Positions 1 to 64,000 of a stretch of 64,000 nt of DNA are shown here, piece by piece. Under the pieces are notes generated by a model. The model searched no databases, had not been told where the DNA came from, and saw only the letters and a list, made by a program, of their open reading frames with translations. Position numbers and translations under genes: made by a program. Positions within the stretch are counted from its first letter, which is position 1. Each line of letters begins with the position of its first letter. This stretch comes from Thiobacillus thioparus DSM 505 (lineage in GTDB: Bacteria; Pseudomonadota; Gammaproteobacteria; Burkholderiales; Thiobacillaceae), in the NCBI RefSeq assembly GCF_000373385.1, contig NZ_KB891316.1:940493-1004492 (forward strand). Direction: 5' to 3'.

Positions 1-279
1 ATCCCAGCCCATTTCACGCGCGCGTTCCGTGGCCATCTTGTACAGGGTGGTGTGGCGCTCACGCAGATCGGGCGGCAGGCGGCTGGGCAGATTGCCGTAC
101 TTGTCCCACTCGGCCTCGATTTTTTCCGTCAAGGCCTGCATTTGCCCCAGTTGCCAGCCGGCGCAATCCTCGCTCTCGGGGATGAAGCCGAACAGCCAGC
201 CGTCGAGCACGACGCGCGCCAGCATGGTGACGCCGTGCTTGTCGTTGTAGAAGCCGGCATAGGTCATTTTGGTATTCAT
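1..279 (-). CDS. Hypothetical protein, 3' end outside window
   Basis: Reading on the minus strand from ATG at 277-279 gives 93 codons beginning MNTKMTYAGFYND and running off the left edge, so the C-terminus is missing. The visible part is soluble, with a conserved-looking aromatic start and a stretch with CAGW and EAEWDKYG. I do not recognise a family. Its ATG overlaps the TGA of the upstream psiE-like gene (ATGA), so the two are probably translationally coupled. The overlap and continuous reading frame support a real gene; function is unknown. Confidence 0.55.
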   Translation of the reverse strand, partial: MNTKMTYAGFYNDKHGVTMLARVVLDGWLFGFIPESEDCAGWQLGQMQALTEKIEAEWDKYGNLPSRLPPDLRERHTTLYKMATERAREMGWD

Positions 280-704
280 GGTTGCGACTCTCTGTCCTTT
301 GGATTTTCGTCATACGGGAAACGGATATGACCATAACGAATCACCAGCACGGAAACGGCCAGCAACAGCATCGCAGCAGTCACGCCGAGCATCCGCCATG
401 CATCGAGGCTTTTCATGTCGAGCACGAGATAACGTGCCAGCGCCACAATGGCGATGTAAATGGGAAAGCGCACCGGCAGCTGGCCGGAACGGAAATACAC
501 CCCCACCATGGCGAGGACTTCCAGATACAGGAACAGCAGCAGCAGGTCGCCCAGCGCCACCGTTCGGGCCGCGATCATGGCATTGACCTCGAACACGCCA
601 GCGACCAGCGTGGCAAGCGTGATGACGATGAGGCCGATGGCCTCGAACACACCCAGCACGTTGAGTGCCAGACGCGCGAATAACCGGTCTTTGGCGGGAT
701 TCAT
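276..704 (-). CDS. psiE: PsiE-family membrane protein
   Basis: Small integral membrane protein of 142 residues with four hydrophobic segments (roughly residues 18-40, 48-68, 76-95 and 105-125 of the ATG form), the size and layout of the phosphate-starvation-inducible PsiE family. The family's biochemical role is unknown. The frame extends upstream to a TTG at 719, but the first ATG (MNPAKDR) at 702-704 is preferred. It lies 40 bases after the AI-2E-type permease gene on the same strand and overlaps the next gene by four bases, so the three genes look co-transcribed. Confidence 0.75.
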   Translation of the reverse strand: MNPAKDRLFARLALNVLGVFEAIGLIVITLATLVAGVFEVNAMIAARTVALGDLLLLFLYLEVLAMVGVYFRSGQLPVRFPIYIAIVALARYLVLDMKSLDAWRMLGVTAAMLLLAVSVLVIRYGHIRFPYDENPKDRESQP

Positions 705-743
705 GGGCGTTACGATCAAGTGACTGGCAAGGATACCTCAACC

Positions 744-1799
744 TCAATCCGGACGCGCATGTCCCAGCCATTCACGCCAGATCCCGACCGTTACCGCAAG
801 CAGCACAGGGCCCAGGAACAGCCCGATCAAGCCGAAGGCATGAAGTCCGCCCAACACGCCCAGAAAGACCAGCAGGAACGGGATCTGCGTCGGGCCACTG
901 ATGACGAGCGGACGGATCAGATTGTCGATCCAGCTCACCACCAGCGCCCCCCACAGGAACAGGCCCAGCGCCGCACCGGTCTCGCCGTTGGCCAGGAGGG
1001 TCAGGGACAGCCCGATCCAGACCACCGGGCCGACGAAAGGAATCAGCGACACCAGGGCGGTGATCACCCCCCACAGCGCGGGCGCGGCGAGCCCCGCCAC
1101 CCAGTAACCGAGGCCGGCAAGCGTACCCTGTGCCAGCGCTGTCAGCACGATACCAAACACCACGGCCCGCACGGTCACGCCGACCGCCTGGATGTAGCCG
1201 CGCGCCGCCTCGCCCAGCCAGCGCGTGGCCACGCCGCGAAACTGCGCCAGCACGCTGACGCCGTGTCGGTACAGGAAGAACAGCGCGAACACCGCCAGAC
1301 CGAATTTCGCCACATTGCGGCCGACACCGCCTACCAGGGATCTCAACGCGACCGAATTGGTCAGGCCCAGCGCATCAAACTGCGCATGTACCCATGCCGG
1401 ATCGGCCTGGACGCGCTGGTACTGCTCGACCAGCCACGTCCCGCCCGGCCAGCTTCGCACCCCGGCGGGCAAGGGCGGAAGCCCATGAACGGCGAACTGC
1501 TTGAGCGTCGCCGAGGCCGCCACCACATCGGCCGCCACCGTGAACATCACCCACACCAGCGGCAGCAGCAGGGCCGCCGTCACCCCCAGTGTCATCAGCA
1601 GCGCGGCGAGATTGTCGCGTCCGGGCATCCGGCGGCATACCCACTGATGGAGCGGCCAGGTCACGTACGCGAGGATCCCCGCCCAGGCCAGGGCAGCGAG
1701 AAAAGGCGACAACACCCAGATCGTCAGCCCGAATATGGCGACCAGGAATGCAAATCCCACGATCCGTCGAGCCAGGGGAGAATCGGTATAAGTCGGCAT
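744..1799 (-). CDS. AI-2E family transporter (PerM/YdiK-like)
   Basis: A 351-residue membrane protein with the hydrophobic pattern of the AI-2E exporter-like (PF01594) superfamily: two N-terminal helices, a long amphipathic middle region (about residues 80-150), then five or six C-terminal helices including the glycine/proline-rich stretch LIPFVGPVVWIG that typifies the family. Members are linked to autoinducer-2 export, Na+/H+ antiport or general permease functions, so the substrate cannot be assigned. It starts at ATG (MPTYTDSP) and is followed on the same strand by psiE. Confidence 0.8.
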   Translation of the reverse strand: MPTYTDSPLARRIVGFAFLVAIFGLTIWVLSPFLAALAWAGILAYVTWPLHQWVCRRMPGRDNLAALLMTLGVTAALLLPLVWVMFTVAADVVAASATLKQFAVHGLPPLPAGVRSWPGGTWLVEQYQRVQADPAWVHAQFDALGLTNSVALRSLVGGVGRNVAKFGLAVFALFFLYRHGVSVLAQFRGVATRWLGEAARGYIQAVGVTVRAVVFGIVLTALAQGTLAGLGYWVAGLAAPALWGVITALVSLIPFVGPVVWIGLSLTLLANGETGAALGLFLWGALVVSWIDNLIRPLVISGPTQIPFLLVFLGVLGGLHAFGLIGLFLGPVLLAVTVGIWREWLGHARPD

Positions 1800-1901
1800 A
1801 GTTGCCCTTTAGCCTTGATACCTTCAAGGGTACTTCAGTGCGCTCCGGAACCAGGGGTCAAAACAGGCAACGAAGGCATGCTGCACGTTCGTTGCCCGGC
1901 T

Positions 1902-2870
1902 TCAGCCCGGGGCAGTTGGTTTTCGCGTCACCCATAGGCTGGCAAACATGAAGCTGGCGATGATGAGGCCCACGATGCCGAGCGACAGGGCCACCGGGAT
2001 TTTATAGACATCGACGATCAGCATCTTGGTCCCCACGAACACCAGCACCATGGCCAAACCATATTTAAGCAGATGGAAGCGGTCCGCCATGCCGGCCAGC
2101 ATGAAATACATCGCTCGCAATCCCAGGATAGCGAAGATGTTGGAAGTGAACACGATGAAAGGGTCGGTGGTGATGGCAAATATCGCCGGGATCGAATCGA
2201 CCGCGAAAATCACGTCGGAAATCTCGATCATGACGAGCACGAGGAACAGCGGGGTGAACAGCCGCACCCCGTTTTCGCGCACCCAGAATTTCTCGCCGCG
2301 ATAGTCCGCCGTCAACCGCACGTGCCGCTTGATCCAGTTGAGCAGCGGGTTGCCGGCCAGATCCGGCTCGACCTCGGCGAACATCAGCATCTTGATGCCG
2401 GTGACGACGAGGAAGGCACCGAACACATAGAGGATCCAGTGGAACTCCTGCACCAGCCAGGCACCCGCCAGGATCATCACGGCGCGCATCACGATCGCGC
2501 CGATCACGCCGTAGATCAGCACGCGCCTCTGGTATTCCGCCGGCACCGCGAAGAAGCCGAAGATCATCAGGAAGACGAAGATGTTATCGACCGCGAGCGA
2601 TTTCTCGATCAGATAGCCGGTCAGGAACTCCATCGCCTTGGCATCGGCCACTACGCTGCCGTGCACGCCCTTGAGATACCACCACAGACCAAGATTGAAC
2701 AGCATGGCGAGCGAGACCCACACGAACGACCAGGCCGCCGCCTCTCTGAAACCGACCTTGTGCGCCTTGTTGCCGCCGACCAGAAACAGATCGACGGCCA
2801 GCATCGCCAGCACGAAACCGACAAACGCTGCCCACATCCAGGGTTCACCGATCGTCAGCGCAGTATCCAT
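1902..2870 (-). CDS. TerC/Alx family membrane protein
   Basis: 322 residues, about nine transmembrane helices, with TerC-family hallmarks: the acidic membrane motifs SLAVDNIFVF (about residues 91-100) and FAVDSIPAIFAIT (about residues 222-234), whose aspartates and asparagine are the conserved polar residues of TerC/Alx. Family members are implicated in manganese export or metal homeostasis and in membrane protein metalation; tellurite resistance is the historical name. The gene ends 31 bases before the ATG side of no other gene on its strand, and htpX lies just downstream of its start on the same strand, so htpX and this gene may share a transcript. Confidence 0.85.
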   Translation of the reverse strand: MDTALTIGEPWMWAAFVGFVLAMLAVDLFLVGGNKAHKVGFREAAAWSFVWVSLAMLFNLGLWWYLKGVHGSVVADAKAMEFLTGYLIEKSLAVDNIFVFLMIFGFFAVPAEYQRRVLIYGVIGAIVMRAVMILAGAWLVQEFHWILYVFGAFLVVTGIKMLMFAEVEPDLAGNPLLNWIKRHVRLTADYRGEKFWVRENGVRLFTPLFLVLVMIEISDVIFAVDSIPAIFAITTDPFIVFTSNIFAILGLRAMYFMLAGMADRFHLLKYGLAMVLVFVGTKMLIVDVYKIPVALSLGIVGLIIASFMFASLWVTRKPTAPG

Positions 2871-2895
2871 GATTTGTCCTCAGGCCCCAGGAGCT

Positions 2896-3771
2896 TTACT
2901 GCACCGCTCGCAATGCGGCGATACGCTCTTCCAACGGCGGATGGGTCATGAACAGGCGCTTCCAGCCCTGAGGGCTGCCGCCGGCGATACCGAAGGCCGC
3001 CATCTTGTCGGGCAGCGGGTGCGGATGCAGTCCGTTGAGGCGTTCCAGGGCTGCGATCATGGCACCACGCCCGGCCAGGCTGGCGCCGCCACGGTCGGCA
3101 CGGAATTCGCGCTGGCGCGAGAACCACATGACGATGATCGACGCGAGGATGCCGAGCACCAGTTCGGCCACGATCATGGTGACGAAGAATGCAGGGCCAT
3201 GGCCTTCCTCGTTCTTGAACACGACGCGGTCGACCGTATGGCCGATCACGCGCGACAGGAACATCACAAAGGTGTTGACCACGCCCTGGATCAGCGCCAG
3301 CGTCACCATGTCGCCGTTTGCGACGTGCGCAATCTCATGCCCCAGCACCGCCTCGGCTTCTTCGCGCGTCATCTGCTGCAGCAGGCCGGAGGACACGGCA
3401 ACCAGCGAGCTGTTCCGGGTCATGCCGGTGGCGAAGGCGTTGACGTCGGGTGCATCGTAGATGCCGACTTCCGGCATCTTGATCCCTGCGTCCGTCGAAT
3501 ATTTGCGGATGGTTTCCATGAGCCAGAACTCGGTCGAGTTCGACGGCGTTTCGATCACTCGCACGCCCATCGATTTCTTCGCCATCCACTTGGAGATCGC
3601 CAACGAGATGAACGAACCGCCGAAGCCCATCACGGCGGCAAAGATCAGCAGCGAACCCAGGTTCAGCCCGTTTGCGGTGAGATAGGGTTCGACACCCAGG
3701 ATGCGCATGGTGAACGACAGCACCAGCACGATCGCCAGGTTGGTGGCGAGGAATAAGACAATACGCTTCAT
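2896..3771 (-). CDS. htpX: Protease HtpX (M48 metalloprotease)
   Basis: Inner-membrane zinc protease of membrane-protein quality control. The 291-residue protein has two N-terminal membrane helices, the zinc motif HEIAH at residues 145-149, and the downstream REFRAD glutamate that is the third ligand in HtpX proteins, followed by two more helices. I chose the ATG at 3769-3771 ([11 protein letters not shown]) because GGAGAA sits just upstream and the N-terminus then matches HtpX; the frame continues upstream to 3855 without good support. Divergent from the LysR gene at 3911, and 25 bases upstream of the terC-like gene. Confidence 0.92.
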
Positions 3772-3881
3772 GATGTTCTCCATTAATCCCTGCCCGGTCG
3801 GACTGAGGGCCATTGCATGACACACAAGTAGAGAATATAGATAGAAGATGAACAATAAAATTCGATTTTTATAATGATATC

Positions 3882-3898
3882 GTTCGCTTTTATCGAAC
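3882..3898. promoter_or_regulatory. Inverted repeat, likely LysR-type box
   Basis: GTTCG, seven bases, CGAAC, a symmetrical site 13 bases before the ATG of the LysR gene at 3911. A TATAAT lies just upstream at about 3870-3875. The position in the divergent htpX/LysR intergenic region suits autoregulation by the LysR protein, which is an inference. Confidence 0.4.
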
Positions 3899-3910
3899 TA
3901 TTTCGACGCC

Positions 3911-4813
3911 ATGCTCAATTACAAGCATCTGTACTATTTCCGTACTGTCGCCAACGCAGGCGCGCTCAACCGGGCCGCCGAGAAGCTGCATCTGACACCG
4001 CAGACATTGTCCGGACAGATCAGCGCCTTCGAGGAACGCCTGGGCGTGGCGCTGTTCCGGCGCAGCGGACGGCGGCTGGAACTGACCGATGCCGGACGCA
4101 CCGCGCTGGTCTACGCGGATGACATTTTCCAGGTCGGCGCCGAACTGGAAGACGCCCTGCAAAACCGTCTCGCACCTCGCGCTCATCCGTTCCGGGTGGG
4201 CATCGCAGACGCCGTTCCCAAGGTGATCGCCTACCAGTTGCTGGCCCCTGCGCTGGCACTGGCCGAGCCGGTCAAGCTGGTGTGCCGCGAAGACCGGCTG
4301 GAACAACTAGCCGCCGAACTGTCCATCCACCGGCTCGACATGGTGCTGGCCGACCGCCCTCTTCCCGCCACGATGGATATCAAGGGCTACAGCCATCCAC
4401 TGGGCGAATGCGGCATCGCCTTTGTGGCCGCACGGAGCATAGGCAATGTATTGGAACAGGCGTTTCCGGCTAACCTGCACGGCCTGCCGCTTCTGATCCC
4501 GGGCGAAGACAGTGCACTGCGCGTGCCGCTATTGCGCTGGCTCGAGCGCAAGGGCATCCAACCCACCATCGTCGGCGAATTCGGCGACAGCGCACTGATG
4601 AGCGCCTTCGGCCAGGCGGGGGCCGGCGTATTCCCGGTCCCGCTCACGACGGTTCAGGACGTGATGCGGCAATACGACGTAAGCGAGCTGGGACGGACGC
4701 ATGAGATACGCGAACGTTTTTTTGCCATTTCGGTGGAGCGGCGGCTGAGTCATCCAGCCGTACTGGCGGTCAGCGAAGCGGCGCGACAGCGGTTCCGGCC
4801 GCAGGGCGATTAA
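3911..4813 (+). CDS. nhaR: LysR-type regulator, NhaR-like
   Basis: 300-residue LysR regulator. The N-terminus begins MLNYKHLYYFRTVANAGALNRAAEKL, here summarised as the winged helix-turn-helix over residues 1-60, and is closest in form to NhaR, the activator of the nhaA Na+/H+ antiporter gene: the LYYF and LTPQT(L)SGQI segments are typical. The C-terminal effector domain covers about residues 95-295. No nhaA is adjacent; the only nhaA in the window is 40 kb away and fused to a DsbA-like domain, so the target is uncertain. It faces htpX across a shared promoter region. Confidence 0.8.
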   Translation: MLNYKHLYYFRTVANAGALNRAAEKLHLTPQTLSGQISAFEERLGVALFRRSGRRLELTDAGRTALVYADDIFQVGAELEDALQNRLAPRAHPFRVGIADAVPKVIAYQLLAPALALAEPVKLVCREDRLEQLAAELSIHRLDMVLADRPLPATMDIKGYSHPLGECGIAFVAARSIGNVLEQAFPANLHGLPLLIPGEDSALRVPLLRWLERKGIQPTIVGEFGDSALMSAFGQAGAGVFPVPLTTVQDVMRQYDVSELGRTHEIRERFFAISVERRLSHPAVLAVSEAARQRFRPQGD

Positions 4814-5244
4814 GCGGATACATCCCTCAGCCAACGTACCGCTTCCTCCGGGAGCATGATCCGAAAACGCGACGCACAGCGGCGACGCAAACGAAGCACC
4901 GCGCGATCCTTGCTGACCAGTCCCTGCGCATGGGCCGTGGCGGCCAACTCGATGAACTTCTGGTCGTCGGGATCACGACAACGCGGCAGGTCTGCGACGA
5001 CAGTCGCCGGCTCCAACACGGCCAGCGCTTGATAGCGCGCGCACAGCGCCACCTGACGCGCCGAATCCAGTCCAAACGCCGGATACGCCAGTACGCGCCG
5101 CCACTCGTCGAGCGTCGCGCTCGTCACCACGCAGCGTACGCGCCCCGCTTCCAGCGCATGCAGCAGGGGACGCGCCACCGCATCGCCATAATGCAACAGA
5201 TCGAGCACCACATTGGTGTCGAGCACAATGCGTATGTCACTCAA
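4810..5244 (-). CDS. PIN-domain protein, putative toxin
   Basis: 144-codon PIN-domain protein, a family of magnesium-dependent ribonucleases. Acidic active-site residues are visible in VLDTNVVLDLL near the N-terminus, DEWRRVL in the middle, DPDDQKFIELA and SKDRAVL. This order matches the COG1569 type annotated as a toxin component. No ATG precedes the conserved start, so I use TTG at 5242-5244, which overlaps the end of the thioredoxin gene by eight bases. No antitoxin-like gene is next to it, so toxin function is doubtful. It converges tail to tail with the LysR gene, overlapping by four bases. Confidence 0.65.
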   Translation of the reverse strand: MSDIRIVLDTNVVLDLLHYGDAVARPLLHALEAGRVRCVVTSATLDEWRRVLAYPAFGLDSARQVALCARYQALAVLEPATVVADLPRCRDPDDQKFIELAATAHAQGLVSKDRAVLRLRRRCASRFRIMLPEEAVRWLRDVSA

Positions 5245-5608
5245 TATCGGTGTGCTCGGCGATGAATTCGCGCACCCAGTGCTCGGGATGGGCACTGGAG
5301 AAACGCCCGACGATCTCGCCCTTGACGAACAGCAGGACGGTGGGGAAACCGCGCAAGGCATAGCGTCCGGCAAGCTTCATGTTGGCGCCTTCGTCGACTT
5401 CGACCTTGGCCATGTGGATCTTGCCGGCGTGGTGCGCGACGACACGCTCGAGCACGGGTGTCAGCGCACGGCAAGGCGGGCACCAGTCGGCCCAGAAATC
5501 GACCAGGATGGGAAGTGTATGCGAGGCTTCGATCACGTCGTGATCGAAATGCTCCAGATGGGTATCGAAAATCAGGCCCGGGCCGGGGGCAGGAGTGGAA
5601 TCGTTCAT
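5237..5608 (-). CDS. Thioredoxin-family protein (WCPPC)
   Basis: 123 residues with a thioredoxin fold: the active site is WCPPC with cysteines 43 and 46, and the cis-proline is in the GFPTVLLF segment. The dipeptide between the cysteines is PP rather than the GP of classical thioredoxin 1, so the redox partner may differ. There is no signal peptide, so it should act in the cytoplasm. The downstream PIN gene overlaps it. Start is ATG (MNDSTPAPG) at 5606-5608. Confidence 0.85.
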   Translation of the reverse strand: MNDSTPAPGPGLIFDTHLEHFDHDVIEASHTLPILVDFWADWCPPCRALTPVLERVVAHHAGKIHMAKVEVDEGANMKLAGRYALRGFPTVLLFVKGEIVGRFSSAHPEHWVREFIAEHTDIE

Positions 5609-5751
5609 GGTGATTGCAGTCGAGATGTCTGATCCCTATTTTGCCTCAAGGGCGCATGATTCCCGCAGACACGCGTCATGCCTTGTCCCCACACAGGCAC
5701 GTGTGCAAAAAATGCTTAACCAACCGGGAGCAGGACTGCTAACGTAATGCC

Positions 5752-6180
5752 ATGGACGAACGTTTTTATCGTGAACAGGAAATCGCGCGCTGGCCGGCAT
5801 TTCTTCCCGCCGCCACCTACAACCTTGCGCACACTCTGCTGGCACGGGCCGGAAAATGTCTGTTCGTGCCGATTCGCAGCCTGCAGTACATGGCAGTGCT
5901 GGATGCGGAGGAGTTCATTTTCGTCGACAGCCAGAACAAGGCCTGGGTCGAGTTGGCCTGGCAGCACTTCCATCCCCAGGCGCGCGCATCGCTGGACGAG
6001 CGCGTGCCGTTCGAGGTAGTGCATTACCTTCCCCAGGCGGCGGAAACCATGAAACGCCTCCCGGGAGAATTCCACCAGGCCCTGCTGTTGCTCGCCGAGC
6101 GCCAAAAACCGGATGCGCCTGCCACTGTGATCGCGCTACAACCCGGGGACAGAAAACCTCACGACGACACGCCAATCTGA
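5752..6180 (+). CDS. Conserved hypothetical protein
   Basis: 142 residues, soluble, no signal peptide or recognised domain. Visible features are an aromatic N-terminus (MDERFYREQEIARWPAF), a central LQYMAVLDAEEFIFVD segment predicted as beta strands, and WVELAWQHFHPQAR. It ends 25 bases from the convergent end of the sulfide:quinone oxidoreductase gene. Codon usage looks like its neighbours, which supports a real gene. No function can be assigned. Confidence 0.55.
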   Translation: MDERFYREQEIARWPAFLPAATYNLAHTLLARAGKCLFVPIRSLQYMAVLDAEEFIFVDSQNKAWVELAWQHFHPQARASLDERVPFEVVHYLPQAAETMKRLPGEFHQALLLLAERQKPDAPATVIALQPGDRKPHDDTPI

Positions 6181-6205
6181 CGCGCCGCCGAGCGCGGCGT
6201 TTGTC

Positions 6206-7477
6206 TCACTCCTTGAGTTTCGAAATTCCCAATGCGCGCAGCGTGAGGTTTTCGTAGAAGGGCCCGACATTTCCCTTCTTGATCTTGCGCAGGAAATACT
6301 TCTCGAACGCAATCTTGGCCAGGTGCACCCACTTGCCTTCGGAGAACCAGTTGACGTTGCGCGGCGGAATCTGCGGCAGCGCCACGAACGCAATGCCGGT
6401 GTCGCCAAAGTCGGCCAGGCAGACTGCGTTCCAGGTGGCCTTCTCGGTAGGTTCCTTGCCGTCCAGCAGCGAGCGGATGTTGTGCGCGGTGGCCGTCACC
6501 ATGGATTCGATCATGTAGCCGGTCTTGGGCACGCCGACCGGCAGCGGAGTGGCTTCGACCGGGGGAATGGCGACGCATACGCCGACGGAGAAGACGTTCT
6601 TGAAGGTGGGGTTGCGCTGGTACGGGTCGATGACGATGAAGCCTCGCGGATTGGTCAATCCTTCGATGCCGAGGACGGCGTCCACGCCTTTGAAGGCAGG
6701 CAGCATCATGGAGTACTTGAACGGCAGCTCGTGCTGTTTCTTCTCGCTGCCGTCCTCGTTCACCTCGGTGACGAACATCTTGCCGGCTTCGACCCTGGTG
6801 ACCTTGGCGTTGCAGATCCATTTGACGTGCTTGTCGCGGAAGGCCGATTCGATCATGCCCTTGGAGTCGCCCACGCCGCCGAGGCCGAGATGGCCGATGT
6901 AGGGTTCGGCGGTGACGAAGGTGATGGGTACCTTGTCGCGCAGCTTGCGGCGGCGCAGGTCGGTTTCCATGATCATGGCGAATTCGTAGGCGGGGCCGTA
7001 GCACGAGGCGCCCTGGACGGCGCCGACGACGATGGGACCGGGGTCTTTGACGAAGGCCTGCCAGTTGTCGTTGGAGGTGACGGCGTGGTCGACGTGGCAG
7101 ACGGACTGGGTGTGGCCGTTGGGGCCCAGACCTTCGATCTCGTCGAAAGCCAGTTTGGGGCCGGTGGCGATGACGAGATAGTCGTAGTCGATGCTGCGGC
7201 CGTCTTCGAGTTCGATGCGGTTTTCGGCGGGGTGGACACGTTTCGCGGCGACGGGGATGAAGTCGATCTTCTTCTTGCTGAGAATGGGTTCGATCGGCAG
7301 CTCGATGTCCGCGCGGGTGCGCCAGTTGACCGCCACCCAGGGGTTGGAGGGAACGAAATGGAAGGTGGGGGTGTTGGAGATGACGGTGACGCGGTCTTCG
7401 GCGCGCGCATTCTCCCGCATCTCGAACGCCATCGGCATCCCGCCTATCCCGGCTCCCAAAATCACGATGTGGGCCAT
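6206..7477 (-). CDS. sqr: Sulfide:quinone oxidoreductase, type I
   Basis: FAD flavoprotein that oxidises sulfide to polysulfide or sulfur and passes electrons to the quinone pool at the membrane. The 423-residue protein starts with the dinucleotide-binding GAGIGG motif and contains three redox cysteines, C127 (SVCHVDHA), C159 (GASCYGPA) and C353 (NAVCLADFGD), at the spacing of the Acidithiobacillus type I enzyme (128, 160, 356). ATGP at about 104-107 and the FAD-contacting GVPKTGYMIESM segment are also present. The C-terminal amphipathic region (WVHLAKIAFEKYFLRKIKKG) fits monotopic membrane attachment. This is the clearest sulfur-oxidation gene in the window. Confidence 0.93.
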   Translation of the reverse strand: MAHIVILGAGIGGMPMAFEMRENARAEDRVTVISNTPTFHFVPSNPWVAVNWRTRADIELPIEPILSKKKIDFIPVAAKRVHPAENRIELEDGRSIDYDYLVIATGPKLAFDEIEGLGPNGHTQSVCHVDHAVTSNDNWQAFVKDPGPIVVGAVQGASCYGPAYEFAMIMETDLRRRKLRDKVPITFVTAEPYIGHLGLGGVGDSKGMIESAFRDKHVKWICNAKVTRVEAGKMFVTEVNEDGSEKKQHELPFKYSMMLPAFKGVDAVLGIEGLTNPRGFIVIDPYQRNPTFKNVFSVGVCVAIPPVEATPLPVGVPKTGYMIESMVTATAHNIRSLLDGKEPTEKATWNAVCLADFGDTGIAFVALPQIPPRNVNWFSEGKWVHLAKIAFEKYFLRKIKKGNVGPFYENLTLRALGISKLKE

Positions 7478-7817
7478 TTTCTATCTCCTGATGGTTGTGG
7501 TTGCACAGTTAACTTCTTTTTTATACGTCAACTGACCGAGTTCGCAATCAGAATCGGTTCACCGCTCAAGTAAGCAGCCCTACGCGGGTTGGCTGCATCG
7601 CGGCTTACATGGCTTTTCTCAGTCGATGACCGGACCGACAAAGGACATCAACGCGAGCGGTTGAAAACCGGTCACATCCCGCTGGCACGGGGCAAAATGG
7701 CAGCATGGCCGCGCCTCCCCGGCAATGCGCATGCAGGCGTCCAGTTAGCCCTGCATGCGCCCTGAAATGCCAAAACCGCTGTGTCATACCCGCCTAATGC
7801 TTTAAAATGCGCCCACT
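7478..7817. other. Intergenic region sqr/SulP with hairpin
   Basis: 340 bases between the divergent sqr and SulP genes, with no coding sequence I can support. It must hold both promoters. A perfect 11-bp inverted repeat (GCGCATGCAGG, 12-base loop, CCTGCATGCGC) lies at 7727-7760. A TTTAAAAT sequence at about 7800-7808, right before the SulP ATG, resembles a -10 element. Confidence 0.5.
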
Positions 7818-9620
7818 ATGCAAAAAACACTTTCCAAACTCTCCCCCGTCTGTCCTCTCTGGGTTTACAGGATGCTCCCTTTTCTTCGCTGGTGGCCTTC
7901 GGTCAACGGCAGTACGACCCGCGACGATGCGATGGCGGGACTGACCGGCGCCCTGATCGTGCTGCCCCAGGGCGTGGCCTTCGCCACCATTGCCGGCATG
8001 CCGCCCGAATACGGCCTTTACGCGGCGATGATGCCGGCCATCATCGCCGCGCTGTTCGGCTCGTCATGGCATCTCGTGTCCGGGCCCACCACCGCCATTT
8101 CGATCGCCGTGTTTGCGTCGGTCAGCCCGTTTGCCCATCCCGGCACACCCGAATTCATCAGTCTGGTGCTGACCCTGACCTTCATGACCGGGGTCTTCCA
8201 GCTCATTCTTGGCTTGGCGCGCATGGGCGTGCTCGTCAACTTCATTTCCCATACGGTCGTGATCGGCTTTACTGCCGGCGCGGCCATGCTCATCGCAGGC
8301 AGCCAGATCAAGAACTTCTTTGGGGTCAGTATCCCGCGCGGCACGCCGTTCTTTGAGATCCTGTCCTTGTTCGTCCAGCACCTTCAGGACATCAACCCAT
8401 ACGTCACGGCGGTATCCGTCATCACGCTTGCCTCGGGCATCCTGGTCAAGCGCTTCATGCCCAAGTTCCCCTACATGATCGCCGCCATGCTGGTCGGCAG
8501 CTTTGCGGCGCTGTTCTTGAACGCACGTTACGGCGTGGAGGTCACCCACATCAAAACGGTCGGCGCCCTGCCGTCCGGCCTGCCACCGCTGTCGTCGCCC
8601 GACTTCTCCTTTGGCGCGCTGAACCAGATGCTGTTCCCGTCCCTGATCATCACCATGCTGGCCCTGACGGAAGCAGTATCCATCTCGCGTGCCGTCGCCA
8701 CGAAATCCGGGCAACACATCGACGGCAACCAGGAATTCGTCGGCCAAGGCCTGTCCAACGTGATCGGCAGCTTCTTCTCCAGCTACGCGGCGAGCGGATC
8801 GTTCAACCGCAGCGGGGTCAATTACGCGGCAGGTGCGCGCACCCCCCTGGCCGCCGTGTTCGCGTCGGTATTCCTGCTGATCATCCTGTTGCTGGTTGCG
8901 CCGCTGGCCGCCTACCTGCCCGACGCCGCAATGGCCGGGATCCTGTTTCTGGTGGCCTGGAGCCTGATCGATTTCCACCATATCAGCCTGCTGCCCAAGA
9001 TCAGCCGGCAGGAAACCTTCGTCCTGTGGGTGACGCTCATCGGCACGCTGGTCGATCTGGAGAAGGGTATCTTCTTCGGCATCGCCCTGTCGCTGGTGTT
9101 CTACCTGTATCGCACCTCACGGCCCGCGCTCGAACCCGTGCTGCCCGATCCCGATCCGGCAAGCTACCATTACACGCCCCTCGATGGCCGGTCAGAGTGT
9201 CCGCAGATGAAAATGATGCGGATCAATGGCTCGATCTTCTTCGGCGCGGTCGCCCATCTGCAACAGCAATTGCAGGAAATCGAAGAATCGGAACCCGAGC
9301 GCAAGCATCTGGTCGTAATGGCCAGCGGCATCAATTTCGTCGATCTGGCCGGAGCCGAGTTCCTGGCCGAGGCTGCACGCCAGCGGCGGAAAATGGGCGG
9401 AACCCTGTCTTTTTACCGCATGAAGAACAGCCTGGCCGACACGCTGAAACGCGGCCATTTCATGGATGACGTCGGTGAAGAAAATCTGTTCCCGGCCAAA
9501 ACCCGCCCTGCCGAGATTCTGTATCCGAAGCTCGACAACGAGATTTGCCGGAATTGCACCGTACGCGCCTTCCCCATCTGTCATCAACGCTTACCCAACG
9601 GAGAACCTCGCTCATCATGA
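7818..9620 (+). CDS. SulP-family anion transporter with STAS domain
   Basis: 600 residues. About residues 30-440 form the SulP membrane domain, including the family signature around GLYAAMMPAIIAALFGSSWHL (split here as GLYAAMMP and ALFGSS). A STAS domain follows at roughly 455-560, and the protein ends with a cysteine cluster CRNC-x6-IC. SulP proteins carry sulfate, bicarbonate or other anions. The gene overlaps the gamma-carbonic anhydrase gene by four bases (ATGA), which argues for bicarbonate, as for SulP transporters linked to carbonic anhydrase in other autotrophs; this is an inference. A second ATG at 7872 (MLPFLRWWPS) has AGG just before it and may be the true start. Confidence 0.88.
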   Translation: MQKTLSKLSPVCPLWVYRMLPFLRWWPSVNGSTTRDDAMAGLTGALIVLPQGVAFATIAGMPPEYGLYAAMMPAIIAALFGSSWHLVSGPTTAISIAVFASVSPFAHPGTPEFISLVLTLTFMTGVFQLILGLARMGVLVNFISHTVVIGFTAGAAMLIAGSQIKNFFGVSIPRGTPFFEILSLFVQHLQDINPYVTAVSVITLASGILVKRFMPKFPYMIAAMLVGSFAALFLNARYGVEVTHIKTVGALPSGLPPLSSPDFSFGALNQMLFPSLIITMLALTEAVSISRAVATKSGQHIDGNQEFVGQGLSNVIGSFFSSYAASGSFNRSGVNYAAGARTPLAAVFASVFLLIILLLVAPLAAYLPDAAMAGILFLVAWSLIDFHHISLLPKISRQETFVLWVTLIGTLVDLEKGIFFGIALSLVFYLYRTSRPALEPVLPDPDPASYHYTPLDGRSECPQMKMMRINGSIFFGAVAHLQQQLQEIEESEPERKHLVVMASGINFVDLAGAEFLAEAARQRRKMGGTLSFYRMKNSLADTLKRGHFMDDVGEENLFPAKTRPAEILYPKLDNEICRNCTVRAFPICHQRLPNGEPRSS

Positions 9621-10177
9621 TCCGCAGAAACCCGTCCGGACATTTACCCGTCGTACATGACACCGCGTTTGTCGATCCCACCGCCATCCTGTGCGGCAAG
9701 ATCATCGTAGAAGAAAACGTGTTTATCGGCCCCTATGCGGTCATCCGCGCTGACGAGGTGGACGACAACGGCGAGATGGAGCCCATCGTCATCGGCGCCC
9801 ATTCCAATATCCAGGACGGCGTGGTCATCCACTGCAAGGCGGGCGGCGGCGTCACCATCGGGCGAAGCACCTCCATCGCGCACCGTTCGATCGTGCATGG
9901 CCCCTGCACCGTGGGCGATAACGTTTTCGTCGGCTTCAACTCGGTGCTGTTCAACTGCATCGTGTCCGACGGCTCGGTCGTCCGCCACAACTCGGTGGTG
10001 GAAGGCTGCACCGTGCCGCCGGGCTTCTACATCCCTTCCACCGCCAACATCCACTCCGATGCCGACCTGGCGACGATCGAGCGCGTATCGCCGCAGGCCG
10101 CCGACTTTTCGGAAAGCGTGGCGCAGGCCAACCATGAGCTGGTCAAAGGCTACAAGCGCATCCGCAACGAATTCTGA
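9617..10177 (+). CDS. Gamma-class carbonic anhydrase family protein
   Basis: 186-residue left-handed beta-helix protein built of hexapeptide repeats. The three zinc/iron-binding histidines of gamma-carbonic anhydrase are at H72 (VIHCKAG), H89 and H94 (SIAHRSIVHG), and the structural R44/D46 (VIRADE) and Q66 are present, so catalytic function is plausible. It would interconvert CO2 and bicarbonate in the cytoplasm. The ATG overlaps the SulP stop codon, indicating coupled expression with that transporter. I chose ATG at 9617 rather than upstream starts because it gives the coupling and the correct N-terminus. Confidence 0.85.
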   Translation: MIRRNPSGHLPVVHDTAFVDPTAILCGKIIVEENVFIGPYAVIRADEVDDNGEMEPIVIGAHSNIQDGVVIHCKAGGGVTIGRSTSIAHRSIVHGPCTVGDNVFVGFNSVLFNCIVSDGSVVRHNSVVEGCTVPPGFYIPSTANIHSDADLATIERVSPQAADFSESVAQANHELVKGYKRIRNEF

Positions 10178-10202
10178 GTTTGGGAAGATGTCCCCCCGGA
10201 CA

Positions 10203-10400
10203 TCATTCCTCGTCCCGTGGCGCCGCAGCGGTCAGCCACTTGGGTAATTCCCTTCCGCCCGCATTGTCGATGATGTATTGACGGATCAATCGCCGCACGA
10301 CCTGTGACGGCGTCAGGTCGCGCTGCACGCAGATTTCTTCGAACAGTTTCTTTTTCCTGGGATCGATCAGAACGGTGAGCCGGGCTGTACGGTTTTCCAT
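10203..10400 (-). CDS. Ribbon-helix-helix (CopG-like) protein, copy 1
   Basis: 65-residue protein starting MENRTARLTVLIDPRKKK, with a beta strand (TARLTVLID) followed by two helices and a PSQVVRRLIRQY segment, the ribbon-helix-helix DNA-binding fold. It is a clear paralogue of the 68-residue protein at 19114, sharing MENRTAR, LIDP, SQV and RQYIID. The start is the ATG at 10398-10400. It is divergent from the hydrogenase-like operon, and a 19-nt palindrome at 10423-10441 lies directly upstream, so autoregulation and control of the divergent operon are likely but not shown. Confidence 0.75.
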   Translation of the reverse strand: MENRTARLTVLIDPRKKKLFEEICVQRDLTPSQVVRRLIRQYIIDNAGGRELPKWLTAAAPRDEE

Positions 10401-10422
10401 GGCGACAGAATGACGACTTGAT

Positions 10423-10441
10423 ATGTTAATCAGATTAACAT
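10423..10441. promoter_or_regulatory. 19-nt palindromic operator candidate
   Basis: ATGTTAATC-A-GATTAACAT is a perfect inverted repeat with 9-base arms. It sits 22 bases upstream of the ribbon-helix-helix gene start and 59 bases upstream of the hyfB-like ATG. A second, looser repeat (TTGATT...AATCAA) follows at about 10447-10473. A 19-nt palindrome of different sequence precedes the paralogous gene at 19114. Confidence 0.5.
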
Positions 10442-10500
10442 TGTAGTTGATTTGGTTTGTCAATAGAATCAAATCTGGCTCGGCTACGCGCGTACGTTCA

Positions 10501-12513
10501 ATGTCACATTTGGCATCCCTTGACGCTCATGTCCTCGATTTGGCTTGGGCCGGGGTGCTTTACTGGTTGGGATTGGGTTTTTCAGCGCTACTGCTGCACC
10601 GCCGGCACGGCCTGCTCACCCGACTGGTCTTTCCCCTCGGCGCCTTGGGCGCATTGTTCATGGCAGGCATCGGCGTCGCCGGGCTGCTGCAGCCCGCCTC
10701 GTCCATGGTGCTGCCCATCGGCCTGCCCGACCTGCCGTTCCATCTGCGGCTGGACGCCTTGTCTGCCTTCTTCATGGTGTTGCTGGGCGGCGCCGCATTC
10801 GGCATCACCGTGTATGCCTGCGGCTATTTCAGAAACATGGCTGCGGGTCCGCTCGCCCTGCTCGCCCTCTGGTACCACCTGTTCCTGGCCGGGATGGTCA
10901 CGGTGCTGCTGGCCGACGATGCCTACGCGTTCATGGTGGCTTGGGAGGTGATGGCCCTGTCGTCCTACTTCCTCGTCACCACCGACCACAAGATTCCCGA
11001 AATTCGCCGCGCCGGGTTTCTCTATCTGCTGATCGCGCACATCGGCGCAGTGGCCCTGCTGCTCACCTTCGGCGTGCTGCAGGGCGGCCATGGGGACTAC
11101 ACCTTCAACACCATGCGCCTGGCGGAGATGACGCCGTTCTGGTCCTCGGCAGCATTCCTGCTGGCACTGTTCGGTTTCGGCGCCAAGGCGGGCTTGGTGC
11201 CGATACACGTGTGGCTGCCGGAGGCCCACCCCGCTGCGCCGTCGCCGGTATCGGCCCTGATGTCGGGCGTGATGCTGAAGACCACCATCTACGGCTTGCT
11301 GCGCATCACTTTCGATCTGCTCAAAATACAGCTCGGCTGGTGGGGCACGCTGGCATTGGCGCTGGGCCTGGTGACCGCACTGTATGGCGTGATCTTCGCT
11401 GCCGTGCAGTCGGACATGAAACGCCTCCTGGCCTGGTCCTCGATCGAGAACATCGGCGTGATCATCGCCGCCTTCGGCCTGACGCTGATTTTTCACACCG
11501 ACGGCAAGGGCGCTCTGGCCGCACTGACGTTGACCGCCCTGCTGTACCACGCCCTCAACCACGCGTTCTTCAAGGGCTTGCTGTTCGTGGGCACGGGCTC
11601 CGTGCTGCATGCCACCGGCGAGCGGCGCATGGGCCATCTGGGCGGGCTGATGCGCTATATGCCATGGACGGCCTGGCTCACCCTGATCGGCGCGCTGGCC
11701 ATCGCGGGTCTGCCGCCGCTCAATGGCTTCGTCTCGGAGTGGCTGTTGTTGCAGGCTTTCCTGTTGACGCCGGGACTCACTCAGCCCTACCTCAACATGG
11801 TGATTCCGGTGGCGGCAGCCACCGTGGCGCTCGCCTCTGCGCTCGCAGCCTACGTGATGGTGAAATTTTATGGCGTCATCTTCCTCGGACAGCCCCGCGA
11901 TCCGGGACTGCAACATGCGCACGAGGCAAGCTGGCCGGAACGCCTGGGCATGCTGTGGCTGGCGGGCGCTTGCATCCTGCTGGGCCTGTTTCCCACGCTG
12001 GTCATCCAGCGGCTGGAACCGGTCGTGCTGATGCTGACCGGACAACGCCTGCCCGGCATCAGCAATTGGCTGTTGCTGACGCCGGTTTCGGCCGAGCGGG
12101 CAAGTTATGCGCCGCTGATTTTCTTGGCGGGCGTCACGGCGGTGGTGGCGCTCACTTATCTGTGGGTACGCCGCGTCTATCACGGCAGGGTACGCCGCAG
12201 CGAACCGTGGGATTGCGGCTATCCGGAACAGGATGCGCGCATGCAGGACAGTGCCGAAGGCTTCGGCCAGCCGATCCGGCAGATCTTCGAGGTCTTCATG
12301 CGGGTGGAACGCGAAACCCCCGACCCCTTCGACCGCCACCCGCATTACCGCGGCGACAGCCGCGACAAGCTCTGGCTGCTGATCTACCAGCCCATCGCCG
12401 ACCTGACTGCGTGGTTGTCGATGCAGGCCGCACGCCTGCAACATGGCCGCATCCAGTGGTACCTGGTCTACAGCTTCGTCACCCTGATCGTCCTCCTGGT
12501 CTTCACACGATGA
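10501..12513 (+). CDS. hyfB: HyfB-like antiporter subunit of a hydrogenase-4-like complex
   Basis: About 670 residues and 14-16 membrane helices, homologous to HyfB/HycC and the NuoL/M/N antiporter subunits of complex I. Diagnostic features are the WEVMALSSYFLV glutamate helix, KAGLVPIHVWLPEAH, and SPVSALMSGVMLKTT, whose charged residues form the proposed proton path. The start ATG (MSHLASLDAH) at 10501 is preferred over the in-frame ATG 54 bases upstream, which lies over the operator region. First gene of a six-gene cluster (B-C-E-F-G-I); its TGA overlaps the ATG of hyfC. Confidence 0.87.
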   Translation: MSHLASLDAHVLDLAWAGVLYWLGLGFSALLLHRRHGLLTRLVFPLGALGALFMAGIGVAGLLQPASSMVLPIGLPDLPFHLRLDALSAFFMVLLGGAAFGITVYACGYFRNMAAGPLALLALWYHLFLAGMVTVLLADDAYAFMVAWEVMALSSYFLVTTDHKIPEIRRAGFLYLLIAHIGAVALLLTFGVLQGGHGDYTFNTMRLAEMTPFWSSAAFLLALFGFGAKAGLVPIHVWLPEAHPAAPSPVSALMSGVMLKTTIYGLLRITFDLLKIQLGWWGTLALALGLVTALYGVIFAAVQSDMKRLLAWSSIENIGVIIAAFGLTLIFHTDGKGALAALTLTALLYHALNHAFFKGLLFVGTGSVLHATGERRMGHLGGLMRYMPWTAWLTLIGALAIAGLPPLNGFVSEWLLLQAFLLTPGLTQPYLNMVIPVAAATVALASALAAYVMVKFYGVIFLGQPRDPGLQHAHEASWPERLGMLWLAGACILLGLFPTLVIQRLEPVVLMLTGQRLPGISNWLLLTPVSAERASYAPLIFLAGVTAVVALTYLWVRRVYHGRVRRSEPWDCGYPEQDARMQDSAEGFGQPIRQIFEVFMRVERETPDPFDRHPHYRGDSRDKLWLLIYQPIADLTAWLSMQAARLQHGRIQWYLVYSFVTLIVLLVFTR

Positions 12514-13454
12514 GCACCGGCATCCTCCTGCAAGTCGCCCAGACCCTGTTTGCCATCCTGCTGGCGCCCTTGCTGATGGGCTGGGTCAACCAGTGCCGCG
12601 CCTGGCTGCAGGGGCGCAGCGCGCCGCCCATCACCCAACCCTATCGCACCCTGCGCAAGCTGTTCCACAAGGACGCCGTCATCGCGCACAATGCCTCGCC
12701 GCTGTTCCGCTTCGCGCCCTACATGAAGTTTGCCTGCATGGCGCTGGCAGCCGGCATCGTACCGACGATCGCCAATGATCTGCCCTTCTCGCCGGCAGCG
12801 GACGTCATTGCCCTGGTGGGCATCTTCGCGCTGGCACGGGTATTCCTGGCGCTGGCGGCCATGGACATCGGCACCCCGTTCGGCACCCTCGGCGCGCGCC
12901 GCGAAATGCTGGTGTCATTCCTGGCCGAACCTGCACTGCTCATGGTGTTCTTCACCGCCAGCCTGATTTCCCAGTCCACCGAACTCCCCATCATCGTCGC
13001 CACCCTGGCGCACAAGGCCTTCGCCATCCACCCCAGCCTGGCGTTCGCGGCAGTGGCGTTCTGGATGATCTCGGTGGCGGAGAACGCGCGCATCCCCGTG
13101 GACAACCCCAGTACCCACCTTGAATTGACGATGATCCACGAGGCCATGATCCTGGAGTATTCCGCCCGCCATCTCGCCCTGATCGAATGGGCGGTGGCAT
13201 TGAAACTGTTCACCTATTCCGCGCTGGGCATCGCGCTGTTCCTGCCCTGGGGCATCGCCCCCCAGGGCGATATCGCCGCCCTGCCTTTGGCGCTGGCCGC
13301 CATCGTGGCGAAGCTTGCTGTCGGCGGCGCCGCACTGTCGCTCATGGAAGCCGTCTCCGCCAAGGTGCGCCTGTTCCGCGTGCCGGAGTTTCTCGGCACG
13401 GCCTTCCTGTTGGCGGTACTGGGCATGCTGATCCATTTCCTGCTGGAGGTGTGA
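12510..13454 (+). CDS. hyfC: HyfC-like (NuoH-type) membrane subunit
   Basis: 314 residues, about eight membrane helices, homologous to HyfC/HycD and NuoH, which anchor the hydrophilic arm to the membrane. Visible family segments are QPYRTLRKLFHKD near the N-terminus, ENARIPVDNPSTHLE (about residue 192) and MIHEAMILEYS. The ATG overlaps the stop of hyfB by four bases. A longer open frame runs upstream from 10545 but is only a shadow of hyfB; homology begins at MSTGILLQ. Confidence 0.87.
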   Translation: MSTGILLQVAQTLFAILLAPLLMGWVNQCRAWLQGRSAPPITQPYRTLRKLFHKDAVIAHNASPLFRFAPYMKFACMALAAGIVPTIANDLPFSPAADVIALVGIFALARVFLALAAMDIGTPFGTLGARREMLVSFLAEPALLMVFFTASLISQSTELPIIVATLAHKAFAIHPSLAFAAVAFWMISVAENARIPVDNPSTHLELTMIHEAMILEYSARHLALIEWAVALKLFTYSALGIALFLPWGIAPQGDIAALPLALAAIVAKLAVGGAALSLMEAVSAKVRLFRVPEFLGTAFLLAVLGMLIHFLLEV

Positions 13455-13502
13455 GATGGAGCCGAACGCAATTCGCGCATTGAACGTCGGACGTCGAGCA
13501 TC

Positions 13503-14168
13503 ATGACGGCACTGCCCTACCACCTGCAGATCGTCAACCTGCTTGCGGCCCTGCTGCTGCTGATCTCGTTCGCCATGCTGTCGCAGCGTCGCGTCATCGG
13601 CCTGGTGACCCTGTTCGCCTGGCAGGGTGCCGCCTTGGCCTTGTCCACGGCCATCGTCGCCTGGTCCACCGGCCAGCACCATCTGTATTACTCGGCGGCC
13701 ATGACCCTGGGCCTCAAGGTGATCGCCATGCCCTGGTACTTCTACCGCCTGGTGAAAAAACTGGACGTGAACCGGGTCGTGGAGCCGATGATCAACATCC
13801 CGACCACCATGCTGATCGGCATCGTGCTGGTGATCTTCGCCTTCAACCTGGCGCTGCCCATCTCGGAAATGTCCGGCACGGTGACGCGCTCGACCCTGGG
13901 CATCGCCATGGCCTGCGTGCTGCTCGCCTTCCTCATGATGATCACGCGTACCAAGGCCATCCCGCAGGTGATCGGTTTCCTGTCCATGGAGAACGGCCTG
14001 TTCTTCGCCGCCACCAGCGCGACCTACGGCATGCCTCTTGTTGTGGAACTGGGCGTGGCCCTGGACGTGCTGGTTGGCGTATTCGTGCTCGGCATCTTCA
14101 TCTTTCAGATCCGCGAGACGTTCGATTCGCTGGATCTGAAGCACATGGAAAAGCTCAAGGAAAAATAA
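13503..14168 (+). CDS. hyfE: HyfE-like membrane subunit
   Basis: 221 residues, about seven membrane helices, resembling HyfE of hydrogenase-4 (itself related to NuoK and part of NuoN-like subunits). Segments such as NLLAALLLLISFAMLSQR, GLKVIAMPWYFYRL and GFLSMENGLFF match the family. It is separated from hyfC by 48 bases containing short repeated motifs (GAACGTCGGACGTCGAGC) and is followed three bases after its stop by hyfF. Confidence 0.85.
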   Translation: MTALPYHLQIVNLLAALLLLISFAMLSQRRVIGLVTLFAWQGAALALSTAIVAWSTGQHHLYYSAAMTLGLKVIAMPWYFYRLVKKLDVNRVVEPMINIPTTMLIGIVLVIFAFNLALPISEMSGTVTRSTLGIAMACVLLAFLMMITRTKAIPQVIGFLSMENGLFFAATSATYGMPLVVELGVALDVLVGVFVLGIFIFQIRETFDSLDLKHMEKLKEK

Positions 14169-14171
14169 GTC

Positions 14172-15623
14172 ATGGAACTTTTCTGGCTACTCGGCATTCC
14201 GTTGACAGGCGGTATTTTCCTGGCGCTGTGGGGTTACCGGCGCCATGCGCCGGAGATCAACGCGCTCTTCAGCCTGCTCACGCTGGCGGTGGCGGCACTA
14301 CTGACTGTGCACATCGTCGAAACCGGCCCGATGATGGTGGCAAACGGCTGGTTCTTCATCGATTCGTTCAATGTGTTTCTGGTCGCGCTGACCGCCTTCG
14401 TCGCCTTTACCACCGCGCTGTTCTCGCGCCCCTACATGCGTATCGAGCAGGAGCACGGCCGGCTCAACGCCACGCGCCTGCGCCTGTATCACAGCAGCTA
14501 CCAGATTTTCATCGGTGCCATGCTGCTGGCGCTGACCACCAACAACATGGGCATCCTGTGGGTGGCAATGGAGGCCGCGACGCTCGCCACCGTGCTGCTG
14601 GTTTCGCTGTACCGCACCCCGGCCTCGCTGGAAGCGGCCTGGAAATATTTCATCCTGTGCGGCGTGGGCATCGCGCTGGCGCTGTTCGGCACCATCCTGC
14701 TTTATTTTGCAGCGGAGAAAGTTCTGGGCCCGGGCGGCAATGCGCTGTTGTGGACGCACCTGAACGATGTGAAGGCGCAGCTCGAACCCACAGTGCTGTC
14801 GCTGGCCTTCGTCTTCCTGCTGGTCGGCTACGGGACGAAAGTAGGCCTGGCGCCTCTGCACAGCTGGCTGCCGGATGCCCATGCCGAGGGCCCGACGCCG
14901 GTGTCCGCCGTGCTCTCCGGACTGCTTCTCAATGTCGCGCTGTATGCGGTGATGCGCTCCAAGGTGCTGGTGGACGGCGCACTCGGCAATGACATGGCGG
15001 GGGCGCTGATGATGGGTTTCGGTTTGCTTTCCGTCGTACTGGCGGCATTCCTGATCGTACGTCAGACCGACGTCAAGCGCATGTTCGCCTACTCTTCCAT
15101 CGAACACATGGGGCTGATCACGTTCGCTTTCGGCATGGGCGGCGCAGTGGCAAACTTTGCCGGGCTGCTGCACATGACCATGCACTCGCTCACCAAGTCC
15201 GCCATCTTCTTTGCCGTCGGCCACGCCACGCAAAAAACCGGCACGCAATTGATGGATGACATCCGCGGCCTCATCAAGACCAACCCCACCCTCGGCTGGG
15301 GCCTGATGCTCGGTACCGTCGCCATCCTCGGCATGCCGCCGTTCGGCGTGTTCGCCAGCGAATTCCTCATCATCACCACCGCCATGCACGAGCATCCCTG
15401 GGCCACGCCCTTCCTGCTGCTGGCGCTGGGCGTGGCCTTCGCAGCCATCTTCGGCAAGGTGCAGCCCATGGTGTTCGGCGAGACCGAGCTGCCGAAGCTG
15501 CCCTACCAGCCTGCGCAGACGCCGGTGTTCCTGCATCTGGGCCTGGTGTTGATGCTGGGCCTGTTCATTCCGCCGTATCTCGCCGCCTGGTACAAGCAGG
15601 CGGCCCAGTTGCTGGGAGGCTGA
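14172..15623 (+). CDS. hyfF: HyfF-like antiporter subunit
   Basis: 483 residues, about 13-14 helices, a second NuoN/M-like antiporter subunit. The glutamate helix WVAMEAATLATVLLV, the segment KVGLAPLHSWLPDAHAEGPTPVSAVLSG (abbreviated here as KVGLAPLHSW and GPTPVSAV) and SIEHMGLITFAFG are characteristic. A complex carrying both HyfB and HyfF would have two antiporter-type modules, as in hydrogenase-4. The stop at 15621-15623 is followed one base later by hyfG. Confidence 0.87.
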   Translation: MELFWLLGIPLTGGIFLALWGYRRHAPEINALFSLLTLAVAALLTVHIVETGPMMVANGWFFIDSFNVFLVALTAFVAFTTALFSRPYMRIEQEHGRLNATRLRLYHSSYQIFIGAMLLALTTNNMGILWVAMEAATLATVLLVSLYRTPASLEAAWKYFILCGVGIALALFGTILLYFAAEKVLGPGGNALLWTHLNDVKAQLEPTVLSLAFVFLLVGYGTKVGLAPLHSWLPDAHAEGPTPVSAVLSGLLLNVALYAVMRSKVLVDGALGNDMAGALMMGFGLLSVVLAAFLIVRQTDVKRMFAYSSIEHMGLITFAFGMGGAVANFAGLLHMTMHSLTKSAIFFAVGHATQKTGTQLMDDIRGLIKTNPTLGWGLMLGTVAILGMPPFGVFASEFLIITTAMHEHPWATPFLLLALGVAFAAIFGKVQPMVFGETELPKLPYQPAQTPVFLHLGLVLMLGLFIPPYLAAWYKQAAQLLGG

Positions 15624-15624
15624 G

Positions 15625-17175
15625 ATGAAGATCGGCGATCACGAGTGGCGCCTCGACCCCATCGGTCCGCATATCTGGCGCGGGCGCGTGGAAACCGGGC
15701 AATTGCTCGCGCTGTCGCGTGCGGTCAAGGATGAAGGCGGACAGCTCGTCGCGCTGTGGGGCTCGGACGACCGCCACCTGAACGGTGGCTTCGGCATTCA
15801 TGTCGCCCTGCTCACCGGCTTGGGGTTGGCCTGGGTGAGTTGCGCCTTGCCGACGGAGCTGCCCGCCTATCCCGATCTCGCGCATATCTTCCCGCAGGCC
15901 GACCGCATGCAGCGCGCGGCCTTCGACCTGCTTGGCATCACGGCCACCGACGCAGTGGACGAGCGCAAATGGCTGCGCCACAACGCCTGGGCCGCAGACG
16001 AATTCCCCCTGCGCAAGGATTTCTCGCCGCTCACTGCTCACCGCTTACCGCTCCCGGAAGTCGACGCCTATCCCTTCATCCGCGTGCAAGGCGACGGCGT
16101 GCACGAAATCGCGGTCGGCCCCATCCACGCCGGTACCATCGAACCGGGGCATTTCCGCTTCTCCATCATTGGCGACCGCATCCTCAAGCTGGAAGCGCGC
16201 CTGGGCTATACCCACAAGGGCATCGAGAAACGTTTCGAGGGCATGGATATCGCCACAGGCGCCAGGCTTGCCGGACGTGTGTCCGGCGATTCGCACAGCG
16301 CCTATGCCTGGGCCTATTGCATGGCCGTCGAGATGGCGACCGCCAGCGCCGTGCCCGAGCGGGCGTTGTGGCTGCGCGCCCTGTTCCTGGAAATCGAGCG
16401 CATCGCCAACCATCTGGGCGATCTCGGTTACCTGGGCAACGACGTGGCGCTCGCGTTCGGCTTCGTGCAGTTCTGGCGTCTGAAGGAAGACTGGCTGCGA
16501 ATGAGCGCAAAGCTGTTCGGCCACCGTTATCTGTTCGATCGCATCACGCCGGGCGGCGTGGCTACGGATATCGACGCCGCGGGGCAAGCCGAGCTCGACG
16601 CCCTGGCCAGCCGCATCGAGATCGAAGTGCGCGAACTCAAGGCCATCTACGACGAGCATGCCACCTTGCAGGACCGCTTCGCCGATACCGGCATCTGCAA
16701 ACCCGAGCTGGCTGCGCAGTTGGGCCTGACCGGGCTGGCCGGCCGCGCCAGCGCCCAGGCCTGGGATGCGCGTACGCAATTTCCGCAGGCCCCCTACGAT
16801 CAGCTGGATGTGAACATGGCGACCCAGCGCCGGGGCGATGTGCTGGCGCGCGCGGAAGTGCGCTTTGCCGAAGTATACGAATCCCTGCGATTGATCCGCG
16901 GCATCCTCAAGCGCCTGCCGGCGGGCGGCATACACGCACCGCTCCAGCCGGTGCAGGCTGTATGCGAAGGCCTGGGTTGGGTGGAAAGTTGGCGCGGCGA
17001 GGTGGTGGTGGCAGTACGAATTGCGGCCGACGGCACGCTCGACCGCGTGCATCCGCACGATCCGTCCTGGCAGAACTGGCCGCTGGTGGAAGTGGGTGTG
17101 CTGGACAACATCGTGGCCGACTTCCCGCTCATCAACAAATCCTTCAACCTCTCCTACAGCGGACCGGATTTATAA
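15625..17175 (+). CDS. hyfG: HyfG-like large subunit lacking Ni-Fe ligands
   Basis: 516 residues: an N-terminal NuoC-like domain (about 1-130) fused to a NuoD/hydrogenase large-subunit domain. The N-terminal ligand motif RxCGxC reads RVSGDS (S220, S223) and the C-terminal DPCxxC reads NLSYSG (S510, G513), so all four Ni-Fe ligand cysteines are replaced. It therefore cannot hold a Ni-Fe site and belongs with the energy-converting hydrogenase-related (Ehr) complexes, not with true hydrogenases. The linker between the two domains contains a 20-nt sequence repeated elsewhere in the window (16027-16046). Natural substrate unknown. Confidence 0.85.
   Translation: MKIGDHEWRLDPIGPHIWRGRVETGQLLALSRAVKDEGGQLVALWGSDDRHLNGGFGIHVALLTGLGLAWVSCALPTELPAYPDLAHIFPQADRMQRAAFDLLGITATDAVDERKWLRHNAWAADEFPLRKDFSPLTAHRLPLPEVDAYPFIRVQGDGVHEIAVGPIHAGTIEPGHFRFSIIGDRILKLEARLGYTHKGIEKRFEGMDIATGARLAGRVSGDSHSAYAWAYCMAVEMATASAVPERALWLRALFLEIERIANHLGDLGYLGNDVALAFGFVQFWRLKEDWLRMSAKLFGHRYLFDRITPGGVATDIDAAGQAELDALASRIEIEVRELKAIYDEHATLQDRFADTGICKPELAAQLGLTGLAGRASAQAWDARTQFPQAPYDQLDVNMATQRRGDVLARAEVRFAEVYESLRLIRGILKRLPAGGIHAPLQPVQAVCEGLGWVESWRGEVVVAVRIAADGTLDRVHPHDPSWQNWPLVEVGVLDNIVADFPLINKSFNLSYSGPDL
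16027..16046. repeat. Dispersed short repeat inside hyfG
   Basis: CCGCTCACTGCTCACCGCTT occurs here in-frame in the linker of the hyfG-like gene and again at 22125-22144 between cbbO and cbbQ, each followed by N-CCGCT. A 20-base exact match in unrelated places suggests a dispersed genomic repeat. Confidence 0.45.
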
Positions 17176-17176
17176 G

Positions 17177-17710
17177 ATGGCTTCGTACCTGATCCTCCAG
17201 AAGATCCTCAAGACCGGCTTCGTCTCCGAACCGGCGCCCCAGGCCGACCCCGCACTGCGCACGCGCGAGCAGGCGCTGCATGCGGTAATCCTCAAGGTGT
17301 TCGGCCAGGCGGTGGCGATCCGCCACGTCGACGCCGGTTCCTGCAACGGCTGCGAACTGGAAATCCATTCGCTCAACGGTCCGCACTACAACATCGATGG
17401 TCTGGGGGTGAAATTTTCCGCCAGTCCCCGGCATGTCGACGTACTGCTGGTGACCGGCCCGGTTTCGCGCCACATGGAAGCCGCGTTGAAGCGCGCCTAT
17501 GAAGCCATACCGGACCCCAAGTGGGTGGTGGCCATGGGCGAGTGCGCCTGCACCGGCGGGATGTTCGGCGAGAGCTATGCGTCGTGCGGAAAAATATCCA
17601 ATGTCATCCCCGTCGACGTCGAAGTGCCAGGCTGCCCACCCACCCCGACTGCGTTGCTGCAAGGCATTCTGGCTGCCGTCAGCAAGGGGGCGCCCAACGC
17701 GGACGATTAG
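17177..17710 (+). CDS. hyfI: HyfI/NuoB-like iron-sulfur subunit
   Basis: 177-residue homologue of the hydrogenase small subunit/NuoB. It keeps the cysteines for one [4Fe-4S] cluster: CNGC, GECACTGG, and VPGCPPTP near the C-terminus, so electron transfer is possible even though the large subunit has no Ni-Fe site. It is the last gene of the six-gene cluster and starts one base after the hyfG stop. No ferredoxin-like HyfH/HycF or HyfA gene is present, so the route by which electrons reach this cluster is not visible. Confidence 0.86.
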   Translation: MASYLILQKILKTGFVSEPAPQADPALRTREQALHAVILKVFGQAVAIRHVDAGSCNGCELEIHSLNGPHYNIDGLGVKFSASPRHVDVLLVTGPVSRHMEAALKRAYEAIPDPKWVVAMGECACTGGMFGESYASCGKISNVIPVDVEVPGCPPTPTALLQGILAAVSKGAPNADD

Positions 17711-17809
17711 CAGAAGCTCCACACGTCCGGTAGAGGCAGGTAACACCGCGGAACCCACATCGTGCCGCCCCATCCTGGCGGCGCCTCGCACGACCATCCT
17801 GTCTAGTGT

Positions 17810-18949
17810 CTAGGCTTTGGGTTTCCTGCCGGGGCTGGCGGCCGGGATATATCCCGAGATCCGATACAGCATTCCTTCGCTTTTCTTGCCCTTGATGAAG
17901 CGCGTGGAGTGGCACGCGATGACGTCCCCTTTTTTCGATAATTCGGCCAGATGAAGCCGTACGTCTTCCAGCGGGATTCGTGTCGCCGCGGCGATCTCCG
18001 CGTCGAACTGCTCGCCGCGGCTTTTCAGGTATTGATGGATTTTTTGCATATCAGACGCACCTGATTTCATGAGTGACGAGGCCTTAGAGCATGCAGCCTG
18101 CTTTGCCCAGGGCAATTCAGCCCCTTCGCGCAAGCTGGTAACGATTGCTGAAAAGTCGAGTGGAATCCGATCGGCAAGCGCACTCGTCCGTTTTTCCAGC
18201 TGTCCCCAATCGAGAGAACAATCCGACCCGGCACATGCAAAGGCAATATGGTTGTCGCCGCCGGGGACCGTCCCCAAATGCACGTGCCCTTCGAAGATTT
18301 CGTTCAACAAGGCCAGGTGCCTGGACCAGTATTTCCGAGGCCCGGCAAAGTTGGCGACAAGCAGGCCACCTGGACGGAGCCGGTTCCGCGCCGCCCGATA
18401 GAAAGCGCGGCTGAGAAACGTCGGGGCGATGCCTCGGGCGTCGAAGCCATCCAGCAGCAGCACATCGGTATCGCCTTCAGCCATGGGCAGGTACGCGGCG
18501 GCATCGGCCTGGACGATCGCCAGGCGCTCATCGTCGGGTACGCCGAACGCCTGGCGCAATGCGATGACGTCGGGGTTCACCTCGACCACGGTCAGGCGTG
18601 CACGGGGCAGGTGGCGATGGCAGAACTTGGCCAGCGACCCGCCACCCAATCCGACCATCAATACATGGTCCGGATTCGGCGCGAACAGCAGAAAAGCCAT
18701 CATCTTGCGGGTATAGGCGATATCCAGGGCGAAAGGGTCATCGATGCGCATGGAACTCTGGATGAAATCCAGATTGAACAGCAGTTGCCGCGTCTCGCCG
18801 TCGTCGATGATAAAAGGCCTGGCATAGCGCCCGTCCAGAATCTGTTCGTAAAGTCTCACAGGATCGCTCTGCGGCGGCTCAAGCACGCACACCTTGACCG
18901 GGGCGCCCGCCACCTTGCCAGGCAACTCCAGCAACGGGGGGCGACTCAT
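17810..18949 (-). CDS. Spermidine synthase-like protein with winged-helix tail
   Basis: About 379 residues. Residues 1-290 resemble a polyamine aminopropyltransferase/spermidine synthase: the S-adenosylmethionine-type nucleotide motif LMVGLGGGSLAKFC, the acidic VEVNPDV strand end and a LLLDGFDA segment. The last 80 residues (from MQKIHQYLKSRGEQF) look like a separate winged-helix DNA-binding module (DAEIAAATRIPLEDVRLHLAELSKKG). Such modules are usually independent, so this is either a fusion or a second gene starting at ATG 18047-18049. Start taken at MSRPPLLELP (18947-18949); the frame is open to 19021. Confidence 0.7.
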   Translation of the reverse strand: MSRPPLLELPGKVAGAPVKVCVLEPPQSDPVRLYEQILDGRYARPFIIDDGETRQLLFNLDFIQSSMRIDDPFALDIAYTRKMMAFLLFAPNPDHVLMVGLGGGSLAKFCHRHLPRARLTVVEVNPDVIALRQAFGVPDDERLAIVQADAAAYLPMAEGDTDVLLLDGFDARGIAPTFLSRAFYRAARNRLRPGGLLVANFAGPRKYWSRHLALLNEIFEGHVHLGTVPGGDNHIAFACAGSDCSLDWGQLEKRTSALADRIPLDFSAIVTSLREGAELPWAKQAACSKASSLMKSGASDMQKIHQYLKSRGEQFDAEIAAATRIPLEDVRLHLAELSKKGDVIACHSTRFIKGKKSEGMLYRISGYIPAASPGRKPKA

Positions 18950-19061
18950 GGAGACAGCGATGGCGGAATGGGACACGTGTGACGAAGGCCTATAAACATG
19001 TCTGCCAATTAAGCATGGCAAAAGTGCGACTGATCAAATCACATCATTAAATGACATTCTC

Positions 19062-19080
19062 ATGATAATACAATTATCAT
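19062..19080. promoter_or_regulatory. 19-nt palindromic operator candidate
   Basis: ATGATAAT-ACA-ATTATCAT, a perfect repeat with 8-base arms, lies 33 bases upstream of the second ribbon-helix-helix gene. It has the same length and place as the palindrome before the paralogue at 10400, although the arms differ in sequence. Confidence 0.5.
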
Positions 19081-19113
19081 ATTATCCCTACCCTGCCCAT
19101 CTCGAGTCCCACC

Positions 19114-19320
19114 ATGGAAAACCGTACCGCCAGGATGACCATCCTGATCGATCCGCTCAAAAAGCAAATCTTCGAGGACATCTGTACACGGCAAGACCTC
19201 ACGTCGTCGCAAGTCATCCGCAAGCTGATGCGCCAGTACATCATCGATCATTCGGGTTCGCGAGAGCTGCCCGAATGGTTGACCGGGCATGCCGCCAAGG
19301 CGGGAAACCCATCGAAGTGA
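19114..19320 (+). CDS. Ribbon-helix-helix (CopG-like) protein, copy 2
   Basis: 68 residues, beginning MENRTARMTILIDPLKKQ, with the strand-helix-helix order of CopG-like repressors and SSQVIRKLMRQYIIDHSG as the second helix region. It is paralogous to the protein encoded at 10203-10400. It is divergent from the spermidine-synthase-like gene and is followed 34 bases later by a DUF167 gene on the same strand. A 19-nt palindrome upstream suggests it represses its own promoter; this is inferred. Confidence 0.75.
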   Translation: MENRTARMTILIDPLKKQIFEDICTRQDLTSSQVIRKLMRQYIIDHSGSRELPEWLTGHAAKAGNPSK

Positions 19321-19354
19321 ACCTGCGCAAGGGCGGCAGGCCGGACAGCACGCA

Positions 19355-19660
19355 ATGACTGCAAAGCAGTCGTTCTTTTATTGGGAAGGCGAAACGCTGG
19401 TGCTCAATGTCCTGGGCAGCCCCCGTTCGAAACGGGATGCCATCGGCAAACCCAAGGGCCACCAACTCAGAATCAGCGTCACCGAAGTCCCGCGCGCAGG
19501 CAGGGCAACGGATCACATGGTGCGATTCCTGGCCGGGGAATTCGGTGTAGCCGCCGCCGACATCGAAGTCGTTTTCGGTCGCATGAATGTGAACAAGCAA
19601 CTGCGCATCCACTCTCCCGCGCGCCTGCCTTCCATCATTGCCCGGCCGGAAGTGTGCTGA
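19355..19660 (+). CDS. DUF167 (YggU-like) family protein
   Basis: 101 residues with the DUF167 pattern: LVLNVLGSPRSKRDAIG near the N-terminus and LRISVTEVPRAGRA in the middle, where the family has VKVPPxxGKAN. Biochemical role unknown. The start ATG at 19355 (MTAKQSFFYW) follows the ribbon-helix-helix gene closely; longer versions back to 19289 would overlap that gene. Its TGA lies inside a 38-nt perfect palindrome shared with the convergent cbbO gene. Confidence 0.75.
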   Translation: MTAKQSFFYWEGETLVLNVLGSPRSKRDAIGKPKGHQLRISVTEVPRAGRATDHMVRFLAGEFGVAAADIEVVFGRMNVNKQLRIHSPARLPSIIARPEVC

Positions 19661-19694
19661 AATCACCTGCGGACATGTCCGCAGGTGATTTCAG
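19657..19694. terminator. 38-nt perfect palindrome between convergent genes
   Basis: A perfect palindrome with arms CTGAAATCACCTGCGGAC / GTCCGCAGGTGATTTCAG around a central AT. It covers the stop codon of the DUF167 gene and ends 12 bases before the cbbO stop. No T-run follows on either side, so it may act as a bidirectional RNA-end stabiliser or a weak terminator. Confidence 0.5.
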
Positions 19695-19705
19695 GGTTTC
19701 TGGCT

Positions 19706-22063
19706 TTAGCGCGTCAGACCGGCGTACAGCATCGGCAACTTCTCGGGCAGCCGCTGAACGTGGTCGACCACCATGTAGTTCTTCTGCCCGAAGATGCGCG
19801 ACACGTAGTTGTCGGCGCGCGGGTCGAGGCTCATGCAGTAGGTCGTCACGCCGTTGCGGGCGACTTCCTCCACCGCCTTCTTGGTGTCGTAGCGCAGGTA
19901 CTGCGGATCGCGTACGTCGATGTCGGCCGGCTCGCCGTCGGTGATGACGATCAGCAGCTTCTTCGCCGAGCGCTGCAGTTTCAGGTGATGGCCGGCGTGG
20001 CGGATCGCCGCGCCCATGCGGGTCGACAGCTGGCCGGTCATGCCGGCGAGCTTGGCCTTCGGCCCCTCGTCCCAGTGCTGGTCGAAGTCCTTGAAGCGGT
20101 AGTACTCGACATCGTGGCGGCCGTCCGAACAGAAACCATGGATCGCAAAGGGGTCGCCGACCTTGTTGATCGCGTCGGCCAGGAGCACGCAGGCCTGGCG
20201 CGTGAGATCCAGCACCGAGTACTCCTGATCCTGCACCGTCTCGTTGGTCGACTCCGACAGGTCCAGCAGCACCAGGATCGAGAAATCGCGCGTCTTGCGC
20301 ACGCTGCGCATCATGATGCGCGGGTCGGGCTGGTTGCCGAGACGGATGTCGATGAAGCTGGCGATCGCCGCGTTGATGTCGATCTCGTCGCCGTCCTCCA
20401 GCTTGCGGATGCGCTGCACGCCCTGCGGCTGCATCGCGTCGAGCAGGAATTTCATGCGGTGGATTTCGCGCTTGTACGTGGATGTGATGTCGTCGATCAC
20501 CTGCAGATCACCCGACTTGGCGCGCTTCTCCAGCACGGTCGCCCAGGCCGGACGCTCCAGCTGGATCTGGTAGTCCCACTCCGAATAGTGGAAGGGGTCG
20601 GACGCCGGCTCCTTGCCTTCCATCTCGTTGAAGCTCTTGCCGTGACTCTCGTCGCCGATGTTCTCGTAGGGGAAGAGCTCCGTGCTCAGCACCCAGATCT
20701 CCCCGGCATCGTCGCCCGCAGTTTCAACGTCGATCGCGTTGACCATCTCCATCACGCTGACGTTCTTGCGAACCTGCTTGACGCTCTCGTAACCGGCGCC
20801 CGCTGCCTTGTCGAAATCAAATTCCTCGAATTCCCAGAAGTAGCGGTTGTCGTCGCGGTAGGGCGCGGCGAGGATGTCGGTGCGCGGGTTGAACGGGATT
20901 CTTTTCTCGGTCAGATTGTGCGCGAGCTGGACGCCGATTTCCCACGAAACCTGGTTGTCGCCGAGGCGGTCCTGCGCGGCGGCAAACAGTGCGCGGCCCT
21001 CGGCGACCCACGGGTCGTTATCCTGGTAGGTTTCGTCCAGCAGCGCGCGGGCCAGGCGGTTGAGATAATCGCCGACGCTTGCATTCATTTCCGGCGTGGC
21101 GACATGCAGCCGGCTCCAGAGCTGCTTCAGGCCGGGGAAACGACGGATCGACAGCGCTTCCACCCGCGCGTCCTCGATGACGGAAATCACCGCCATCTGC
21201 ATCGGGTTCAGCGCTTCGGCTGAAATCGGCTCCTTCGTTTCCACCACATGCGCGGCGCAGTGCGCGGCCGTGGCGCGATAGAGCTCGAGGCCCGACACCG
21301 GCTCCTGCCCTTCGATCGCGAAGTCATCGACGGCGTCGGGCACGTGTAGCAGATAGTCGGCGATGTAGGGTCGGTAGCCCTCGCGCGACTCGAAGTCGCC
21401 CGAGGTCGGCCGCATGAAAAAGTCGCGTGCCCACAGCGCCCTTAAATACATGTTGATGCGGCGCTGCACGTCGACCAGCAGCGTGCCCTTGCGCTCCTTC
21501 TGCAGCATCGCCAGCGACTCTTTCGACTCGAGGCTGAAGTACCTGATCTGCTCTTCGTAGTTGGTGCGATGCGCGTGCGCGCCCCACAGCGCCCAGCGGC
21601 GCAGGCCGCCCAACGTCAGATGCTGGAACAGTACTTCGAGCTTGTCGAGCATCGGCCGCACGCCGCGCGGCGCCTGCGCGATCAAAGTGTTGATGAATTG
21701 CAGGTACTTGAGGAAGAGGTCGGCGTCGCCGAGCCGGCTGGCGGCGGTCGGCGCGCTGGCAAGCAGCAGCTCGATCACCGCGCCCGAGGTTTTCGACGCC
21801 AGCATCAGCGCGGTGGTGGCGAGGTCGGCCACCACACCCTCACCCACTTCCTTGGCCACCAATGGCGCCTGCTCGATCCAGGTTTCGACCAGATCGTCGC
21901 CTCGTCCCAGCCCGCGGATGGCCGACACGCCCTTCAGATAGTTGTCCAGCCCGCGCGGCGAGAACACCTTGGTGGCCTCGTGCCAGGTCGCATTCAACGT
22001 ATCGCGCGTATGCGGCGACAGGTCTTCCAGCAGTTCAGCGTAGTCTTCGAGTTTGATCGACAT
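19706..22063 (-). CDS. cbbO: CbbO, RubisCO activase subunit (VWA domain), set 1
   Basis: 785 residues. CbbO is the adaptor of the CbbQO RubisCO activase: its VWA domain docks on RubisCO while the CbbQ ring remodels it. The C-terminal VWA domain carries the MIDAS motif DLSES (D601, S603, S605) with the later TDGEP loop. The start MSIKLEDYAELL (ATG at 22061-22063) is chosen because the family begins there; the frame is open to 22132. Last gene of cbbL-cbbS-cbbQ-cbbO. A homologue lies at 54438-56702 with the form II RubisCO. Confidence 0.9.
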   Translation of the reverse strand: MSIKLEDYAELLEDLSPHTRDTLNATWHEATKVFSPRGLDNYLKGVSAIRGLGRGDDLVETWIEQAPLVAKEVGEGVVADLATTALMLASKTSGAVIELLLASAPTAASRLGDADLFLKYLQFINTLIAQAPRGVRPMLDKLEVLFQHLTLGGLRRWALWGAHAHRTNYEEQIRYFSLESKESLAMLQKERKGTLLVDVQRRINMYLRALWARDFFMRPTSGDFESREGYRPYIADYLLHVPDAVDDFAIEGQEPVSGLELYRATAAHCAAHVVETKEPISAEALNPMQMAVISVIEDARVEALSIRRFPGLKQLWSRLHVATPEMNASVGDYLNRLARALLDETYQDNDPWVAEGRALFAAAQDRLGDNQVSWEIGVQLAHNLTEKRIPFNPRTDILAAPYRDDNRYFWEFEEFDFDKAAGAGYESVKQVRKNVSVMEMVNAIDVETAGDDAGEIWVLSTELFPYENIGDESHGKSFNEMEGKEPASDPFHYSEWDYQIQLERPAWATVLEKRAKSGDLQVIDDITSTYKREIHRMKFLLDAMQPQGVQRIRKLEDGDEIDINAAIASFIDIRLGNQPDPRIMMRSVRKTRDFSILVLLDLSESTNETVQDQEYSVLDLTRQACVLLADAINKVGDPFAIHGFCSDGRHDVEYYRFKDFDQHWDEGPKAKLAGMTGQLSTRMGAAIRHAGHHLKLQRSAKKLLIVITDGEPADIDVRDPQYLRYDTKKAVEEVARNGVTTYCMSLDPRADNYVSRIFGQKNYMVVDHVQRLPEKLPMLYAGLTR

Positions 22064-22124
22064 AGTGAGCGAGCTGTAAACGGTTAGCCGTGAGCGGTAG
22101 GGGCTGGCAGCGCAAGCGGTTCTC

Positions 22125-22144
22125 CCGCTCACTGCTCACCGCTT
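22125..22144. repeat. Dispersed short repeat between cbbO and cbbQ
   Basis: Second copy of CCGCTCACTGCTCACCGCTT, also at 16027-16046. The whole 93-base spacer between cbbQ and cbbO is filled with related short direct and inverted motifs (for example GTGAGCGGTAG at about 22090-22100). Confidence 0.45.
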
Positions 22145-22156
22145 GCCGCTTACGAA

Positions 22157-22960
22157 TCAGAAGAACGTGGACACCGCCGCGTCAAGCGCGTCGCGCATGT
22201 CGGGATCGTCGGTGATCGGGCGGACCAGGGCGACGCGGCAGGCGGCCAGCGGGTTGACGCCCTTGGCGATCAGCGAACCTGCATAGATCAGCATGCGGGT
22301 CGACAGGCCTTCATCGAGGCCGTGGCCCTTGAGGTTGCGGCTGCGCTCGGCAATCGACACCAGCTTGCCGGCGACGTCGGCGTTAACGCCGGACTCGTGC
22401 GTGACGATCTCGGTCTCGATGCCGTGCTCCGGATACGTGAAGTCGAGGCCGCCGAAGCGCTGCTTGGTCGATTGCTTCAGATCCTTCATCAGACTCTGGT
22501 AGCCGGGGTTGTAGGAAATCACAATCTGGAAATCGGGGTGGGCGTGCACCAGCTCGCCCTTCTTTTCCAGCGGCAGCACGCGACGGTTGTCGGTCAGCGG
22601 GTGGATCACCACGGTGGTGTCCTGGCGCGCTTCGACGACTTCGTCCAGGTAGCAGATCGCGCCATGGCGGGCGGCGATGGCGAGGGGCCCGTCCTGCCAC
22701 TCGGTGCCGGAGGCGGACAGCAGGAAGCGGCCAACCAGGTCGGACGCCGTCATGTCCTCGTTGCACGCCACGGTGATCAGCGGCTTGCCAAGCTTGTAGG
22801 CCATATATTCGACGAAGCGCGTCTTGCCGCAACCGGTGGGACCCTTGAGCATCATCGGCATGCGCACCGAATAGGCGGCCTCGTACAATTCAACTTCGTC
22901 CGCGACCGGGCGGTAATAGGGTTCCTGGGTAATGCGGTACTGGTCGACGATATTGCTCAT
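22157..22960 (-). CDS. cbbQ: CbbQ, MoxR-type AAA+ RubisCO activase, set 1
   Basis: 267 residues, MoxR-family AAA+ ATPase that forms a hexamer with CbbO and reactivates inhibited RubisCO. Walker A is GPTGCGKT (residues 40-47) and Walker B is ICYLDEV; the conserved [17 protein letters not shown] loop region is also present. It sits between cbbS and cbbO on the minus strand. A terminator-like hairpin separates it from cbbS. The paralogue at 56712 has the same length. Confidence 0.92.
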
Positions 22961-23030
22961 GACGGCTCCATGTAAGGGGATCGCAAATACGCAGGCCGCT
23001 CAGTGTGCAGCCTGGGGATTTGCGACAGAT

Positions 23031-23092
23031 AAAAAGCCCCCGGGCACCGACCCTGCGCCCACTTCAGGGCTTCGGGATCGGGCAGCGGGGGC
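23031..23092 (-). terminator. Attenuator-like hairpin between cbbS and cbbQ
   Basis: On the minus strand GCCCCCG pairs with CGGGGGC across a long loop and is followed by TTTTT (A-run at 23031-23035 on the plus strand). It lies after cbbS and before cbbQ, where partial termination would lower activase expression relative to RubisCO. Confidence 0.55.
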
Positions 23093-23116
23093 CGGGTGTG
23101 ACAGCCTTGCCGCCGC

Positions 23117-23473
23117 TTAAACGGTCTTGCCGCGGAAGATCACCATCGACGCGCCCTGGCTTTGCGAGAAGTTGTCGTAGCCAATCAGACGGACGTGGTT
23201 GTTGGGGTTGGCCTTGTGGCAGGCTTCAGCTTCAGCCAGCACGCGAGAGACGTCGGTTTCACCGAACATCGGCAGCTTCCACATGTACCAGTAGGAGTCC
23301 ATCATGTGCTCGGGCTCGGTGTGCTCGATGGCCGGGTTCCAGCCTTTTTTCACCAGGTACTCGACCTGCTTCTTGATGTTGTCCGCAGTCATGGCGGGCA
23401 GGTAGGAGAAGGTCTCGAATTTGCGGCTGGCGGGATCGCTCAGGCGGCTTTTGTAATCCATCACTTCAGACAT
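23117..23473 (-). CDS. cbbS: RubisCO form I small subunit
   Basis: 118-residue small subunit. The N-terminal part carries the extra residues around [13 protein letters not shown] typical of the non-carboxysomal (IAq) small subunits, followed by the conserved [13 protein letters not shown] and [12 protein letters not shown] segments. The start is ATG at 23471-23473 (MSEVMDYKS) with a purine-rich site (GGAAATG) just upstream. cbbL lies upstream, separated by a strong inverted repeat. Confidence 0.94.
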
Positions 23474-23495
23474 GTCATTTCCTTTCGGTTTGGCT

Positions 23496-23528
23496 TCCAC
23501 GAAGTTCATGCGGCATGAACTTCGTGGA
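23496..23528. repeat. 33-nt perfect inverted repeat between cbbL and cbbS
   Basis: Sixteen-base arms (TCCACGAAGTTCATGC and its complement) flank a single G. It fills most of the 63-base spacer between cbbL and cbbS and ends only a few bases after the cbbL stop. In the mRNA it would form a very stable hairpin, likely protecting the cbbL 3' end or setting the cbbL:cbbS ratio. Confidence 0.6.
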
Positions 23529-23536
23529 TAAACGTT

Positions 23537-24958
23537 TTACTTGTGGGCGACGTCCAGCTTGTCGACGGTGTCGAACTCGAACTTGATCTCTTTCCACGTT
23601 TCCATGGCGATCTTCAGTTCGGGGCTGTGCGCGGCGGCAGCGGTCAGGATGTCCTTGCCTTCCTTCTCGATCTGACGGCCCTGGTTGCGGGCTTCCACAC
23701 AGGCTTCCAGCGCGACGCGGTTGGCGGCGGCGCCGGCGGCGTTGCCCCAGGGGTGGCCGAGCGTACCGCCACCGAACTGCAGTACGGAGTCGTCACCGAA
23801 GATGGAGACCAGTGCAGGCATGTGCCACACGTGGATGCCGCCGGATGCAACCGGGATCACGCCGGGCATGGAACCCCAGTCCTGGTCGAAGAACAGGCCG
23901 CGCGAACGGTCTTCGGCGATGAATCCGTCACGCATGGTGTCGATCCAGCCCAGGGTCGCTTCGCGGTCGCCTTCGAGCTTGCCCACGACGGTGCCGGAGT
24001 GCAGGTGGTCACCACCCGACAGACGCAGCACCTTGGTCAGCACGCGGAAGTGGATACCGTGGTGCGGGTTGCGGTCGAGCACGGCGTGCATGGCGCGGTG
24101 GATGTGCAGCAGCATGCCATTGTTGCGACACCAGTTGGCCAGACCCGTGTTGGCAGTCAGACCACCGGTCAGGTAGTCGTGCATGATGATCGGGGCGCCG
24201 ATTTCCTTGGCGTACTCCGCGCGCTTGTACATCTCCTCCGGGGTCGGAGCAGTGACGTTCAGATAATGGCCCTTGCGCTCGCCGGTCTCGCGCTCGGCCT
24301 TCAGGGTCGCTTCGTGCACGAAGGAGAAGCGGTCACGCCAGCGCATGAAGGGCTGGCTGTTGACGTTCTCGTCGTCCTTGGTGAAGTCCAGACCGCCGCG
24401 CAGGCACTCGTACACGGCGCGGCCGTAGTTCTTGGCGGACAGACCCAGTTTCGGCTTGATGGTGCAGCCCAGCAGCGGACGGCCGTACTTGTTCATGCGG
24501 TCGCGTTCGACCTGGATGCCGGCGGGCGGGCCACCACAGGTCTTGACGTAGGCGATCGGGAAGCGAATGTCTTCCAGACGCAGGGCGCGCAGGGCCTTGA
24601 AGCCGAACACGTTGCCGACCAGCGAGGTCAGCACGTTGACGACCGAGCCTTCTTCGAACAGGTCGATCGGGTAAGCCACGAATGCATAGAAGCAGGTGTC
24701 GTCACCGGGCACGTCTTCGATGCGGTAGGCGCGACCCTTGTAGTAATCCAGGTCGGTCAGCAGGTCAGTCCACACCGTGGTCCAGGTACCGGTCGACGAT
24801 TCGGCGGCCACGGCGGCGGCGACTTCTTCACGATCAATACCCGGCTGGGGCGTGATCTTGAAACAGGCCAGAATATCGGTGTCCAGCGGGGTGTAATCCG
24901 GGGTCCAGTAAGTCTGCCGGTATTCCTTAACACCGGCGTTGTAGGTCTTAACAGCCAT
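23537..24958 (-). CDS. cbbL: RubisCO form I large subunit
   Basis: 473 residues, the catalytic subunit of ribulose-1,5-bisphosphate carboxylase. Catalytic K168 is in CTIKPKLG and the carbamylated lysine is K194 in [11 protein letters not shown]; loop 6 [12 protein letters not shown] is intact. It starts [18 protein letters not shown]. With cbbS-cbbQ-cbbO downstream the arrangement is that of form IAq. It is divergent from cbbR, whose protein should bind the 159-base intergenic region. This is the only form I RubisCO in the window although a carboxysome operon lies 8.5 kb away. Confidence 0.97.
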
Positions 24959-25117
24959 GATTCCTCCTAGCAAAGGTTAGGTTTACGGACATGCCAGAAG
25001 TGGTCATGCACGATGGGTCGCATCATGCAGGAGGCGAACCATAAATAACAGTCGATTTTTTCTATTTGTAGAATAGACTATTGTCTATGTAAGGATTGGG
25101 AGAACCCGTCTAAAGCC
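24959..25117. promoter_or_regulatory. cbbL/cbbR divergent promoter with LysR box
   Basis: AT-rich divergent region. ATAGAC-TATT-GTCTAT (25073-25088) is a symmetrical site of the T-N11-A type used by LysR proteins, and TCTA-TTTG-TAGA (25061-25072) lies next to it. Both lie just upstream of cbbR and about 110 bases from the cbbL start. Confidence 0.55.
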
Positions 25118-26065
25118 ATGCGCAGCCATACCACGTTTCGCCAGCTGGAAATTTTCGAGGCCATCGCCCGGCTCGGCAGCTTTACCCGTGCTTCTGAAGA
25201 GCTTTACCTCACGCAACCGACGGTATCGATGCAGATGAAGAAGCTCACCGAAGCGGTTGGCGTACCGCTGATCGAGCAAGTCGGCAAGAAGCTCCACCTG
25301 ACCCCCGACGGCCAGCACCTTGCACAGGCCACCCGCGAGATCTTCAGCACCCTCGACCGCTTCGCCATGTCGGTCGCCGAGCGCAAGGGTTTGAAGCAGG
25401 GGCAACTCAGCCTGATGGCCATCACCACGGCATCGTACTTTGCGCCGCGTCTGCTGGGCGAATTCTCCAAGCTCTACCCGGGTATCGATGTCTCGCTACG
25501 CGTCACCAACAAGGAACAGGTGCTCGCCAGCATGGCCGACGGTCTCGACGACCTCTATTTCGTCGGCCAGCCACCGGAGGACATCGATGTCGTCGCCACA
25601 CCCATCATGGATAACCCCATCGTCGTGCTGGCCGCACCGGAACATCCGCTGGCGCACAGGAAAAAGATTCCTCTCGACCGGATCGCCGCGGAGCCCTGGC
25701 TGATGCGGGAGAAAGGTTCGGGCACGCGCAACGCCATCGAGCGCATGTTCAGCAGGCACGGGCTCAACATCCATCCGCGCCTGGAACTGGGGAGCAACGA
25801 AGCAATCAAGCAGGCAATCCTCGTCGGGCTCGGCATCTCCGCCCTGTCCCGCGACACCCTCGCCCTCAACCAGCCCGGACAGTTCGCCGAGCTCGACGTC
25901 GAAGGCTTTCCGATCCTGCGCCACTGGTATGCCGTCTACCCGGCTGCCCGGCAACTGTCTGTCGTGGCGCGCGCGTTTCTCGAGTATCTGCTCGACCGCG
26001 CGGAGGCGGCACCGGCCGCGGCGGTTGGCAAGCGATCACCTGAGGCCAAAGACCTAAGCCGTTGA
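25118..26065 (+). CDS. cbbR: CbbR, LysR-type regulator of RubisCO genes (1)
   Basis: 315-residue LysR regulator with the DNA-binding helix-turn-helix at residues 1-60 (TFRQLEIFEAIARLGSFT, SEELYLTQPTVSMQMKKL) and a C-terminal effector domain that in CbbR senses metabolites such as RuBP, NADPH or PEP. Divergent position to cbbL makes it the likely activator of cbbLSQO. Followed by a 380-base gap before the DAB operon. It resembles, but is not identical to, the two other CbbR proteins in the window. Confidence 0.9.
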   Translation: MRSHTTFRQLEIFEAIARLGSFTRASEELYLTQPTVSMQMKKLTEAVGVPLIEQVGKKLHLTPDGQHLAQATREIFSTLDRFAMSVAERKGLKQGQLSLMAITTASYFAPRLLGEFSKLYPGIDVSLRVTNKEQVLASMADGLDDLYFVGQPPEDIDVVATPIMDNPIVVLAAPEHPLAHRKKIPLDRIAAEPWLMREKGSGTRNAIERMFSRHGLNIHPRLELGSNEAIKQAILVGLGISALSRDTLALNQPGQFAELDVEGFPILRHWYAVYPAARQLSVVARAFLEYLLDRAEAAPAAAVGKRSPEAKDLSR

Positions 26066-26445
26066 GGCCCCTGGCCGTACCACGGCACCACGACGCGCCT
26101 CGAACGCGACCACTTCGGCACGAGCGCTGCCCGCCTGCGTGATATCCGACGGCCTCCACGGCCGATATGCATCATTCCATGTACGTTATGGTTCCCATAA
26201 AAATTTAAGACTGTTCTGTATGGATCGTCGAATTTAGGATTCTGCCTGGCACCTAGTGGATTCAGGTCCGATGACCAAGTGCGGCAGAACGCCGCCGCAC
26301 AAGCGCGATAAATGATGCAATCGATGTTCAGGGTGGTGCTTCTACCATAATTTATGGATTGACTCCCACCGCATCGTGGTCACCCGGGCAGCGTTCACGG
26401 CAGGCGCCAACCAAGACGACTCTGAAATCAAGGAGAACTGACGCG
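26066..26445. other. Leader region of the DAB operon
   Basis: 380 bases without a gene. It holds a 7-bp hairpin (GTGCGGC, 8-base loop, GCCGCAC; 26279-26300) and a 13-nt palindrome CCATAATTTATGG (26345-26357) about 90 bases before the dabB start, which could be a CbbR site. AGGAGA at 26431-26436 is the likely ribosome-binding site for the GTG start at 26446. No ncRNA family is recognised. Confidence 0.45.
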
Positions 26446-28128
26446 GTGGACAAGCTCATCATCCTGCTTCCGGCCACGCCATTGCTCTCGGCCTTGTTGA
26501 TTACGCTGCTCGCCGATCGGGCCCGGCATCGTATCGCGCGCCTGAGCGTCGGCTTCAGCGTGCTCACCTTCCTGCTCGCCGCGGCCTCGCTCGCGTTCTA
26601 TCTGACCGAGGGTCAGCCGCAATGGGTCGCGTTCGCGCCGGGCTGGGGCAGCCTGTATCTCGATCCGCTGACCAGCGTAATGTCCCTGATGGTCGCGGGC
26701 ATCAGCCTGGTCGTGCACGTCTATTCGGTGCGCTACATGGCTGAGGAACCCGGCTACGCGCGCTTCTACATCCTGCTCGACCTGATGGCCACGGCCATCC
26801 TGCTGATGGTGGCTGCGGGCGATCTCGTCACCCTGCTGGTGGCATGGCATCTGATCGGTGTGCTGCTCTACTTCCTGCTCGGCCAGGACGCCGCACGGCC
26901 AGCGGCCCAGCGCTATGCCTTCTGGACATTCCTGACCTATCGCCTGGGCGACCTGCCGCTGGTGCTGGCTGCGGTCCTGCTATACGAAACCTACGGCACC
27001 GCGGCCCTGCCAACGCTGTTCGAACGCATCGCCGCCGCGCCGGATGCACTCACCGTGGCGGGCATTCCTGTGCTCACCGTGGTGGCCCTATTGGTCGCCC
27101 TGGCGGCATTTGCCCGCTCGGCACAATTTCCGCTGCACACCTGGCTGCCCTACACCATGGAGGGGCCGACCCCGGTGTCGGCGCTGATGCACGCCGGCAT
27201 CGTCAACGCCGGCGGCTTCATCATCAACCGTTTCGCACCGGTGTTCGTGCACGCCGGCGGCGTCTTGCACCTGGTGTTCGCGGTGGGCTTGGTCACGGCC
27301 ATCCTCGGCTCGATCCTGATGCTCACCCAGAACGACATCAAGAAGTCCCTCGGTTACTCGACCATGGGCCAGATGGGTTTCATGTTCGTCGAATGCGGCG
27401 TCGGTGCGTTCTCCCTCGCGATCTACCACCTGATCGCCCATGGCCTGTTCAAGGGCACGCTTTTCCTCGGTGCCGGCAGCGTGATCGGCAACGCGCGCAA
27501 GCACGACGGCGTGCCCCACGACGACGTCTACACCTTCGTGGTCGAGCGCAAGCCTCTCGCGCCGCGCCTGCCCTGGGTCCTGGCGGCCGTCATCACCGTG
27601 GTGGTGCCCTTGCTCGTGCTCGGCGCGTCGCGCTGGCTGATGGGCGGCGACTCGGTCGGGGAGCAGGGCGGGATCATCCTGTTGTTCTTCGGCTGGGTGA
27701 CCGGCGCCCAGCTCCTGTTCGCGACCTATCGCCTGCGCGTGGACAGCCCGTGGCGGATGATGGTGATGATCATTCTGTCGCTGATCATCGTAGTGGCCGG
27801 CTATACGCTGATCGAGCATGGCTTCGATCTCTTCCTCTACCCTGATCGAGAGCTGAGCGAGCGTATCTATGCGGCGGCCAGCATCCCGCTGGCGACCTTT
27901 GAAGTGCTGGTGATGATCCTCACTGCCGCCATCGTAGTAGGCTGGATCGCCACCTACTACGCTGCCGCCAACGGCCGCGCGCACCGCAGCAGTGATGCAT
28001 CGCCGCTGCGGCTCGCCTTCTATTCCCTGATCTCGCGCGAGTTCTACGTGGCCGACGTGTACGCCTGGCTCACCCAGGCAACGCTCGGCCTGTCGCGGCG
28101 CCTCAATGTGTGGTCAAGGTGGGTGTGA
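26446..28128 (+). CDS. dabB: DabB, proton-conducting subunit of DAB CO2 uptake
   Basis: 560 residues, about 14 membrane helices, a NuoL/MrpA-type antiporter homologue. In DAB complexes DabB couples proton flow to vectorial CO2 hydration by DabA. Signature segments are AQFPLHTWLPYTMEGPTPVSA (abbreviated; MEGPTPVSALMHAG) and QNDIKKSLGYSTMGQMGFM. I choose GTG at 26446 (VDKLIILLPATPLL) because AGGAGA is 9 bases upstream and the protein then begins with its first membrane helix; the frame is open from 26359. It is followed by a small membrane protein gene, then dabA. Confidence 0.88.
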   Translation: MDKLIILLPATPLLSALLITLLADRARHRIARLSVGFSVLTFLLAAASLAFYLTEGQPQWVAFAPGWGSLYLDPLTSVMSLMVAGISLVVHVYSVRYMAEEPGYARFYILLDLMATAILLMVAAGDLVTLLVAWHLIGVLLYFLLGQDAARPAAQRYAFWTFLTYRLGDLPLVLAAVLLYETYGTAALPTLFERIAAAPDALTVAGIPVLTVVALLVALAAFARSAQFPLHTWLPYTMEGPTPVSALMHAGIVNAGGFIINRFAPVFVHAGGVLHLVFAVGLVTAILGSILMLTQNDIKKSLGYSTMGQMGFMFVECGVGAFSLAIYHLIAHGLFKGTLFLGAGSVIGNARKHDGVPHDDVYTFVVERKPLAPRLPWVLAAVITVVVPLLVLGASRWLMGGDSVGEQGGIILLFFGWVTGAQLLFATYRLRVDSPWRMMVMIILSLIIVVAGYTLIEHGFDLFLYPDRELSERIYAAASIPLATFEVLVMILTAAIVVGWIATYYAAANGRAHRSSDASPLRLAFYSLISREFYVADVYAWLTQATLGLSRRLNVWSRWV

Positions 28129-28129
28129 C

Positions 28130-28873
28130 ATGACGCTATTGCTGATCGCCTCACTGTTCCTGCCGCTGTTTCCGCTGAGCATCGTGCTCAACGGCACCCT
28201 GACGACGCTGCGTCACCCTGCCGCACGCGGTGCGGTGTTGCTCCTGTGGCCCCAGTTGGGAATCGGGCTGCTGCAGATCGCGCAACACGCTATCCCGCCC
28301 TATTTCGTTCCCTGGGCACTCCTGACATCCGGTCTCTACGCGTTGCGGCTGCTGACCGTCCGCGACATGGGGCGGTGGGCCGGCTTCCTCGCGACGTCCG
28401 GCCTCGCCCTCACCTGGGCACTCGCGGCCGCCGGTGCCGATAGGGTGGATCTCCACCTGTTCGCCTTCTGGTTCAGCCTGCCGCACGCCTTGATGGCGCT
28501 GCTGGCCTACCCCCTGACCCGCCGCTTCGGCGCCGCGTATGCGGGTCTGCAAGGCGGTCTCATCGGGCACTTGCCGCGCCTGTCCGGCGTGCTGGCAGTG
28601 ACGGCACTGGCTGCGGTCGCAACACCCCCTTTCCCCGGCTTCTTCGGCCTGCTGCACGTACTGCAGGTGCTCGACTGGGCGGGAGCCGTCGCCGTCCTGG
28701 CCATCTGGCTGATCTGGGGCTGGGCCGCGACGAAGCTGATGCAGGGTTTCATCTTCGGGGCCGAACGCATGGAGTCCGACGCCGACATCGGGCGCGTCTC
28801 GACGCTTGCATTCGCCGGCATGCTAGGCGTCTTCATTGCAGCCGGCCTCTATTCGACGGGAGGGGGGCTATGA
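28130..28873 (+). CDS. Small membrane protein of the DAB operon
   Basis: 247 residues, about six or seven membrane helices, no cleaved signal. The segment GVLAVTALAAVATPPFPGFFGLL resembles the late helices of NuoM/Mrp-type antiporter subunits, so it may be a third, antiporter-like subunit of the DAB complex. It begins one base after dabB and its TGA overlaps the dabA ATG, so all three are coupled. Experimentally studied minimal DAB systems need only DabA and DabB, so the role of this protein is open. Confidence 0.7.
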   Translation: MTLLLIASLFLPLFPLSIVLNGTLTTLRHPAARGAVLLLWPQLGIGLLQIAQHAIPPYFVPWALLTSGLYALRLLTVRDMGRWAGFLATSGLALTWALAAAGADRVDLHLFAFWFSLPHALMALLAYPLTRRFGAAYAGLQGGLIGHLPRLSGVLAVTALAAVATPPFPGFFGLLHVLQVLDWAGAVAVLAIWLIWGWAATKLMQGFIFGAERMESDADIGRVSTLAFAGMLGVFIAAGLYSTGGGL

Positions 28874-31800
28874 GTCTTGCACTTGGGCGACGTCTCAACA
28901 TTCGCGCCACGGTTCACGTGGCCGGGGAGCCAATTCCCTTTTTCTGGCCCATGCGGACCTTCATCCACCACAACCCGCTCTATGGCCTGGAGCACCTGCC
29001 GTTCGAACAAGCGGTCAGCGAGGGCGAACGCCTGTTCCATGCGCGCGGCTTCCTGCCGCGCCCGATCCAGCAGGGGTATCTGGCCTCGGGCAAGATCGAT
29101 CTTGTCGCGCTGGAGGATCAGGTCGAGCGCTTCCTTGCCGCGCAACCGGACATCGCCGGGCTCAACCAGCGCCGTCTGCTGATGACACTCCTCACGGAAA
29201 TCGAGAAACCGATCGGCGCGCCGCCTTCGCTCGCCGACGCCGCCGACATCCACGCCGCGCTGGCCGGCTTTGCCCTGCCGGCGCGCAAGATCGACGACGC
29301 CGCGCTGGCGGCGCAGGTCGGCGCCGACATGCCGCCCGGCCGGCCGCTCTACGCCATCGTGGATATGCTCTTCGGCACCGAGATCGGCGCGACGCTGAAT
29401 GAACTCGTGATCAAGAGCTGCCTCGATTTCTTCGATGAGGGGCAGTCAGTGTGGCAGATGCCGGGGCGCGAGAAAGGCCTGTTCGCCGCCTGGACCGCAG
29501 TGGCGCAACGCAACCTGCGTCTGTTCATCCGGGGGCTGCACATCAAGCGCATCCTGGCTGCTGACAACACGCCGGAAGGCATCATCAGCCATGTCATGGA
29601 AGCACTGGGGGTCCCCGAAGACGACTGGAAAAACCACTTTGCCTGCGAACTCACCCGCCTGCATGGCTGGGCGGGCTTCATCCGCTGGCGCGCAGGCGCC
29701 AAGCACTACCACTGGTCCCGACACTATCCTGCCGATCTGGTCGACTATCTGGCCATTCGACTCGTGCTGGGACTTGCGCTTCTGCGCGAGCACGCACAGC
29801 GCAAGGGCTTGCCGGACACCCTCCCCGGGCTTGCGCGTTTCGTCGAGGCCCATCCGGCAGAAGCCTATTTGCGACGCGAGTTTCATGGCGGCCATGTATT
29901 GCCGGAAATGGCGCATGCCGTAGAGGATGCCATCGCGGCGCCGCGCGGATCGCGCATTGCGCGCCTGCTGCCGCAGTACCTGGCGCGCAAGCGCGAACAC
30001 GAGGCAAAGGGGCTTGCCGCCGCATTGCGCAGGCTGGCGGACAAGGCCGGAATGACAGATGCCATGCAACGATTGGGGCCGGAAGACCTGGCCAGGCTCA
30101 CGTCGACGCTCGCCCGCTTCGAGCAGGCGGAAGGCCGCATGTGGCTGGGCGCGCTGGAGGCCCGCACCATGGACAGGCTGCTGCAAGGGATGAACCTGTC
30201 GCGGCCCGTGCAACGCGAAAAGCGGCCGTTCGCGCAGCTCATGTTCTGCATCGATGTGCGTTCGGAACGTATCCGGCGCCATCTCGAAAAGATCGGGGAT
30301 TGCCAGACCTTCGGTATCGCCGGTTTCTTCGGCATACCGGTGAGCTTCATCGGCCTGGAAAAAGGCAGCGAAACCCACCTCTGCCCGGTGGTGGCAAGCC
30401 CCAAGAACGTGGTGCTGGAGCTGGCGATCGCGCGCAGCGTTGACGAGCAGGCCTTCGTCTCGTCGCTGGAACAGGTCTTACACGAACTGAAGGCTTCGGT
30501 GCTTTCTCCCTTCATCACGGTGGAGGCGATCGGCTTGCTGTTCGGGTTCGACATGTTCGGCAAGAGCCTCGCGCCGCTCGCCTACAGCCGCTGGCGCCAG
30601 CGGTTGCACCCGAACAAATCGGATAGCCGATTATTGCTGGACAAGCTCAGTCGGGAGCAGGCGGACTCCATCATCCGTTCGCTGCAGCGCGCCCTGATCG
30701 TCAAGGCCATCGTGAGGGAACTGGGCCTGCAACGGGAGGCGATCACCGACGGCATGATTCGTGAGCTGCGGGAGACCGCCTTGGGCAATCGCGAGAGCTC
30801 GACCGAATTCGCACGCCACTTCAATCTGGACACCCGCGCCGAGTCGACTTTCATCGCGCGCCTGCGCACGGTCTATCGCATCGACCGCGGCTATGCGCAA
30901 ATCCAGATGGAAAGGCTGGGGCGTATCGGCTTTACGCTGGACGAGCAATTGAACTTCGTCGGCACGGCATTGCGCTCCATCGGCCTGGTCGAAGGGTTCT
31001 CGCGATTCGTGCTGCTGGTGGGTCATGGCAGCACATCCGAGAACAACCCCTACGAATCCGCACTGGATTGCGGCGCCTGCGGCGGCAATCACGGCATCGT
31101 CAATGCGCGGGTGCTCGCACAGATCGCCAACAAGCCGGCGGTACGCGAAGGGCTGCGCGGACAGGGCATCGACATCCCGGACGACACCTGGTTCGTCCCT
31201 GCATTCCACAACACCACGACAGACCGGATCCAGCTGCACGACATGGATCTGCTGCCGCCCAGCCATCTGGTCTATGTGGATCGGCTCAGCAGCAACCTGC
31301 AATCCGCCACCCGGCTCAGCGCAGCGGAGCGCATGCCGACGCTGGAGCCGGAGAGCGACGGTGTCGATCCAGCGAAGGCCTACCGCAACGCCCAGAGAAA
31401 TGCATCGGACTGGTCCCAGGTGCGACCGGAGTGGGGCTTGTCGCGCAACGCCGGATGCGTCATCGGCCGCCGGCATCTCACCGAGCAAATGAATCTGGAA
31501 GGACGGGTCTTCCTGCAGTCGTACGATTACCGCCTCGATCCCAAGGGCCGTCTTCTCGAAAACATTCTGTCCGGAGCGCTGGTGGTAGGACAGTGGATCA
31601 ACATGGAACACTACTTCTCGACAGTGGACAACGAGCATTACGGCAGCGGCAGCAAGGTTTACCACAACGTCGCCGGACGCTTCGCCGTCATGACCGGCAA
31701 CCTCAGCGACCTGCGCACCGGGCTGCCTGCACAGACCGTCCTCAAGAACGGCCTGCCCTATCACGAGCCCATGCGCCTGCTCACCTTCATCGATGCGCCA

Positions 31801-31989
31801 TTCGACCTGGCCAAGCACGCCATCGAAGGTGTCGTCAAGGTCAAGAATCTTGTCTACAACGGCTGGGTTCGCATGGCCATCGTGGACCCGGAGACCGGGA
31901 TATGCCATCTGTACGAAGATGGCGGGTGGCGCCAGCAAGCGATGGGAGCAGCCGACACAAGCGAAGAATTCAAGGAGCTCGCAGCATGA
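28870..31989 (+). CDS. dabA: DabA, carbonic anhydrase-like subunit (DUF2309)
   Basis: 1039 residues, DUF2309 family. DabA has a beta-carbonic-anhydrase-like zinc site that hydrates CO2 in one direction. The ligands are visible: C460 and D462 in MFCIDVRSE, H719 in LVGHGST and C734 in ALDCGACGG, with the 15-residue H-to-C spacing of the characterised Halothiobacillus protein. Its length matches the longer DabA1 type rather than the roughly 830-residue DabA2. ATG overlaps the upstream stop; the stop overlaps the PII gene. Confidence 0.93.
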   Translation: MSLALGRRLNIRATVHVAGEPIPFFWPMRTFIHHNPLYGLEHLPFEQAVSEGERLFHARGFLPRPIQQGYLASGKIDLVALEDQVERFLAAQPDIAGLNQRRLLMTLLTEIEKPIGAPPSLADAADIHAALAGFALPARKIDDAALAAQVGADMPPGRPLYAIVDMLFGTEIGATLNELVIKSCLDFFDEGQSVWQMPGREKGLFAAWTAVAQRNLRLFIRGLHIKRILAADNTPEGIISHVMEALGVPEDDWKNHFACELTRLHGWAGFIRWRAGAKHYHWSRHYPADLVDYLAIRLVLGLALLREHAQRKGLPDTLPGLARFVEAHPAEAYLRREFHGGHVLPEMAHAVEDAIAAPRGSRIARLLPQYLARKREHEAKGLAAALRRLADKAGMTDAMQRLGPEDLARLTSTLARFEQAEGRMWLGALEARTMDRLLQGMNLSRPVQREKRPFAQLMFCIDVRSERIRRHLEKIGDCQTFGIAGFFGIPVSFIGLEKGSETHLCPVVASPKNVVLELAIARSVDEQAFVSSLEQVLHELKASVLSPFITVEAIGLLFGFDMFGKSLAPLAYSRWRQRLHPNKSDSRLLLDKLSREQADSIIRSLQRALIVKAIVRELGLQREAITDGMIRELRETALGNRESSTEFARHFNLDTRAESTFIARLRTVYRIDRGYAQIQMERLGRIGFTLDEQLNFVGTALRSIGLVEGFSRFVLLVGHGSTSENNPYESALDCGACGGNHGIVNARVLAQIANKPAVREGLRGQGIDIPDDTWFVPAFHNTTTDRIQLHDMDLLPPSHLVYVDRLSSNLQSATRLSAAERMPTLEPESDGVDPAKAYRNAQRNASDWSQVRPEWGLSRNAGCVIGRRHLTEQMNLEGRVFLQSYDYRLDPKGRLLENILSGALVVGQWINMEHYFSTVDNEHYGSGSKVYHNVAGRFAVMTGNLSDLRTGLPAQTVLKNGLPYHEPMRLLTFIDAPFDLAKHAIEGVVKVKNLVYNGWVRMAIVDPETGICHLYEDGGWRQQAMGAADTSEEFKELAA

Positions 31990-32312
31990 AAAACCTCAAC
32001 TTCAGCCCCCTCAAGAAACTGGAGATCATTCTCGAGGGCGCCTACCAGGAATTCGCCACCGATCTGCTGGATCGGGCCGGCGTCAGCGGCTACACCATCG
32101 TCAACAATCTGTCGGGCAAGGGACGCCACGGCTTCCACGAAGGCCACCTGATGTTCAACGAGGAGGCCGTGCTGATCATGATCATCGTCGCCGTGCCGGA
32201 GGAACTGGTGAAGCCCATTCTGGAGGGCTATGCGCCCTTTTTCAGCGAACACACGGGCGTCGTGTTCATCTCGGACATCCAGGTCACCCGGTTGGTGAAG
32301 TTCAAGAACTGA
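31986..32312 (+). CDS. Carboxysome-associated PII-like protein (CPII)
   Basis: 108-residue PII-superfamily protein starting MKNLNFSPLKKLEIILEG. Its ferredoxin-like fold and the VSGYTIVNNLSGKG and VVFISDIQVTRLVKFKN segments resemble CPII, the PII-like protein found beside carboxysome and bicarbonate-transport genes that binds adenine nucleotides and bicarbonate. It overlaps the dabA stop codon, so it likely regulates the DAB complex. The convergent cbbR ends only 21 bases away. Confidence 0.85.
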   Translation: MKNLNFSPLKKLEIILEGAYQEFATDLLDRAGVSGYTIVNNLSGKGRHGFHEGHLMFNEEAVLIMIIVAVPEELVKPILEGYAPFFSEHTGVVFISDIQVTRLVKFKN

Positions 32313-32333
32313 GCGCGTGCGATGCGCGCTGCA

Positions 32334-33284
32334 TCAGGAGCGCGTCACCCGCCGGTGCGAGCGCGTCACCGGCTTGGGCTGCGGCAGCTTCATGATGCGG
32401 TCCGCCTCGTTCAGCACGAATTCATGGAAGGCCTGTGCGATGGGCGACATGCGCTTGCCGCTGCGGTGGACCATGTACCACTCCTTCATGATCGGGAAAC
32501 CCTCGACGCTGAGAATGGCGACGCGGCCCAGCGCCAGTTCGAACTCCAGCGTGTGCAGCGATACGATGCCGAGCCCCAGCCCGGCCATCACCGCATGCTT
32601 GATCGCCTCGTTGCGGCTCATTTCCATCGAGGTGTTGAGCTTGACGCCGCGCTGCTGGAAGAAGCGCTCGACCGCGTTGCGCGTGCCGGAACCGCGCTCG
32701 CGCAGGATGAAGTTTTCCTCGACCAGACGGCTCAGCGGCACGCGACTCACGCCGACGAGCGGATGATCTGGCGGCGCGATGATCACCAGCGGGTTCTGCA
32801 TGAAGGCCTGGGACCGCAGTTCGATGTTGTCGGGCGGCGTCCCCATGATCGCCATGTCGGGCGTGTTGTCCTGCAGCTGCTGCACGACCTCCTCGCGATT
32901 GGTGACCTCGAGATGCACCTGGGTACCGGGGTGGCGCTTGAGGAAGGCTGCCAGCAGGTAGGGCGCGAAATACTTGCCGGTGCTGGTGACGGTGAGAGAC
33001 AGGGTGCCGCGCTTGACGCCCTTCATGTCGTCCAACACGGATTCGATGTCGCGGAACTGCTGGGCGATGGCGCGGCTGAAGGCATAGACCTCCTTGCCGA
33101 CCTCGGTGAGAAAGATCTTCTTGCCCATCTGCTCGAACAGCGGCATCCCGACTTCCTCCTCGAGCTGCTTGATCTGGGTCGAGACCGCGGGTTGGGTCAG
33201 ATGCAACTCCTCGGAGGCGCGGGTGAAGCTGGAATGGCGCGCCACCGCTTCCAGCAGGCGCAATTGACGAAACGTCACGTTCAT
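32334..33284 (-). CDS. cbbR: CbbR, LysR-type regulator (2), next to cso operon
   Basis: 316-residue LysR regulator with an N-terminal helix-turn-helix (VTFRQLRLLEAVARHSS, LTQPAVSTQIKQLEEE) and a C-terminal effector-binding domain. It is divergent from csoS2, so it should control the carboxysome operon, the DAB operon, or both. A strongly symmetrical LysR-type box lies in the intergenic region. Start is ATG at 33282-33284 (MNVTFRQL). Confidence 0.9.
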   Translation of the reverse strand: MNVTFRQLRLLEAVARHSSFTRASEELHLTQPAVSTQIKQLEEEVGMPLFEQMGKKIFLTEVGKEVYAFSRAIAQQFRDIESVLDDMKGVKRGTLSLTVTSTGKYFAPYLLAAFLKRHPGTQVHLEVTNREEVVQQLQDNTPDMAIMGTPPDNIELRSQAFMQNPLVIIAPPDHPLVGVSRVPLSRLVEENFILRERGSGTRNAVERFFQQRGVKLNTSMEMSRNEAIKHAVMAGLGLGIVSLHTLEFELALGRVAILSVEGFPIMKEWYMVHRSGKRMSPIAQAFHEFVLNEADRIMKLPQPKPVTRSHRRVTRS

Positions 33285-33456
33285 ATCTCCCCTTTCCCTG
33301 AAAATTTATCCATTCACCATAGTGAATGACAACAATAAATATTATTCATTTTTTATTATGAAATCACCTCTTTATAGTACGCAACAAGGGCAATGGGCAC
33401 GTCTGCCCGACGCCAGACCCTAATGATCAACGGCTGAAGCATAAGGAAACCAGATT
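33285..33456. promoter_or_regulatory. cbbR/csoS2 divergent promoter with LysR box
   Basis: 172-base AT-rich region. CATTCAC-CATA-GTGAATG at 33311-33328 has perfect 7-base arms and the T-N11-A spacing of LysR sites. It lies 27 bases from the cbbR start and about 130 bases from csoS2, and AT-rich sequence up to 33380 probably holds the csoS2 promoter. Confidence 0.55.
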
Positions 33457-35454
33457 ATGAGTGAAGCGACAGCAACCGCCACGGCCGAGCGCCTCAGCGG
33501 CCGGGAAGCGGCCATCGCCCGCCGCCAAGCGCTTTCCCTCCACGGGAAAGGTGCACTCAAGGCCGGCCCGACCGCGGCGCCCAAGAGCGCGACCGAGGCC
33601 CGTATGGCTGCGCGTACCCGCGCACCCGCCCCCACCGCCGCTGCGGCGCCTGCCGAAGCACCGAGCTGCGGCTGCCAGCACAGCGAGACCTTTTCCGCGC
33701 GCGTCGAGGAAGCACGTCCGGCTACGCCCGTGGCACTGGCACCGGTCTCCGCCGTGCGCCAGCGTCGCATCAAGCAGTCGCAGCGCGGCCGCGGCGACGC
33801 GCCGCCTTGCCGCCCCTGCGGCCGCATCAAGCCCGAACCGCCGAAGGTGGAAATCGGCACGACACTCGCCGGCAGCACCGTGACGGGCAACCAGGTCGAG
33901 CGTGCCGCGCACGTCACCGGCAACGAAGCGGGCACCTGCCGCACTGTGACCGGCACCGAATACATCGGCGCCGAGCAGTTCGGCGAATTCTGCGGCACGC
34001 TGCCCGAGCCGGCGCCGGCCAAGGTCGGCCTGACCAGCACCAGCCGCGGCCGTCGCGTGACCGGCACCGAAGTCGGTCGCAGCAGCAAGGTGACCGGCGA
34101 CGAGAGCGGCACCTGCAAGCGCGTGACCGGCACCGAATATCTGGCCGCCGAGCAGCCCGGCGAGTTCTGCGGCACGGCACCCGAACCGCGCCCGGAAAAG
34201 TCGGTGATGGGCATGACGGCGGCGCGCAATGCCGTGTCCGGCAGCGACCTCGCCCGCACCACGAAGGTGACCGGCGGCGAGTCCGGCGCGTCGCGCAACA
34301 TCACCGGCAGCGCCTACGCCGACGCGCTGGTGCGCCCATCCGCCGAGGGCAACGGCCCAAAAAAGGTGGCAACCCGTCGCACGAGCAATGGCGCAATGGT
34401 GAGCGGCACCCTACCGGGTCGTTCACCGAAACTTTCCGGCGATGAGCCGGGCGCCTGCGCACGCGTGACGGGTTCCGACTACGTCAATACAGAAGAATTC
34501 GTTTCCTTCTGCCGCGCCGAACCCTACCAGTCGCCGGCCAAGGTCGGCGTGTCCCGTACCCTCCAGGGGCTCGACGTCTCCGGTACCCAGGTCGGCCGCT
34601 CAGCGCACGTGACCGGCGACGAGCACGGGGCGTGCAAGCCGGTAACCGGCACCGCCTATATCGGCGCCGACCAGTACGCCGAGTTCTGCGCGGCGCGTAC
34701 CGCGGCGGAAGCGATCAACCGCGCCCGTCTCGGCCGCAACGCCGACCTCACCGGCATCCAGCCGGGACCCGACGACAAGATGACCGGCAACGAGCGCGGC
34801 ACCTGCCAGCCGGTGAGCGGCACGCCCTACCTGGGCGAAAGCCAGGTCGCCGCCGCCTGCGGCCGTCCGCCGATGGCGCAGGCCTACCGCAGCCGCGGTC
34901 CCGAGGGCTCGCAGGCACCGGCCGCGATCACCGGCAACGCGATGGACGCCGGCCAGGGCGGCAACCGCACGGGCGACTTTTCCGTGGTGTCGCCGGCGCG
35001 CGCTGCGCAGTCGAGCGAAACCCGCCGCGTGACCGGCAATGCCTATGGCGCTGGCGGCCGCATCACCGGTCCGCTGGCACGCGCCACCGGCCTGGTGTCC
35101 GGCACACCCGAATTCCGCTACCGCGACGAGACCGCCGCCGTGGCCATTCCGGCTACCCCGCAACCCGAGGCTGAGCCTGCGCCCGACCGCATCACCGGCG
35201 CAGGAGGCGACCGCCACATCACCGGCGACGCCTGGGACCGCGGCAATCGCGTGACCGGCACCGAAGGCCCGGCGAGCCGTCGCAACCCGACCCTGCGTGG
35301 CGATCCGCGCGGCAACGGGATGAGCGCACGCGCCTTTCGCGACCGCGACGTCGAGACCCCGGCCCCGGCGCCGACTGCCAGCCGCATCACCGGCAGCAGC
35401 GGGAATTCCAGCGCAGGCGCGGCGATCACCGTGTCCGGCGGCGCCCGGGGTTGA
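33457..35454 (+). CDS. csoS2: CsoS2, carboxysome assembly scaffold
   Basis: 665-residue disordered scaffold that links RubisCO to the shell. Residues 1-130 form a short N-region with one clear arginine-rich RubisCO-binding repeat (SGREAAIARRQALSLHGKG) and weaker ones near 48 and 105. Residues 130-480 hold about six M-repeats of [V/I]TGxxxG-type with paired cysteines; the C-region follows with ITG motifs and ends in a conserved tail. The protein is shorter than the roughly 870-residue Halothiobacillus form. A -1 frameshift signal at 34359-34365 predicts a second, 329-residue product (CsoS2A-like). Confidence 0.93.
   Translation: MSEATATATAERLSGREAAIARRQALSLHGKGALKAGPTAAPKSATEARMAARTRAPAPTAAAAPAEAPSCGCQHSETFSARVEEARPATPVALAPVSAVRQRRIKQSQRGRGDAPPCRPCGRIKPEPPKVEIGTTLAGSTVTGNQVERAAHVTGNEAGTCRTVTGTEYIGAEQFGEFCGTLPEPAPAKVGLTSTSRGRRVTGTEVGRSSKVTGDESGTCKRVTGTEYLAAEQPGEFCGTAPEPRPEKSVMGMTAARNAVSGSDLARTTKVTGGESGASRNITGSAYADALVRPSAEGNGPKKVATRRTSNGAMVSGTLPGRSPKLSGDEPGACARVTGSDYVNTEEFVSFCRAEPYQSPAKVGVSRTLQGLDVSGTQVGRSAHVTGDEHGACKPVTGTAYIGADQYAEFCAARTAAEAINRARLGRNADLTGIQPGPDDKMTGNERGTCQPVSGTPYLGESQVAAACGRPPMAQAYRSRGPEGSQAPAAITGNAMDAGQGGNRTGDFSVVSPARAAQSSETRRVTGNAYGAGGRITGPLARATGLVSGTPEFRYRDETAAVAIPATPQPEAEPAPDRITGAGGDRHITGDAWDRGNRVTGTEGPASRRNPTLRGDPRGNGMSARAFRDRDVETPAPAPTASRITGSSGNSSAGAAITVSGGARG
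34345..34427 (+). promoter_or_regulatory. Programmed -1 frameshift signal in csoS2
   Basis: The heptamer A-AAA-AAG (34359-34365; codons 302-303) is the strongest known bacterial -1 slippery sequence. An SD-like GAGGG lies 9 bases upstream (34345-34349), and a stem-loop with 7 bp (GGTGAGC/GTTCACC) plus ACCC/GGGT lies at 34398-34427. After slipping, 26 codons are read before TGA at 34443-34445, giving a 329-residue product. Frameshifting is known for csoS2 of Halothiobacillus. Confidence 0.7.
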
Positions 35455-35477
35455 ACGGTAAGTAAGGACGATCCGGC

Positions 35478-37052
35478 ATGAACACCCGTCAACGCCTCGA
35501 GGCAATGCGCGCTCGCCAACCCGCTCCGGCCGGTATGGCGATGCGTACCGCGCCGGCTGCGAGCAGGCTGCCGAGCTGGCCGGAGCGCCCGAGCTTCTGC
35601 CCCCCCGGCATGCAGGAACGTAGCGGCGAGTGCGTGAGCACTGTGTGTGCGCCGCAGGCCCATCCGCTGATCGACGCCGCGCGCAATGGGGAGCTGGCCG
35701 AATATGAGCGGACGGTGCGTCAACGCTTCGATGCCATCGTCCCTACGCTCAAGGAAATCGCCGCGCAACAACATGAAACCGGCTTCGAGCAACGGGCGCA
35801 GCAGATCGCGCGCGAACGGCTCGGCTTCGAGCTGCCGGAGGCCGTGCTCGCCGACGCGTGGGTGACCACCCTCGACATGCGCGCGCTATATGGCCACAGC
35901 GTGCTTCAGACCTACCATGCACTGGCACGCGACTTCACGGCGCGCTGGAACGGGCATGCGGAGGCGGAAGCCATGCAGCGCTTCTTCGTCGAGTGCGGTT
36001 TCCACGAAGTGGACATCAGCCCCTGCGCCGACGGCCGCCTCAAGGGCCTGCTGCAGTTCGTGCTGCGCCTGCCGCTCCAGGCCGTGCGCCGCAAGGCCTA
36101 CGCCGGCGCAATGTTCGATGTCGAACTGAACGTGAAGCAGTGGATCGAGACCGAGCTGCGCCGCTTCCGTGAGGGCCTGCCGACGCTGTCGGACGCCGGT
36201 ACGCGTTACTTGAAAATCGCGGTGTATCACTTCAGCAGCTCGGACCCGCAGCACGAAGGCTGCGCGGCCCACGGCAGCGACGACGGGAAGGCCGCCCAGG
36301 CCGCGCTCGATCGCCTGGCCGCATTCCGCACCGCGATCGAGAATGGCTTCTGCTGCGGCGCCTCGGTCGCGACACTGCTGATCGGCGTCGATACCGACAA
36401 CGACGCGATCAAGGTCCATGTACCCGACGCCAACGGCGAAATGGACACGGCATGCTACGTCGACAACCTTGCCGTATATCGCCAGACCGCCGGCATGGCC
36501 GCTTCGGAAGCGCGCTGGCGCCTCGGGACGGCGATCGACGAGGCGACGCGCGAGGCTGGCCGCAGTGCGCCGGAACCGGGTATGCGCCAGCTGATCGAGC
36601 GACTGCTGACGAACAATCTGTCGCAGATCGACTACGTCTGCGCCCAGCACAGCGGCCGCTACGCCGACATCGGCCACGCCGAGCGCTTCATCAACATCGG
36701 CGACAGCTTCGATGTACTGCATCTGCGCAACCTCGCCTACTTCGGCCATCTGCACACCATCGAGGAAGGCGCGGCGGACATGGACGTGGGCATCAAGATC
36801 TTCAGCAAGCTGAACGTGACGCACGGCCTGCCGATCCCGATCGCGATCCATTATCGCTACGACGAGCAGGTGCCGGGTTCGCGCGAACGTGCGGTGGCGC
36901 GCTGCCGCCGCATCAAGGCCGCGATCGAAACGCGCTACCCGATCCTGGCCAAGGAAGGCCTGCTGTTCTGCGGCATGACCGTGCAGGGCAAACAGCCCGG
37001 CAGCACGCAGGAAGAGGTTTTGGACATCGATATCAATTCGCATGGGCATTGA
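35478..37052 (+). CDS. csoSCA: CsoSCA, carboxysomal carbonic anhydrase
   Basis: 524 residues, beta-type carbonic anhydrase (CsoS3 class) bound inside the carboxysome, converting bicarbonate to CO2 for RubisCO. Zinc ligands are C173 (FVECGFHE), H251 (VAVYHFSSS) and C262 (HEGCAAHGSDD), with the same spacings as in Halothiobacillus. The N-terminus is short and arginine-rich, the part used to recruit the enzyme to RubisCO in other strains. It starts at ATG 35478 and sits 23 bases after csoS2. Confidence 0.94.
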   Translation: MNTRQRLEAMRARQPAPAGMAMRTAPAASRLPSWPERPSFCPPGMQERSGECVSTVCAPQAHPLIDAARNGELAEYERTVRQRFDAIVPTLKEIAAQQHETGFEQRAQQIARERLGFELPEAVLADAWVTTLDMRALYGHSVLQTYHALARDFTARWNGHAEAEAMQRFFVECGFHEVDISPCADGRLKGLLQFVLRLPLQAVRRKAYAGAMFDVELNVKQWIETELRRFREGLPTLSDAGTRYLKIAVYHFSSSDPQHEGCAAHGSDDGKAAQAALDRLAAFRTAIENGFCCGASVATLLIGVDTDNDAIKVHVPDANGEMDTACYVDNLAVYRQTAGMAASEARWRLGTAIDEATREAGRSAPEPGMRQLIERLLTNNLSQIDYVCAQHSGRYADIGHAERFINIGDSFDVLHLRNLAYFGHLHTIEEGAADMDVGIKIFSKLNVTHGLPIPIAIHYRYDEQVPGSRERAVARCRRIKAAIETRYPILAKEGLLFCGMTVQGKQPGSTQEEVLDIDINSHGH

Positions 37053-37060
37053 GGTGATTC

Positions 37061-37312
37061 ATGAAGATCATGCAAGTTGAAAAGACATTGGTCTCGACCA
37101 ACCGCGTACGCGAGATGGGCCACCGTCCTCTGCTGGTGGTGCGGGAAAAAGCCGGCGGCACGCGCAGCGTGGCGGTGGACGCGGTGGGCTGCATCCCGGG
37201 CGACTGGGTGATCTGCGTCGGCAGCTCGGCGGCGCGCGAAGCAGCAGGCGCGAAGGATTTCCCGAGCGACCTGACCATCATCGGCATCATCGACCACTGG
37301 CGGGAGCACTGA
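37061..37312 (+). CDS. csoS4A: CsoS4A, carboxysome vertex protein
   Basis: 83 residues, pentameric bacterial microcompartment vertex (EutN/CcmL) family. It starts MKIMQVEKTLVSTNR; the GCIPGDWVICVGSSAAREA segment is typical of the pore loop. Placed directly after csoSCA and one base before csoS4B, as in other cso operons. Confidence 0.93.
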   Translation: MKIMQVEKTLVSTNRVREMGHRPLLVVREKAGGTRSVAVDAVGCIPGDWVICVGSSAAREAAGAKDFPSDLTIIGIIDHWREH

Positions 37313-37313
37313 G

Positions 37314-37604
37314 ATGGAAATCATGCGCGTGGTGGCGGATCTGGTCTGTACCCGGCGTATTCCCGGCCTGTTCCACGCGTCGCTTCGCGTGCTGGCCGAC
37401 GAGAAAGGCACGCTCGCGGTGGCGGTCGATCCGGTGGGCGTGCCGGAAGGGAAATGGGTATTTACCGCCGGCGGTTCGGCCGCCCGCTATGGCGCCGGCG
37501 ACTACAGGATTCTTACCGATTTGACGATCCTCGGGATCATCGATCAGTGGAGTGTGACGGAAGAGCGTCACGAAGCAGGCAAGGCAGTTTCATTAACCGT
37601 GTAA
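37314..37604 (+). CDS. csoS4B: CsoS4B, carboxysome vertex protein
   Basis: 96 residues, the second pentamer-forming vertex protein. It begins MEIMRVVADLVCTRR and has GKWVFTAGGSAARY, matching its partner CsoS4A. It follows csoS4A at one base and is followed by the first csoS1 copy after 12 bases with AAGGAG as ribosome-binding site. Confidence 0.93.
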   Translation: MEIMRVVADLVCTRRIPGLFHASLRVLADEKGTLAVAVDPVGVPEGKWVFTAGGSAARYGAGDYRILTDLTILGIIDQWSVTEERHEAGKAVSLTV

Positions 37605-37616
37605 AGGAGAAACATC

Positions 37617-37916
37617 ATGGCAAACACAATGACGGGCATCGCCCTGGGAATGATTGAAACACGCGGTCTGGTTCCCGCCATCGAAGCGGCGGACGCGATG
37701 ACCAAGGCGGCGGAAGTGCGGCTGATCGGCCGCCAGTTCGTCGGCGGCGGCTACGTCACCGTCCTCGTGCGCGGCGAAACCGGTGCGGTCAACGCAGCGG
37801 TGCGCGCCGGTGCGGATGCGTGCGAGCGCGTGGGCGACGGCCTGGTCGCCGCCCACATCATCGCCCGCGTCCACAACGAGGTGGAGAACATTCTCCCCAC
37901 TGCCGCTGCCGCTTGA
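37617..37916 (+). CDS. csoS1: CsoS1 shell hexamer, copy 1
   Basis: 99-residue BMC-domain hexamer that tiles the shell facets. It begins MANTMTGIALGMIETRG; RGLVPAIEAADAMTKAAEV and GETGAVNAAVRAGADACER are the BMC-domain hallmarks, and QFVGGGY lines the pore. It differs from copy 2 at only residues 3 and 4. From 37734 on its DNA is identical to copy 2. Confidence 0.95.
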   Translation: MANTMTGIALGMIETRGLVPAIEAADAMTKAAEVRLIGRQFVGGGYVTVLVRGETGAVNAAVRAGADACERVGDGLVAAHIIARVHNEVENILPTAAAA

Positions 37917-38170
37917 TCGGATTGAATACAACTTTTGATAGGAGTTAGAAAAATGGCTACTGGTATGACTGGCATTGCCCTGGGCATGATCGAGACCCGC
38001 GGTCTGGTTCCCGCGATCGAGGCGGCGGACGCGATGACCAAGGCGGCGGAAGTGCGGCTGATCGGCCGTCAGTTCGTCGGCGGCGGCTACGTCACCGTCC
38101 TCGTGCGCGGCGAAACCGGTGCGGTCAACGCAGCGGTGCGCGCCGGTGCGGATGCGTGCGAGCGCGTGGG
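37734..38170. repeat. 437-bp direct repeat, unit 1 (csoS1 region)
   Basis: By eye this interval is identical to 38070-38506 at a 336-bp offset, covering the end of csoS1 copy 1, the intergenic TGATCGG...GGAGTTAG sequence and most of copy 2. The first mismatches are 37733/38069 and 38171/38507. Confidence 0.8.
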
Positions 38171-38252
38171 CGACGGCCTGGTCGCCGCCCACATCATCGC
38201 CCGCGTCCACAACGAGGTGGAGAACATTCTCCCCACTGCCGCTGCCGCTTGA
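37953..38252 (+). CDS. csoS1: CsoS1 shell hexamer, copy 2
   Basis: 99-residue BMC-domain hexamer starting MATGMTGIALGMIETRG; protein identical to copy 1 except residues 3-4. The start ATG at 37953 has GGAG (37940-37943) upstream; the frame is open back to 37935 but homology begins at MATG. Its intergenic region and coding sequence are tandemly duplicated with copy 3. Confidence 0.95.
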   Translation: MATGMTGIALGMIETRGLVPAIEAADAMTKAAEVRLIGRQFVGGGYVTVLVRGETGAVNAAVRAGADACERVGDGLVAAHIIARVHNEVENILPTAAAA

Positions 38253-38506
38253 TCGGATTGAATACAACTTTTGATAGGAGTTAGAAAAATGGCTACTGGT
38301 ATGACTGGCATTGCCCTGGGCATGATCGAGACCCGCGGTCTGGTTCCCGCGATCGAGGCGGCGGACGCGATGACCAAGGCGGCGGAAGTGCGGCTGATCG
38401 GCCGTCAGTTCGTCGGCGGCGGCTACGTCACCGTCCTCGTGCGCGGCGAAACCGGTGCGGTCAACGCAGCGGTGCGCGCCGGTGCGGATGCGTGCGAGCG
38501 CGTGGG
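38070..38506. repeat. 437-bp direct repeat, unit 2 (csoS1 region)
   Basis: Second unit of the direct repeat described for 37734-38170, covering the end of csoS1 copy 2 and most of copy 3. Confidence 0.8.
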
Positions 38507-38630
38507 TGACGGCCTGATCGCCGCCCACATCATCGCCCGCGTACACAGCGAAGTGGAGCACATCCTGCCGACGCAGCCCAGCGCCGGTGGCGCCGGACGG
38601 GACGGCGACGTGACCTGCATCGCGGCCTAG
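38289..38630 (+). CDS. csoS1: CsoS1 shell hexamer, copy 3, extended C-terminus
   Basis: 113-residue BMC-domain hexamer. The first 86 residues match copy 2 except one or two, then the tail differs: it reads IARVHSEVEHILPT and adds TQPSAGGAGRDGDVTCIAA, a 15-residue extension of the kind seen on CsoS1B. It is separated from the ferritin-like gene by 14 bases with GAAGGGAGG as ribosome-binding site. Confidence 0.94.
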   Translation: MATGMTGIALGMIETRGLVPAIEAADAMTKAAEVRLIGRQFVGGGYVTVLVRGETGAVNAAVRAGADACERVGDGLIAAHIIARVHSEVEHILPTQPSAGGAGRDGDVTCIAA

Positions 38631-38644
38631 CGAAGGGAGGCTGC

Positions 38645-39094
38645 ATGGCAATCGATCCACGGCTATTGGGATACCTGAACCGGGCACTGGGCCATGAAAT
38701 GGCGGCAGTCCAGCAATACATGGCCCAGTCCAGGCTCTGCGACCTGTGGAACCTGGCAGACTACTGCGCGCATTTTCGCCAGGACGTCACCGAGGAGCTC
38801 GGCCATGTGCAAAGCCTGATGGACGCCCTGCTCAGGCTCGGTTCCGCACCCAACGCCATCCAACTGCCGCCGGTACGGCTCGGCCGCAACCTGGTCGAAA
38901 TGATCGCGATCGATCGCGTACTGGAAGTCGAGGCGATCCGGCTGTACGAAGAAGCCTCCGCCTACTGTATGCGGGTACGTGACTTTACCCACCACAGCCT
39001 GTTTGCAGGCATTCTGCGCGACGAGTTGATGCATCTGGACGAGCTCGGCAAGATGGAGGCTGACTTGCCTCAAAAGGAACAGCGTTATGCCTGA
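38645..39094 (+). CDS. Bacterioferritin-like protein of cso operon
   Basis: 149-residue ferritin-like four-helix bundle. Likely di-iron ligands are E18, E51-x2-H54 (ELGH) and E127-x2-H130 (ELMH). A ferritin-like gene is a frequent but unexplained member of alpha-carboxysome operons. Its stop overlaps the start of the next gene by eight bases. Confidence 0.8.
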   Translation: MAIDPRLLGYLNRALGHEMAAVQQYMAQSRLCDLWNLADYCAHFRQDVTEELGHVQSLMDALLRLGSAPNAIQLPPVRLGRNLVEMIAIDRVLEVEAIRLYEEASAYCMRVRDFTHHSLFAGILRDELMHLDELGKMEADLPQKEQRYA

Positions 39095-39356
39095 AGACAA
39101 CAATCCCATTCCGCAGTGGCATCGGCAGGATCTGCCGCCAATGCTGACGCGGCGTTTCGAATTCGAGACCTATGCGGAGACGCGGCATTTCCTGGACGGC
39201 ATCGCCAAGCTCGCCGAAGAGGCCAGGCTTTATCCGAACCTGAGTTTCGGCAAGACCTATGTCAGCGTCACCATCGACGCCGACGGCAAGAAAGTCGGGC
39301 CTGACTGCGTTGCGCTGGCGCAGAAGATCGACGGTCTGGTCTCGCCAGCGACCTGA
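39087..39356 (+). CDS. acRAF, pterin dehydratase-like RubisCO assembly factor
   Basis: 89 residues, pterin-4a-carbinolamine dehydratase fold (FEFETYAETRHFLDGIAKLAEE, YPNLSFGKTYVSVTI). In alpha-carboxysome operons this protein is acRAF, a RubisCO chaperone; catalytic histidines of the true dehydratase are absent (LSF instead of HHP-type), which supports the chaperone role. It begins MPEDNNPIPQW and overlaps the ferritin-like gene. Confidence 0.83.
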   Translation: MPEDNNPIPQWHRQDLPPMLTRRFEFETYAETRHFLDGIAKLAEEARLYPNLSFGKTYVSVTIDADGKKVGPDCVALAQKIDGLVSPAT

Positions 39357-39362
39357 TCGCCC

Positions 39363-40001
39363 ATGCCCAGCCTGCGCATCGCGGTCGCGAACCAGAAAGG
39401 CGGTACAGGCAAGACGACGCTGGCGCTCAATCTGGCCGCCGGCCTGCAGCGACGCGCCAGCACACTGGTGCTGGATGCCGACCCCCAGGCATCGATCAGC
39501 CAGTGGGCGGCCATGAGCGACGAACCCGGGCACCTGCCCGCCGTCCAGGCGGTGGCGCAGGATGATGTGCCCGCGCGAATCGCCCAAGGCAGCCGCGAAC
39601 ACCACTACGTGGTAATCGACTGCCCCCCGACGCTGCAAACTGCGACGGTGGGTGGCGTGCTGAACAGCGTGGACGTGCTGCTGATCCCGATTCAGCCCTC
39701 GCCCGTGGATCTCTGGGCAAGCGTGGACATCGCCACGGCGGTACGCAACGCGCGCCGGCGCAATCCCCAGCTCAAGGCTTTCGTCGTGCTGAACCAGCTG
39801 GACAGCCGCAATGCACTCTCGCGCTCCATGCACGAAGCGCTGGCCGAACTGGAATTTCCCACCCTGCGCGCCGGCCTCGCACGGCGCGCCGCTTACCGCA
39901 GCGCCGCAGTGGAAGGCACCAGTGTGTACGGGCTCGGCCACCGCGGCAAGGCGGCCACCCGCGAAGTAGAAGCCCTGATCGAGGAGTTATTGCAATCATG
40001 A
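39363..40001 (+). CDS. mcdA: McdA-like ParA ATPase, carboxysome positioning
   Basis: 212 residues, ParA/MinD family with deviant Walker A KGGTGKTT (residues 12-19), the IDCPPTL Walker B region and DADPQAS. In alpha-carboxysome operons this ATPase (McdA) forms gradients on the nucleoid that space carboxysomes. It follows acRAF closely and its TGA overlaps the small gene that is the likely McdB partner. Confidence 0.88.
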   Translation: MPSLRIAVANQKGGTGKTTLALNLAAGLQRRASTLVLDADPQASISQWAAMSDEPGHLPAVQAVAQDDVPARIAQGSREHHYVVIDCPPTLQTATVGGVLNSVDVLLIPIQPSPVDLWASVDIATAVRNARRRNPQLKAFVVLNQLDSRNALSRSMHEALAELEFPTLRAGLARRAAYRSAAVEGTSVYGLGHRGKAATREVEALIEELLQS

Positions 40002-40153
40002 ACAAGACATCCAACAAGCTCGCTGCCGGCATGCGCAAAGTGAAAACGCACCAGGAAAGCGCTGTCACGAAACCCGAGCCGCGCAAGGCCGCAGCGCCCG
40101 CACCCAAACCCGCGCCGTCGCCGATGCCTCCGGACCGCGTCTGGCCGGATTGA
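39998..40153 (+). CDS. mcdB: McdB-like carboxysome adaptor (small)
   Basis: 51-residue protein MNKTSNKLAAGMRKVKTHQ... with a basic N-terminus, a proline/alanine-rich middle and an ending RVWPD. Alpha-type McdB proteins are short and disordered and end in an invariant tryptophan motif, so the tail and position directly after mcdA (ATGA overlap) support this. Without that context it would not stand as a gene. Confidence 0.72.
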   Translation: MNKTSNKLAAGMRKVKTHQESAVTKPEPRKAAAPAPKPAPSPMPPDRVWPD

Positions 40154-40447
40154 GCCGCATGCCGGACGGCCAGGCCACGCGTGTCGGCTACCGTTCCAGG
40201 CCGTCGCCCGCACGCCTCTAGCGCCGTATCAGTTCGCGGTTGTGTCTGCGAATGATTGAAGCGCCATGCCTGCTCTGCCGCGCGTCATCGGCATGCGGGC
40301 CTGGCGAAACCGGCAAAAAATGTTGCACTGGCACTGTCCGTCCCCAGACGACCGAACGACAATTGTCATTGCAGATCGGCATATCGTTTGATAGGGTTTA
40401 TCGCCGGCCCAGATACCGGCCTACCCTCATCAAACAGGCTCGTCACC
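40154..40447. other. Intergenic region after mcdB
   Basis: 294 bases with no supported gene or clear terminator. It must contain the promoter of the PEP-CTERM gene; TGTTGCACTGGCACTGTC at about 40321 is a possible upstream element. Nothing else is recognised. Confidence 0.35.
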
Positions 40448-41140
40448 ATGCCCAGCAAACTCGCCCTCGCCGCAGCCACCTCGATCTGCGCGCTGTTCCT
40501 GTCCGCACCGGTCAGCGCGGTAACCACTACATTCTTCGACGCCTCGCAGACGATGGCGCTGGTCGCGTCAGGCACGACCTCCGACACGATCAGTACCGAG
40601 GGGTATCTGTTCACCTACACGCTCGACAAGCTGTTCACCGGCGGCATCGGCCTGACCACCCCGATCGGCCGCACACAAATCGTCCAGTGGCCGGATGGGC
40701 TGCATGCGCAAGCCGTCACCTCCGGGCCCGTGACCGGGCCGGCACAAATCACGATCCGGCGCGTGGACGGCGGCGTGTTCGATCTGGAGGCCCTGAATTT
40801 CAAGCTGCTGGCCAACACCTGGGCCACCGGCGCCGACCTGGAAATCACCCCGATGTTCGACGGCAACGACGGGCCACAGGTTTTCCTCGACGCGTCAGGC
40901 AGCTACTCGAACACGTTTTCCTACAGCACCACCCTGTCTGATTACCGCGGCTTCAATACCTCCACGCTGAAGGGCTACGACACCTACAACCTGTCGCTCT
41001 TCGTCGATTTTGCGCTGACCGGCGTCACTCTGACCGACCCGTCACTGCCCGTTCCCGAGCCCGAAACCTACGGCATGATGCTGGCTGGATTGGGTTTGGT
41101 GGGGATTGCGGTGCAACGGAGGAAACAGACCGCAGCCTGA
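40448..41140 (+). CDS. PEP-CTERM anchored exported protein
   Basis: 230 residues. A Sec signal peptide covers residues 1-24 (SICALFLSAPVSA), and the C-terminus carries the PEP-CTERM motif VPEPETYGMMLAGLGLVGI followed by a basic tail, directing exosortase processing. The mature domain is beta-rich and has no recognised catalytic motif. Start ATG at 40448 gives the signal peptide; the open frame begins earlier at 40256 but without homology support. A rho-independent terminator follows. Confidence 0.85.
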   Translation: MPSKLALAAATSICALFLSAPVSAVTTTFFDASQTMALVASGTTSDTISTEGYLFTYTLDKLFTGGIGLTTPIGRTQIVQWPDGLHAQAVTSGPVTGPAQITIRRVDGGVFDLEALNFKLLANTWATGADLEITPMFDGNDGPQVFLDASGSYSNTFSYSTTLSDYRGFNTSTLKGYDTYNLSLFVDFALTGVTLTDPSLPVPEPETYGMMLAGLGLVGIAVQRRKQTAA

Positions 41141-41166
41141 TTCAGACGAACATGCGAAACAAGAAC

Positions 41167-41188
41167 GGGGGCTTCGGCTCCCTTTTTT
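41167..41188 (+). terminator. Rho-independent terminator
   Basis: GGGGGC-TTCG-GCTCCC followed by TTTTTT, a six-base-pair stem with UUCG loop. It terminates the PEP-CTERM gene. Confidence 0.8.
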
Positions 41189-41359
41189 GTGACCGTTAGG
41201 GGTACTCGCGGATGGACAGGCGGATGCGGAAGAGATGAAGAGGTAGTCGAGTGACGTGTGATGGATGGCTGAGATCGGCCAGAAGCAGCCGTTCGAAGTT
41301 GTTGCTAAGTGTGTCTGCTTCCAAGGAAAGCGCTGACATAGCAGATTTCGGCTAAGAAA

Positions 41360-41794
41360 TTAGCCAAGTTCGCCCTGAGCATTCTTAACCCACGTGTACA
41401 GCGCGTCGTAAATCACCACGCCGTGGCGTAGCATTTCGTGGTCGTTAGCGAAATTTTTCGACAAGCCGAGCGATAGTGCAAGGAGGCCGGCACTCTGGGG
41501 GGCGAGGTCGAGACGGCCGGTGTCTGCACCGCGCACGATAACGGCTAGTTGTCGCAGTGCAGGGTCATTGAGGTTGTGTTTGTCCAAAAACGCATCGAAG
41601 CTGCATAGCCCTCCATGATGGCCGTATTCCACGCCCGGAATGTCGTAGGGGGTGGCGCCAGTTTCTTTCGCCACTTTCAGCACGTCGGCAGCAGGCACGT
41701 ATAGAAACTCGGCGTCTGGATCTACGAAACGGGCGATTAGCCAGGGACAGGCGATGCGGTCTATCTTGGGGCGTTCACGCGTGACCCATTTCAT
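41360..41794 (-). CDS. ChrB-domain protein
   Basis: 144 residues similar to the C-terminal domain of ChrB (chromate-resistance regulator/exported protein family): MKWVTRERPKIDRIACPWLIARFVDPDAEFLY (given here in part: IACPWLIARF, VDPDAEFLYVP). There is no N-terminal ChrB domain, so it is the stand-alone C-terminal type. Good ribosome-binding site (AAGGAGAG) precedes the ATG at 41792-41794. Divergent from a His-rich permease; the two may form a metal-related unit. Base composition is lower in GC than the flanks, a sign of possible transfer. Confidence 0.75.
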   Translation of the reverse strand: MKWVTRERPKIDRIACPWLIARFVDPDAEFLYVPAADVLKVAKETGATPYDIPGVEYGHHGGLCSFDAFLDKHNLNDPALRQLAVIVRGADTGRLDLAPQSAGLLALSLGLSKNFANDHEMLRHGVVIYDALYTWVKNAQGELG

Positions 41795-41926
41795 GGTGCT
41801 CTCCTTATTCCTGCTGCGTTTGTGAGGGGATCGCTGACAAAGGCCAGATCAAATTGAAAGTATTTTCTGGATGCCAACTGAGGTTAGCGCTTATTCTGAA
41901 CAAGTTACAGGTCAAAGGTTAAAAGG

Positions 41927-42976
41927 ATGAATTGGCAGGATGGACTCCGCCAGTCTGGCGTACTAGCAGCGCTCGGGGCTGCCTTATTGTTTGGAGCAGG
42001 AACACCGCTCGCAAAGTTGCTGCTTGATGCTGTCAATCCGTGGATGCTTGCGGGTTTGCTCTACTTGGGTTCCGGGGTCGGTCTGACCCTTTATCGTTTG
42101 TTGAGCCATGCCTCTGCCGTTCGTCTCCCCCGGAATGAAGTGCCGTGGTTTGCCGGGGCGATTTTGGCGGGCGGGATCATCGGCCCGGTGCTGTTGATGT
42201 TTGGGCTGACGGGTATGCCCGCATCTGGAGCCTCCCTTTTGCTGAACGCTGAAAGCGTATTCACCGCGCTGCTGGCATGGTTTGCATTCAAGGAGAACTT
42301 TGACCGGCGCATAGCACTGGGCATGCTTGCCATCGTGGCCGGTGCGGTAGTCCTGAGCGCACCGTCAGGTGCGCGTGTTTCCGGATTGTGGCCAGCGCTG
42401 GCCATCCTTGGCGCGTGTTTCGCCTGGGGGGTCGACAACAATTTGACCCGCAAGGTGTCGCTTACCGATGCCACCTGGATTGCCTCTGTGAAAGGCTGGG
42501 TGTCCGGTATCGTCAATCTGTGCCTCGCCTTCTCGCTAGGCGCGTCGATGCCGGAATGGTCAAACTTGGCAGGTGCGATGACGGTTGGCTTGCTTGCTTA
42601 TGGGGTGAGTTTGGCGCTATTCGTGGTGGGCCTGCGGCACCTCGGGACTGCACGGACGGGCGCTTATTTCTCGGTCGCGCCGTTCTTTGGCGCCTTGCTC
42701 GCTGTCCTGATGGGGGAGCCGATCACTCTACCGCTGCTCATGGCCGGTGCATTGATGGCGCTGGGCACGTGGTTGCATCTAACCGAGCGCCATGAGCACA
42801 GACATGTGCACGAAGAGATGAAACACAGCCACGAACATTTGCACGATGAACATCACCAGCACGAACACGACTATCCGGTGACGCCTGGCACTAAACATAC
42901 TCATGCGCACCGGCACGAACCAATGATCCATACGCACCCGCACTTCCCGGATGCTCACCACAGGCATAGCCATTGA
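41927..42976 (+). CDS. EamA/DMT-family permease with His-rich tail
   Basis: 349 residues with ten predicted membrane helices in the drug/metabolite transporter (EamA) arrangement. After about residue 285 a 65-residue hydrophilic tail contains over 25 histidines (HEHRHVHEEM, HTHAHRHEP), typical of metal-binding regions. Substrate is unknown, but the tail suggests a metal ion. Divergent from the ChrB-domain gene. AAAAGG precedes the ATG at 41927. Confidence 0.8.
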   Translation: MNWQDGLRQSGVLAALGAALLFGAGTPLAKLLLDAVNPWMLAGLLYLGSGVGLTLYRLLSHASAVRLPRNEVPWFAGAILAGGIIGPVLLMFGLTGMPASGASLLLNAESVFTALLAWFAFKENFDRRIALGMLAIVAGAVVLSAPSGARVSGLWPALAILGACFAWGVDNNLTRKVSLTDATWIASVKGWVSGIVNLCLAFSLGASMPEWSNLAGAMTVGLLAYGVSLALFVVGLRHLGTARTGAYFSVAPFFGALLAVLMGEPITLPLLMAGALMALGTWLHLTERHEHRHVHEEMKHSHEHLHDEHHQHEHDYPVTPGTKHTHAHRHEPMIHTHPHFPDAHHRHSH

Positions 42977-43150
42977 AGGGTCGCAGAATTATTTAGTTCA
43001 GCAACACCTGAAGGTCTGCTTAGGCAGAAAGATCAGACGGTCGCGAAGCATACGCTGACCGGCTGTTCCGGGTCGAAGGCGGACCGTCACACTCCACCTC
43101 AGCTGTCGTAACTTACTTTGCGCCTTCCTCGTTACCGAAGTCGACCCACC

Positions 43151-43420
43151 ATGCTCCCCTCACCCTCGTCATCGGCGGCAAGAACTACTCCTCCAGGTCG
43201 CTGCGCCCCTGTCTACTGCTGCGCCGCGGGCATTCCTTTAGAACCACAGTACGCATTCTGCTGTACCGGCCCGAGTTGGCCCTGACACTGGCGCCATGAT
43301 CGCCCTCGGGCAAGCATCCGGCGCTGCATGACGGCGACCTCCGCGTGTAGGATTCGCTGGCGATCTGCGAATGCCTAGACGAGCGCTTTTCGGGGAAGCA
43401 GCGTGACCACTTGACGCGGT
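43151..43420 (+). pseudogene. Decayed glutathione S-transferase copy
   Basis: The DNA matches the first 260 bases of the intact GST gene at 50473 (TACCCTCGTCATCGGCAACAAG region onward) with scattered changes. Several codons are ruined: the tryptophan codon of VWDS is TAG at 43348-43350, and other frameshifts interrupt the frame. The match stops around CTTGACGCGG. No product is expected. Confidence 0.75.
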
Positions 43421-43525
43421 CACTTCAGCGTCTGATGAAGGTGGTAACGCCAGGTGGAAATTGTTGCGGCAGGCTCTACCCTGAAGAAATGTTTCCGGAA
43501 GGAGGCGCATCATGCTGCGGCCCAC

Positions 43526-43681
43526 TGGCCGCTTGGCCGCAAGCCCCACCTGATCGAAACCAGCATACCCGGCGTATTTGCGGCCGGCGACATCCGGGCA
43601 GGCAATATCAAGCGGGTGGCATCCGCGGTCGGCGAGGGATCGATTTCGGTCTCGTTCGTGTATCAGGTCCTTCACGAGTAA
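43526..43681 (+). pseudogene. Remnant of a thioredoxin-reductase-like FAD oxidoreductase
   Basis: WPLGRKPHLIETSIPGVFAAGDIR and NIKRVASAVGEGS are the C-terminal NAD/FAD-site signature of thioredoxin-reductase-like enzymes; the rest of the protein is missing. In other genomes such an enzyme precedes a UBP zinc-finger gene and nhaA, as here, so this is probably the broken first gene of that operon. Confidence 0.65.
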
Positions 43682-43691
43682 AGGAGACGTC

Positions 43692-43964
43692 ATGGCAGCA
43701 CCCTCCCCCTGCGACCATATCGGCGCGATCGCGGCCGTCAAGCATGCGAAAAACCAGGCATGCGAGGAATGCATCAAGACCGGCGACAGTTGGGTCCATC
43801 TGCGGACCTGCCAGACATGCGGCGCGACCTTGTGCTGCGACAGCTCTCCCAACCGTCACGCCACCCGGCATGCGCAGATGAGCGGCCATCCGGTGATTGC
43901 TTCGGCGGAGCCCGGAGAGCGCTGGCTTTACTGCTACCCGGACAACGCCTTCGCGGATTACTGA
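43692..43964 (+). CDS. UBP-type zinc finger protein
   Basis: 90 residues with a UBP-type zinc finger (CDHI, CEEC, CQTCG, C-C, H, H spacing: cysteines and histidines over residues 7-67). In bacteria this small protein accompanies nhaA and oxidoreductase genes; its role is unknown. ATG at 43692 with AAGGAG upstream. It ends 15 bases before the DsbA-NhaA fusion gene. Confidence 0.8.
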   Translation: MAAPSPCDHIGAIAAVKHAKNQACEECIKTGDSWVHLRTCQTCGATLCCDSSPNRHATRHAQMSGHPVIASAEPGERWLYCYPDNAFADY

Positions 43965-43979
43965 TACGCGCGCAGGCTG

Positions 43980-45833
43980 ATGAGCGAAACCCCGGACTTC
44001 GCGGCGACGGGCGTACGCCTCGACCGCCCGGTCGACGACGATCTGGACCACGTCCTCGGCCCCGCGCAGGCGCCGATCACGCTGGTGGAATACGGCAGCT
44101 ACGCGTGCCCGCATTGCCGTGCGGCCAATGCGCGCATTACCGAAGTCCGCAACCAGTTGGGCGATCGTCTGCGCTATGTGTTCCGCCACCGGCCGCTGAT
44201 CGGCAGCGACATCGCGCGGCCTGCGGCCGAACTGGCGGAGTCCGCCGCCGACCATGCGCAGTTCTGGGACGCGCACGTGGCCTTGATGACGCGATCGCCG
44301 GACTTGACCGAGGAGGATTTGCGAGCGGTTGCGGACACGCTGGGCCTGGCGCGGCTGGAGGCCGACATGGCGCGCGAGGTGGCCGAACGGGCGCGGCAGC
44401 GCGTGACGCGCGACATCGACAGCGCGCAGGCCAGCGGCGTGCGCTACACGCCGACGTTTTTCATCAACGGGCGCCGCTACGACGGGCCCTGGGATGAAAG
44501 CTCCTTTACCGATGCAATGCTGGGCTCGCTCGGGCATCGCGTCCGCACGGCCGCACTGAGCTTCGCGAGCTGGGCGCCGTCGGCCGGCATCCTGCTGCTG
44601 CTGGCCTCCATCCTGGCCATGGTCCTCGTCAATTCCCGTCTGGGTACCGATTTCGAAGCCTTCTGGCATACCGGATTCGGTTTCGCATTCGGCGGGGCCG
44701 GCTTCCGGATGTCCCTGCTGCACTGGGTCAACGATGCGCTGCTGACGATTTTCTTTCTCGTCGTGGGGCTCGAAATCAAGCGCGAATTCACCGTCGGCCA
44801 TCTGGCCAGCCGTCGCGCCGCCGCCTTGCCCATCGCGGCCGCGATCGGCGGCATGGCGGTGCCGGCGCTCATCTACCTCTTGCTCATCCCGGCGGGGCCG
44901 TGGTCGCTAGGCTGGGGCGTGCCAATGGCGACCGATACCGCCTTCGCCGTGGCCCTGGTCGCGATGCTGGGCGCCCGCGTGCCGGTGGAGCTGCGCATCT
45001 TCCTGACGGCGGCCGCCATCGTCGACGACATCGGCGCCATCATCGTCGTGGCCATCTTCTATTCCGGCGACCTGCACGCCGGCTATCTCGCCGCCGCGAT
45101 CGCCCTCACCGGCGTACTGGCCCTGTTGAACCGAGCGGGGATCTATCGTGTCCTGCCCTACATGCTGACCGGAGTTGCGCTATGGGCCTGCGTGCATGCC
45201 GGCGGCCTCCACGCCACCCTGGCCGGCGTCATCCTGGCCACCTTCATCCCTACGCGTCCGCCGCCCGACTACACGACCCTCGCGATGCAGGCCGAAGCGA
45301 TCCTGACGACCGAGGCCCGGCACCGCGGCGAGCAATTCCGCCGCGGGCCGTCCGCACCTGCGCTGCAGGCGCTGGACGCGATCCATGATCGCCTGGAATC
45401 CCCGGCGGACCGCATGCTGCGCAATGCCGCGCCGCGATCCAGCTATCTGGTGCTGCCGATCTTTGCCCTGGCGAATGCCGGAGTCCCCATCAGCACGGAT
45501 GTGTTCAGCCAGCACGGCATGCTCGTGCTCGCCATCGTGGCCGGCCTGTCCGTCGGCAAGCCGCTGGGCTTCATCCTGGCTTCCGCCTTGGCCGTTCGCC
45601 TCGGACTCACGCACAAGCCCGAGGCGTATTCCTGGCGGCAGCTCGCGGGTGCCGGGACATTGGCCGGCATCGGCTTCACCATGTCGCTCTTCATCGCCGG
45701 ACAGGCGTTTCCGCTTGCCGGCGATTTCGCCGTCGCCAAGATCGCGGTGTTCGCCGCCTCGGTGTTGTCGTCCGTGCTCGGCGTGGCGATGCTTTGGCGC
45801 ACACAGGCAAGTAAAACGGCACTAGCGGCATAA
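43980..45833 (+). CDS. nhaA: DsbA-like domain fused to NhaA antiporter
   Basis: 617 residues. Residues 20-185 form a DsbA-like thioredoxin fold with active site CPHC (C43, C46); residues 190-610 form a Na+/H+ antiporter NhaA with conserved VDDI aspartates (D349, D350). The thioredoxin domain has no signal peptide, so it faces the cytoplasm. The fusion suggests redox control of the antiporter or coupling to thiol exchange. It follows the UBP gene. Confidence 0.87.
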
Positions 45834-45867
45834 ACTGGCTTCCATCACATCCGCCTCCGCAGCCGAC

Positions 45868-47016
45868 ATGCCCCACAGCGACTTCAGCGGTGAATTCCCG
45901 CTCGACCCCGATCTGATCTATCTCAACCATGCGGCGGTGTCGCCCTGGCCGCATCGCACGGCGGAGGCGGTGAAACGCTTTGCCGAGGAGAATCTGCACC
46001 AGGGCGGCCGCGATTACCCGCGCTGGCTGGAGACGGAAACCCATTTGCGCGAACAATGCCGGAGCCTGCTCAACGCCCCCTCAGTAGACGACATCGCACT
46101 CCTGAAGAACACGTCCGAGGCGCTGTCCGTCGTGGCGCATGGCCTGACCTGGCGGGCAGGCGACAACGTGGTCATCAGCGACCAGGAATTCCCGTCCAAC
46201 CGCATCGTCTGGCAGTCGCTGCAGGACCAGGGCGTGGAAACCCGCTGCGTCGACCTGTCGCGCGGCGCGTCGCCCGAACAGGCGCTCGACACGTGCATGG
46301 ACGACCGCACCCGCCTGCTGGCGATCAGCTCGGTGCAGTACGCCAGCGGACTGCGGCTGGACCTAGTGCAGCTGGGCGCCCGTTGCCGCGCGCGCGGCGT
46401 GCTGTTCTGCATCGACGCCATCCAGAGCCTGGGCGCGCTGCCGCTGGATGTCCAGGCCTGCGGCGCGGATTTCGCCATGGCCGACGGCCACAAATGGCTG
46501 CTCGGGCCGGAAGGCTGCGCGGTGTTCTACGTCCGTGCCGAGGCCGGGGATCGGCTACGGCTTCGGCAGTATGGCTGGCACATGGTGGAACACCCTCTGG
46601 ATTTCTCGCGCCACGACTGGCAGGCGGCAGCGAGCGCACGCCGCTTCGAATGCGGCAGCCCGAACATGCTTGGCATTCATGCCCTGAGCGCGAGCCTTGC
46701 ACTGCTGGCCGAGGTGGGCATGGAGACGGTGGCGGTGCGCGTGCTTGAAAACAGCGCTTGGTTGATGGAGGCCTTGAGCCAACTCCCAGGCATCGAGATT
46801 CTCACTCCGCGGCAACCCGGGCGTTATGCAGGGATCGTCAGCTTCCGCCATCGCCGCATCGACGCGGCAGACCTGCACCCGCACCTGCTTGTGAGGAATG
46901 TGGTCTGCGCCCAGCGCGGCGGCGGCGTGCGCTTTTCGCCGCATTTTTACACCACCGAAGCGCAATTGGCGGCTGCGGTCACCGCAGTGGCAGAGGCGAT
47001 CTCCTGCCAGGGCTAA
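45868..47016 (+). CDS. Class V aminotransferase, EgtE candidate
   Basis: 382 residues, PLP-dependent fold type I (isopenicillin-N-epimerase/cysteine desulfurase class). PLP lysine is K209 in ADGHKWL, with LLKNTSEALS for phosphate binding. Convergent with egtD and egtB, which makes it a candidate for EgtE, the C-S lyase that finishes ergothioneine. The product type cannot be settled from sequence. Confidence 0.75.
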   Translation: MPHSDFSGEFPLDPDLIYLNHAAVSPWPHRTAEAVKRFAEENLHQGGRDYPRWLETETHLREQCRSLLNAPSVDDIALLKNTSEALSVVAHGLTWRAGDNVVISDQEFPSNRIVWQSLQDQGVETRCVDLSRGASPEQALDTCMDDRTRLLAISSVQYASGLRLDLVQLGARCRARGVLFCIDAIQSLGALPLDVQACGADFAMADGHKWLLGPEGCAVFYVRAEAGDRLRLRQYGWHMVEHPLDFSRHDWQAAASARRFECGSPNMLGIHALSASLALLAEVGMETVAVRVLENSAWLMEALSQLPGIEILTPRQPGRYAGIVSFRHRRIDAADLHPHLLVRNVVCAQRGGGVRFSPHFYTTEAQLAAAVTAVAEAISCQG

Positions 47017-47022
47017 CACGCC

Positions 47023-47991
47023 CTAGACGGGTTGCAGGCAATGGACGCTGAATAGCGCGTCGTCGTCCTGCCATACGCGCAGGCTGGCCAGCCCGGCTTG
47101 CGCCGCCAGCGCCTGGAATTCCTCGACGCTGAACTTGTAGGAATTCTCGGTGTGGATGCTTTCTCCGGCCTGGAATTCGAAGCAGCAGCCGTCGATCCGG
47201 ACACGTTGCGGCGCGGTGGCAACCAGATGCATCTCGATCCGGCCCAGTTGCGCGTTGTAGAAGGCTTCATGGCGGAAGGCCGCGAGGTCGAAATCGGCAT
47301 CCAGCTCACGGTTGATCCGCGCCAGCAGGTTCAGGTTGAACTGCGCGGTGACACCCTCGCTGTCGTTGTAGGCGGCATGCAGGCGCGACGGGGCTTTCTT
47401 GAGGTCGACACCGATCAGCAGCCGGCCCTCGGGACCGATGATTCCGGCGATGCGCTGCAGCAGATCGCAGGCCTGGCCGGGATCGAAGTTGCCGATGCTG
47501 GAGCCGGGAAAGAAGGCCGACCGCTGCTTCGCCGCGACGACACCGGGAAGCGCGAGCGGCCTCGAATAATCGGTGCAGATCGCATGCACCTGCAGTTCCG
47601 GATGGTCCTCGGCGATGGCCCCTGCCGACAATCGGAGCGGCTCGCGCGAAATGTCGATCGGCGCATAGGTCCGGGGCTGCAGCGCATCGAGCAGCACGCG
47701 TATCTTGGTATCGCTGCCGCTGCCGAGCTCGAACAGCAGGCCGTCATTGCCCAGCATCTCGGCCATGTCTTCGCCATGCCGCTGCAGCAGATCGATTTCA
47801 GTACGCGTCGGGTAGTATTCCGGCAGCCGGGTGATGGCATCGAACAGCTGCGATCCGCGTTCGTCGTAGAAGAATTTGGGCGACAGCCGACGGGTTTTCC
47901 GGCTCAGTCCGGCGATGACGTCCGAGTGGAAATCCCCCAACTCGGGATGCAAATCATGGAAGTGGAAATTCGGAAGCGCCGTTTCCATCAT
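47023..47991 (-). CDS. egtD: EgtD, histidine N-alpha-methyltransferase
   Basis: 322 residues, S-adenosylmethionine-dependent trimethylation of histidine to hercynine in ergothioneine synthesis. Nucleotide-binding segment ELGSGSDTKIRVLLDAL and the FFPGSSIGNFDP motif are typical of the family. The ATG at 47989-47991 overlaps the stop of egtB. Next gene downstream converges with the aminotransferase. Confidence 0.88.
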   Translation of the reverse strand: MMETALPNFHFHDLHPELGDFHSDVIAGLSRKTRRLSPKFFYDERGSQLFDAITRLPEYYPTRTEIDLLQRHGEDMAEMLGNDGLLFELGSGSDTKIRVLLDALQPRTYAPIDISREPLRLSAGAIAEDHPELQVHAICTDYSRPLALPGVVAAKQRSAFFPGSSIGNFDPGQACDLLQRIAGIIGPEGRLLIGVDLKKAPSRLHAAYNDSEGVTAQFNLNLLARINRELDADFDLAAFRHEAFYNAQLGRIEMHLVATAPQRVRIDGCCFEFQAGESIHTENSYKFSVEEFQALAAQAGLASLRVWQDDDALFSVHCLQPV

Positions 47992-49271
47992 GCATCCTCC
48001 GCCAGCCGGATTCCCTGAAACTGCCAGCGCTCGTGGGGATAGAAGAAGTTGCGGTAACTGGCGCGGACATGATCGGCGGCGGTGACGCAGGCGCCGCCAC
48101 GCAACACCATCTGGCTGCACATGAACTTGCCGTTGTATTCGCCGAGCGCACCGGCGGCAAGCCGAAAGCCCGGATAGGCTTGATAAGGCGAGGCAGTGTG
48201 TTCCCACACGTCGCCATACATCTGCAGCAAGCCGTTCCCGGGCGGTGCAGGCGCCGGATGCAGCCTGCCGCTATCGCACAGATTGCCGGAAACGGTCAGC
48301 CCGCGCGCCGCGATTTCCCATTCGGCTTCCGTGGGCAGCCGTTTACCCGCCCAGGCGGCATACGCGTCCGCTTCGTAATAGCTGACGTGGCAGACTGGTT
48401 CCTCCAGGTTCAGCGGGCGCATCCCGCCAAGCGTGAATTGCCGCCATGCCCCGTCTTGCGATTCCCAGTACAGCGGGCTCGACCAGTGCAGGCGTCTCGA
48501 CGTCGCCCAGCCGTCGGAGAGCCAGAATGCGGGGTTGTCGTAGCCGCCGTCTTGCATGAACGCGAGAAACTCGCCGTTGGTCACCGGGCGCGAGGCCAGG
48601 CGGAACGCGTTCAGATAGACCCGGTGGCGGGGCTTTTCGTTATCGTAGGCAAAGCCGCCGCCCGAATGGCCTATCTCGTGGATGCCCCCGGGAAGCGCGA
48701 TCCAGTGCAGAGGCGCAGCGGCCGATGAGGTTTCGGGCAGGTCGTCGCGGTAGGCGGGACGCAATGGATTGGCGCTGAAGTTGAACTTGATGTCGGTCAG
48801 CAGCAATTCCTGATGCTGCTGTTCGTGATTGAGACCGATCTCGAGCCGCTGCTGCAGGGCCGGCCATATGTCGTCGCCGGCGCGCTGCAGCAGCGTCAGC
48901 ATGTGTTCGTCCACGTGCGCCCGGTAACGGATGATGTCGTCGACGCCCGGACGCGACAGAAATCCCCGCTCCTGGCGGGGATGGAATTTTCCGATCTGCT
49001 CATAATAGGAATTGAACAGATAGCCGAACCGGGGATGGAATTCCGCATAGCCCGGCTGGTAGACCTTCAGCAGGAAGGTCTCGAAGAACCAGCTCGCATG
49101 CGCCAGATGCCATTTGGCCGGACTGGCCTCGGGGGCGGCCTGGATCACATAATCCTCGCGCGTCAACGGTGCGCACAGCGCTTCGCTCTGCTGTCGCACG
49201 TTCAGATAGGCATTCGGCCAAACGCTGCGCTGTTCATCCGGCAATGCCGGCATTGAATCGGGAATGACCAT
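47988..49271 (-). CDS. egtB: EgtB, ergothioneine sulfoxide synthase
   Basis: 427 residues: a DinB-like N-terminal domain with the iron-binding HEQQHQE histidines and a C-terminal formylglycine-generating-enzyme-like domain (RLPTEAEWEIAARG, VLRGGACVT). The nonheme iron enzyme joins hercynine to a thiol donor with oxygen. It ends with an overlap to egtD, so the two form one operon. Start ATG at 49269-49271. Confidence 0.9.
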   Translation of the reverse strand: MVIPDSMPALPDEQRSVWPNAYLNVRQQSEALCAPLTREDYVIQAAPEASPAKWHLAHASWFFETFLLKVYQPGYAEFHPRFGYLFNSYYEQIGKFHPRQERGFLSRPGVDDIIRYRAHVDEHMLTLLQRAGDDIWPALQQRLEIGLNHEQQHQELLLTDIKFNFSANPLRPAYRDDLPETSSAAAPLHWIALPGGIHEIGHSGGGFAYDNEKPRHRVYLNAFRLASRPVTNGEFLAFMQDGGYDNPAFWLSDGWATSRRLHWSSPLYWESQDGAWRQFTLGGMRPLNLEEPVCHVSYYEADAYAAWAGKRLPTEAEWEIAARGLTVSGNLCDSGRLHPAPAPPGNGLLQMYGDVWEHTASPYQAYPGFRLAAGALGEYNGKFMCSQMVLRGGACVTAADHVRASYRNFFYPHERWQFQGIRLAEDA

Positions 49272-49428
49272 GGTTTCTTAATTTGCCTGCTTGAATGTCA
49301 GAACATCGCGTGGTCTTTGTCCCGTGCCGGGCCTGCCTGGCGGAGGGCCTTCCGGTGCACACACTGCGACGCATAGTCTACTAGGATCATAGTTTGCCGC
49401 TTGCGCTTGTAAAGTTCGAAGGGGAATC

Positions 49429-50376
49429 ATGGACAGACCGACCGCGTCTCGCACGGAACCCTGGCCCAGCCTGCCGCTTGAGGCCTGGCGCGACACCTAC
49501 GCGACCTTGCACCTGTGGACCCAGATCGTCGGCAAGATCCGGCTGGTGCAAAGCCCCTGGATCAACCATGCCTGGCATGTCACGCTGTATGTGACGGCGC
49601 GCGGCCTCACCACCACCGCCATCCCGTATGGCACCCGGGCTTTCCAGATCAATTTCGACTTCATCGCGCATCGGTTGACGATACAGTCGAGCGACGGCGG
49701 AATGGCGTCCTTTTCGCTCCAGGCGCAATCGGTGGCTGCGTTCTATGCGCGCCTGATGGCCGAACTGGATGCGCTCCAGCTTCATGTGGAACTTCATCCC
49801 CTTCCTTGCGAAGTCGCCGACCCCCAACCCTTCGACCGGGACAAAACGCACTGTGCCTACGACCCTGAGTTTGCCAGCCGGTTCTGGCAGATCCTGGTTC
49901 AGGCGGACCGGGTATTCAAGCAGTTCCGCGCGCGTTTCATGGGCAAGTGCAGCCCGGTGCATTTCTTCTGGGGCGCACCGGACCTGGCAGTGACGCGATT
50001 CTCCGGACGACCGGCCCCGCGGCATCCCGGCGGCATTCCGAACCTGCCGGACTGGGTGACCCGGGAAGCCTACTCGCACGAAGTCAGCAGTTGCGGGTTC
50101 TGGCCCGGCGGCGGCCCGATTCCCTATGCGGCGTTCTATTCCTATGCCTATCCGGAACCTGCAGGCTACGCCGAAGCGAGGGTCGAACCCGCCGCTGCCT
50201 TCTACAGCACCGAGCTTCGCGAGTTCATCCTGCCCTACGATGCCGTGCGACAGGCGACGACGCCGGACGATACGCTGCTCGCCTTCCTGCAAACGACTTA
50301 TGACGCCGCAGCCGACCTGGGCGCCTGGGATCGCGCATCGCTCGAACGTGATGGCGATTCGATTGGCCCAGCCTGA
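49429..50376 (+). CDS. DUF5996 family protein
   Basis: 315 residues, soluble. The N-terminus LPLEAWRDTYATLHLWTQIVGKIRL and SPVHFFWGAPDLAVTRFSGR are typical of DUF5996 proteins; function is unknown. GGGGAA is the ribosome-binding site before the ATG at 49429. It is followed by the GST gene after 96 bases. Confidence 0.78.
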   Translation: MDRPTASRTEPWPSLPLEAWRDTYATLHLWTQIVGKIRLVQSPWINHAWHVTLYVTARGLTTTAIPYGTRAFQINFDFIAHRLTIQSSDGGMASFSLQAQSVAAFYARLMAELDALQLHVELHPLPCEVADPQPFDRDKTHCAYDPEFASRFWQILVQADRVFKQFRARFMGKCSPVHFFWGAPDLAVTRFSGRPAPRHPGGIPNLPDWVTREAYSHEVSSCGFWPGGGPIPYAAFYSYAYPEPAGYAEARVEPAAAFYSTELREFILPYDAVRQATTPDDTLLAFLQTTYDAAADLGAWDRASLERDGDSIGPA

Positions 50377-50472
50377 TAATGTCCAACCGAAAAGCGCGCA
50401 AAGCCCGGCCGATTCCACGCGTCGCCCGCATGGCCTTGCGCTTCATCCACATTCATTCCGGATCGATCCGCC

Positions 50473-51132
50473 ATGCCCTCTCTTACCCTCGTCATCGGCA
50501 ACAAGAACTACTCCTCCTGGTCGCTGCGCCCCTGGCTGCTGCTGCGCCAGACGGGCATTCCCTTCGAAGAGGTGCGCATTCCGCTGTACGCGCCGGGGTC
50601 GACTGAGGCGTTGGCGACGTGGTCGCCTTCGGGCAAGGTGCCGGCGCTGCACGACGGCGACCTCCGGGTGTGGGATTCGCTGGCCATCTGCGAATACCTC
50701 AACGAGCGTTTCCCGGACAAGCAGCTGTGGCCGCTTGACGCGGCGGCGCGGGCGGTGGCGCGGGCGGTGAGCGCGGAGATGCACGCGGGCTTTTCCGCGC
50801 TGCGCGAGCACATGTCGATGAACATCCGGGCGCGGCGTCCGGGCCAGGGGCGCACGCCGGAATGCCTGGCGGATGTCGGGCGCATCCTGGCGATCTGGAC
50901 GGAGTGTCGCGCGCGCTTCGGCAACGGCGGCGATTTCCTGTTCGGGCGCTTTGGCATTGCGGATGCGATGTATGCGCCGGTGGTGCTGCGCTTCCAGACC
51001 TATGGCGTGGCGCTGGACGGCGCGGCGCGCGACTATGCGGAGGCAGTACGGGCGCTGCCGGCGCTGCAGGAATGGGTGGCGGATGGGGTGGCGGAAACCG
51101 AGCGCATCGAGATGTTCGAACGCGACGAATGA
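50473..51132 (+). CDS. Glutathione S-transferase family protein
   Basis: 219 residues, thioredoxin-fold N-terminal domain (LVIGNKNYSSWSLRPWLLL, with S of YSSW as probable catalytic serine) and all-helical C-terminal domain. A decayed copy lies at 43151. Likely cytoplasmic detoxification or redox function; the substrate is unknown. It is followed four bases later by a GIY-YIG-like gene. Confidence 0.85.
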   Translation: MPSLTLVIGNKNYSSWSLRPWLLLRQTGIPFEEVRIPLYAPGSTEALATWSPSGKVPALHDGDLRVWDSLAICEYLNERFPDKQLWPLDAAARAVARAVSAEMHAGFSALREHMSMNIRARRPGQGRTPECLADVGRILAIWTECRARFGNGGDFLFGRFGIADAMYAPVVLRFQTYGVALDGAARDYAEAVRALPALQEWVADGVAETERIEMFERDE

Positions 51133-51136
51133 GGCG

Positions 51137-51463
51137 ATGGGACGCCGGAACCACTATCACGTCTATGTGATCGAGTTGTCGAACGATGTCCTTTACGAAG
51201 GCCGGTTCAAGAAAGCCAACCCCGGCTACGTCACTGGCAAGCCCTGTCTCTATGTCGGCATGACGGGGCTGGACCCCGACGTGCGATTCGACAAGCACAA
51301 GGCCGGCATCCAGTCGAACCGATTCGTCAGGGAATACGGCCTGCGCCTGTTGCCTGAACTTTATGAACTCTACGGTCCGCTGACGTATGAGGATGCCCGA
51401 ACTCTGGAGGTTGAACTGGCGATCGATTTCCGCGAGGCCGGATACGGGGTTTGGCAGGCGTGA
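51137..51463 (+). CDS. GIY-YIG-like small protein
   Basis: 108 residues with GIY-YIG-nuclease-like segments: HVYVIEL, LYVGMTG, an arginine in DVRFDKHKAG and a glutamate in LEVELAIDF. The catalytic set is plausible but the protein is small, so activity is unproven. A broken copy of the same gene lies at 54286-54422. It starts at ATG 51137, four bases after GST. Confidence 0.6.
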   Translation: MGRRNHYHVYVIELSNDVLYEGRFKKANPGYVTGKPCLYVGMTGLDPDVRFDKHKAGIQSNRFVREYGLRLLPELYELYGPLTYEDARTLEVELAIDFREAGYGVWQA

Positions 51464-51488
51464 TCCGGATGCTGCACGGCTGCCGTGG

Positions 51489-51974
51489 TCATGCCTTGTC
51501 GGGAATGAACGTCAGTACCGCGCCATTGTTGCAGTAGCGCAGGCCCGTGGGCTTCGGCCCGTCCTTGAATACATGGCCATGATGACCACCGCAACGTGCG
51601 CAGTGATATTCGGTGCGCGGCAGCAGCAGTTTCAGGTCGGTCTTGGTTTCCACGTGTCCGGGAAGCACATCGTAGAAGCTGGGCCAGCCGGTGCCGCTGT
51701 CGTATTTGAACCGGGAAGGGAACAGCGGCAGACGGCAGGCCAGGCACACGTACAGGCCGCTGCGCGTTTCATGGTCGAGCGGACTGCTGAAAGGCCGCTC
51801 GGTGCCCTCCTCGCGCAGGATGTCGTACTGTTCCGGAGTAAGCCGTCGCTTCCACTCGGCGTTGCCGAGAACCAGCCTATCGATGCGTTCCCCCGCCCAG
51901 GCCGGCCCGGGCAGGGCGAACTGCATGAGCGCCGGCGTGCTGGCCGTCAGTTTGAGGAATGTCCGTCTGTCCAT
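51489..51974 (-). CDS. msrB: MsrB, methionine-R-sulfoxide reductase, exported
   Basis: 161 residues. An N-terminal signal with RRTFLK (Tat-like) covers about 1-27. Zinc cysteines are C77, C80, C125 and C128, and catalytic C148 is in GLRYCNN. It is 35 bases after msrA on the same strand, so both act in the periplasm on oxidised methionine. Confidence 0.9.
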   Translation of the reverse strand: MDRRTFLKLTASTPALMQFALPGPAWAGERIDRLVLGNAEWKRRLTPEQYDILREEGTERPFSSPLDHETRSGLYVCLACRLPLFPSRFKYDSGTGWPSFYDVLPGHVETKTDLKLLLPRTEYHCARCGGHHGHVFKDGPKPTGLRYCNNGAVLTFIPDKA

Positions 51975-52009
51975 GATGATTCACCTCGTACGAACCGGTT
52001 CGCACCGGT

Positions 52010-52675
52010 CTATCTGTCCACATACCAGGCCGGGAACTGTTGTCGCAGCGCGGCGATCTTCGGCAAGTCGTTGATGACGATATACGGCTGGTTGGGATGA
52101 CGGTCCAGATAATTCTGATGGTAGGCCTCCGCATCATAGAAACCTTTCAGTGGCACGACCTGGGTGACGACGGGGCGCCTGAACACGCCCGCTGCCTGGA
52201 GCTGGGCGATGTAGCCGTCGGCCACGCGCTTCTGATCGGCGTTGGCATAGAAGATCGCCGAGCGGTATTGCGTGCCGGTGTCCGGCCCCTGCCGGTTCAG
52301 TTCCGTCGGATCATGCGCGACGGAAAAGAACACCTTCAGAAGCTGCCCGTAGCTGATGCGCGCGGGGTCGTAGAAAATGTGCACCGATTCGGCATGGCCG
52401 GTCCGGCCGGTGCTCACCTGGTCATACGTGGCCGTCTCCGCATTGCCGCCGGCGTAGCCCGACACCACCCGGGTGACGCCCTTGACATGCTCGAACACAC
52501 CCTCCATTCCCCAGAAGCATCCACCGGCCAGCACCGCCGTCTGCATGCCGCTCACACCGGCGAGCGGGGTGTCGACAACCGGGTCGGGCAAAGGTGCGGC
52601 GGGCGACGCGTACGAGCACCCTACCCACGCCATACCCAGGATTGATGCGATGACTGCAGCAACAAGACGATTCAT
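52010..52675 (-). CDS. msrA: MsrA, methionine-S-sulfoxide reductase, exported
   Basis: 221 residues with an N-terminal hydrophobic signal (residues 3-23, ending WVGCSYA, possibly lipid-anchored) and the GCFWG active site (C53). Paired with msrB. The start ATG at 52673-52675 is chosen as the first with an export signal; the frame is open to 52810. Confidence 0.88.
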   Translation of the reverse strand: MNRLVAAVIASILGMAWVGCSYASPAAPLPDPVVDTPLAGVSGMQTAVLAGGCFWGMEGVFEHVKGVTRVVSGYAGGNAETATYDQVSTGRTGHAESVHIFYDPARISYGQLLKVFFSVAHDPTELNRQGPDTGTQYRSAIFYANADQKRVADGYIAQLQAAGVFRRPVVTQVVPLKGFYDAEAYHQNYLDRHPNQPYIVINDLPKIAALRQQFPAWYVDR

Positions 52676-52941
52676 GATGCACCTCCTTTGCTTCGATTCG
52701 GAAGGCCGGCGGGGGTGAAGCCCGGCCAGCACGCGCATTCCGGGATGCCACGGCTTCACCCTATCCTTGACCATAGTCCTTGGGGGGTCAGCTTTCTTTC
52801 GACTTCGCATCCGGAGACATGGTTTCCTTGGTCATGTCGTGCGGACAGGCTCCGGTGCGCGTGAAAACCTTTTGATCTGGCTCGATGGCTCGCTAGTATT
52901 CAGGCCGTTGCCCGAGAACTTTCTATTGTCTTACTACCCCA

Positions 52942-54231
52942 ATGGGCACTCATGCCCGGATTTCTTTCATGTTCAAAAACAAGAATGCCCTGACGTCCCG
53001 CCTCGTCGCAGCATTGGGAATGGCTTCAGATGCACTGCCCGCGCTCGCCGATATCGAGGGGTCCGTCTTTGCCGGTTTCAGGCAGGTGCTCCAAAAGGGC
53101 CTGCTGATCTTCGCGCTCATCATCACGATTCTGTTCGCCATGATGTTCTATCAATACCAGCGCTCGGCCGAGGCTGTTCACTCGGTGGAGCATACACGGC
53201 AGGTCATCGCCTACATCAATGCGCTGCGCACCTACCTACTCAACCTGGACAACGCGGTCCGCCGGTACGCCGAGTCGCAGAACCGTACCGATCTCGACCC
53301 CAGCCTGATCTGCCGTCAATCATCGTGCCCCAGTGCCGGGCAGCTGATCGCCTTGATCGGCAGCGACGCCTCCCAGGCGGCCCGCCTGGCCCCTTTGCCG
53401 GCCCTGCAAGCCGCCTTGGAAACCGGGTTCAGCGCGCTGCAGCAAGGCGCGATGGGAGGTACCACCACGGCGTCCGGACAAGAGCTGGGCGGGTTCGACA
53501 AATCCGCCATCGAACAGATCCACCGCATCCTGATCGAAGCCGAACGGGAGGAGTTGAATCAGTTGGAAACGCGTGAGGCGGCGCGTGTCCATGGCGAAAG
53601 GCTGTCGTCGGCGCTGCTGGGAATCGCCGGATTATGGACAGGCCTGGCATTGTTCGGGCTGTACCGGGAAACCGTCCGCCTGATCCGGGCAGGCATCCAT
53701 GCCGAGCAGACGATACGGCAACTCAGCCTGCGCGACCCGCTGACGGGGCTTGCCAACCGGCGCTTCCTGCAGGAAAACGAGCGACATCTGATCGCCGGCG
53801 CGCGCCGCGCGCGAACGCAGATGGCAGTGCTGGCTGTCGATCTGGACAATTTCAAGGCCGTCAACGACCAGTACGGACATGCCGCAGGCGACACGGTACT
53901 CGGAGTGGCGGCCCAGCGGATGAAGAAATTGCTCCGCGAAGCGGATGTGGTCGCCCGTTTCGGCGGAGACGAATTCGTCATCGTGCTGGCCCAGGTCGAC
54001 GATGCAGAGGCCGCACGCGAGGTGGCACGCCGCGTGGTGGACAGCCTGCGGCAACCTATCCTGCTGACGGGCGGGGCAAGCGCGCACATCGGCGCATCCG
54101 TGGGAATCGCCATGTGCTGCGAGGACGGCGACACGCTGGATGCCTTGCTGAAGAAAGCCGACGCCGCACTTTACACCGCGAAACGCGACGGCAAAGGTAC
54201 GTTCCGCCAGGCCGATGTCCAGCCTGTATAA
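52942..54231 (+). CDS. Membrane diguanylate cyclase (GGDEF)
   Basis: 429 residues. An N-terminal membrane helix (about 53-75), a CHASE3-like periplasmic helical domain (80-215), a second membrane helix (225-240) and a C-terminal GGDEF domain with the motif at 341-345. The I-site READ is five residues before GGDEF, so product inhibition is expected. It makes cyclic di-GMP; the signal is unknown. Confidence 0.88.
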   Translation: MGTHARISFMFKNKNALTSRLVAALGMASDALPALADIEGSVFAGFRQVLQKGLLIFALIITILFAMMFYQYQRSAEAVHSVEHTRQVIAYINALRTYLLNLDNAVRRYAESQNRTDLDPSLICRQSSCPSAGQLIALIGSDASQAARLAPLPALQAALETGFSALQQGAMGGTTTASGQELGGFDKSAIEQIHRILIEAEREELNQLETREAARVHGERLSSALLGIAGLWTGLALFGLYRETVRLIRAGIHAEQTIRQLSLRDPLTGLANRRFLQENERHLIAGARRARTQMAVLAVDLDNFKAVNDQYGHAAGDTVLGVAAQRMKKLLREADVVARFGGDEFVIVLAQVDDAEAAREVARRVVDSLRQPILLTGGASAHIGASVGIAMCCEDGDTLDALLKKADAALYTAKRDGKGTFRQADVQPV

Positions 54232-54285
54232 AGCCATTCGTGCATCGATACCTGGGGCACCAAGTGACGCTTACTTAAGACCACG

Positions 54286-54422
54286 ATGAGTATCCAGTCC
54301 AAGCGATCCGGTCTGCAGCCGCTGCTGATCTATGCGAGTTCATGGCCCGCTCACGTATGACGCCGCGCGGAACCTGACATGGTCCGGGCGACTGATTTCC
54401 ATGAAGCACGGGTATGAGGTTG
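54286..54422 (+). pseudogene. Remnant of a GIY-YIG-like gene
   Basis: The two frames read SIQSKR...GLQPLL and then GPLTYDAARNL and KHGYEV, which mirror GIQSNR, GLRLLP, GPLTYEDARTL and EAGYGV of the intact gene at 51137. A frameshift and deletions separate the parts. It lies between the diguanylate cyclase and the end of the second cbbO. Confidence 0.6.
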
Positions 54423-54437
54423 CCAGCTCGAGCCGGT

Positions 54438-56702
54438 TTATTTGGTGAGCGCCATGAACAACTGCGGCAGCCGTTCCGGCAGCCGCTCGACGTGGTCGAT
54501 GACGGTGAACTGGCGGCCGAAGATGTCGCTGACGTATTCGTCGGCCTTGGGGTCGAGGCTGATGCAGTAGGTGAAGATATTGTCGCGATCGAGCTCTTTC
54601 ACCGCCTGGCGTGCGTCCTCGATCAGCAGGCGCTCGTCGTGGGTATCCACGTCGGACGGCTTGCCGTCGGTGAGGATGAGCATGAGCTTCTTGTCGGCGG
54701 AACGCGCGCCGAGGTAGTGGGCGGCGTGGCGCATGGCGGCGCCCATACGGGTGGAATAGCCCGCCTCCATCGCGGCCAGCCGTGCCTTGACGTCGTCGTT
54801 GAAGTGCTCGCCGTAGCCCTTGATGTGCAGGTAGCGCACGTCGTGGCGGGTGTTGGAATGGAAGCCGGCGATGGCGAACGGGTCGCCCAGCTTCTCGATC
54901 GCCCAGGCCAGCAGCGAGACGGCTTCCTGTGAGAGTTCGAGAATCGTCTGGTCGGAGCCCGCCGCCTTGTCGTTGAGCGACTCCGACAAATCGAGCAGCA
55001 GCATCACGGCGATGTCGCGGCCGTCGGTGCGGTGGCTCATGTTGATGCGCGGATCGGGGGTGGCGCCGCCCTTGAAGTCGATCAGCGAACGGATGGCGAC
55101 GTCGAGGTCGAGCTCGCTGCCCTCTTCCTGGTAGCGGATGCGCACCTTGTCCTGCGGCTTCAGGAGGTCGAGCATCTTCTTCAGCCGCTTGGCGAGCGCG
55201 CCGTGCTTGGCGAGCAGGCGGTCGATGTCGGCCGGGTTGCCGCCGGGATGCAAGGCTTCGTACACGCTAGCCCAGTCCGGGCGGTAGGTCTGGCTGCTGC
55301 AATCCCACTCGGGATAATGGCGCGGCGGCAGGCCGCGGATTTCCTCGCCCGGTTCGATCTTGCGTTCTTCGTCGAAGACCTCTTCCTCGTCGCCCGCCTC
55401 GATGAATTTCCACAGCTGGCGGTTGTCGTCGCGGTAGTCGACTACGGTGTCGTCGAAGTGCACCTTGGCGAACTGGTCGCTCTGGCGGCGGGTCCTGGCG
55501 ACGTAACTCAGCGCCAGTGCGGCGATTTCCTTCGTGCTGGATGCACCCGCTTCCATGACCGCGTGGAAGCGCTGCACGTAATCGTTGAGGTCGGCGTCCA
55601 GATAGCCGTGATCGGGATCGAGCAGCGCGCGCGACAGCATCGCCATGCGGTGACGCAGGCAGGAGGTGGTCTGCGGATCGCAGGCGGTCTCCAAGGGCTT
55701 CGGATGCAGCGCAAGGAACAGGCGGCGCAGGCCGGGGTATTCGCGGATCAGCAGCGTCTCGATGCGGCAGTCCTCGAAGAACTCGACCGCCATGCGCTGG
55801 AACGGGCTCCAGTTGTCGGCGACCTGCGCCTCGGACCAGCGGCGGTGGCCGACGATGTGGGCGAGCGTGGCGCGGTAGCGGTCGAGGCCGGAGACGTCGC
55901 CTGCATCGTCGTACACGTCCGGGAGGCGGATGCCGAGCTTGTCGTAATACGGCACCGGCTTGCGCAGCTCGTCGAACGCGGTGGAGTACGGCACCAGCTG
56001 GTCGCTGTCCTGCCACAGGCCGCGCAGGTAGAGGTCGAGCTTGCGCTCGACGTCCACCAACAATGTTCCGTGGCGCTCGCGCTGCAGAACGGCACGGGCG
56101 TCGGCCGACTGCAGGCTGAAGTAGTCCTTCTGCCGCTCAGGGTGGGTGCGGTAGTTGCGGATGCCGTATTCGACCCAGTTTTTCAGGCCAGCGAGCGTGA
56201 GCTGGCCGAGCAGGTTGGGCGCCTGAGCGAAGAATTCCGGCAGGCCGGGGCTGGGGAAGGTGGTCTGGTGGCCATGGATGGAGCCGGTGGTCCGCGCCTT
56301 CAGGTCCAGGGTGATGTCGAGGTAATGCTGCAACAGTCCCTGCGACTGCAGCCGGCGCGCCACCGGCGCGAGCGTCTGCAGGAAGGGCGTGATCGCTTTG
56401 CCGTTGGGCGATTTCTGCAAGCGCTGGATCAGCGTCATCACCGCAGGCAACGCTGCCTCGCCCACCGCCTTGGCGGCGGACGGCCACTCCTCCATGAACG
56501 CCAGCATCGGCTCGACGCCGCGCCCCAGCTTGCCGATGACGCGTCCCGCTTCGAGGTAGGCATCGATGCCTTCTCGGGTGAGGACGGCGAGCGCCTCGGC
56601 CATGACATCCTCGAACACCTCTTCGACCTGCGGAAAGCGGGTGTCGAGCTGCTTCCAGTAGGCAGCCATCAATGGGTGCTGGTATTCGGTTGTGGGGCTC
56701 AC
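54438..56702 (-). CDS. cbbO: CbbO, RubisCO activase subunit, set 2
   Basis: 754 residues, paralogue of the CbbO at 19706. The VWA MIDAS motif DLSES starts at D571. The start is GTG at 56700-56702 (MSPTTEYQHP), with ATG codons further in (MAAYWKQL) as alternatives. It lies 9 bases after cbbQ of the form II RubisCO operon and should make the activase specific for CbbM. Confidence 0.88.
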   Translation of the reverse strand: MSPTTEYQHPLMAAYWKQLDTRFPQVEEVFEDVMAEALAVLTREGIDAYLEAGRVIGKLGRGVEPMLAFMEEWPSAAKAVGEAALPAVMTLIQRLQKSPNGKAITPFLQTLAPVARRLQSQGLLQHYLDITLDLKARTTGSIHGHQTTFPSPGLPEFFAQAPNLLGQLTLAGLKNWVEYGIRNYRTHPERQKDYFSLQSADARAVLQRERHGTLLVDVERKLDLYLRGLWQDSDQLVPYSTAFDELRKPVPYYDKLGIRLPDVYDDAGDVSGLDRYRATLAHIVGHRRWSEAQVADNWSPFQRMAVEFFEDCRIETLLIREYPGLRRLFLALHPKPLETACDPQTTSCLRHRMAMLSRALLDPDHGYLDADLNDYVQRFHAVMEAGASSTKEIAALALSYVARTRRQSDQFAKVHFDDTVVDYRDDNRQLWKFIEAGDEEEVFDEERKIEPGEEIRGLPPRHYPEWDCSSQTYRPDWASVYEALHPGGNPADIDRLLAKHGALAKRLKKMLDLLKPQDKVRIRYQEEGSELDLDVAIRSLIDFKGGATPDPRINMSHRTDGRDIAVMLLLDLSESLNDKAAGSDQTILELSQEAVSLLAWAIEKLGDPFAIAGFHSNTRHDVRYLHIKGYGEHFNDDVKARLAAMEAGYSTRMGAAMRHAAHYLGARSADKKLMLILTDGKPSDVDTHDERLLIEDARQAVKELDRDNIFTYCISLDPKADEYVSDIFGRQFTVIDHVERLPERLPQLFMALTK

Positions 56703-56711
56703 GCTCGAGAC

Positions 56712-57515
56712 TTATGCAAACGTTGCGTCGATGGCATGATCGAGCGTCTCGCGGATGTCGGCGTCGTCGGTGATCGGACGCACCAGCGCCATGCGGCAGG
56801 CGTCGCGCGGTTCCACGCCGTCCTTGATCAGGGTCGCTGCGTACACCAGCAGGCGGGTGGAGATGCCTTCGTCGAGGCCGTGCCCCTTGAGGCTGCGGGC
56901 GACGCTGCCGATCTTCACCAGCTGCGCGGCCACGGCTGCGTCCATGCCGGTTTCCTTCGCCACGATCTGCGCTTCCAGCGCGGCATCGGGATAGTCGAAG
57001 TCGAAGGCGGTGAAGCGCTGCTTGGTCGACTGCTTGAGGTCCTTCATCAGCGTCTGGTAGCCGGGGTTGTAGGAGATCACCAGCTGGAAATCGGGGTGGG
57101 CGTGGATCAGCTCGCCCTTCTTGTCGAGCGGCAGGGTGCGGCGGTGGTCGGTCAGCGGATGGATCACCACGGTGGTGTCCTGGCGCGCTTCGACAATCTC
57201 ATCGAGGTAGCAGATGGCGCCGATGCGCGCGGCGGTGGTGAGCGGGCCGTCGAGCCAGCGGGTGCCGTTGGCTTCCAATAAATACCGCCCAACCAGATCG
57301 CTGGCGGTCATGTCCTCGTTGCAGGCCACGGTGATCAGCGGCTTGCCGAGCTTCCACGCCATGTATTCGACGAAGCGCGATTTCCCGCAGCCGGTCGGCC
57401 CTTTCACCATCACCGGCAGGCGGTTGCGGTAGGCGGCCTCGTACAGCGCGACTTCATTCTTCTGCTGCTGGTAGAAGGGTTCCTGCTCAACCTTGTACTG
57501 GTCTTTGTTCGTCAT
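56712..57515 (-). CDS. cbbQ: CbbQ, MoxR-type AAA+ RubisCO activase, set 2
   Basis: 267 residues, AAA+ ATPase with Walker A GPTGCGKS (39-46) and Walker B ICYLDEI. Highly similar to the set 1 CbbQ. It sits between cbbM and cbbO with a hairpin terminator upstream, matching the set 1 design. Confidence 0.91.
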
Positions 57516-57535
57516 CGTTATTCCTCGCTACGGAA

Positions 57536-57565
57536 GAAAAAACGCCCCCAGCAAGCCGGGGGCGT
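57536..57565 (-). terminator. Attenuator-like hairpin between cbbM and cbbQ
   Basis: On the minus strand ACGCCCCC pairs with GGGGGCGT across an 8-base loop and is followed by TTTTTT. Intrinsic-terminator form between cbbM and cbbQ, again the place where RubisCO ends and the activase begins. Confidence 0.75.
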
Positions 57566-57645
57566 GTAGCGCGGGAGGGTTTTCGGCGGCTAGGAGATCG
57601 CTTCAAACCGGTCCCGCGTGGGGACGAGATTCCATCCCCGCTTGC

Positions 57646-59025
57646 TTATTTGTGCACGCCGAGCTTTTCGCGCCAGCCCGGGAACAGCTTGTCGGCATCG
57701 CCCGGGAAGGACTCGAACGCACGGGCGAATTCCTTGTGCTCCTTGGCGAACTCGATCGGATCGGCGCCCGACTTCCAGCACTCGTACGACTGGCGCAGGG
57801 AGATCGCACCGGCCGCCGGGCTGTCGATGTGGCCGTAGGAGCCGCCGCCGGAGGTGTTGATGACGTTGCCGTGGCCCAGGTTCTCGAAGAAGCCGGGCAG
57901 ACGCAATGCGTTCATGCCGCCGGAGATGATCGGGGTGGTGGGCTTCATGCCGTACCACTTCTGGAAGTAGACCGGGCCCTGGCACTCGTCGCGCTCGATC
58001 ATGTAGGCGATGCCCTTGTCGGTGGCGTCGCCTTCCATCTTGCCGTAGCCCATGGTACCGACGTGGATGCCGGACGCACCCTGCAGGCGCGAGATCTTGG
58101 CCAGCACGAACGCGGTATAGCCACGCTTGGCAGACGGCGAGGTGATCATGCCGTGGCCGGCGCGGTGGTAGTGCAGGTACTGGTTGGGGTACTGACGGCG
58201 GGCAGTGGTGATCATGCCGGGGCCGCCGACGAAACCGTCGACCAGGAAGGCCAGCTTGTCGGCGTCGGGGCCGAAGGTTTCCAGCGCGAAGTCGGCGCGG
58301 GCGCACATTTCGTAGTGGTCGTCGGCAGTGATGTTCATCGAGAACAGCTTGGCCTGGCCGGTTTCGTCCTGGGCGCGCTTCATCGCGTCATACACGAGGG
58401 GGATGGTCTTCTTCAGCGGCGAGAACACCTGGTTGCCCTGAGGTTCGTCGTTCTTGATGAAGTCGCCGCCCAGCCAGAACTGGTAGGCTGCATTGGCGAA
58501 GGGTTCGGGACGCAGGCCCAGCTTCGGCTTGATGATGGTGCCCGCGATGTAGCCGCCGTTCTGGATCGGACGACCCAGGATGCGCCACAGGTCGGAGATG
58601 TCTTTGGAGGGACCGTCGAACAGCTGGATGGCACGCTCGGGGAAATAGATGTCGATCATCTTGGCGTGCTCGATGTCGCCCATGCCCTGGTTGTTGCCGA
58701 TGGCAAGCGTCAGGAACGAGACGATCATCATGCGGCCGTCGGTCACGTTGCGGTCGAACAGGTCCAGCGGATAGGCGATCCGCATGTCTTCGGTGGCTTC
58801 GTCGATCAGGTAAACCAGCGCGTCGACGCCCTTGGTGAACTCGTCGGTGGTGGACACTTCGACGTTGGTGCCGGTCGAAGACTCGGCGGCGAAGTGCGCG
58901 GCAGCTTCGAGGTAGCCATGGCCGGCCTTGGGCTTCATCTTGTAGGCGACGAGGATGTGCTTGCCACCCTTGATCAGGTCTTCCTCTTTCAGGGAGAGGT
59001 CGGCGTAACGTGCGGATTGATCCAT
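57646..59025 (-). CDS. cbbM: RubisCO form II large subunit
   Basis: 459 residues, homodimer-type RubisCO. K166 in TIIKPKLG and the carbamylated K191 in [11 protein letters not shown] match the well-known form II positions, as does the loop [14 protein letters not shown] at 59023-59025 ([10 protein letters not shown]). First gene of cbbM-cbbQ-cbbO and divergent from a LysR gene. Form II enzymes suit high CO2 and low O2. Confidence 0.96.
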
Positions 59026-59163
59026 TGCTTGGCTCCTGCGGTAGATGAACAAGGCTTCAAGGCTTATGCCCCTGAAACCGACAGGGGCGGACTATACGCA
59101 GAGGCTTATATAATTAAAATTCAATAGTTCTGATAAAAACCATATCTTTAAACTTATACATAT
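59026..59163. promoter_or_regulatory. cbbM/cbbR divergent promoter region
   Basis: 138 bases, strongly AT-rich (for example TTATATAATTAAAATTC at about 59106). It must contain the promoters of cbbM and of the third cbbR. No clean LysR palindrome was found. Confidence 0.4.
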
Positions 59164-60063
59164 ATGCGCCGCCTGACACTTCGCCAATTCAGGGTGTTTG
59201 AAGCAGTCGCCCGTCATCTGTCGTTTTCGCGGGCGGCCGAGGAGCTGCATCTGTCCCAGCCCGCCGTCTCCATGCAGGTGAAGGGCATCGAGGCCATCCT
59301 GGGTGTCCCGCTCACCGAACAGCTGGGAAAAAAGATTTTCCTCACCGACGCCTGCCTCGAGGTGCTGCATGCCAGCCAGGCGATCACCGCCCGCCTCGAC
59401 GACCTGCAGTACAACCTTGCGCAGTTGCGGAGCGTCGACACGGGTCGTCTCAACATGGCCGCGACCTCGACGGTGAACGCCGTCGCCACCGATATCCTCG
59501 CCCGCTTCCGCGGCCACCATCCCGGGGTGGCGATCCATCTGGACGTCTCCAACCGGGCGGCCGTGCTGGACCAGCTCGTCGGCAACCGCATCGATCTCGC
59601 CATCATGGGCCAGGTGCCGGACGGGCTCGGTCTGGAAGCCACCCGTTTCCTGGATAACCCGCTGGTCGTCATCGCCCCGCCTGACCACCCGTTGGTCGGC
59701 AAGAAGAAAATTTCCGTGCGCGACCTGGCGTCCGAATCCTTCCTGGTGCGCGAAGCGGGTTCCGGCACGCGCGGCGCGATGGAGCGCTTCTTTGCCGCCC
59801 GCGGGCTGGAAATCCAAAGCAGCATGGAAATGAGCAGCAACGAAGCGATCAAGCAGGCGGTGCAGGCCGGCCTCGGCCTGGGCATCCTGTCGCTGCAGAC
59901 GCTGGAGATGGAACTGGCGCTCAAACGGCTGGCGGTGCTCGCGGTCGAGGGCTTTCCCATCATGCGCCACTGGTACGTCGTGCATCGCACCGACAAGCGG
60001 CTGTCGCCCGTGGCGCAGGCATTCAAGACCTTCGTGCTGGGACCGGCGAATTCACCTGTCTAA
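59164..60063 (+). CDS. cbbR: CbbR, LysR-type regulator (3), next to cbbM
   Basis: 299 residues, LysR family with the DNA-binding helix-turn-helix at 1-60 (LTLRQFRVFEAVARHLS, LSQPAVSMQVKGIE) and effector domain after residue 90. Position divergent to cbbM makes it the probable regulator of the form II operon. No obvious ribosome-binding site precedes the ATG at 59164, so translation may be weak. Confidence 0.88.
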   Translation: MRRLTLRQFRVFEAVARHLSFSRAAEELHLSQPAVSMQVKGIEAILGVPLTEQLGKKIFLTDACLEVLHASQAITARLDDLQYNLAQLRSVDTGRLNMAATSTVNAVATDILARFRGHHPGVAIHLDVSNRAAVLDQLVGNRIDLAIMGQVPDGLGLEATRFLDNPLVVIAPPDHPLVGKKKISVRDLASESFLVREAGSGTRGAMERFFAARGLEIQSSMEMSSNEAIKQAVQAGLGLGILSLQTLEMELALKRLAVLAVEGFPIMRHWYVVHRTDKRLSPVAQAFKTFVLGPANSPV

Positions 60064-60080
60064 ACGACACTCGGCTAGAA

Positions 60081-60160
60081 TTACCTCAGTCGGGGTACCA
60101 GCCCCCGGCGTCAGGATGCTCGCATCCGCAAGACGGTGTCCCGTCCAAGACTGGTTCTTA
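60081..60160 (+). ncRNA. Structured leader RNA candidate before chrA-like gene
   Basis: CAGTC (60087-60091) pairs with GACTG (60149-60153), enclosing three hairpins: GGGG-6-CCCC (60092-60105), GGATG-CTCG-CATCC (60114-60127) and GACGG-TGTC-CCGTC (60132-60145). The closing helix can be extended with a two-base bulge (ACC/GGT). It ends 31 bases before the gene. No known class is recognised; a tRNA is excluded by loop sizes. Confidence 0.5.
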
Positions 60161-60183
60161 TCCTTTGACCTGGAGCCTATTGC

Positions 60184-61521
60184 TTGGACACCGCACACGC
60201 TAGCCGACCCGCGCCCGTCACCCTGGGCACATCCTTCAAATACTGGCTCAAGCTCGGCTTCATCAGCTTCGGCGGTCCCGCCGGCCAGATTGCGATCATG
60301 CACCACGAACTGGTGGACAAGCGCCGCTGGATTTCCGAGCAACGCTATCTGCACGCCCTCAACTACTGCATGCTGCTGCCCGGACCCGAGGCAACCCAAT
60401 TGGCGATCTACATCAGCTGGCTGATGCACGGCATCCGAGGCGGCGTGATCGCGGGCGTACTGTTCTTTCTGCCGTCCTTTCTGCTGCTGTCAGGGCTCGC
60501 CGGCCTGTATCTCGCCTACGGCACGCTACCGCTGGTGCAAGGGGTGTTCTACGGCATCCGGCCCGCGGTGGTGGCGATCGTACTCTTCGCCGCGTGGCGC
60601 ATCGGCAGCCGCGCCCTGAGAAACGACCTACTGTGGGGCATGGCGGCGCTGGCGTTCGCCGGCATTTTCGTTTTCAACGTCGCATTTCCGTGGATCGTGC
60701 TGGCCGCCGGCCTGCTCGGCGCCCTGGGCGGCAAACTCGCGCCACACAAGTTCAGGACAGGCGGGGGCCACGGCACCCGCCACGCACAGGCCGGGCCGGC
60801 GATCATCGACGACGATACCCCGCCGCCGGCACACGCGCGCTTCAGCTGGCGCAGGTTCGCGCTCACACTCGCTGCCTTCGTACTGATCTGGCTGGGTGCG
60901 ATGGGCACACTCCTGGGCATGCCCGCTCTCCAGGCCATGGGCGCGTTCTTCACCAAGGCGGCCTTCCTCACCATCGGCGGCGCCTATGCGGTGCTGCCCT
61001 ACGTCTACCAGGGTGGGGTCGAGCATTTCCACTGGCTCACCGGCCCACAAATGATGGATGGCCTGGCACTGGGCGAGACCACGCCCGGCCCGCTGATCAT
61101 GATCGTCACCTGGATCGGTTATCTCGGCGGCGTCTCCGGCCAAGTGTTCAGCAACCCGGTCGCGGCCGGACTGGCAGGAGCAGCGGTCGCAACTTTCTTC
61201 ACTTTCCTGCCGTCCTTCCTGTTCATCCTGGTGGGCGGCCCACTGGTCGAAGCCACCCGCGACGAACTGGCCTTCACCGCGCCGCTCACCGGCATCACCG
61301 CGGCCGTAGTGGGCGTCATCCTCAACCTCGCGGTATTCTTCGCCTGGCATGCCTTCTGGCCGCACGCCACGGCAGACGCGCCGTTCGCCGGCGGTTTCGA
61401 CGAACTCCCCATCATCGTCGCCGTGGCCGCGTTCATCGCGCTGTCGCGATACAAGGCTGGCATCATGCCGGTGATCGGCGTATGCGCCCTGCTCGGGCTG
61501 GCTTATTCGTTTTTCATGTGA
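60184..61521 (+). CDS. chrA: ChrA-family (CHR) transporter
   Basis: 445 residues, two-domain CHR-family membrane protein: LGFISFGGPAGQIAIMHHE (in part: FGGPAGQIA) begins the first half and TIGGAYAVLPY the second. Known CHR proteins export chromate, but a CHR member has been shown to take up inorganic carbon in Thiomicrospira-type autotrophs. Next to the form II RubisCO operon, that role fits. The start is TTG at 60184 with GGAG eight bases upstream. Confidence 0.85.
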   Translation: MDTAHASRPAPVTLGTSFKYWLKLGFISFGGPAGQIAIMHHELVDKRRWISEQRYLHALNYCMLLPGPEATQLAIYISWLMHGIRGGVIAGVLFFLPSFLLLSGLAGLYLAYGTLPLVQGVFYGIRPAVVAIVLFAAWRIGSRALRNDLLWGMAALAFAGIFVFNVAFPWIVLAAGLLGALGGKLAPHKFRTGGGHGTRHAQAGPAIIDDDTPPPAHARFSWRRFALTLAAFVLIWLGAMGTLLGMPALQAMGAFFTKAAFLTIGGAYAVLPYVYQGGVEHFHWLTGPQMMDGLALGETTPGPLIMIVTWIGYLGGVSGQVFSNPVAAGLAGAAVATFFTFLPSFLFILVGGPLVEATRDELAFTAPLTGITAAVVGVILNLAVFFAWHAFWPHATADAPFAGGFDELPIIVAVAAFIALSRYKAGIMPVIGVCALLGLAYSFFM

Positions 61522-61528
61522 GGATCGT

Positions 61529-61903
61529 ATGGAACCCGTTGCTCAACCCCTGAAACGCTGTGGATGCGGCAGTCCGACCGACAAATGCCCGGACCTGCCG
61601 CGCACCATCCAGCCTGCCAAGGTTAATCCCGACAACACGCTGGTGTTCGACGTGCGGCGCGAGGCCGATTACGCCGCGTCAAACGAGATCATCCCGGGTG
61701 CGCTGTGGAAAAATCCGGACAAGATCGACGCCTGGATCGGCGCCCTACCGCTCACGCAGGACGTGGTGATCTATTGCGTGCGCGGCGGCGCAGTGTCCAA
61801 TAACGTGGTCGATCGGCTGCAGGCTGCGGGCGTCAAGGCGCGCTTCATCGAGGGAGGCCTCGAGGCATACAAGGCGGCCGGCGGGAAAATCGCCCACAAG
61901 TAA
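61529..61903 (+). CDS. Rhodanese-like protein
   Basis: 124 residues, a single rhodanese domain with active-site loop CVRGGAVS and an N-terminal cysteine-rich segment CGCGSPTDKC. It follows the ChrA-family gene eight bases after its stop, so the two are co-transcribed. Sulfur transfer or chromate stress are possible roles; the exact one is unknown. Confidence 0.78.
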   Translation: MEPVAQPLKRCGCGSPTDKCPDLPRTIQPAKVNPDNTLVFDVRREADYAASNEIIPGALWKNPDKIDAWIGALPLTQDVVIYCVRGGAVSNNVVDRLQAAGVKARFIEGGLEAYKAAGGKIAHK

Positions 61904-61996
61904 GCCCCTGCCCGGAGCGAGTAGTTGACTAATTTGCTCGGTTATTCTATTGTGCGTCATCGCAATTAATTAATTATTTACTGCAAGGACTGCATC

Positions 61997-62329
61997 ATGG
62001 AACGCGAAATCAACGGCAAAATGGTCGAGACCGACCCCGAAGGCTATCTGGTCAACCTGGAAGACTGGTCCGAGGAACTGGCAGTCGAGCTGGCCAAGGA
62101 AGACAAGCTGGAGTTGGGTGAAAACCACTGGAAGATCATCCACTACATGCGTGACTTCTTCGCCCAGAACGGCACCGCTCCCAACTTGCGCTTCCTGCAG
62201 AAGGGCCTGAAAGAAGAATTCGGCCCGGAATGGGGCGAGAAGAAATTCCTGTTCGACCTGTTCCCGTTCGGCCCAGCCAAACAGGCTGGCCGCTACGCCG
62301 GCACCCCGAAGCCGACCGGCTGCGTTTAA
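61997..62329 (+). CDS. tusE: DsrC/TusE-family sulfur carrier
   Basis: 110 residues, starting MEREINGKMVETDPEGYL, with the C-terminal PTGCV cysteine. The second conserved cysteine of true DsrC, ten residues upstream, is glycine here (KQAGRYAG), so it is closer to TusE or a single-cysteine DsrC-like protein. It moves persulfide sulfur for tRNA thiolation or sulfur oxidation. A strong terminator follows. Confidence 0.85.
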   Translation: MEREINGKMVETDPEGYLVNLEDWSEELAVELAKEDKLELGENHWKIIHYMRDFFAQNGTAPNLRFLQKGLKEEFGPEWGEKKFLFDLFPFGPAKQAGRYAGTPKPTGCV

Positions 62330-62346
62330 GTTCTAGTCAGCTCGTC

Positions 62347-62374
62347 AAAAGCCCCGCTCTGCGGGGCTTTTTTT
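62347..62374. terminator. Bidirectional rho-independent terminator
   Basis: GCCCCGC-TCT-GCGGGGC with AAAA before and TTTTTTT after. It ends the DsrC/TusE gene and can serve the DUF486 gene on the other strand. Confidence 0.88.
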
Positions 62375-62381
62375 CGGCTGT

Positions 62382-62729
62382 TCAGGGATGGCTGCGGAAC
62401 ATGAAGTACACCGCCCCCACCATGCACAGTGCCGCCCACAGGAAATCCCACTTCAATTCCACTTTCATGTACAGCACAGCGAACGGCATGAATACCGCCA
62501 GCGCAATCACCTCCTGCATGATCTTCAGCTGCGGCAGACTCATCACGGTGTAGCCGATACGGTTGGCCGGCACTTGCAGCAGATATTCGAACAGGGCGAT
62601 GCCCCAACTGGCAAAAGCGGCGATCATCCAGGGCTTGTTGTTCATGTCCTTCAGGTGCGCATACCAGGCGAAGGTCATGAAGACATTGGAAAAGGTGAGC
62701 AGGATTAGGGTTTGCAGGGAGGCGGGCAT
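62382..62729 (-). CDS. DUF486 small membrane protein
   Basis: 115 residues, four predicted membrane helices, similar to the DUF486 group of the drug/metabolite transporter superfamily (FMTFAWYAHLKDM, RIGYTVMSLPQLKIMQE). Function unknown. ATG at 62727-62729 (MPASLQTL). Convergent with tusE across the terminator and divergent from purE. Confidence 0.78.
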   Translation of the reverse strand: MPASLQTLILLTFSNVFMTFAWYAHLKDMNNKPWMIAAFASWGIALFEYLLQVPANRIGYTVMSLPQLKIMQEVIALAVFMPFAVLYMKVELKWDFLWAALCMVGAVYFMFRSHP

Positions 62730-62820
62730 GATCGACGTCCGGAATCGCACGGCGCCATTGTAGGGAATCCGCACGCCGTCAGGCTGTTAAAATGCGGCCT
62801 TTCGCATTGCAAGGGTCAGC

Positions 62821-63318
62821 ATGATGAACGCGCCTCAGGTGGGTGTGGTGATGGGGTCTTCCAGCGATTGGGAAGTCATGAAACATGCGGCGATGCTGCT
62901 GAAGCAATTGGGCATCCACTTCGAAGCCAAGGTGGTGTCCGCGCACCGCACGCCGGACCTGCTGTTCGAGTATGCCGCCAGCGCCGAGGCGCGCGGGCTC
63001 AAGGCCATCATCGCCGGGGCGGGCGGTGCGGCCCATCTGCCTGGCATGATCGCATCCAAGACCATCGTCCCGGTGCTGGGCGTGCCGGTGCCGTCGAAAT
63101 ACCTCAAGGGCATGGATTCGCTGCTGTCCATCGTACAAATGCCGAAAGGCATTCCGGTCGCCACCTTCGCCATCGGCGAGGCGGGCGCGGCCAACGCGGC
63201 GCTGTTTGCCGCCTCGCTGATCGCCCGTTACGACGACGCTCTGGCGACCCGGCTCAACGAATTCCGCCGTAGCCAGTCGGACACGGTGATGGCGATGGAC
63301 CTGCCCGATGTCGAGTAA
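62821..63318 (+). CDS. purE: PurE, N5-CAIR mutase
   Basis: 165 residues, purine biosynthesis: converts N5-carboxyaminoimidazole ribonucleotide to [13 protein letters not shown] and SAHRTPD motifs carry the active-site residues, and [11 protein letters not shown] is conserved. A TTAAAAT sequence (62787-62793) and a small hairpin AATGCG/CGCATT lie upstream. The stop overlaps purK. Confidence 0.93.
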
Positions 63319-64000
63319 ACCGCTGCCCATCCTGCCCGGCGCGACGCTGGGGATCCTCGGCGGCGGCCAGCTCGGCCGCATGTTCACCATCGCCGCGCGC
63401 ACCATGGGCTACAAGGTCATGGTGCTCGACCCCGATGCTGCCAGCCCCGCTGGTCAGATGGCTGATGTGCACCTACGGGCAGACTATGCCGACCATGAGG
63501 CGTTGAAGCGGCTTGGCGAAGCCTGCGCCGCCGTCACCACTGAATTCGAGAATGTCCCCGCCGCGAGCCTGATCGAACTGGCGAATCATTGCCGGGTATC
63601 GCCCGGCGCCGACGCCGTCGCCATCGTGCAGGACCGCAGCCACGAGAAATCCTGGCTCGCCCAGAACGGCTTCGCCACCGCGCCGTTCGCGCTGGTCTAC
63701 AGCGAGGGGGACCTCGATGCCGGCATGGCCGACGTGGGGGCGCCCGCACTGCTCAAGGTCGCGCGCTTCGGCTACGACGGCAAGGGCCAGGCCCGCGTCA
63801 ACACACGCGAGGAAGCGCGCGCCGCGTTCCGCGAATTCGACGGCCAGCCCTGCGTTCTGGAAGGCTTCGTCAAGCTGGAACGCGAGGTGTCGGTGGTACT
63901 CGCCCGCAGCGATGCCGGCAAATGCGCACTGTTCCCGGTGGCCGAAAACCGCCACGAGAACGGCATTCTCGACGTCTCCATCGTCCCCGCCCGCGTGCCG
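63308..64000 (+). CDS. purK: PurK, N5-CAIR synthetase (partial)
   Basis: 231 codons visible and then cut by the window end. The N-terminal [11 protein letters not shown] nucleotide motif, the EFENVP segment and [12 protein letters not shown] of the ATP-grasp domain identify it. It makes N5-CAIR from AIR, ATP and bicarbonate. It overlaps the purE stop by 11 bases, so the two are coupled. Confidence 0.93.

Follow-up and report, generated by a model that had tools for sequence, protein, structure and literature searches.

What does a complex built like hydrogenase-4 do once its large subunit has lost the Ni-Fe ligands, and why is it found next to anion-uptake, carbonic anhydrase and RuBisCO genes? 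The question is raised by the window, i.e. the whole stretch of 64,000 nucleotides analysed here, in which six contiguous genes on the plus strand, hyfBCEFGI (10501-17710), encode a hydrogenase-4-like complex. Profile matches bear out the six subunits named in a preliminary description of this DNA: HyfB (10501..12513) is antiporter-like and scores 895.5 bits against the NCBIfam model for hydrogenase 4 subunit B (cut-off 667); HyfC (12510..13454) is NuoH/HycD-like (PF00146); HyfE (13503..14168) is a small membrane subunit, below the cut-off of NF008556 (85.4 bits vs. 136) and with no match in a Pfam search; HyfF (14172..15623) is a further antiporter-like subunit, above its NCBIfam cut-off (862.9 bits vs. 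543); HyfG (15625..17175) is the large subunit without Ni-Fe ligands (PF00346 and PF00329); and HyfI (17177..17710) is the small subunit with four cluster cysteines (PF01058). Profile matches and alignments thus recover the subunit set of group-4 hydrogenases and complex I, with membrane subunits of the hydrogenase-4 type.

The membrane arm retains its charged residues throughout the relatives: E149, K229, H243, K307, K358 and E413 of HyfB in at least 99% of 116 sequences, E134, K223, K342 and E397 of HyfF in at least 99% of 132, and the acidic residues E191, D198, E205, E211 and E216 of HyfC in 100% of 122. Alignments to MbhJ and HycG place the [4Fe-4S] cysteines of HyfI, already reported as retained, at C56, C59, C123 and C153, present in 128/128 sequences. 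No reading frame of the window above 70 residues contains the motif CxxCxxCxxxC, and at loci of the window's own HyfG clade the only called gene with it is one unlabelled 415-residue neighbour (L053); the hyf cluster therefore has no ferredoxin subunit of this type, in agreement with the earlier reading.

Our alignment of HyfG to formate hydrogenlyase subunit 5 (HycE; 7z0s_E) sets RVSGDS opposite RVCGIC and NLSYSG opposite DPCYSC, which confirms that S220, S223, S510 and G513 stand at the positions of the ligand cysteines; both CxxC ligand pairs of [NiFe] group 4 hydrogenases are absent, and HyfG terminates three residues past G513, with no extension beyond the C-terminal ligand motif. No close homologue with intact cysteines was found among 144 HyfG sequences, none of which carries cysteine at more than one of the four sites, which argues that the ligand loss is not chance decay. 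D222 is invariant (144/144) and K505, N508, Y511 and D515 are conserved in 141 of these sequences, pointing to selection on a working site; H224 occurs in 29/29 members of the window's own clade and in 0/115 others. The quinone-head positions of complex I, which we take to be His38 and Tyr87 of NuoD in T. thermophilus numbering, are occupied by I172 and G221, and HyfG falls below the cut-offs of the NuoD models. The lost ligands, the invariant D222 and the retained cysteines of HyfI together indicate a complex of Ehr type whose site is conserved but is not that of a hydrogenase. Judged by its sequences, the hyf complex is a complex I/hydrogenase-4 relative of this type, in which a conserved non-cysteine pocket replaces the Ni-Fe ligands.

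In the available parts of three reports, Ehr complexes are described as combining hydrogenase-4/complex I subunits with antiporter-like subunits, without Ni-Fe cysteines and without an established function (PMC10284858, PMC7304191, PMC6349859). The window's complex shares this subunit set, the ligand loss and the antiporter-like subunits; however, those parts of the literature tie Ehr complexes to formate dehydrogenase or leave them partnerless, whereas the window's complex adjoins genes for SulP, carbonic anhydrase and cbb functions. The best solved sequence relative of HyfB, HyfC and HyfG is E. coli formate hydrogenlyase/hydrogenase-4 (7z0s), from which the window's cluster differs in lacking the Ni-Fe ligands, the C-terminal extension of HyfG and the ferredoxin-like subunits. 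Another complex I relative is NDH-1MS, from which the window's complex is set apart by a large subunit closer to HycE than to NuoD. The available part of PMC13144422 describes cyanobacterial NDH-1MS as coupling ferredoxin oxidation to CO2 hydration, and DAB (DAC) as driving CO2 hydration by a gradient, through an antiporter-like membrane part with an anhydrase, in chemoautotrophs. DAB (DabA-DabB) resembles the window's system in its antiporter-like membrane part beside an anhydrase and in its chemoautotroph host; unlike DAB, the hyf cluster has no DabA and encodes a six-subunit complex of redox type. Our literature search, which covered sources other than subscription papers and preprints, found nothing linking hydrogenase-4 to SulP, carbonic anhydrase, carboxysomes or RuBisCO: among the matches listed no title concerned such a link, PMC3306737 being by its title on a different topic, and the available part of PMC4725956 contains nothing on such a complex.

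Directly upstream of hyf on the plus strand lie, as first described, a SulP-family anion transporter with a STAS domain (7842..9620; PF00916, 319.1 bits, and PF01740) and a gamma-carbonic anhydrase of the CcmM N-domain kind (9620..10177). The SulP protein, the only SulP match in the genome at E ≤ 1e-20, exceeds the cut-off of the sulfate-permease model TIGR00815 (393.6 bits vs. 380.45) and falls far below that of the NCBIfam BicA model (175.8 bits vs. 880), a model that may be narrower than the function; its substrate may be either bicarbonate or sulfate. The best model for the anhydrase is CcmM (124.9 bits, below the cut-off of 550), and H71, H88 and H93 align with three Cam histidines, presumably the zinc ligands. 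Between the anhydrase and hyfB, overlooked in the preliminary description, is a divergent gene on the minus strand for a 65-residue ribbon-helix-helix protein (10203..10400; PF19839), which probably regulates hyf; hyf need not, therefore, share a transcript with the SulP and anhydrase genes. Such a divergent gene stands within 700 bp upstream of hyfB at 10/22 own-clade loci (the window included) and 16/86 others.

Beyond hyf, on the minus strand, lies the cbb block, with a CbbO-like protein at the end nearer to hyf (19706..22132), CbbQ (22157..22960; PF08406) and the RuBisCO large subunit (23537..24958; PF00016 at 964086-965012 of the contig, i.e. 23594-24520 of the window, E 4.9e-138). The CbbO-like protein matches a VWA domain only, so that its name rests on its position beside CbbQ; its relatives adjoin hyf in other genomes too. 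A DabB-DabA run (26359..31989) is separate from hyf, and a gene at 6206..7477, with a domain match to Pyr_redox_2 only, is one that we take to be sulfide:quinone-reductase-like.

In a HyfG tree built from relatives of the window's protein, the window's clade is monophyletic with 29 members. A SulP, carbonic anhydrase or cbb gene lies within 6 kb of hyf in 24/24 of its members for which the neighbourhood was determinable; outside the clade, such a neighbour lies within 6 kb at 14/83 judged loci, and none at 69/83. These counts scored a carbon neighbour even where the flank was short and required 3.3 kb upstream for a negative; when at least 3.3 kb upstream was read for all, the result was 21/21 in the clade and 10/79 outside. 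The neighbourhoods of 5 own-clade, 33 other and 3 distant loci were undetermined; the tree and counts dropped duplicates (L069, L197, L206, L209) and short sequences (L127, L128, L147), and L145 had no HyfG gene call. Neighbouring genes were called with a codon-usage caller that missed the gamma-carbonic anhydrase of L060 and HyfB of L190 and L204, so the counts may be slightly off. The proposed link to carbon uptake, which does recur in other genomes, thus holds in the window's clade and fails as a general rule; we reject hyf as a general partner of carbon genes.

Within the clade, a SulP or anhydrase gene stands upstream of hyfB in 23 of the 24 determinable members, and the upstream genes comprise three separate SulP groups, a fourth type, gamma-carbonic anhydrase and an LCIB-like protein. 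The upstream gene is therefore not one inherited ortholog: its kind varies while its presence persists. The downstream genes vary as well, being cbb genes at some loci and SHMT-NrdR-RibD at others; cbbO is found within 6 kb downstream in nine members, the window included. For the SulP groups we rely on their separation in a tree of SulP proteins from hyf loci. Counting replacements of SulP type gave 8 and 10 changes, values that are too high, because one SulP group is divided by the labels: L040 and L049 carry the label SulP_c yet group with SulP_b. Moreover, 8 lies only a little below the mean of 9.9 for shuffled labels; we discarded this count. The LCIB-like proteins occur at L054-L056; that of L054 barely passes PF18599 (26 bits vs. 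a cut-off of 25), and its PDB match to PtLCIB4 reaches only E 0.25. As a single clade is set apart by H224 and by its neighbourhood, both perhaps reflect one event.

Outside the clade, the types recurring at the 14 loci are SulP, CbbL-like, CbbO and DabA-like; SulP was seen 10 times, including three cases among close relatives, where about 0.6 would be expected by chance in 83 loci, and the upstream proteins tested there were mostly unrelated. Over the hyf loci as a whole, a run of CbbL-like, CbbQ and CbbO genes is found at L110, and RuBisCO at L201. DabA lies within 6 kb of hyf only at L037 (above the PF10070 cut-off) and L096 (by blast label). Some loci have neighbours of another kind: TauE/SafE-type genes upstream of hyf (L036, L038, L039, L060, L204), CitMHS, with a sodium:sulfate symporter match, beside it (L056, L106), and SLAC1 (L215). 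These fit sulfur oxyanions equally well.

At the scale of genomes, RuBisCO shares a contig with hyf and lies within 42 kb of it in 11 of the 27 genomes examined, the distance table having left out five of the 32 hyf genomes (G001, G006, G013, G032, G042). A class-wide link to RuBisCO was not found among 370 genomes, with 28/47 positive in the presence of hyf (two weak) vs. 167/323 in its absence, by PF00016, which also detects RuBisCO-like proteins. Bearers of hyf outside the clade include Paraburkholderia, Rhodanobacter and Granulicella, which are not mainly known as autotrophs. DabA is rarer where hyf is present (5/24 vs. 12/16 high-quality genomes; within-genus p 0.003), and this exclusion weakens once both genus and carboxysome are controlled for (p 0.065 in high-quality and 0.26 in all genomes; 0.067 and 0.27 for the own clade only). 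Partial DabA matches occur in G008, G018 and G043, and a second one in G028. As DabA and carboxysome genes co-occur (CsoS2 in 18/22 genomes with DabA) and the effect falls, we keep the complementarity with DAB as weak support, not as independent proof. CsoS2 itself is present in 13/32 genomes with hyf and 17/29 without, and in 10/24 vs. 14/16 of high quality (p 0.007); hyf is thus commoner where carboxysomes are absent, which runs against a role in carbon uptake, as a bicarbonate-concentrating system would be expected together with carboxysomes.

The ligand loss, the kept cluster cysteines and membrane charges, and the recurrent neighbourhood are read directly from the sequences; the reading of them that we prefer, tentatively and somewhat short of an even chance, is that in one clade of autotrophic betaproteobacteria, whose nearest named record is Thiobacillus, an ion-translocating Ehr complex has been taken into the acquisition of inorganic carbon. 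HyfI keeps the ligands for one [4Fe-4S] cluster, and HyfB, HyfC and HyfF keep the full set of membrane-arm charges; electrons would travel via the HyfI cluster into or out of the remodelled HyfG pocket; this transfer would be coupled to ion movement through the membrane arm; and the ion movement would energise both the import of bicarbonate through SulP and the hydration of CO2 to bicarbonate by the adjacent anhydrase, either of which the complex might physically contact. That redox of quinone or ferredoxin is coupled to ion gradients, as the preliminary description suggested, is likewise an inference, and the quinone-head residues of complex I are also absent from HyfG. We count for a carbon role the conserved pocket, the kept charges and cysteines, the clade's neighbourhood, H224, the varied upstream genes, the rarity of DabA and the recurrence of carbon genes at some outside loci; we count against it the outside loci without a carbon gene, the missing class-wide RuBisCO link, the weakened DabA exclusion, the relation to carboxysomes, a SulP above the sulfate-permease and not the BicA cut-off, the TauE/SafE, CitMHS and SLAC1 neighbours, the divergent regulator and the restriction to a single clade. 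A bolder version, which we hold to be rather unlikely, would add the complex, as a third class, to the inorganic-carbon pumps derived from complex I, the other two being NDH-1MS and DAB: an ex-hydrogenase whose emptied pocket (D222, H224, K505, N508) would drive or join CO2-to-bicarbonate conversion or bicarbonate import, together with SulP and gamma- or LCIB-type anhydrases, and could replace DAB.

A serious rival, if an unlikely one, is a role in sulfur-oxyanion or ion/pH homeostasis in sulfur oxidisers, in which SulP would move sulfate, TauE/SafE would export sulfite and the complex would balance ions or redox while sulfur is oxidised. It draws on the score of SulP as a sulfate permease, the TauE/SafE-type, CitMHS and SLAC1 genes at several loci, the candidate sulfide:quinone reductase at 6206-7477 (matched as Pyr_redox_2) and the excess of hyf in carboxysome-free genomes; however, gamma-carbonic anhydrase, the LCIB-like protein, the CbbL-like/CbbQ/CbbO run of L110 and the RuBisCO of L201 have no known role with sulfate. 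We also think it rather improbable that the complex is a redox module for autotrophy, moving electrons between the membrane and a soluble carrier (ferredoxin or thiol) while using or making a proton gradient, with reductant supply tracking carbon fixation and SulP and anhydrases merely co-regulated. The invariant HyfI cysteines, which would be superfluous in a pump without redox chemistry, speak for such a module, as do, in the available part of PMC6349859, the suggestion that other Ehr complexes partner with formate dehydrogenase and the description of Mbx as ferredoxin-dependent. The hyf cluster, however, has neither a ferredoxin-type CxxCxxCxxxC gene nor the quinone-head residues, and the module leaves the repeated SulP and anhydrase neighbours unexplained.

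It is decidedly improbable, in our judgement, that the neighbourhood is an accident of descent, with an independently regulated hyf unit sitting in a carbon region and sharing no work with it. The divergent regulator of hyf, the 69/83 outside relatives and a single clade with perhaps one founding event would fit such an accident, whereas an upstream gene that changes in kind and persists in presence, with downstream genes changing as well, would not. That the complex has remained a hydrogenase, only with unusual ligands, is hardly credible: its subunit make-up is that of hydrogenase-4 and HypD is present in 25/32 genomes with the complex, yet HypD was not found in the other 7/32 (4/24 of high quality), and the sequence already contradicts a hydrogenase, as the own clade has no thiol at the ligand positions (one of its 29 sequences being without the C-terminal part) and Ala at position 223 in 2/29.

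Ehr complexes are without an established function, and a clade near Thiobacillus with anion-uptake, carbonic anhydrase and RuBisCO neighbours makes the question of their function testable. If the carbon role that we prefer holds, chemoautotrophs would possess, beside DAB, a further inorganic-carbon system derived from complex I, this one with a redox centre, and genes annotated as hydrogenase-4 in the genomes of autotrophs would need rereading. In this sulfur bacterium with CO2-fixation genes, the complex may be an unrecognised helper for carbon capture.

Six contiguous plus-strand genes of the window (10501-17710), in the order hyfB-C-E-F-G-I, encode the hydrogenase-4-like complex: HyfB scores 895.5 bits and HyfF 862.9 bits against the NCBIfam models of hydrogenase 4 subunits B and F, both above threshold; HyfE reaches its own model with a score below the threshold; and HyfC (PF00146), the large subunit HyfG (PF00346 and PF00329) and the small subunit HyfI (PF01058) are assigned by family matches. 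Upstream lie genes for SulP (7842-9620), the sole SulP match of the genome at E<=1e-20, and for a gamma-carbonic anhydrase (9620-10177); the anhydrase's three histidines line up with their counterparts in the reference enzyme Cam. A 65-residue ribbon-helix-helix (RHH) protein (10203-10400, minus strand; PF19839) is encoded between the anhydrase gene and hyfB; an RHH gene lies divergent to hyfB in the window and, beyond our HyfG clade, at 16 of 86 loci, which makes the protein a possible hyf regulator. A second RHH_9-like copy (about 19114-19299, plus strand) is 66% identical to it, and the two bracket the hyf operon together with the gene next to it.

Downstream of hyf, on the opposite strand, follow a CbbO-like VWA gene, cbbQ, a putative cbbS and the RuBisCO large subunit gene; beyond RuBisCO come the genes for DabB, DabA (28870-31989; 845.6 bits), CsoS2 and CsoSCA. 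This DAB-carboxysome run includes two proteins without Pfam match (28106-28873 and 32322-33329), the former between DabB and DabA; for DAB1, a small third gene is described at this place (PMC13144422). The window also holds the genome's second RuBisCO large-subunit match (about 57706-58599, minus strand; contig 998198-999091) and, at 43980-45833, a protein that joins an N-terminal DsbA/thioredoxin-like domain to a Na+/H+ antiporter 1 domain (PF06965).

The preliminary description had read S220, S223, S510 and G513 of HyfG in place of the Ni-Fe ligands, and alignment to formate hydrogenlyase subunit 5 (HycE, 7z0s_E) places these residues at the four cysteine positions. Among 144 HyfG sequences, the window's included, the occupants are S 125, A 9, C 9 and V 1 at position 220; S 117, T 21, A 5 and C 1 at 223; S 122, A 13, N 6 and three gaps at 510; and G 138, A 3 and three gaps at 513; the C-terminal part is absent from HyfG of three loci (L065, L117 and L187). 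None of the 144 has more than one cysteine over the four positions. D222, located between the first two ligand positions where HycE has Ile, is present in 144/144, H168, I172 and E173 are likewise invariant, and K505, N508, Y511 and D515 occur in 141/144. HyfG ends three residues past G513 and thus lacks a long C-terminal extension of the type removed by hydrogenase maturation proteases; 7 of 32 hyf-bearing genomes of the window's family (4 of 24 among high-quality ones) gave no HypD match. The quinone-head residues of complex I, which we take to be His38 and Tyr87 (T. thermophilus), correspond in an ungapped alignment to I172 and G221. Judged from these and the ligand positions, the HyfG site resembles that of neither a hydrogenase nor NuoD but is strongly conserved, and from that conservation we infer a working site for another task.

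The cluster cysteines of HyfI said to be retained (56, 59, 123 and 153) are indeed kept in 128/128 sequences, which favours some electron transfer, possibly with the quinone or ferredoxin put forward in the preliminary description. Charged residues are conserved at >=99% in HyfB (E149, K229, H243, K307, K358, E413; n=116), HyfC (E191, D198, E205, E211, E216; n=122) and HyfF (E134, K223, K342, E397; n=132), presumably those expected of an ion-translocating arm; for comparison, the three subunits were aligned with complex I, Mbh and formate hydrogenlyase. For the complex, redox activity and ion movement are each plausible.

Of 61 genomes in the window's family, 38 have a HyfG match (E<=1e-20), 32 of these at >=57% identity; in a class sample picked without regard to similarity to the window protein, 47 of 370 genomes have one (E<=1e-50, the window's genome included). 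A wide scan of genome contigs confirmed at least 578 relatives among at least 584 stretches; the best 80, which were kept, include Thiobacillus, Gallionella, Rhodoferax, Accumulibacter, Paraburkholderia, Rhodanobacter, methanotrophs, Thiorhodococcus, Nitrospirae and others. At L061, L083, L091 and L115, loci from several lineages, a complex of the window type is accompanied, in tandem or nearby, by a different Hyf-type complex that is 33-48% identical.

The 29 HyfG proteins at >=65% identity that include the window's form one group with full local support in a FastTree tree of 148 proteins, and the gene order is common to loci of this clade with a full block (in L037 the HyfB gene call is split in two pieces). 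The proposed co-occurrence with SulP and gamma-carbonic anhydrase held inside the clade, where all 24 judgeable members have SulP, carbonic anhydrase or cbb genes <=6 kb from hyf (L041, L043, L053, L065 and L066 lack usable upstream sequence), but not as a rule outside it, where such a gene or a DabA-like one neighbours hyf in 14 of 83 judged loci (10/79 when only loci read for >=3.3 kb upstream are counted) and the other 69 have no carbon-gene neighbour. Upstream of hyfB, 23 clade members carry SulP (20), only an LCIB-like protein (2) or only a gamma-carbonic anhydrase (1); SulP is 3.5 to 4.6 kb off in L036, L038 and L056, on the opposite strand in L056. Distinct groups are represented among these SulP proteins (window type, b, c and d). 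Median identity between the group labels, which are wrong in two rows, is about 27 to 53%; therefore, the presence of SulP outlasts its kind. The LCIB-like protein stands instead of or besides SulP in L054, L055 and L056 (a marginal match in L054: PF18599, 26 bits where the cut-off is 25); it has 381 residues and occupies the place of SulP and gamma-carbonic anhydrase next to hyf. Downstream, cbbO lies <=6 kb away in nine members, the window counted, and SHMT, NrdR and RibD genes are found in others. RuBisCO is on the same contig <=42 kb from hyf in 11 of 27 genomes and 100 kb off in one; on the hyf contig of the other 15 it was not found. In L037 (genome G022), SulP, gamma-carbonic anhydrase, hyfBCEFGI, a HyfF-like protein, DabA and DabB-like genes form a single plus-strand run. 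L060 (G013) repeats the cassette found ahead of window-type hyf in L036 and L039, with TauE-like and Usp-like genes plus an 82% identical gamma-carbonic anhydrase, and here it precedes a Hyf type that is distant (46%).

Outside the clade, SulP is a neighbour of hyf in L073, L089, L106, L111, L116, L117, L132, L139, L204 and L211, ten cases against about 0.6 expected by chance in 83 from SulP density; the independent cases are fewer, because L106, L111 and L116 are close kin. In the class sample, SulP is <=10 kb from hyf in 2 of 46 genomes (L204, L211). The remaining neighbours are CbbL-like (31% identity), CbbQ and CbbO in L110, RuBisCO (PF00016) in L201, CbbO in L215 and a DabA-like gene in L096. 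In L110, a Thiomonas MAG, the CbbL-like gene, cbbQ and cbbO lie directly 3' of hyfBCEFGI, with hyfB cut by the contig end. Two residues past D222, position 224 of HyfG is His in 29/29 clade members and in 0/115 others (T 102, A 12, S 1). The arrival of H224 along the same branch as the carbon link is suggestive, but may reflect a single event on that branch.

Within the family, DabA is present in 7 of 32 hyf-bearing vs. 15 of 29 hyf-less genomes, and among high-quality genomes in 5/24 vs. 12/16 (Fisher p 0.001; within-genus shuffles p 0.003), 36 of 40 having hyf or DabA. DabA, however, accompanies carboxysomes (CsoS2 in 18 of 22 genomes with DabA), and once genus and carboxysome are both controlled for, the exclusion has p 0.065 in high-quality and 0.26 in all genomes. 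For hyf the tendency is the reverse, CsoS2 being present in 13/32 genomes with hyf vs. 17/29 without (p 0.20; high-quality, 10/24 vs. 14/16, p 0.007). If hyf is an aid to carbon capture, it would act mostly without a carboxysome.

A role of the complex in handling sulfur oxyanions is a serious rival to one in carbon capture, because the SulP, TauE/SafE, CitMHS and SLAC1 families can all carry sulfur anions. As for the carbon-capture reading, the open-access literature, as partly surveyed, yielded no publication that connects hydrogenase-4-like complexes to SulP, carbonic anhydrase or RuBisCO. Energy-converting hydrogenase-related (Ehr) complexes without ligand cysteines are already described, with function unknown, in PMC10284858, PMC7304191 and PMC6349859, and DAB is presented in PMC13144422 as a gradient-driven carbonic anhydrase. 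The Hyf cluster, lacking DabA and having a hydrogenase-like large subunit, is a member of neither DAB nor NDH-1MS. Our comparisons fit a history in which one autotroph clade recruited an Ehr complex to work alongside carbonic anhydrases and anion transport; the Hyf complex would then link carbon capture to an ion path of the complex I type, as DAB or NDH-1MS do.
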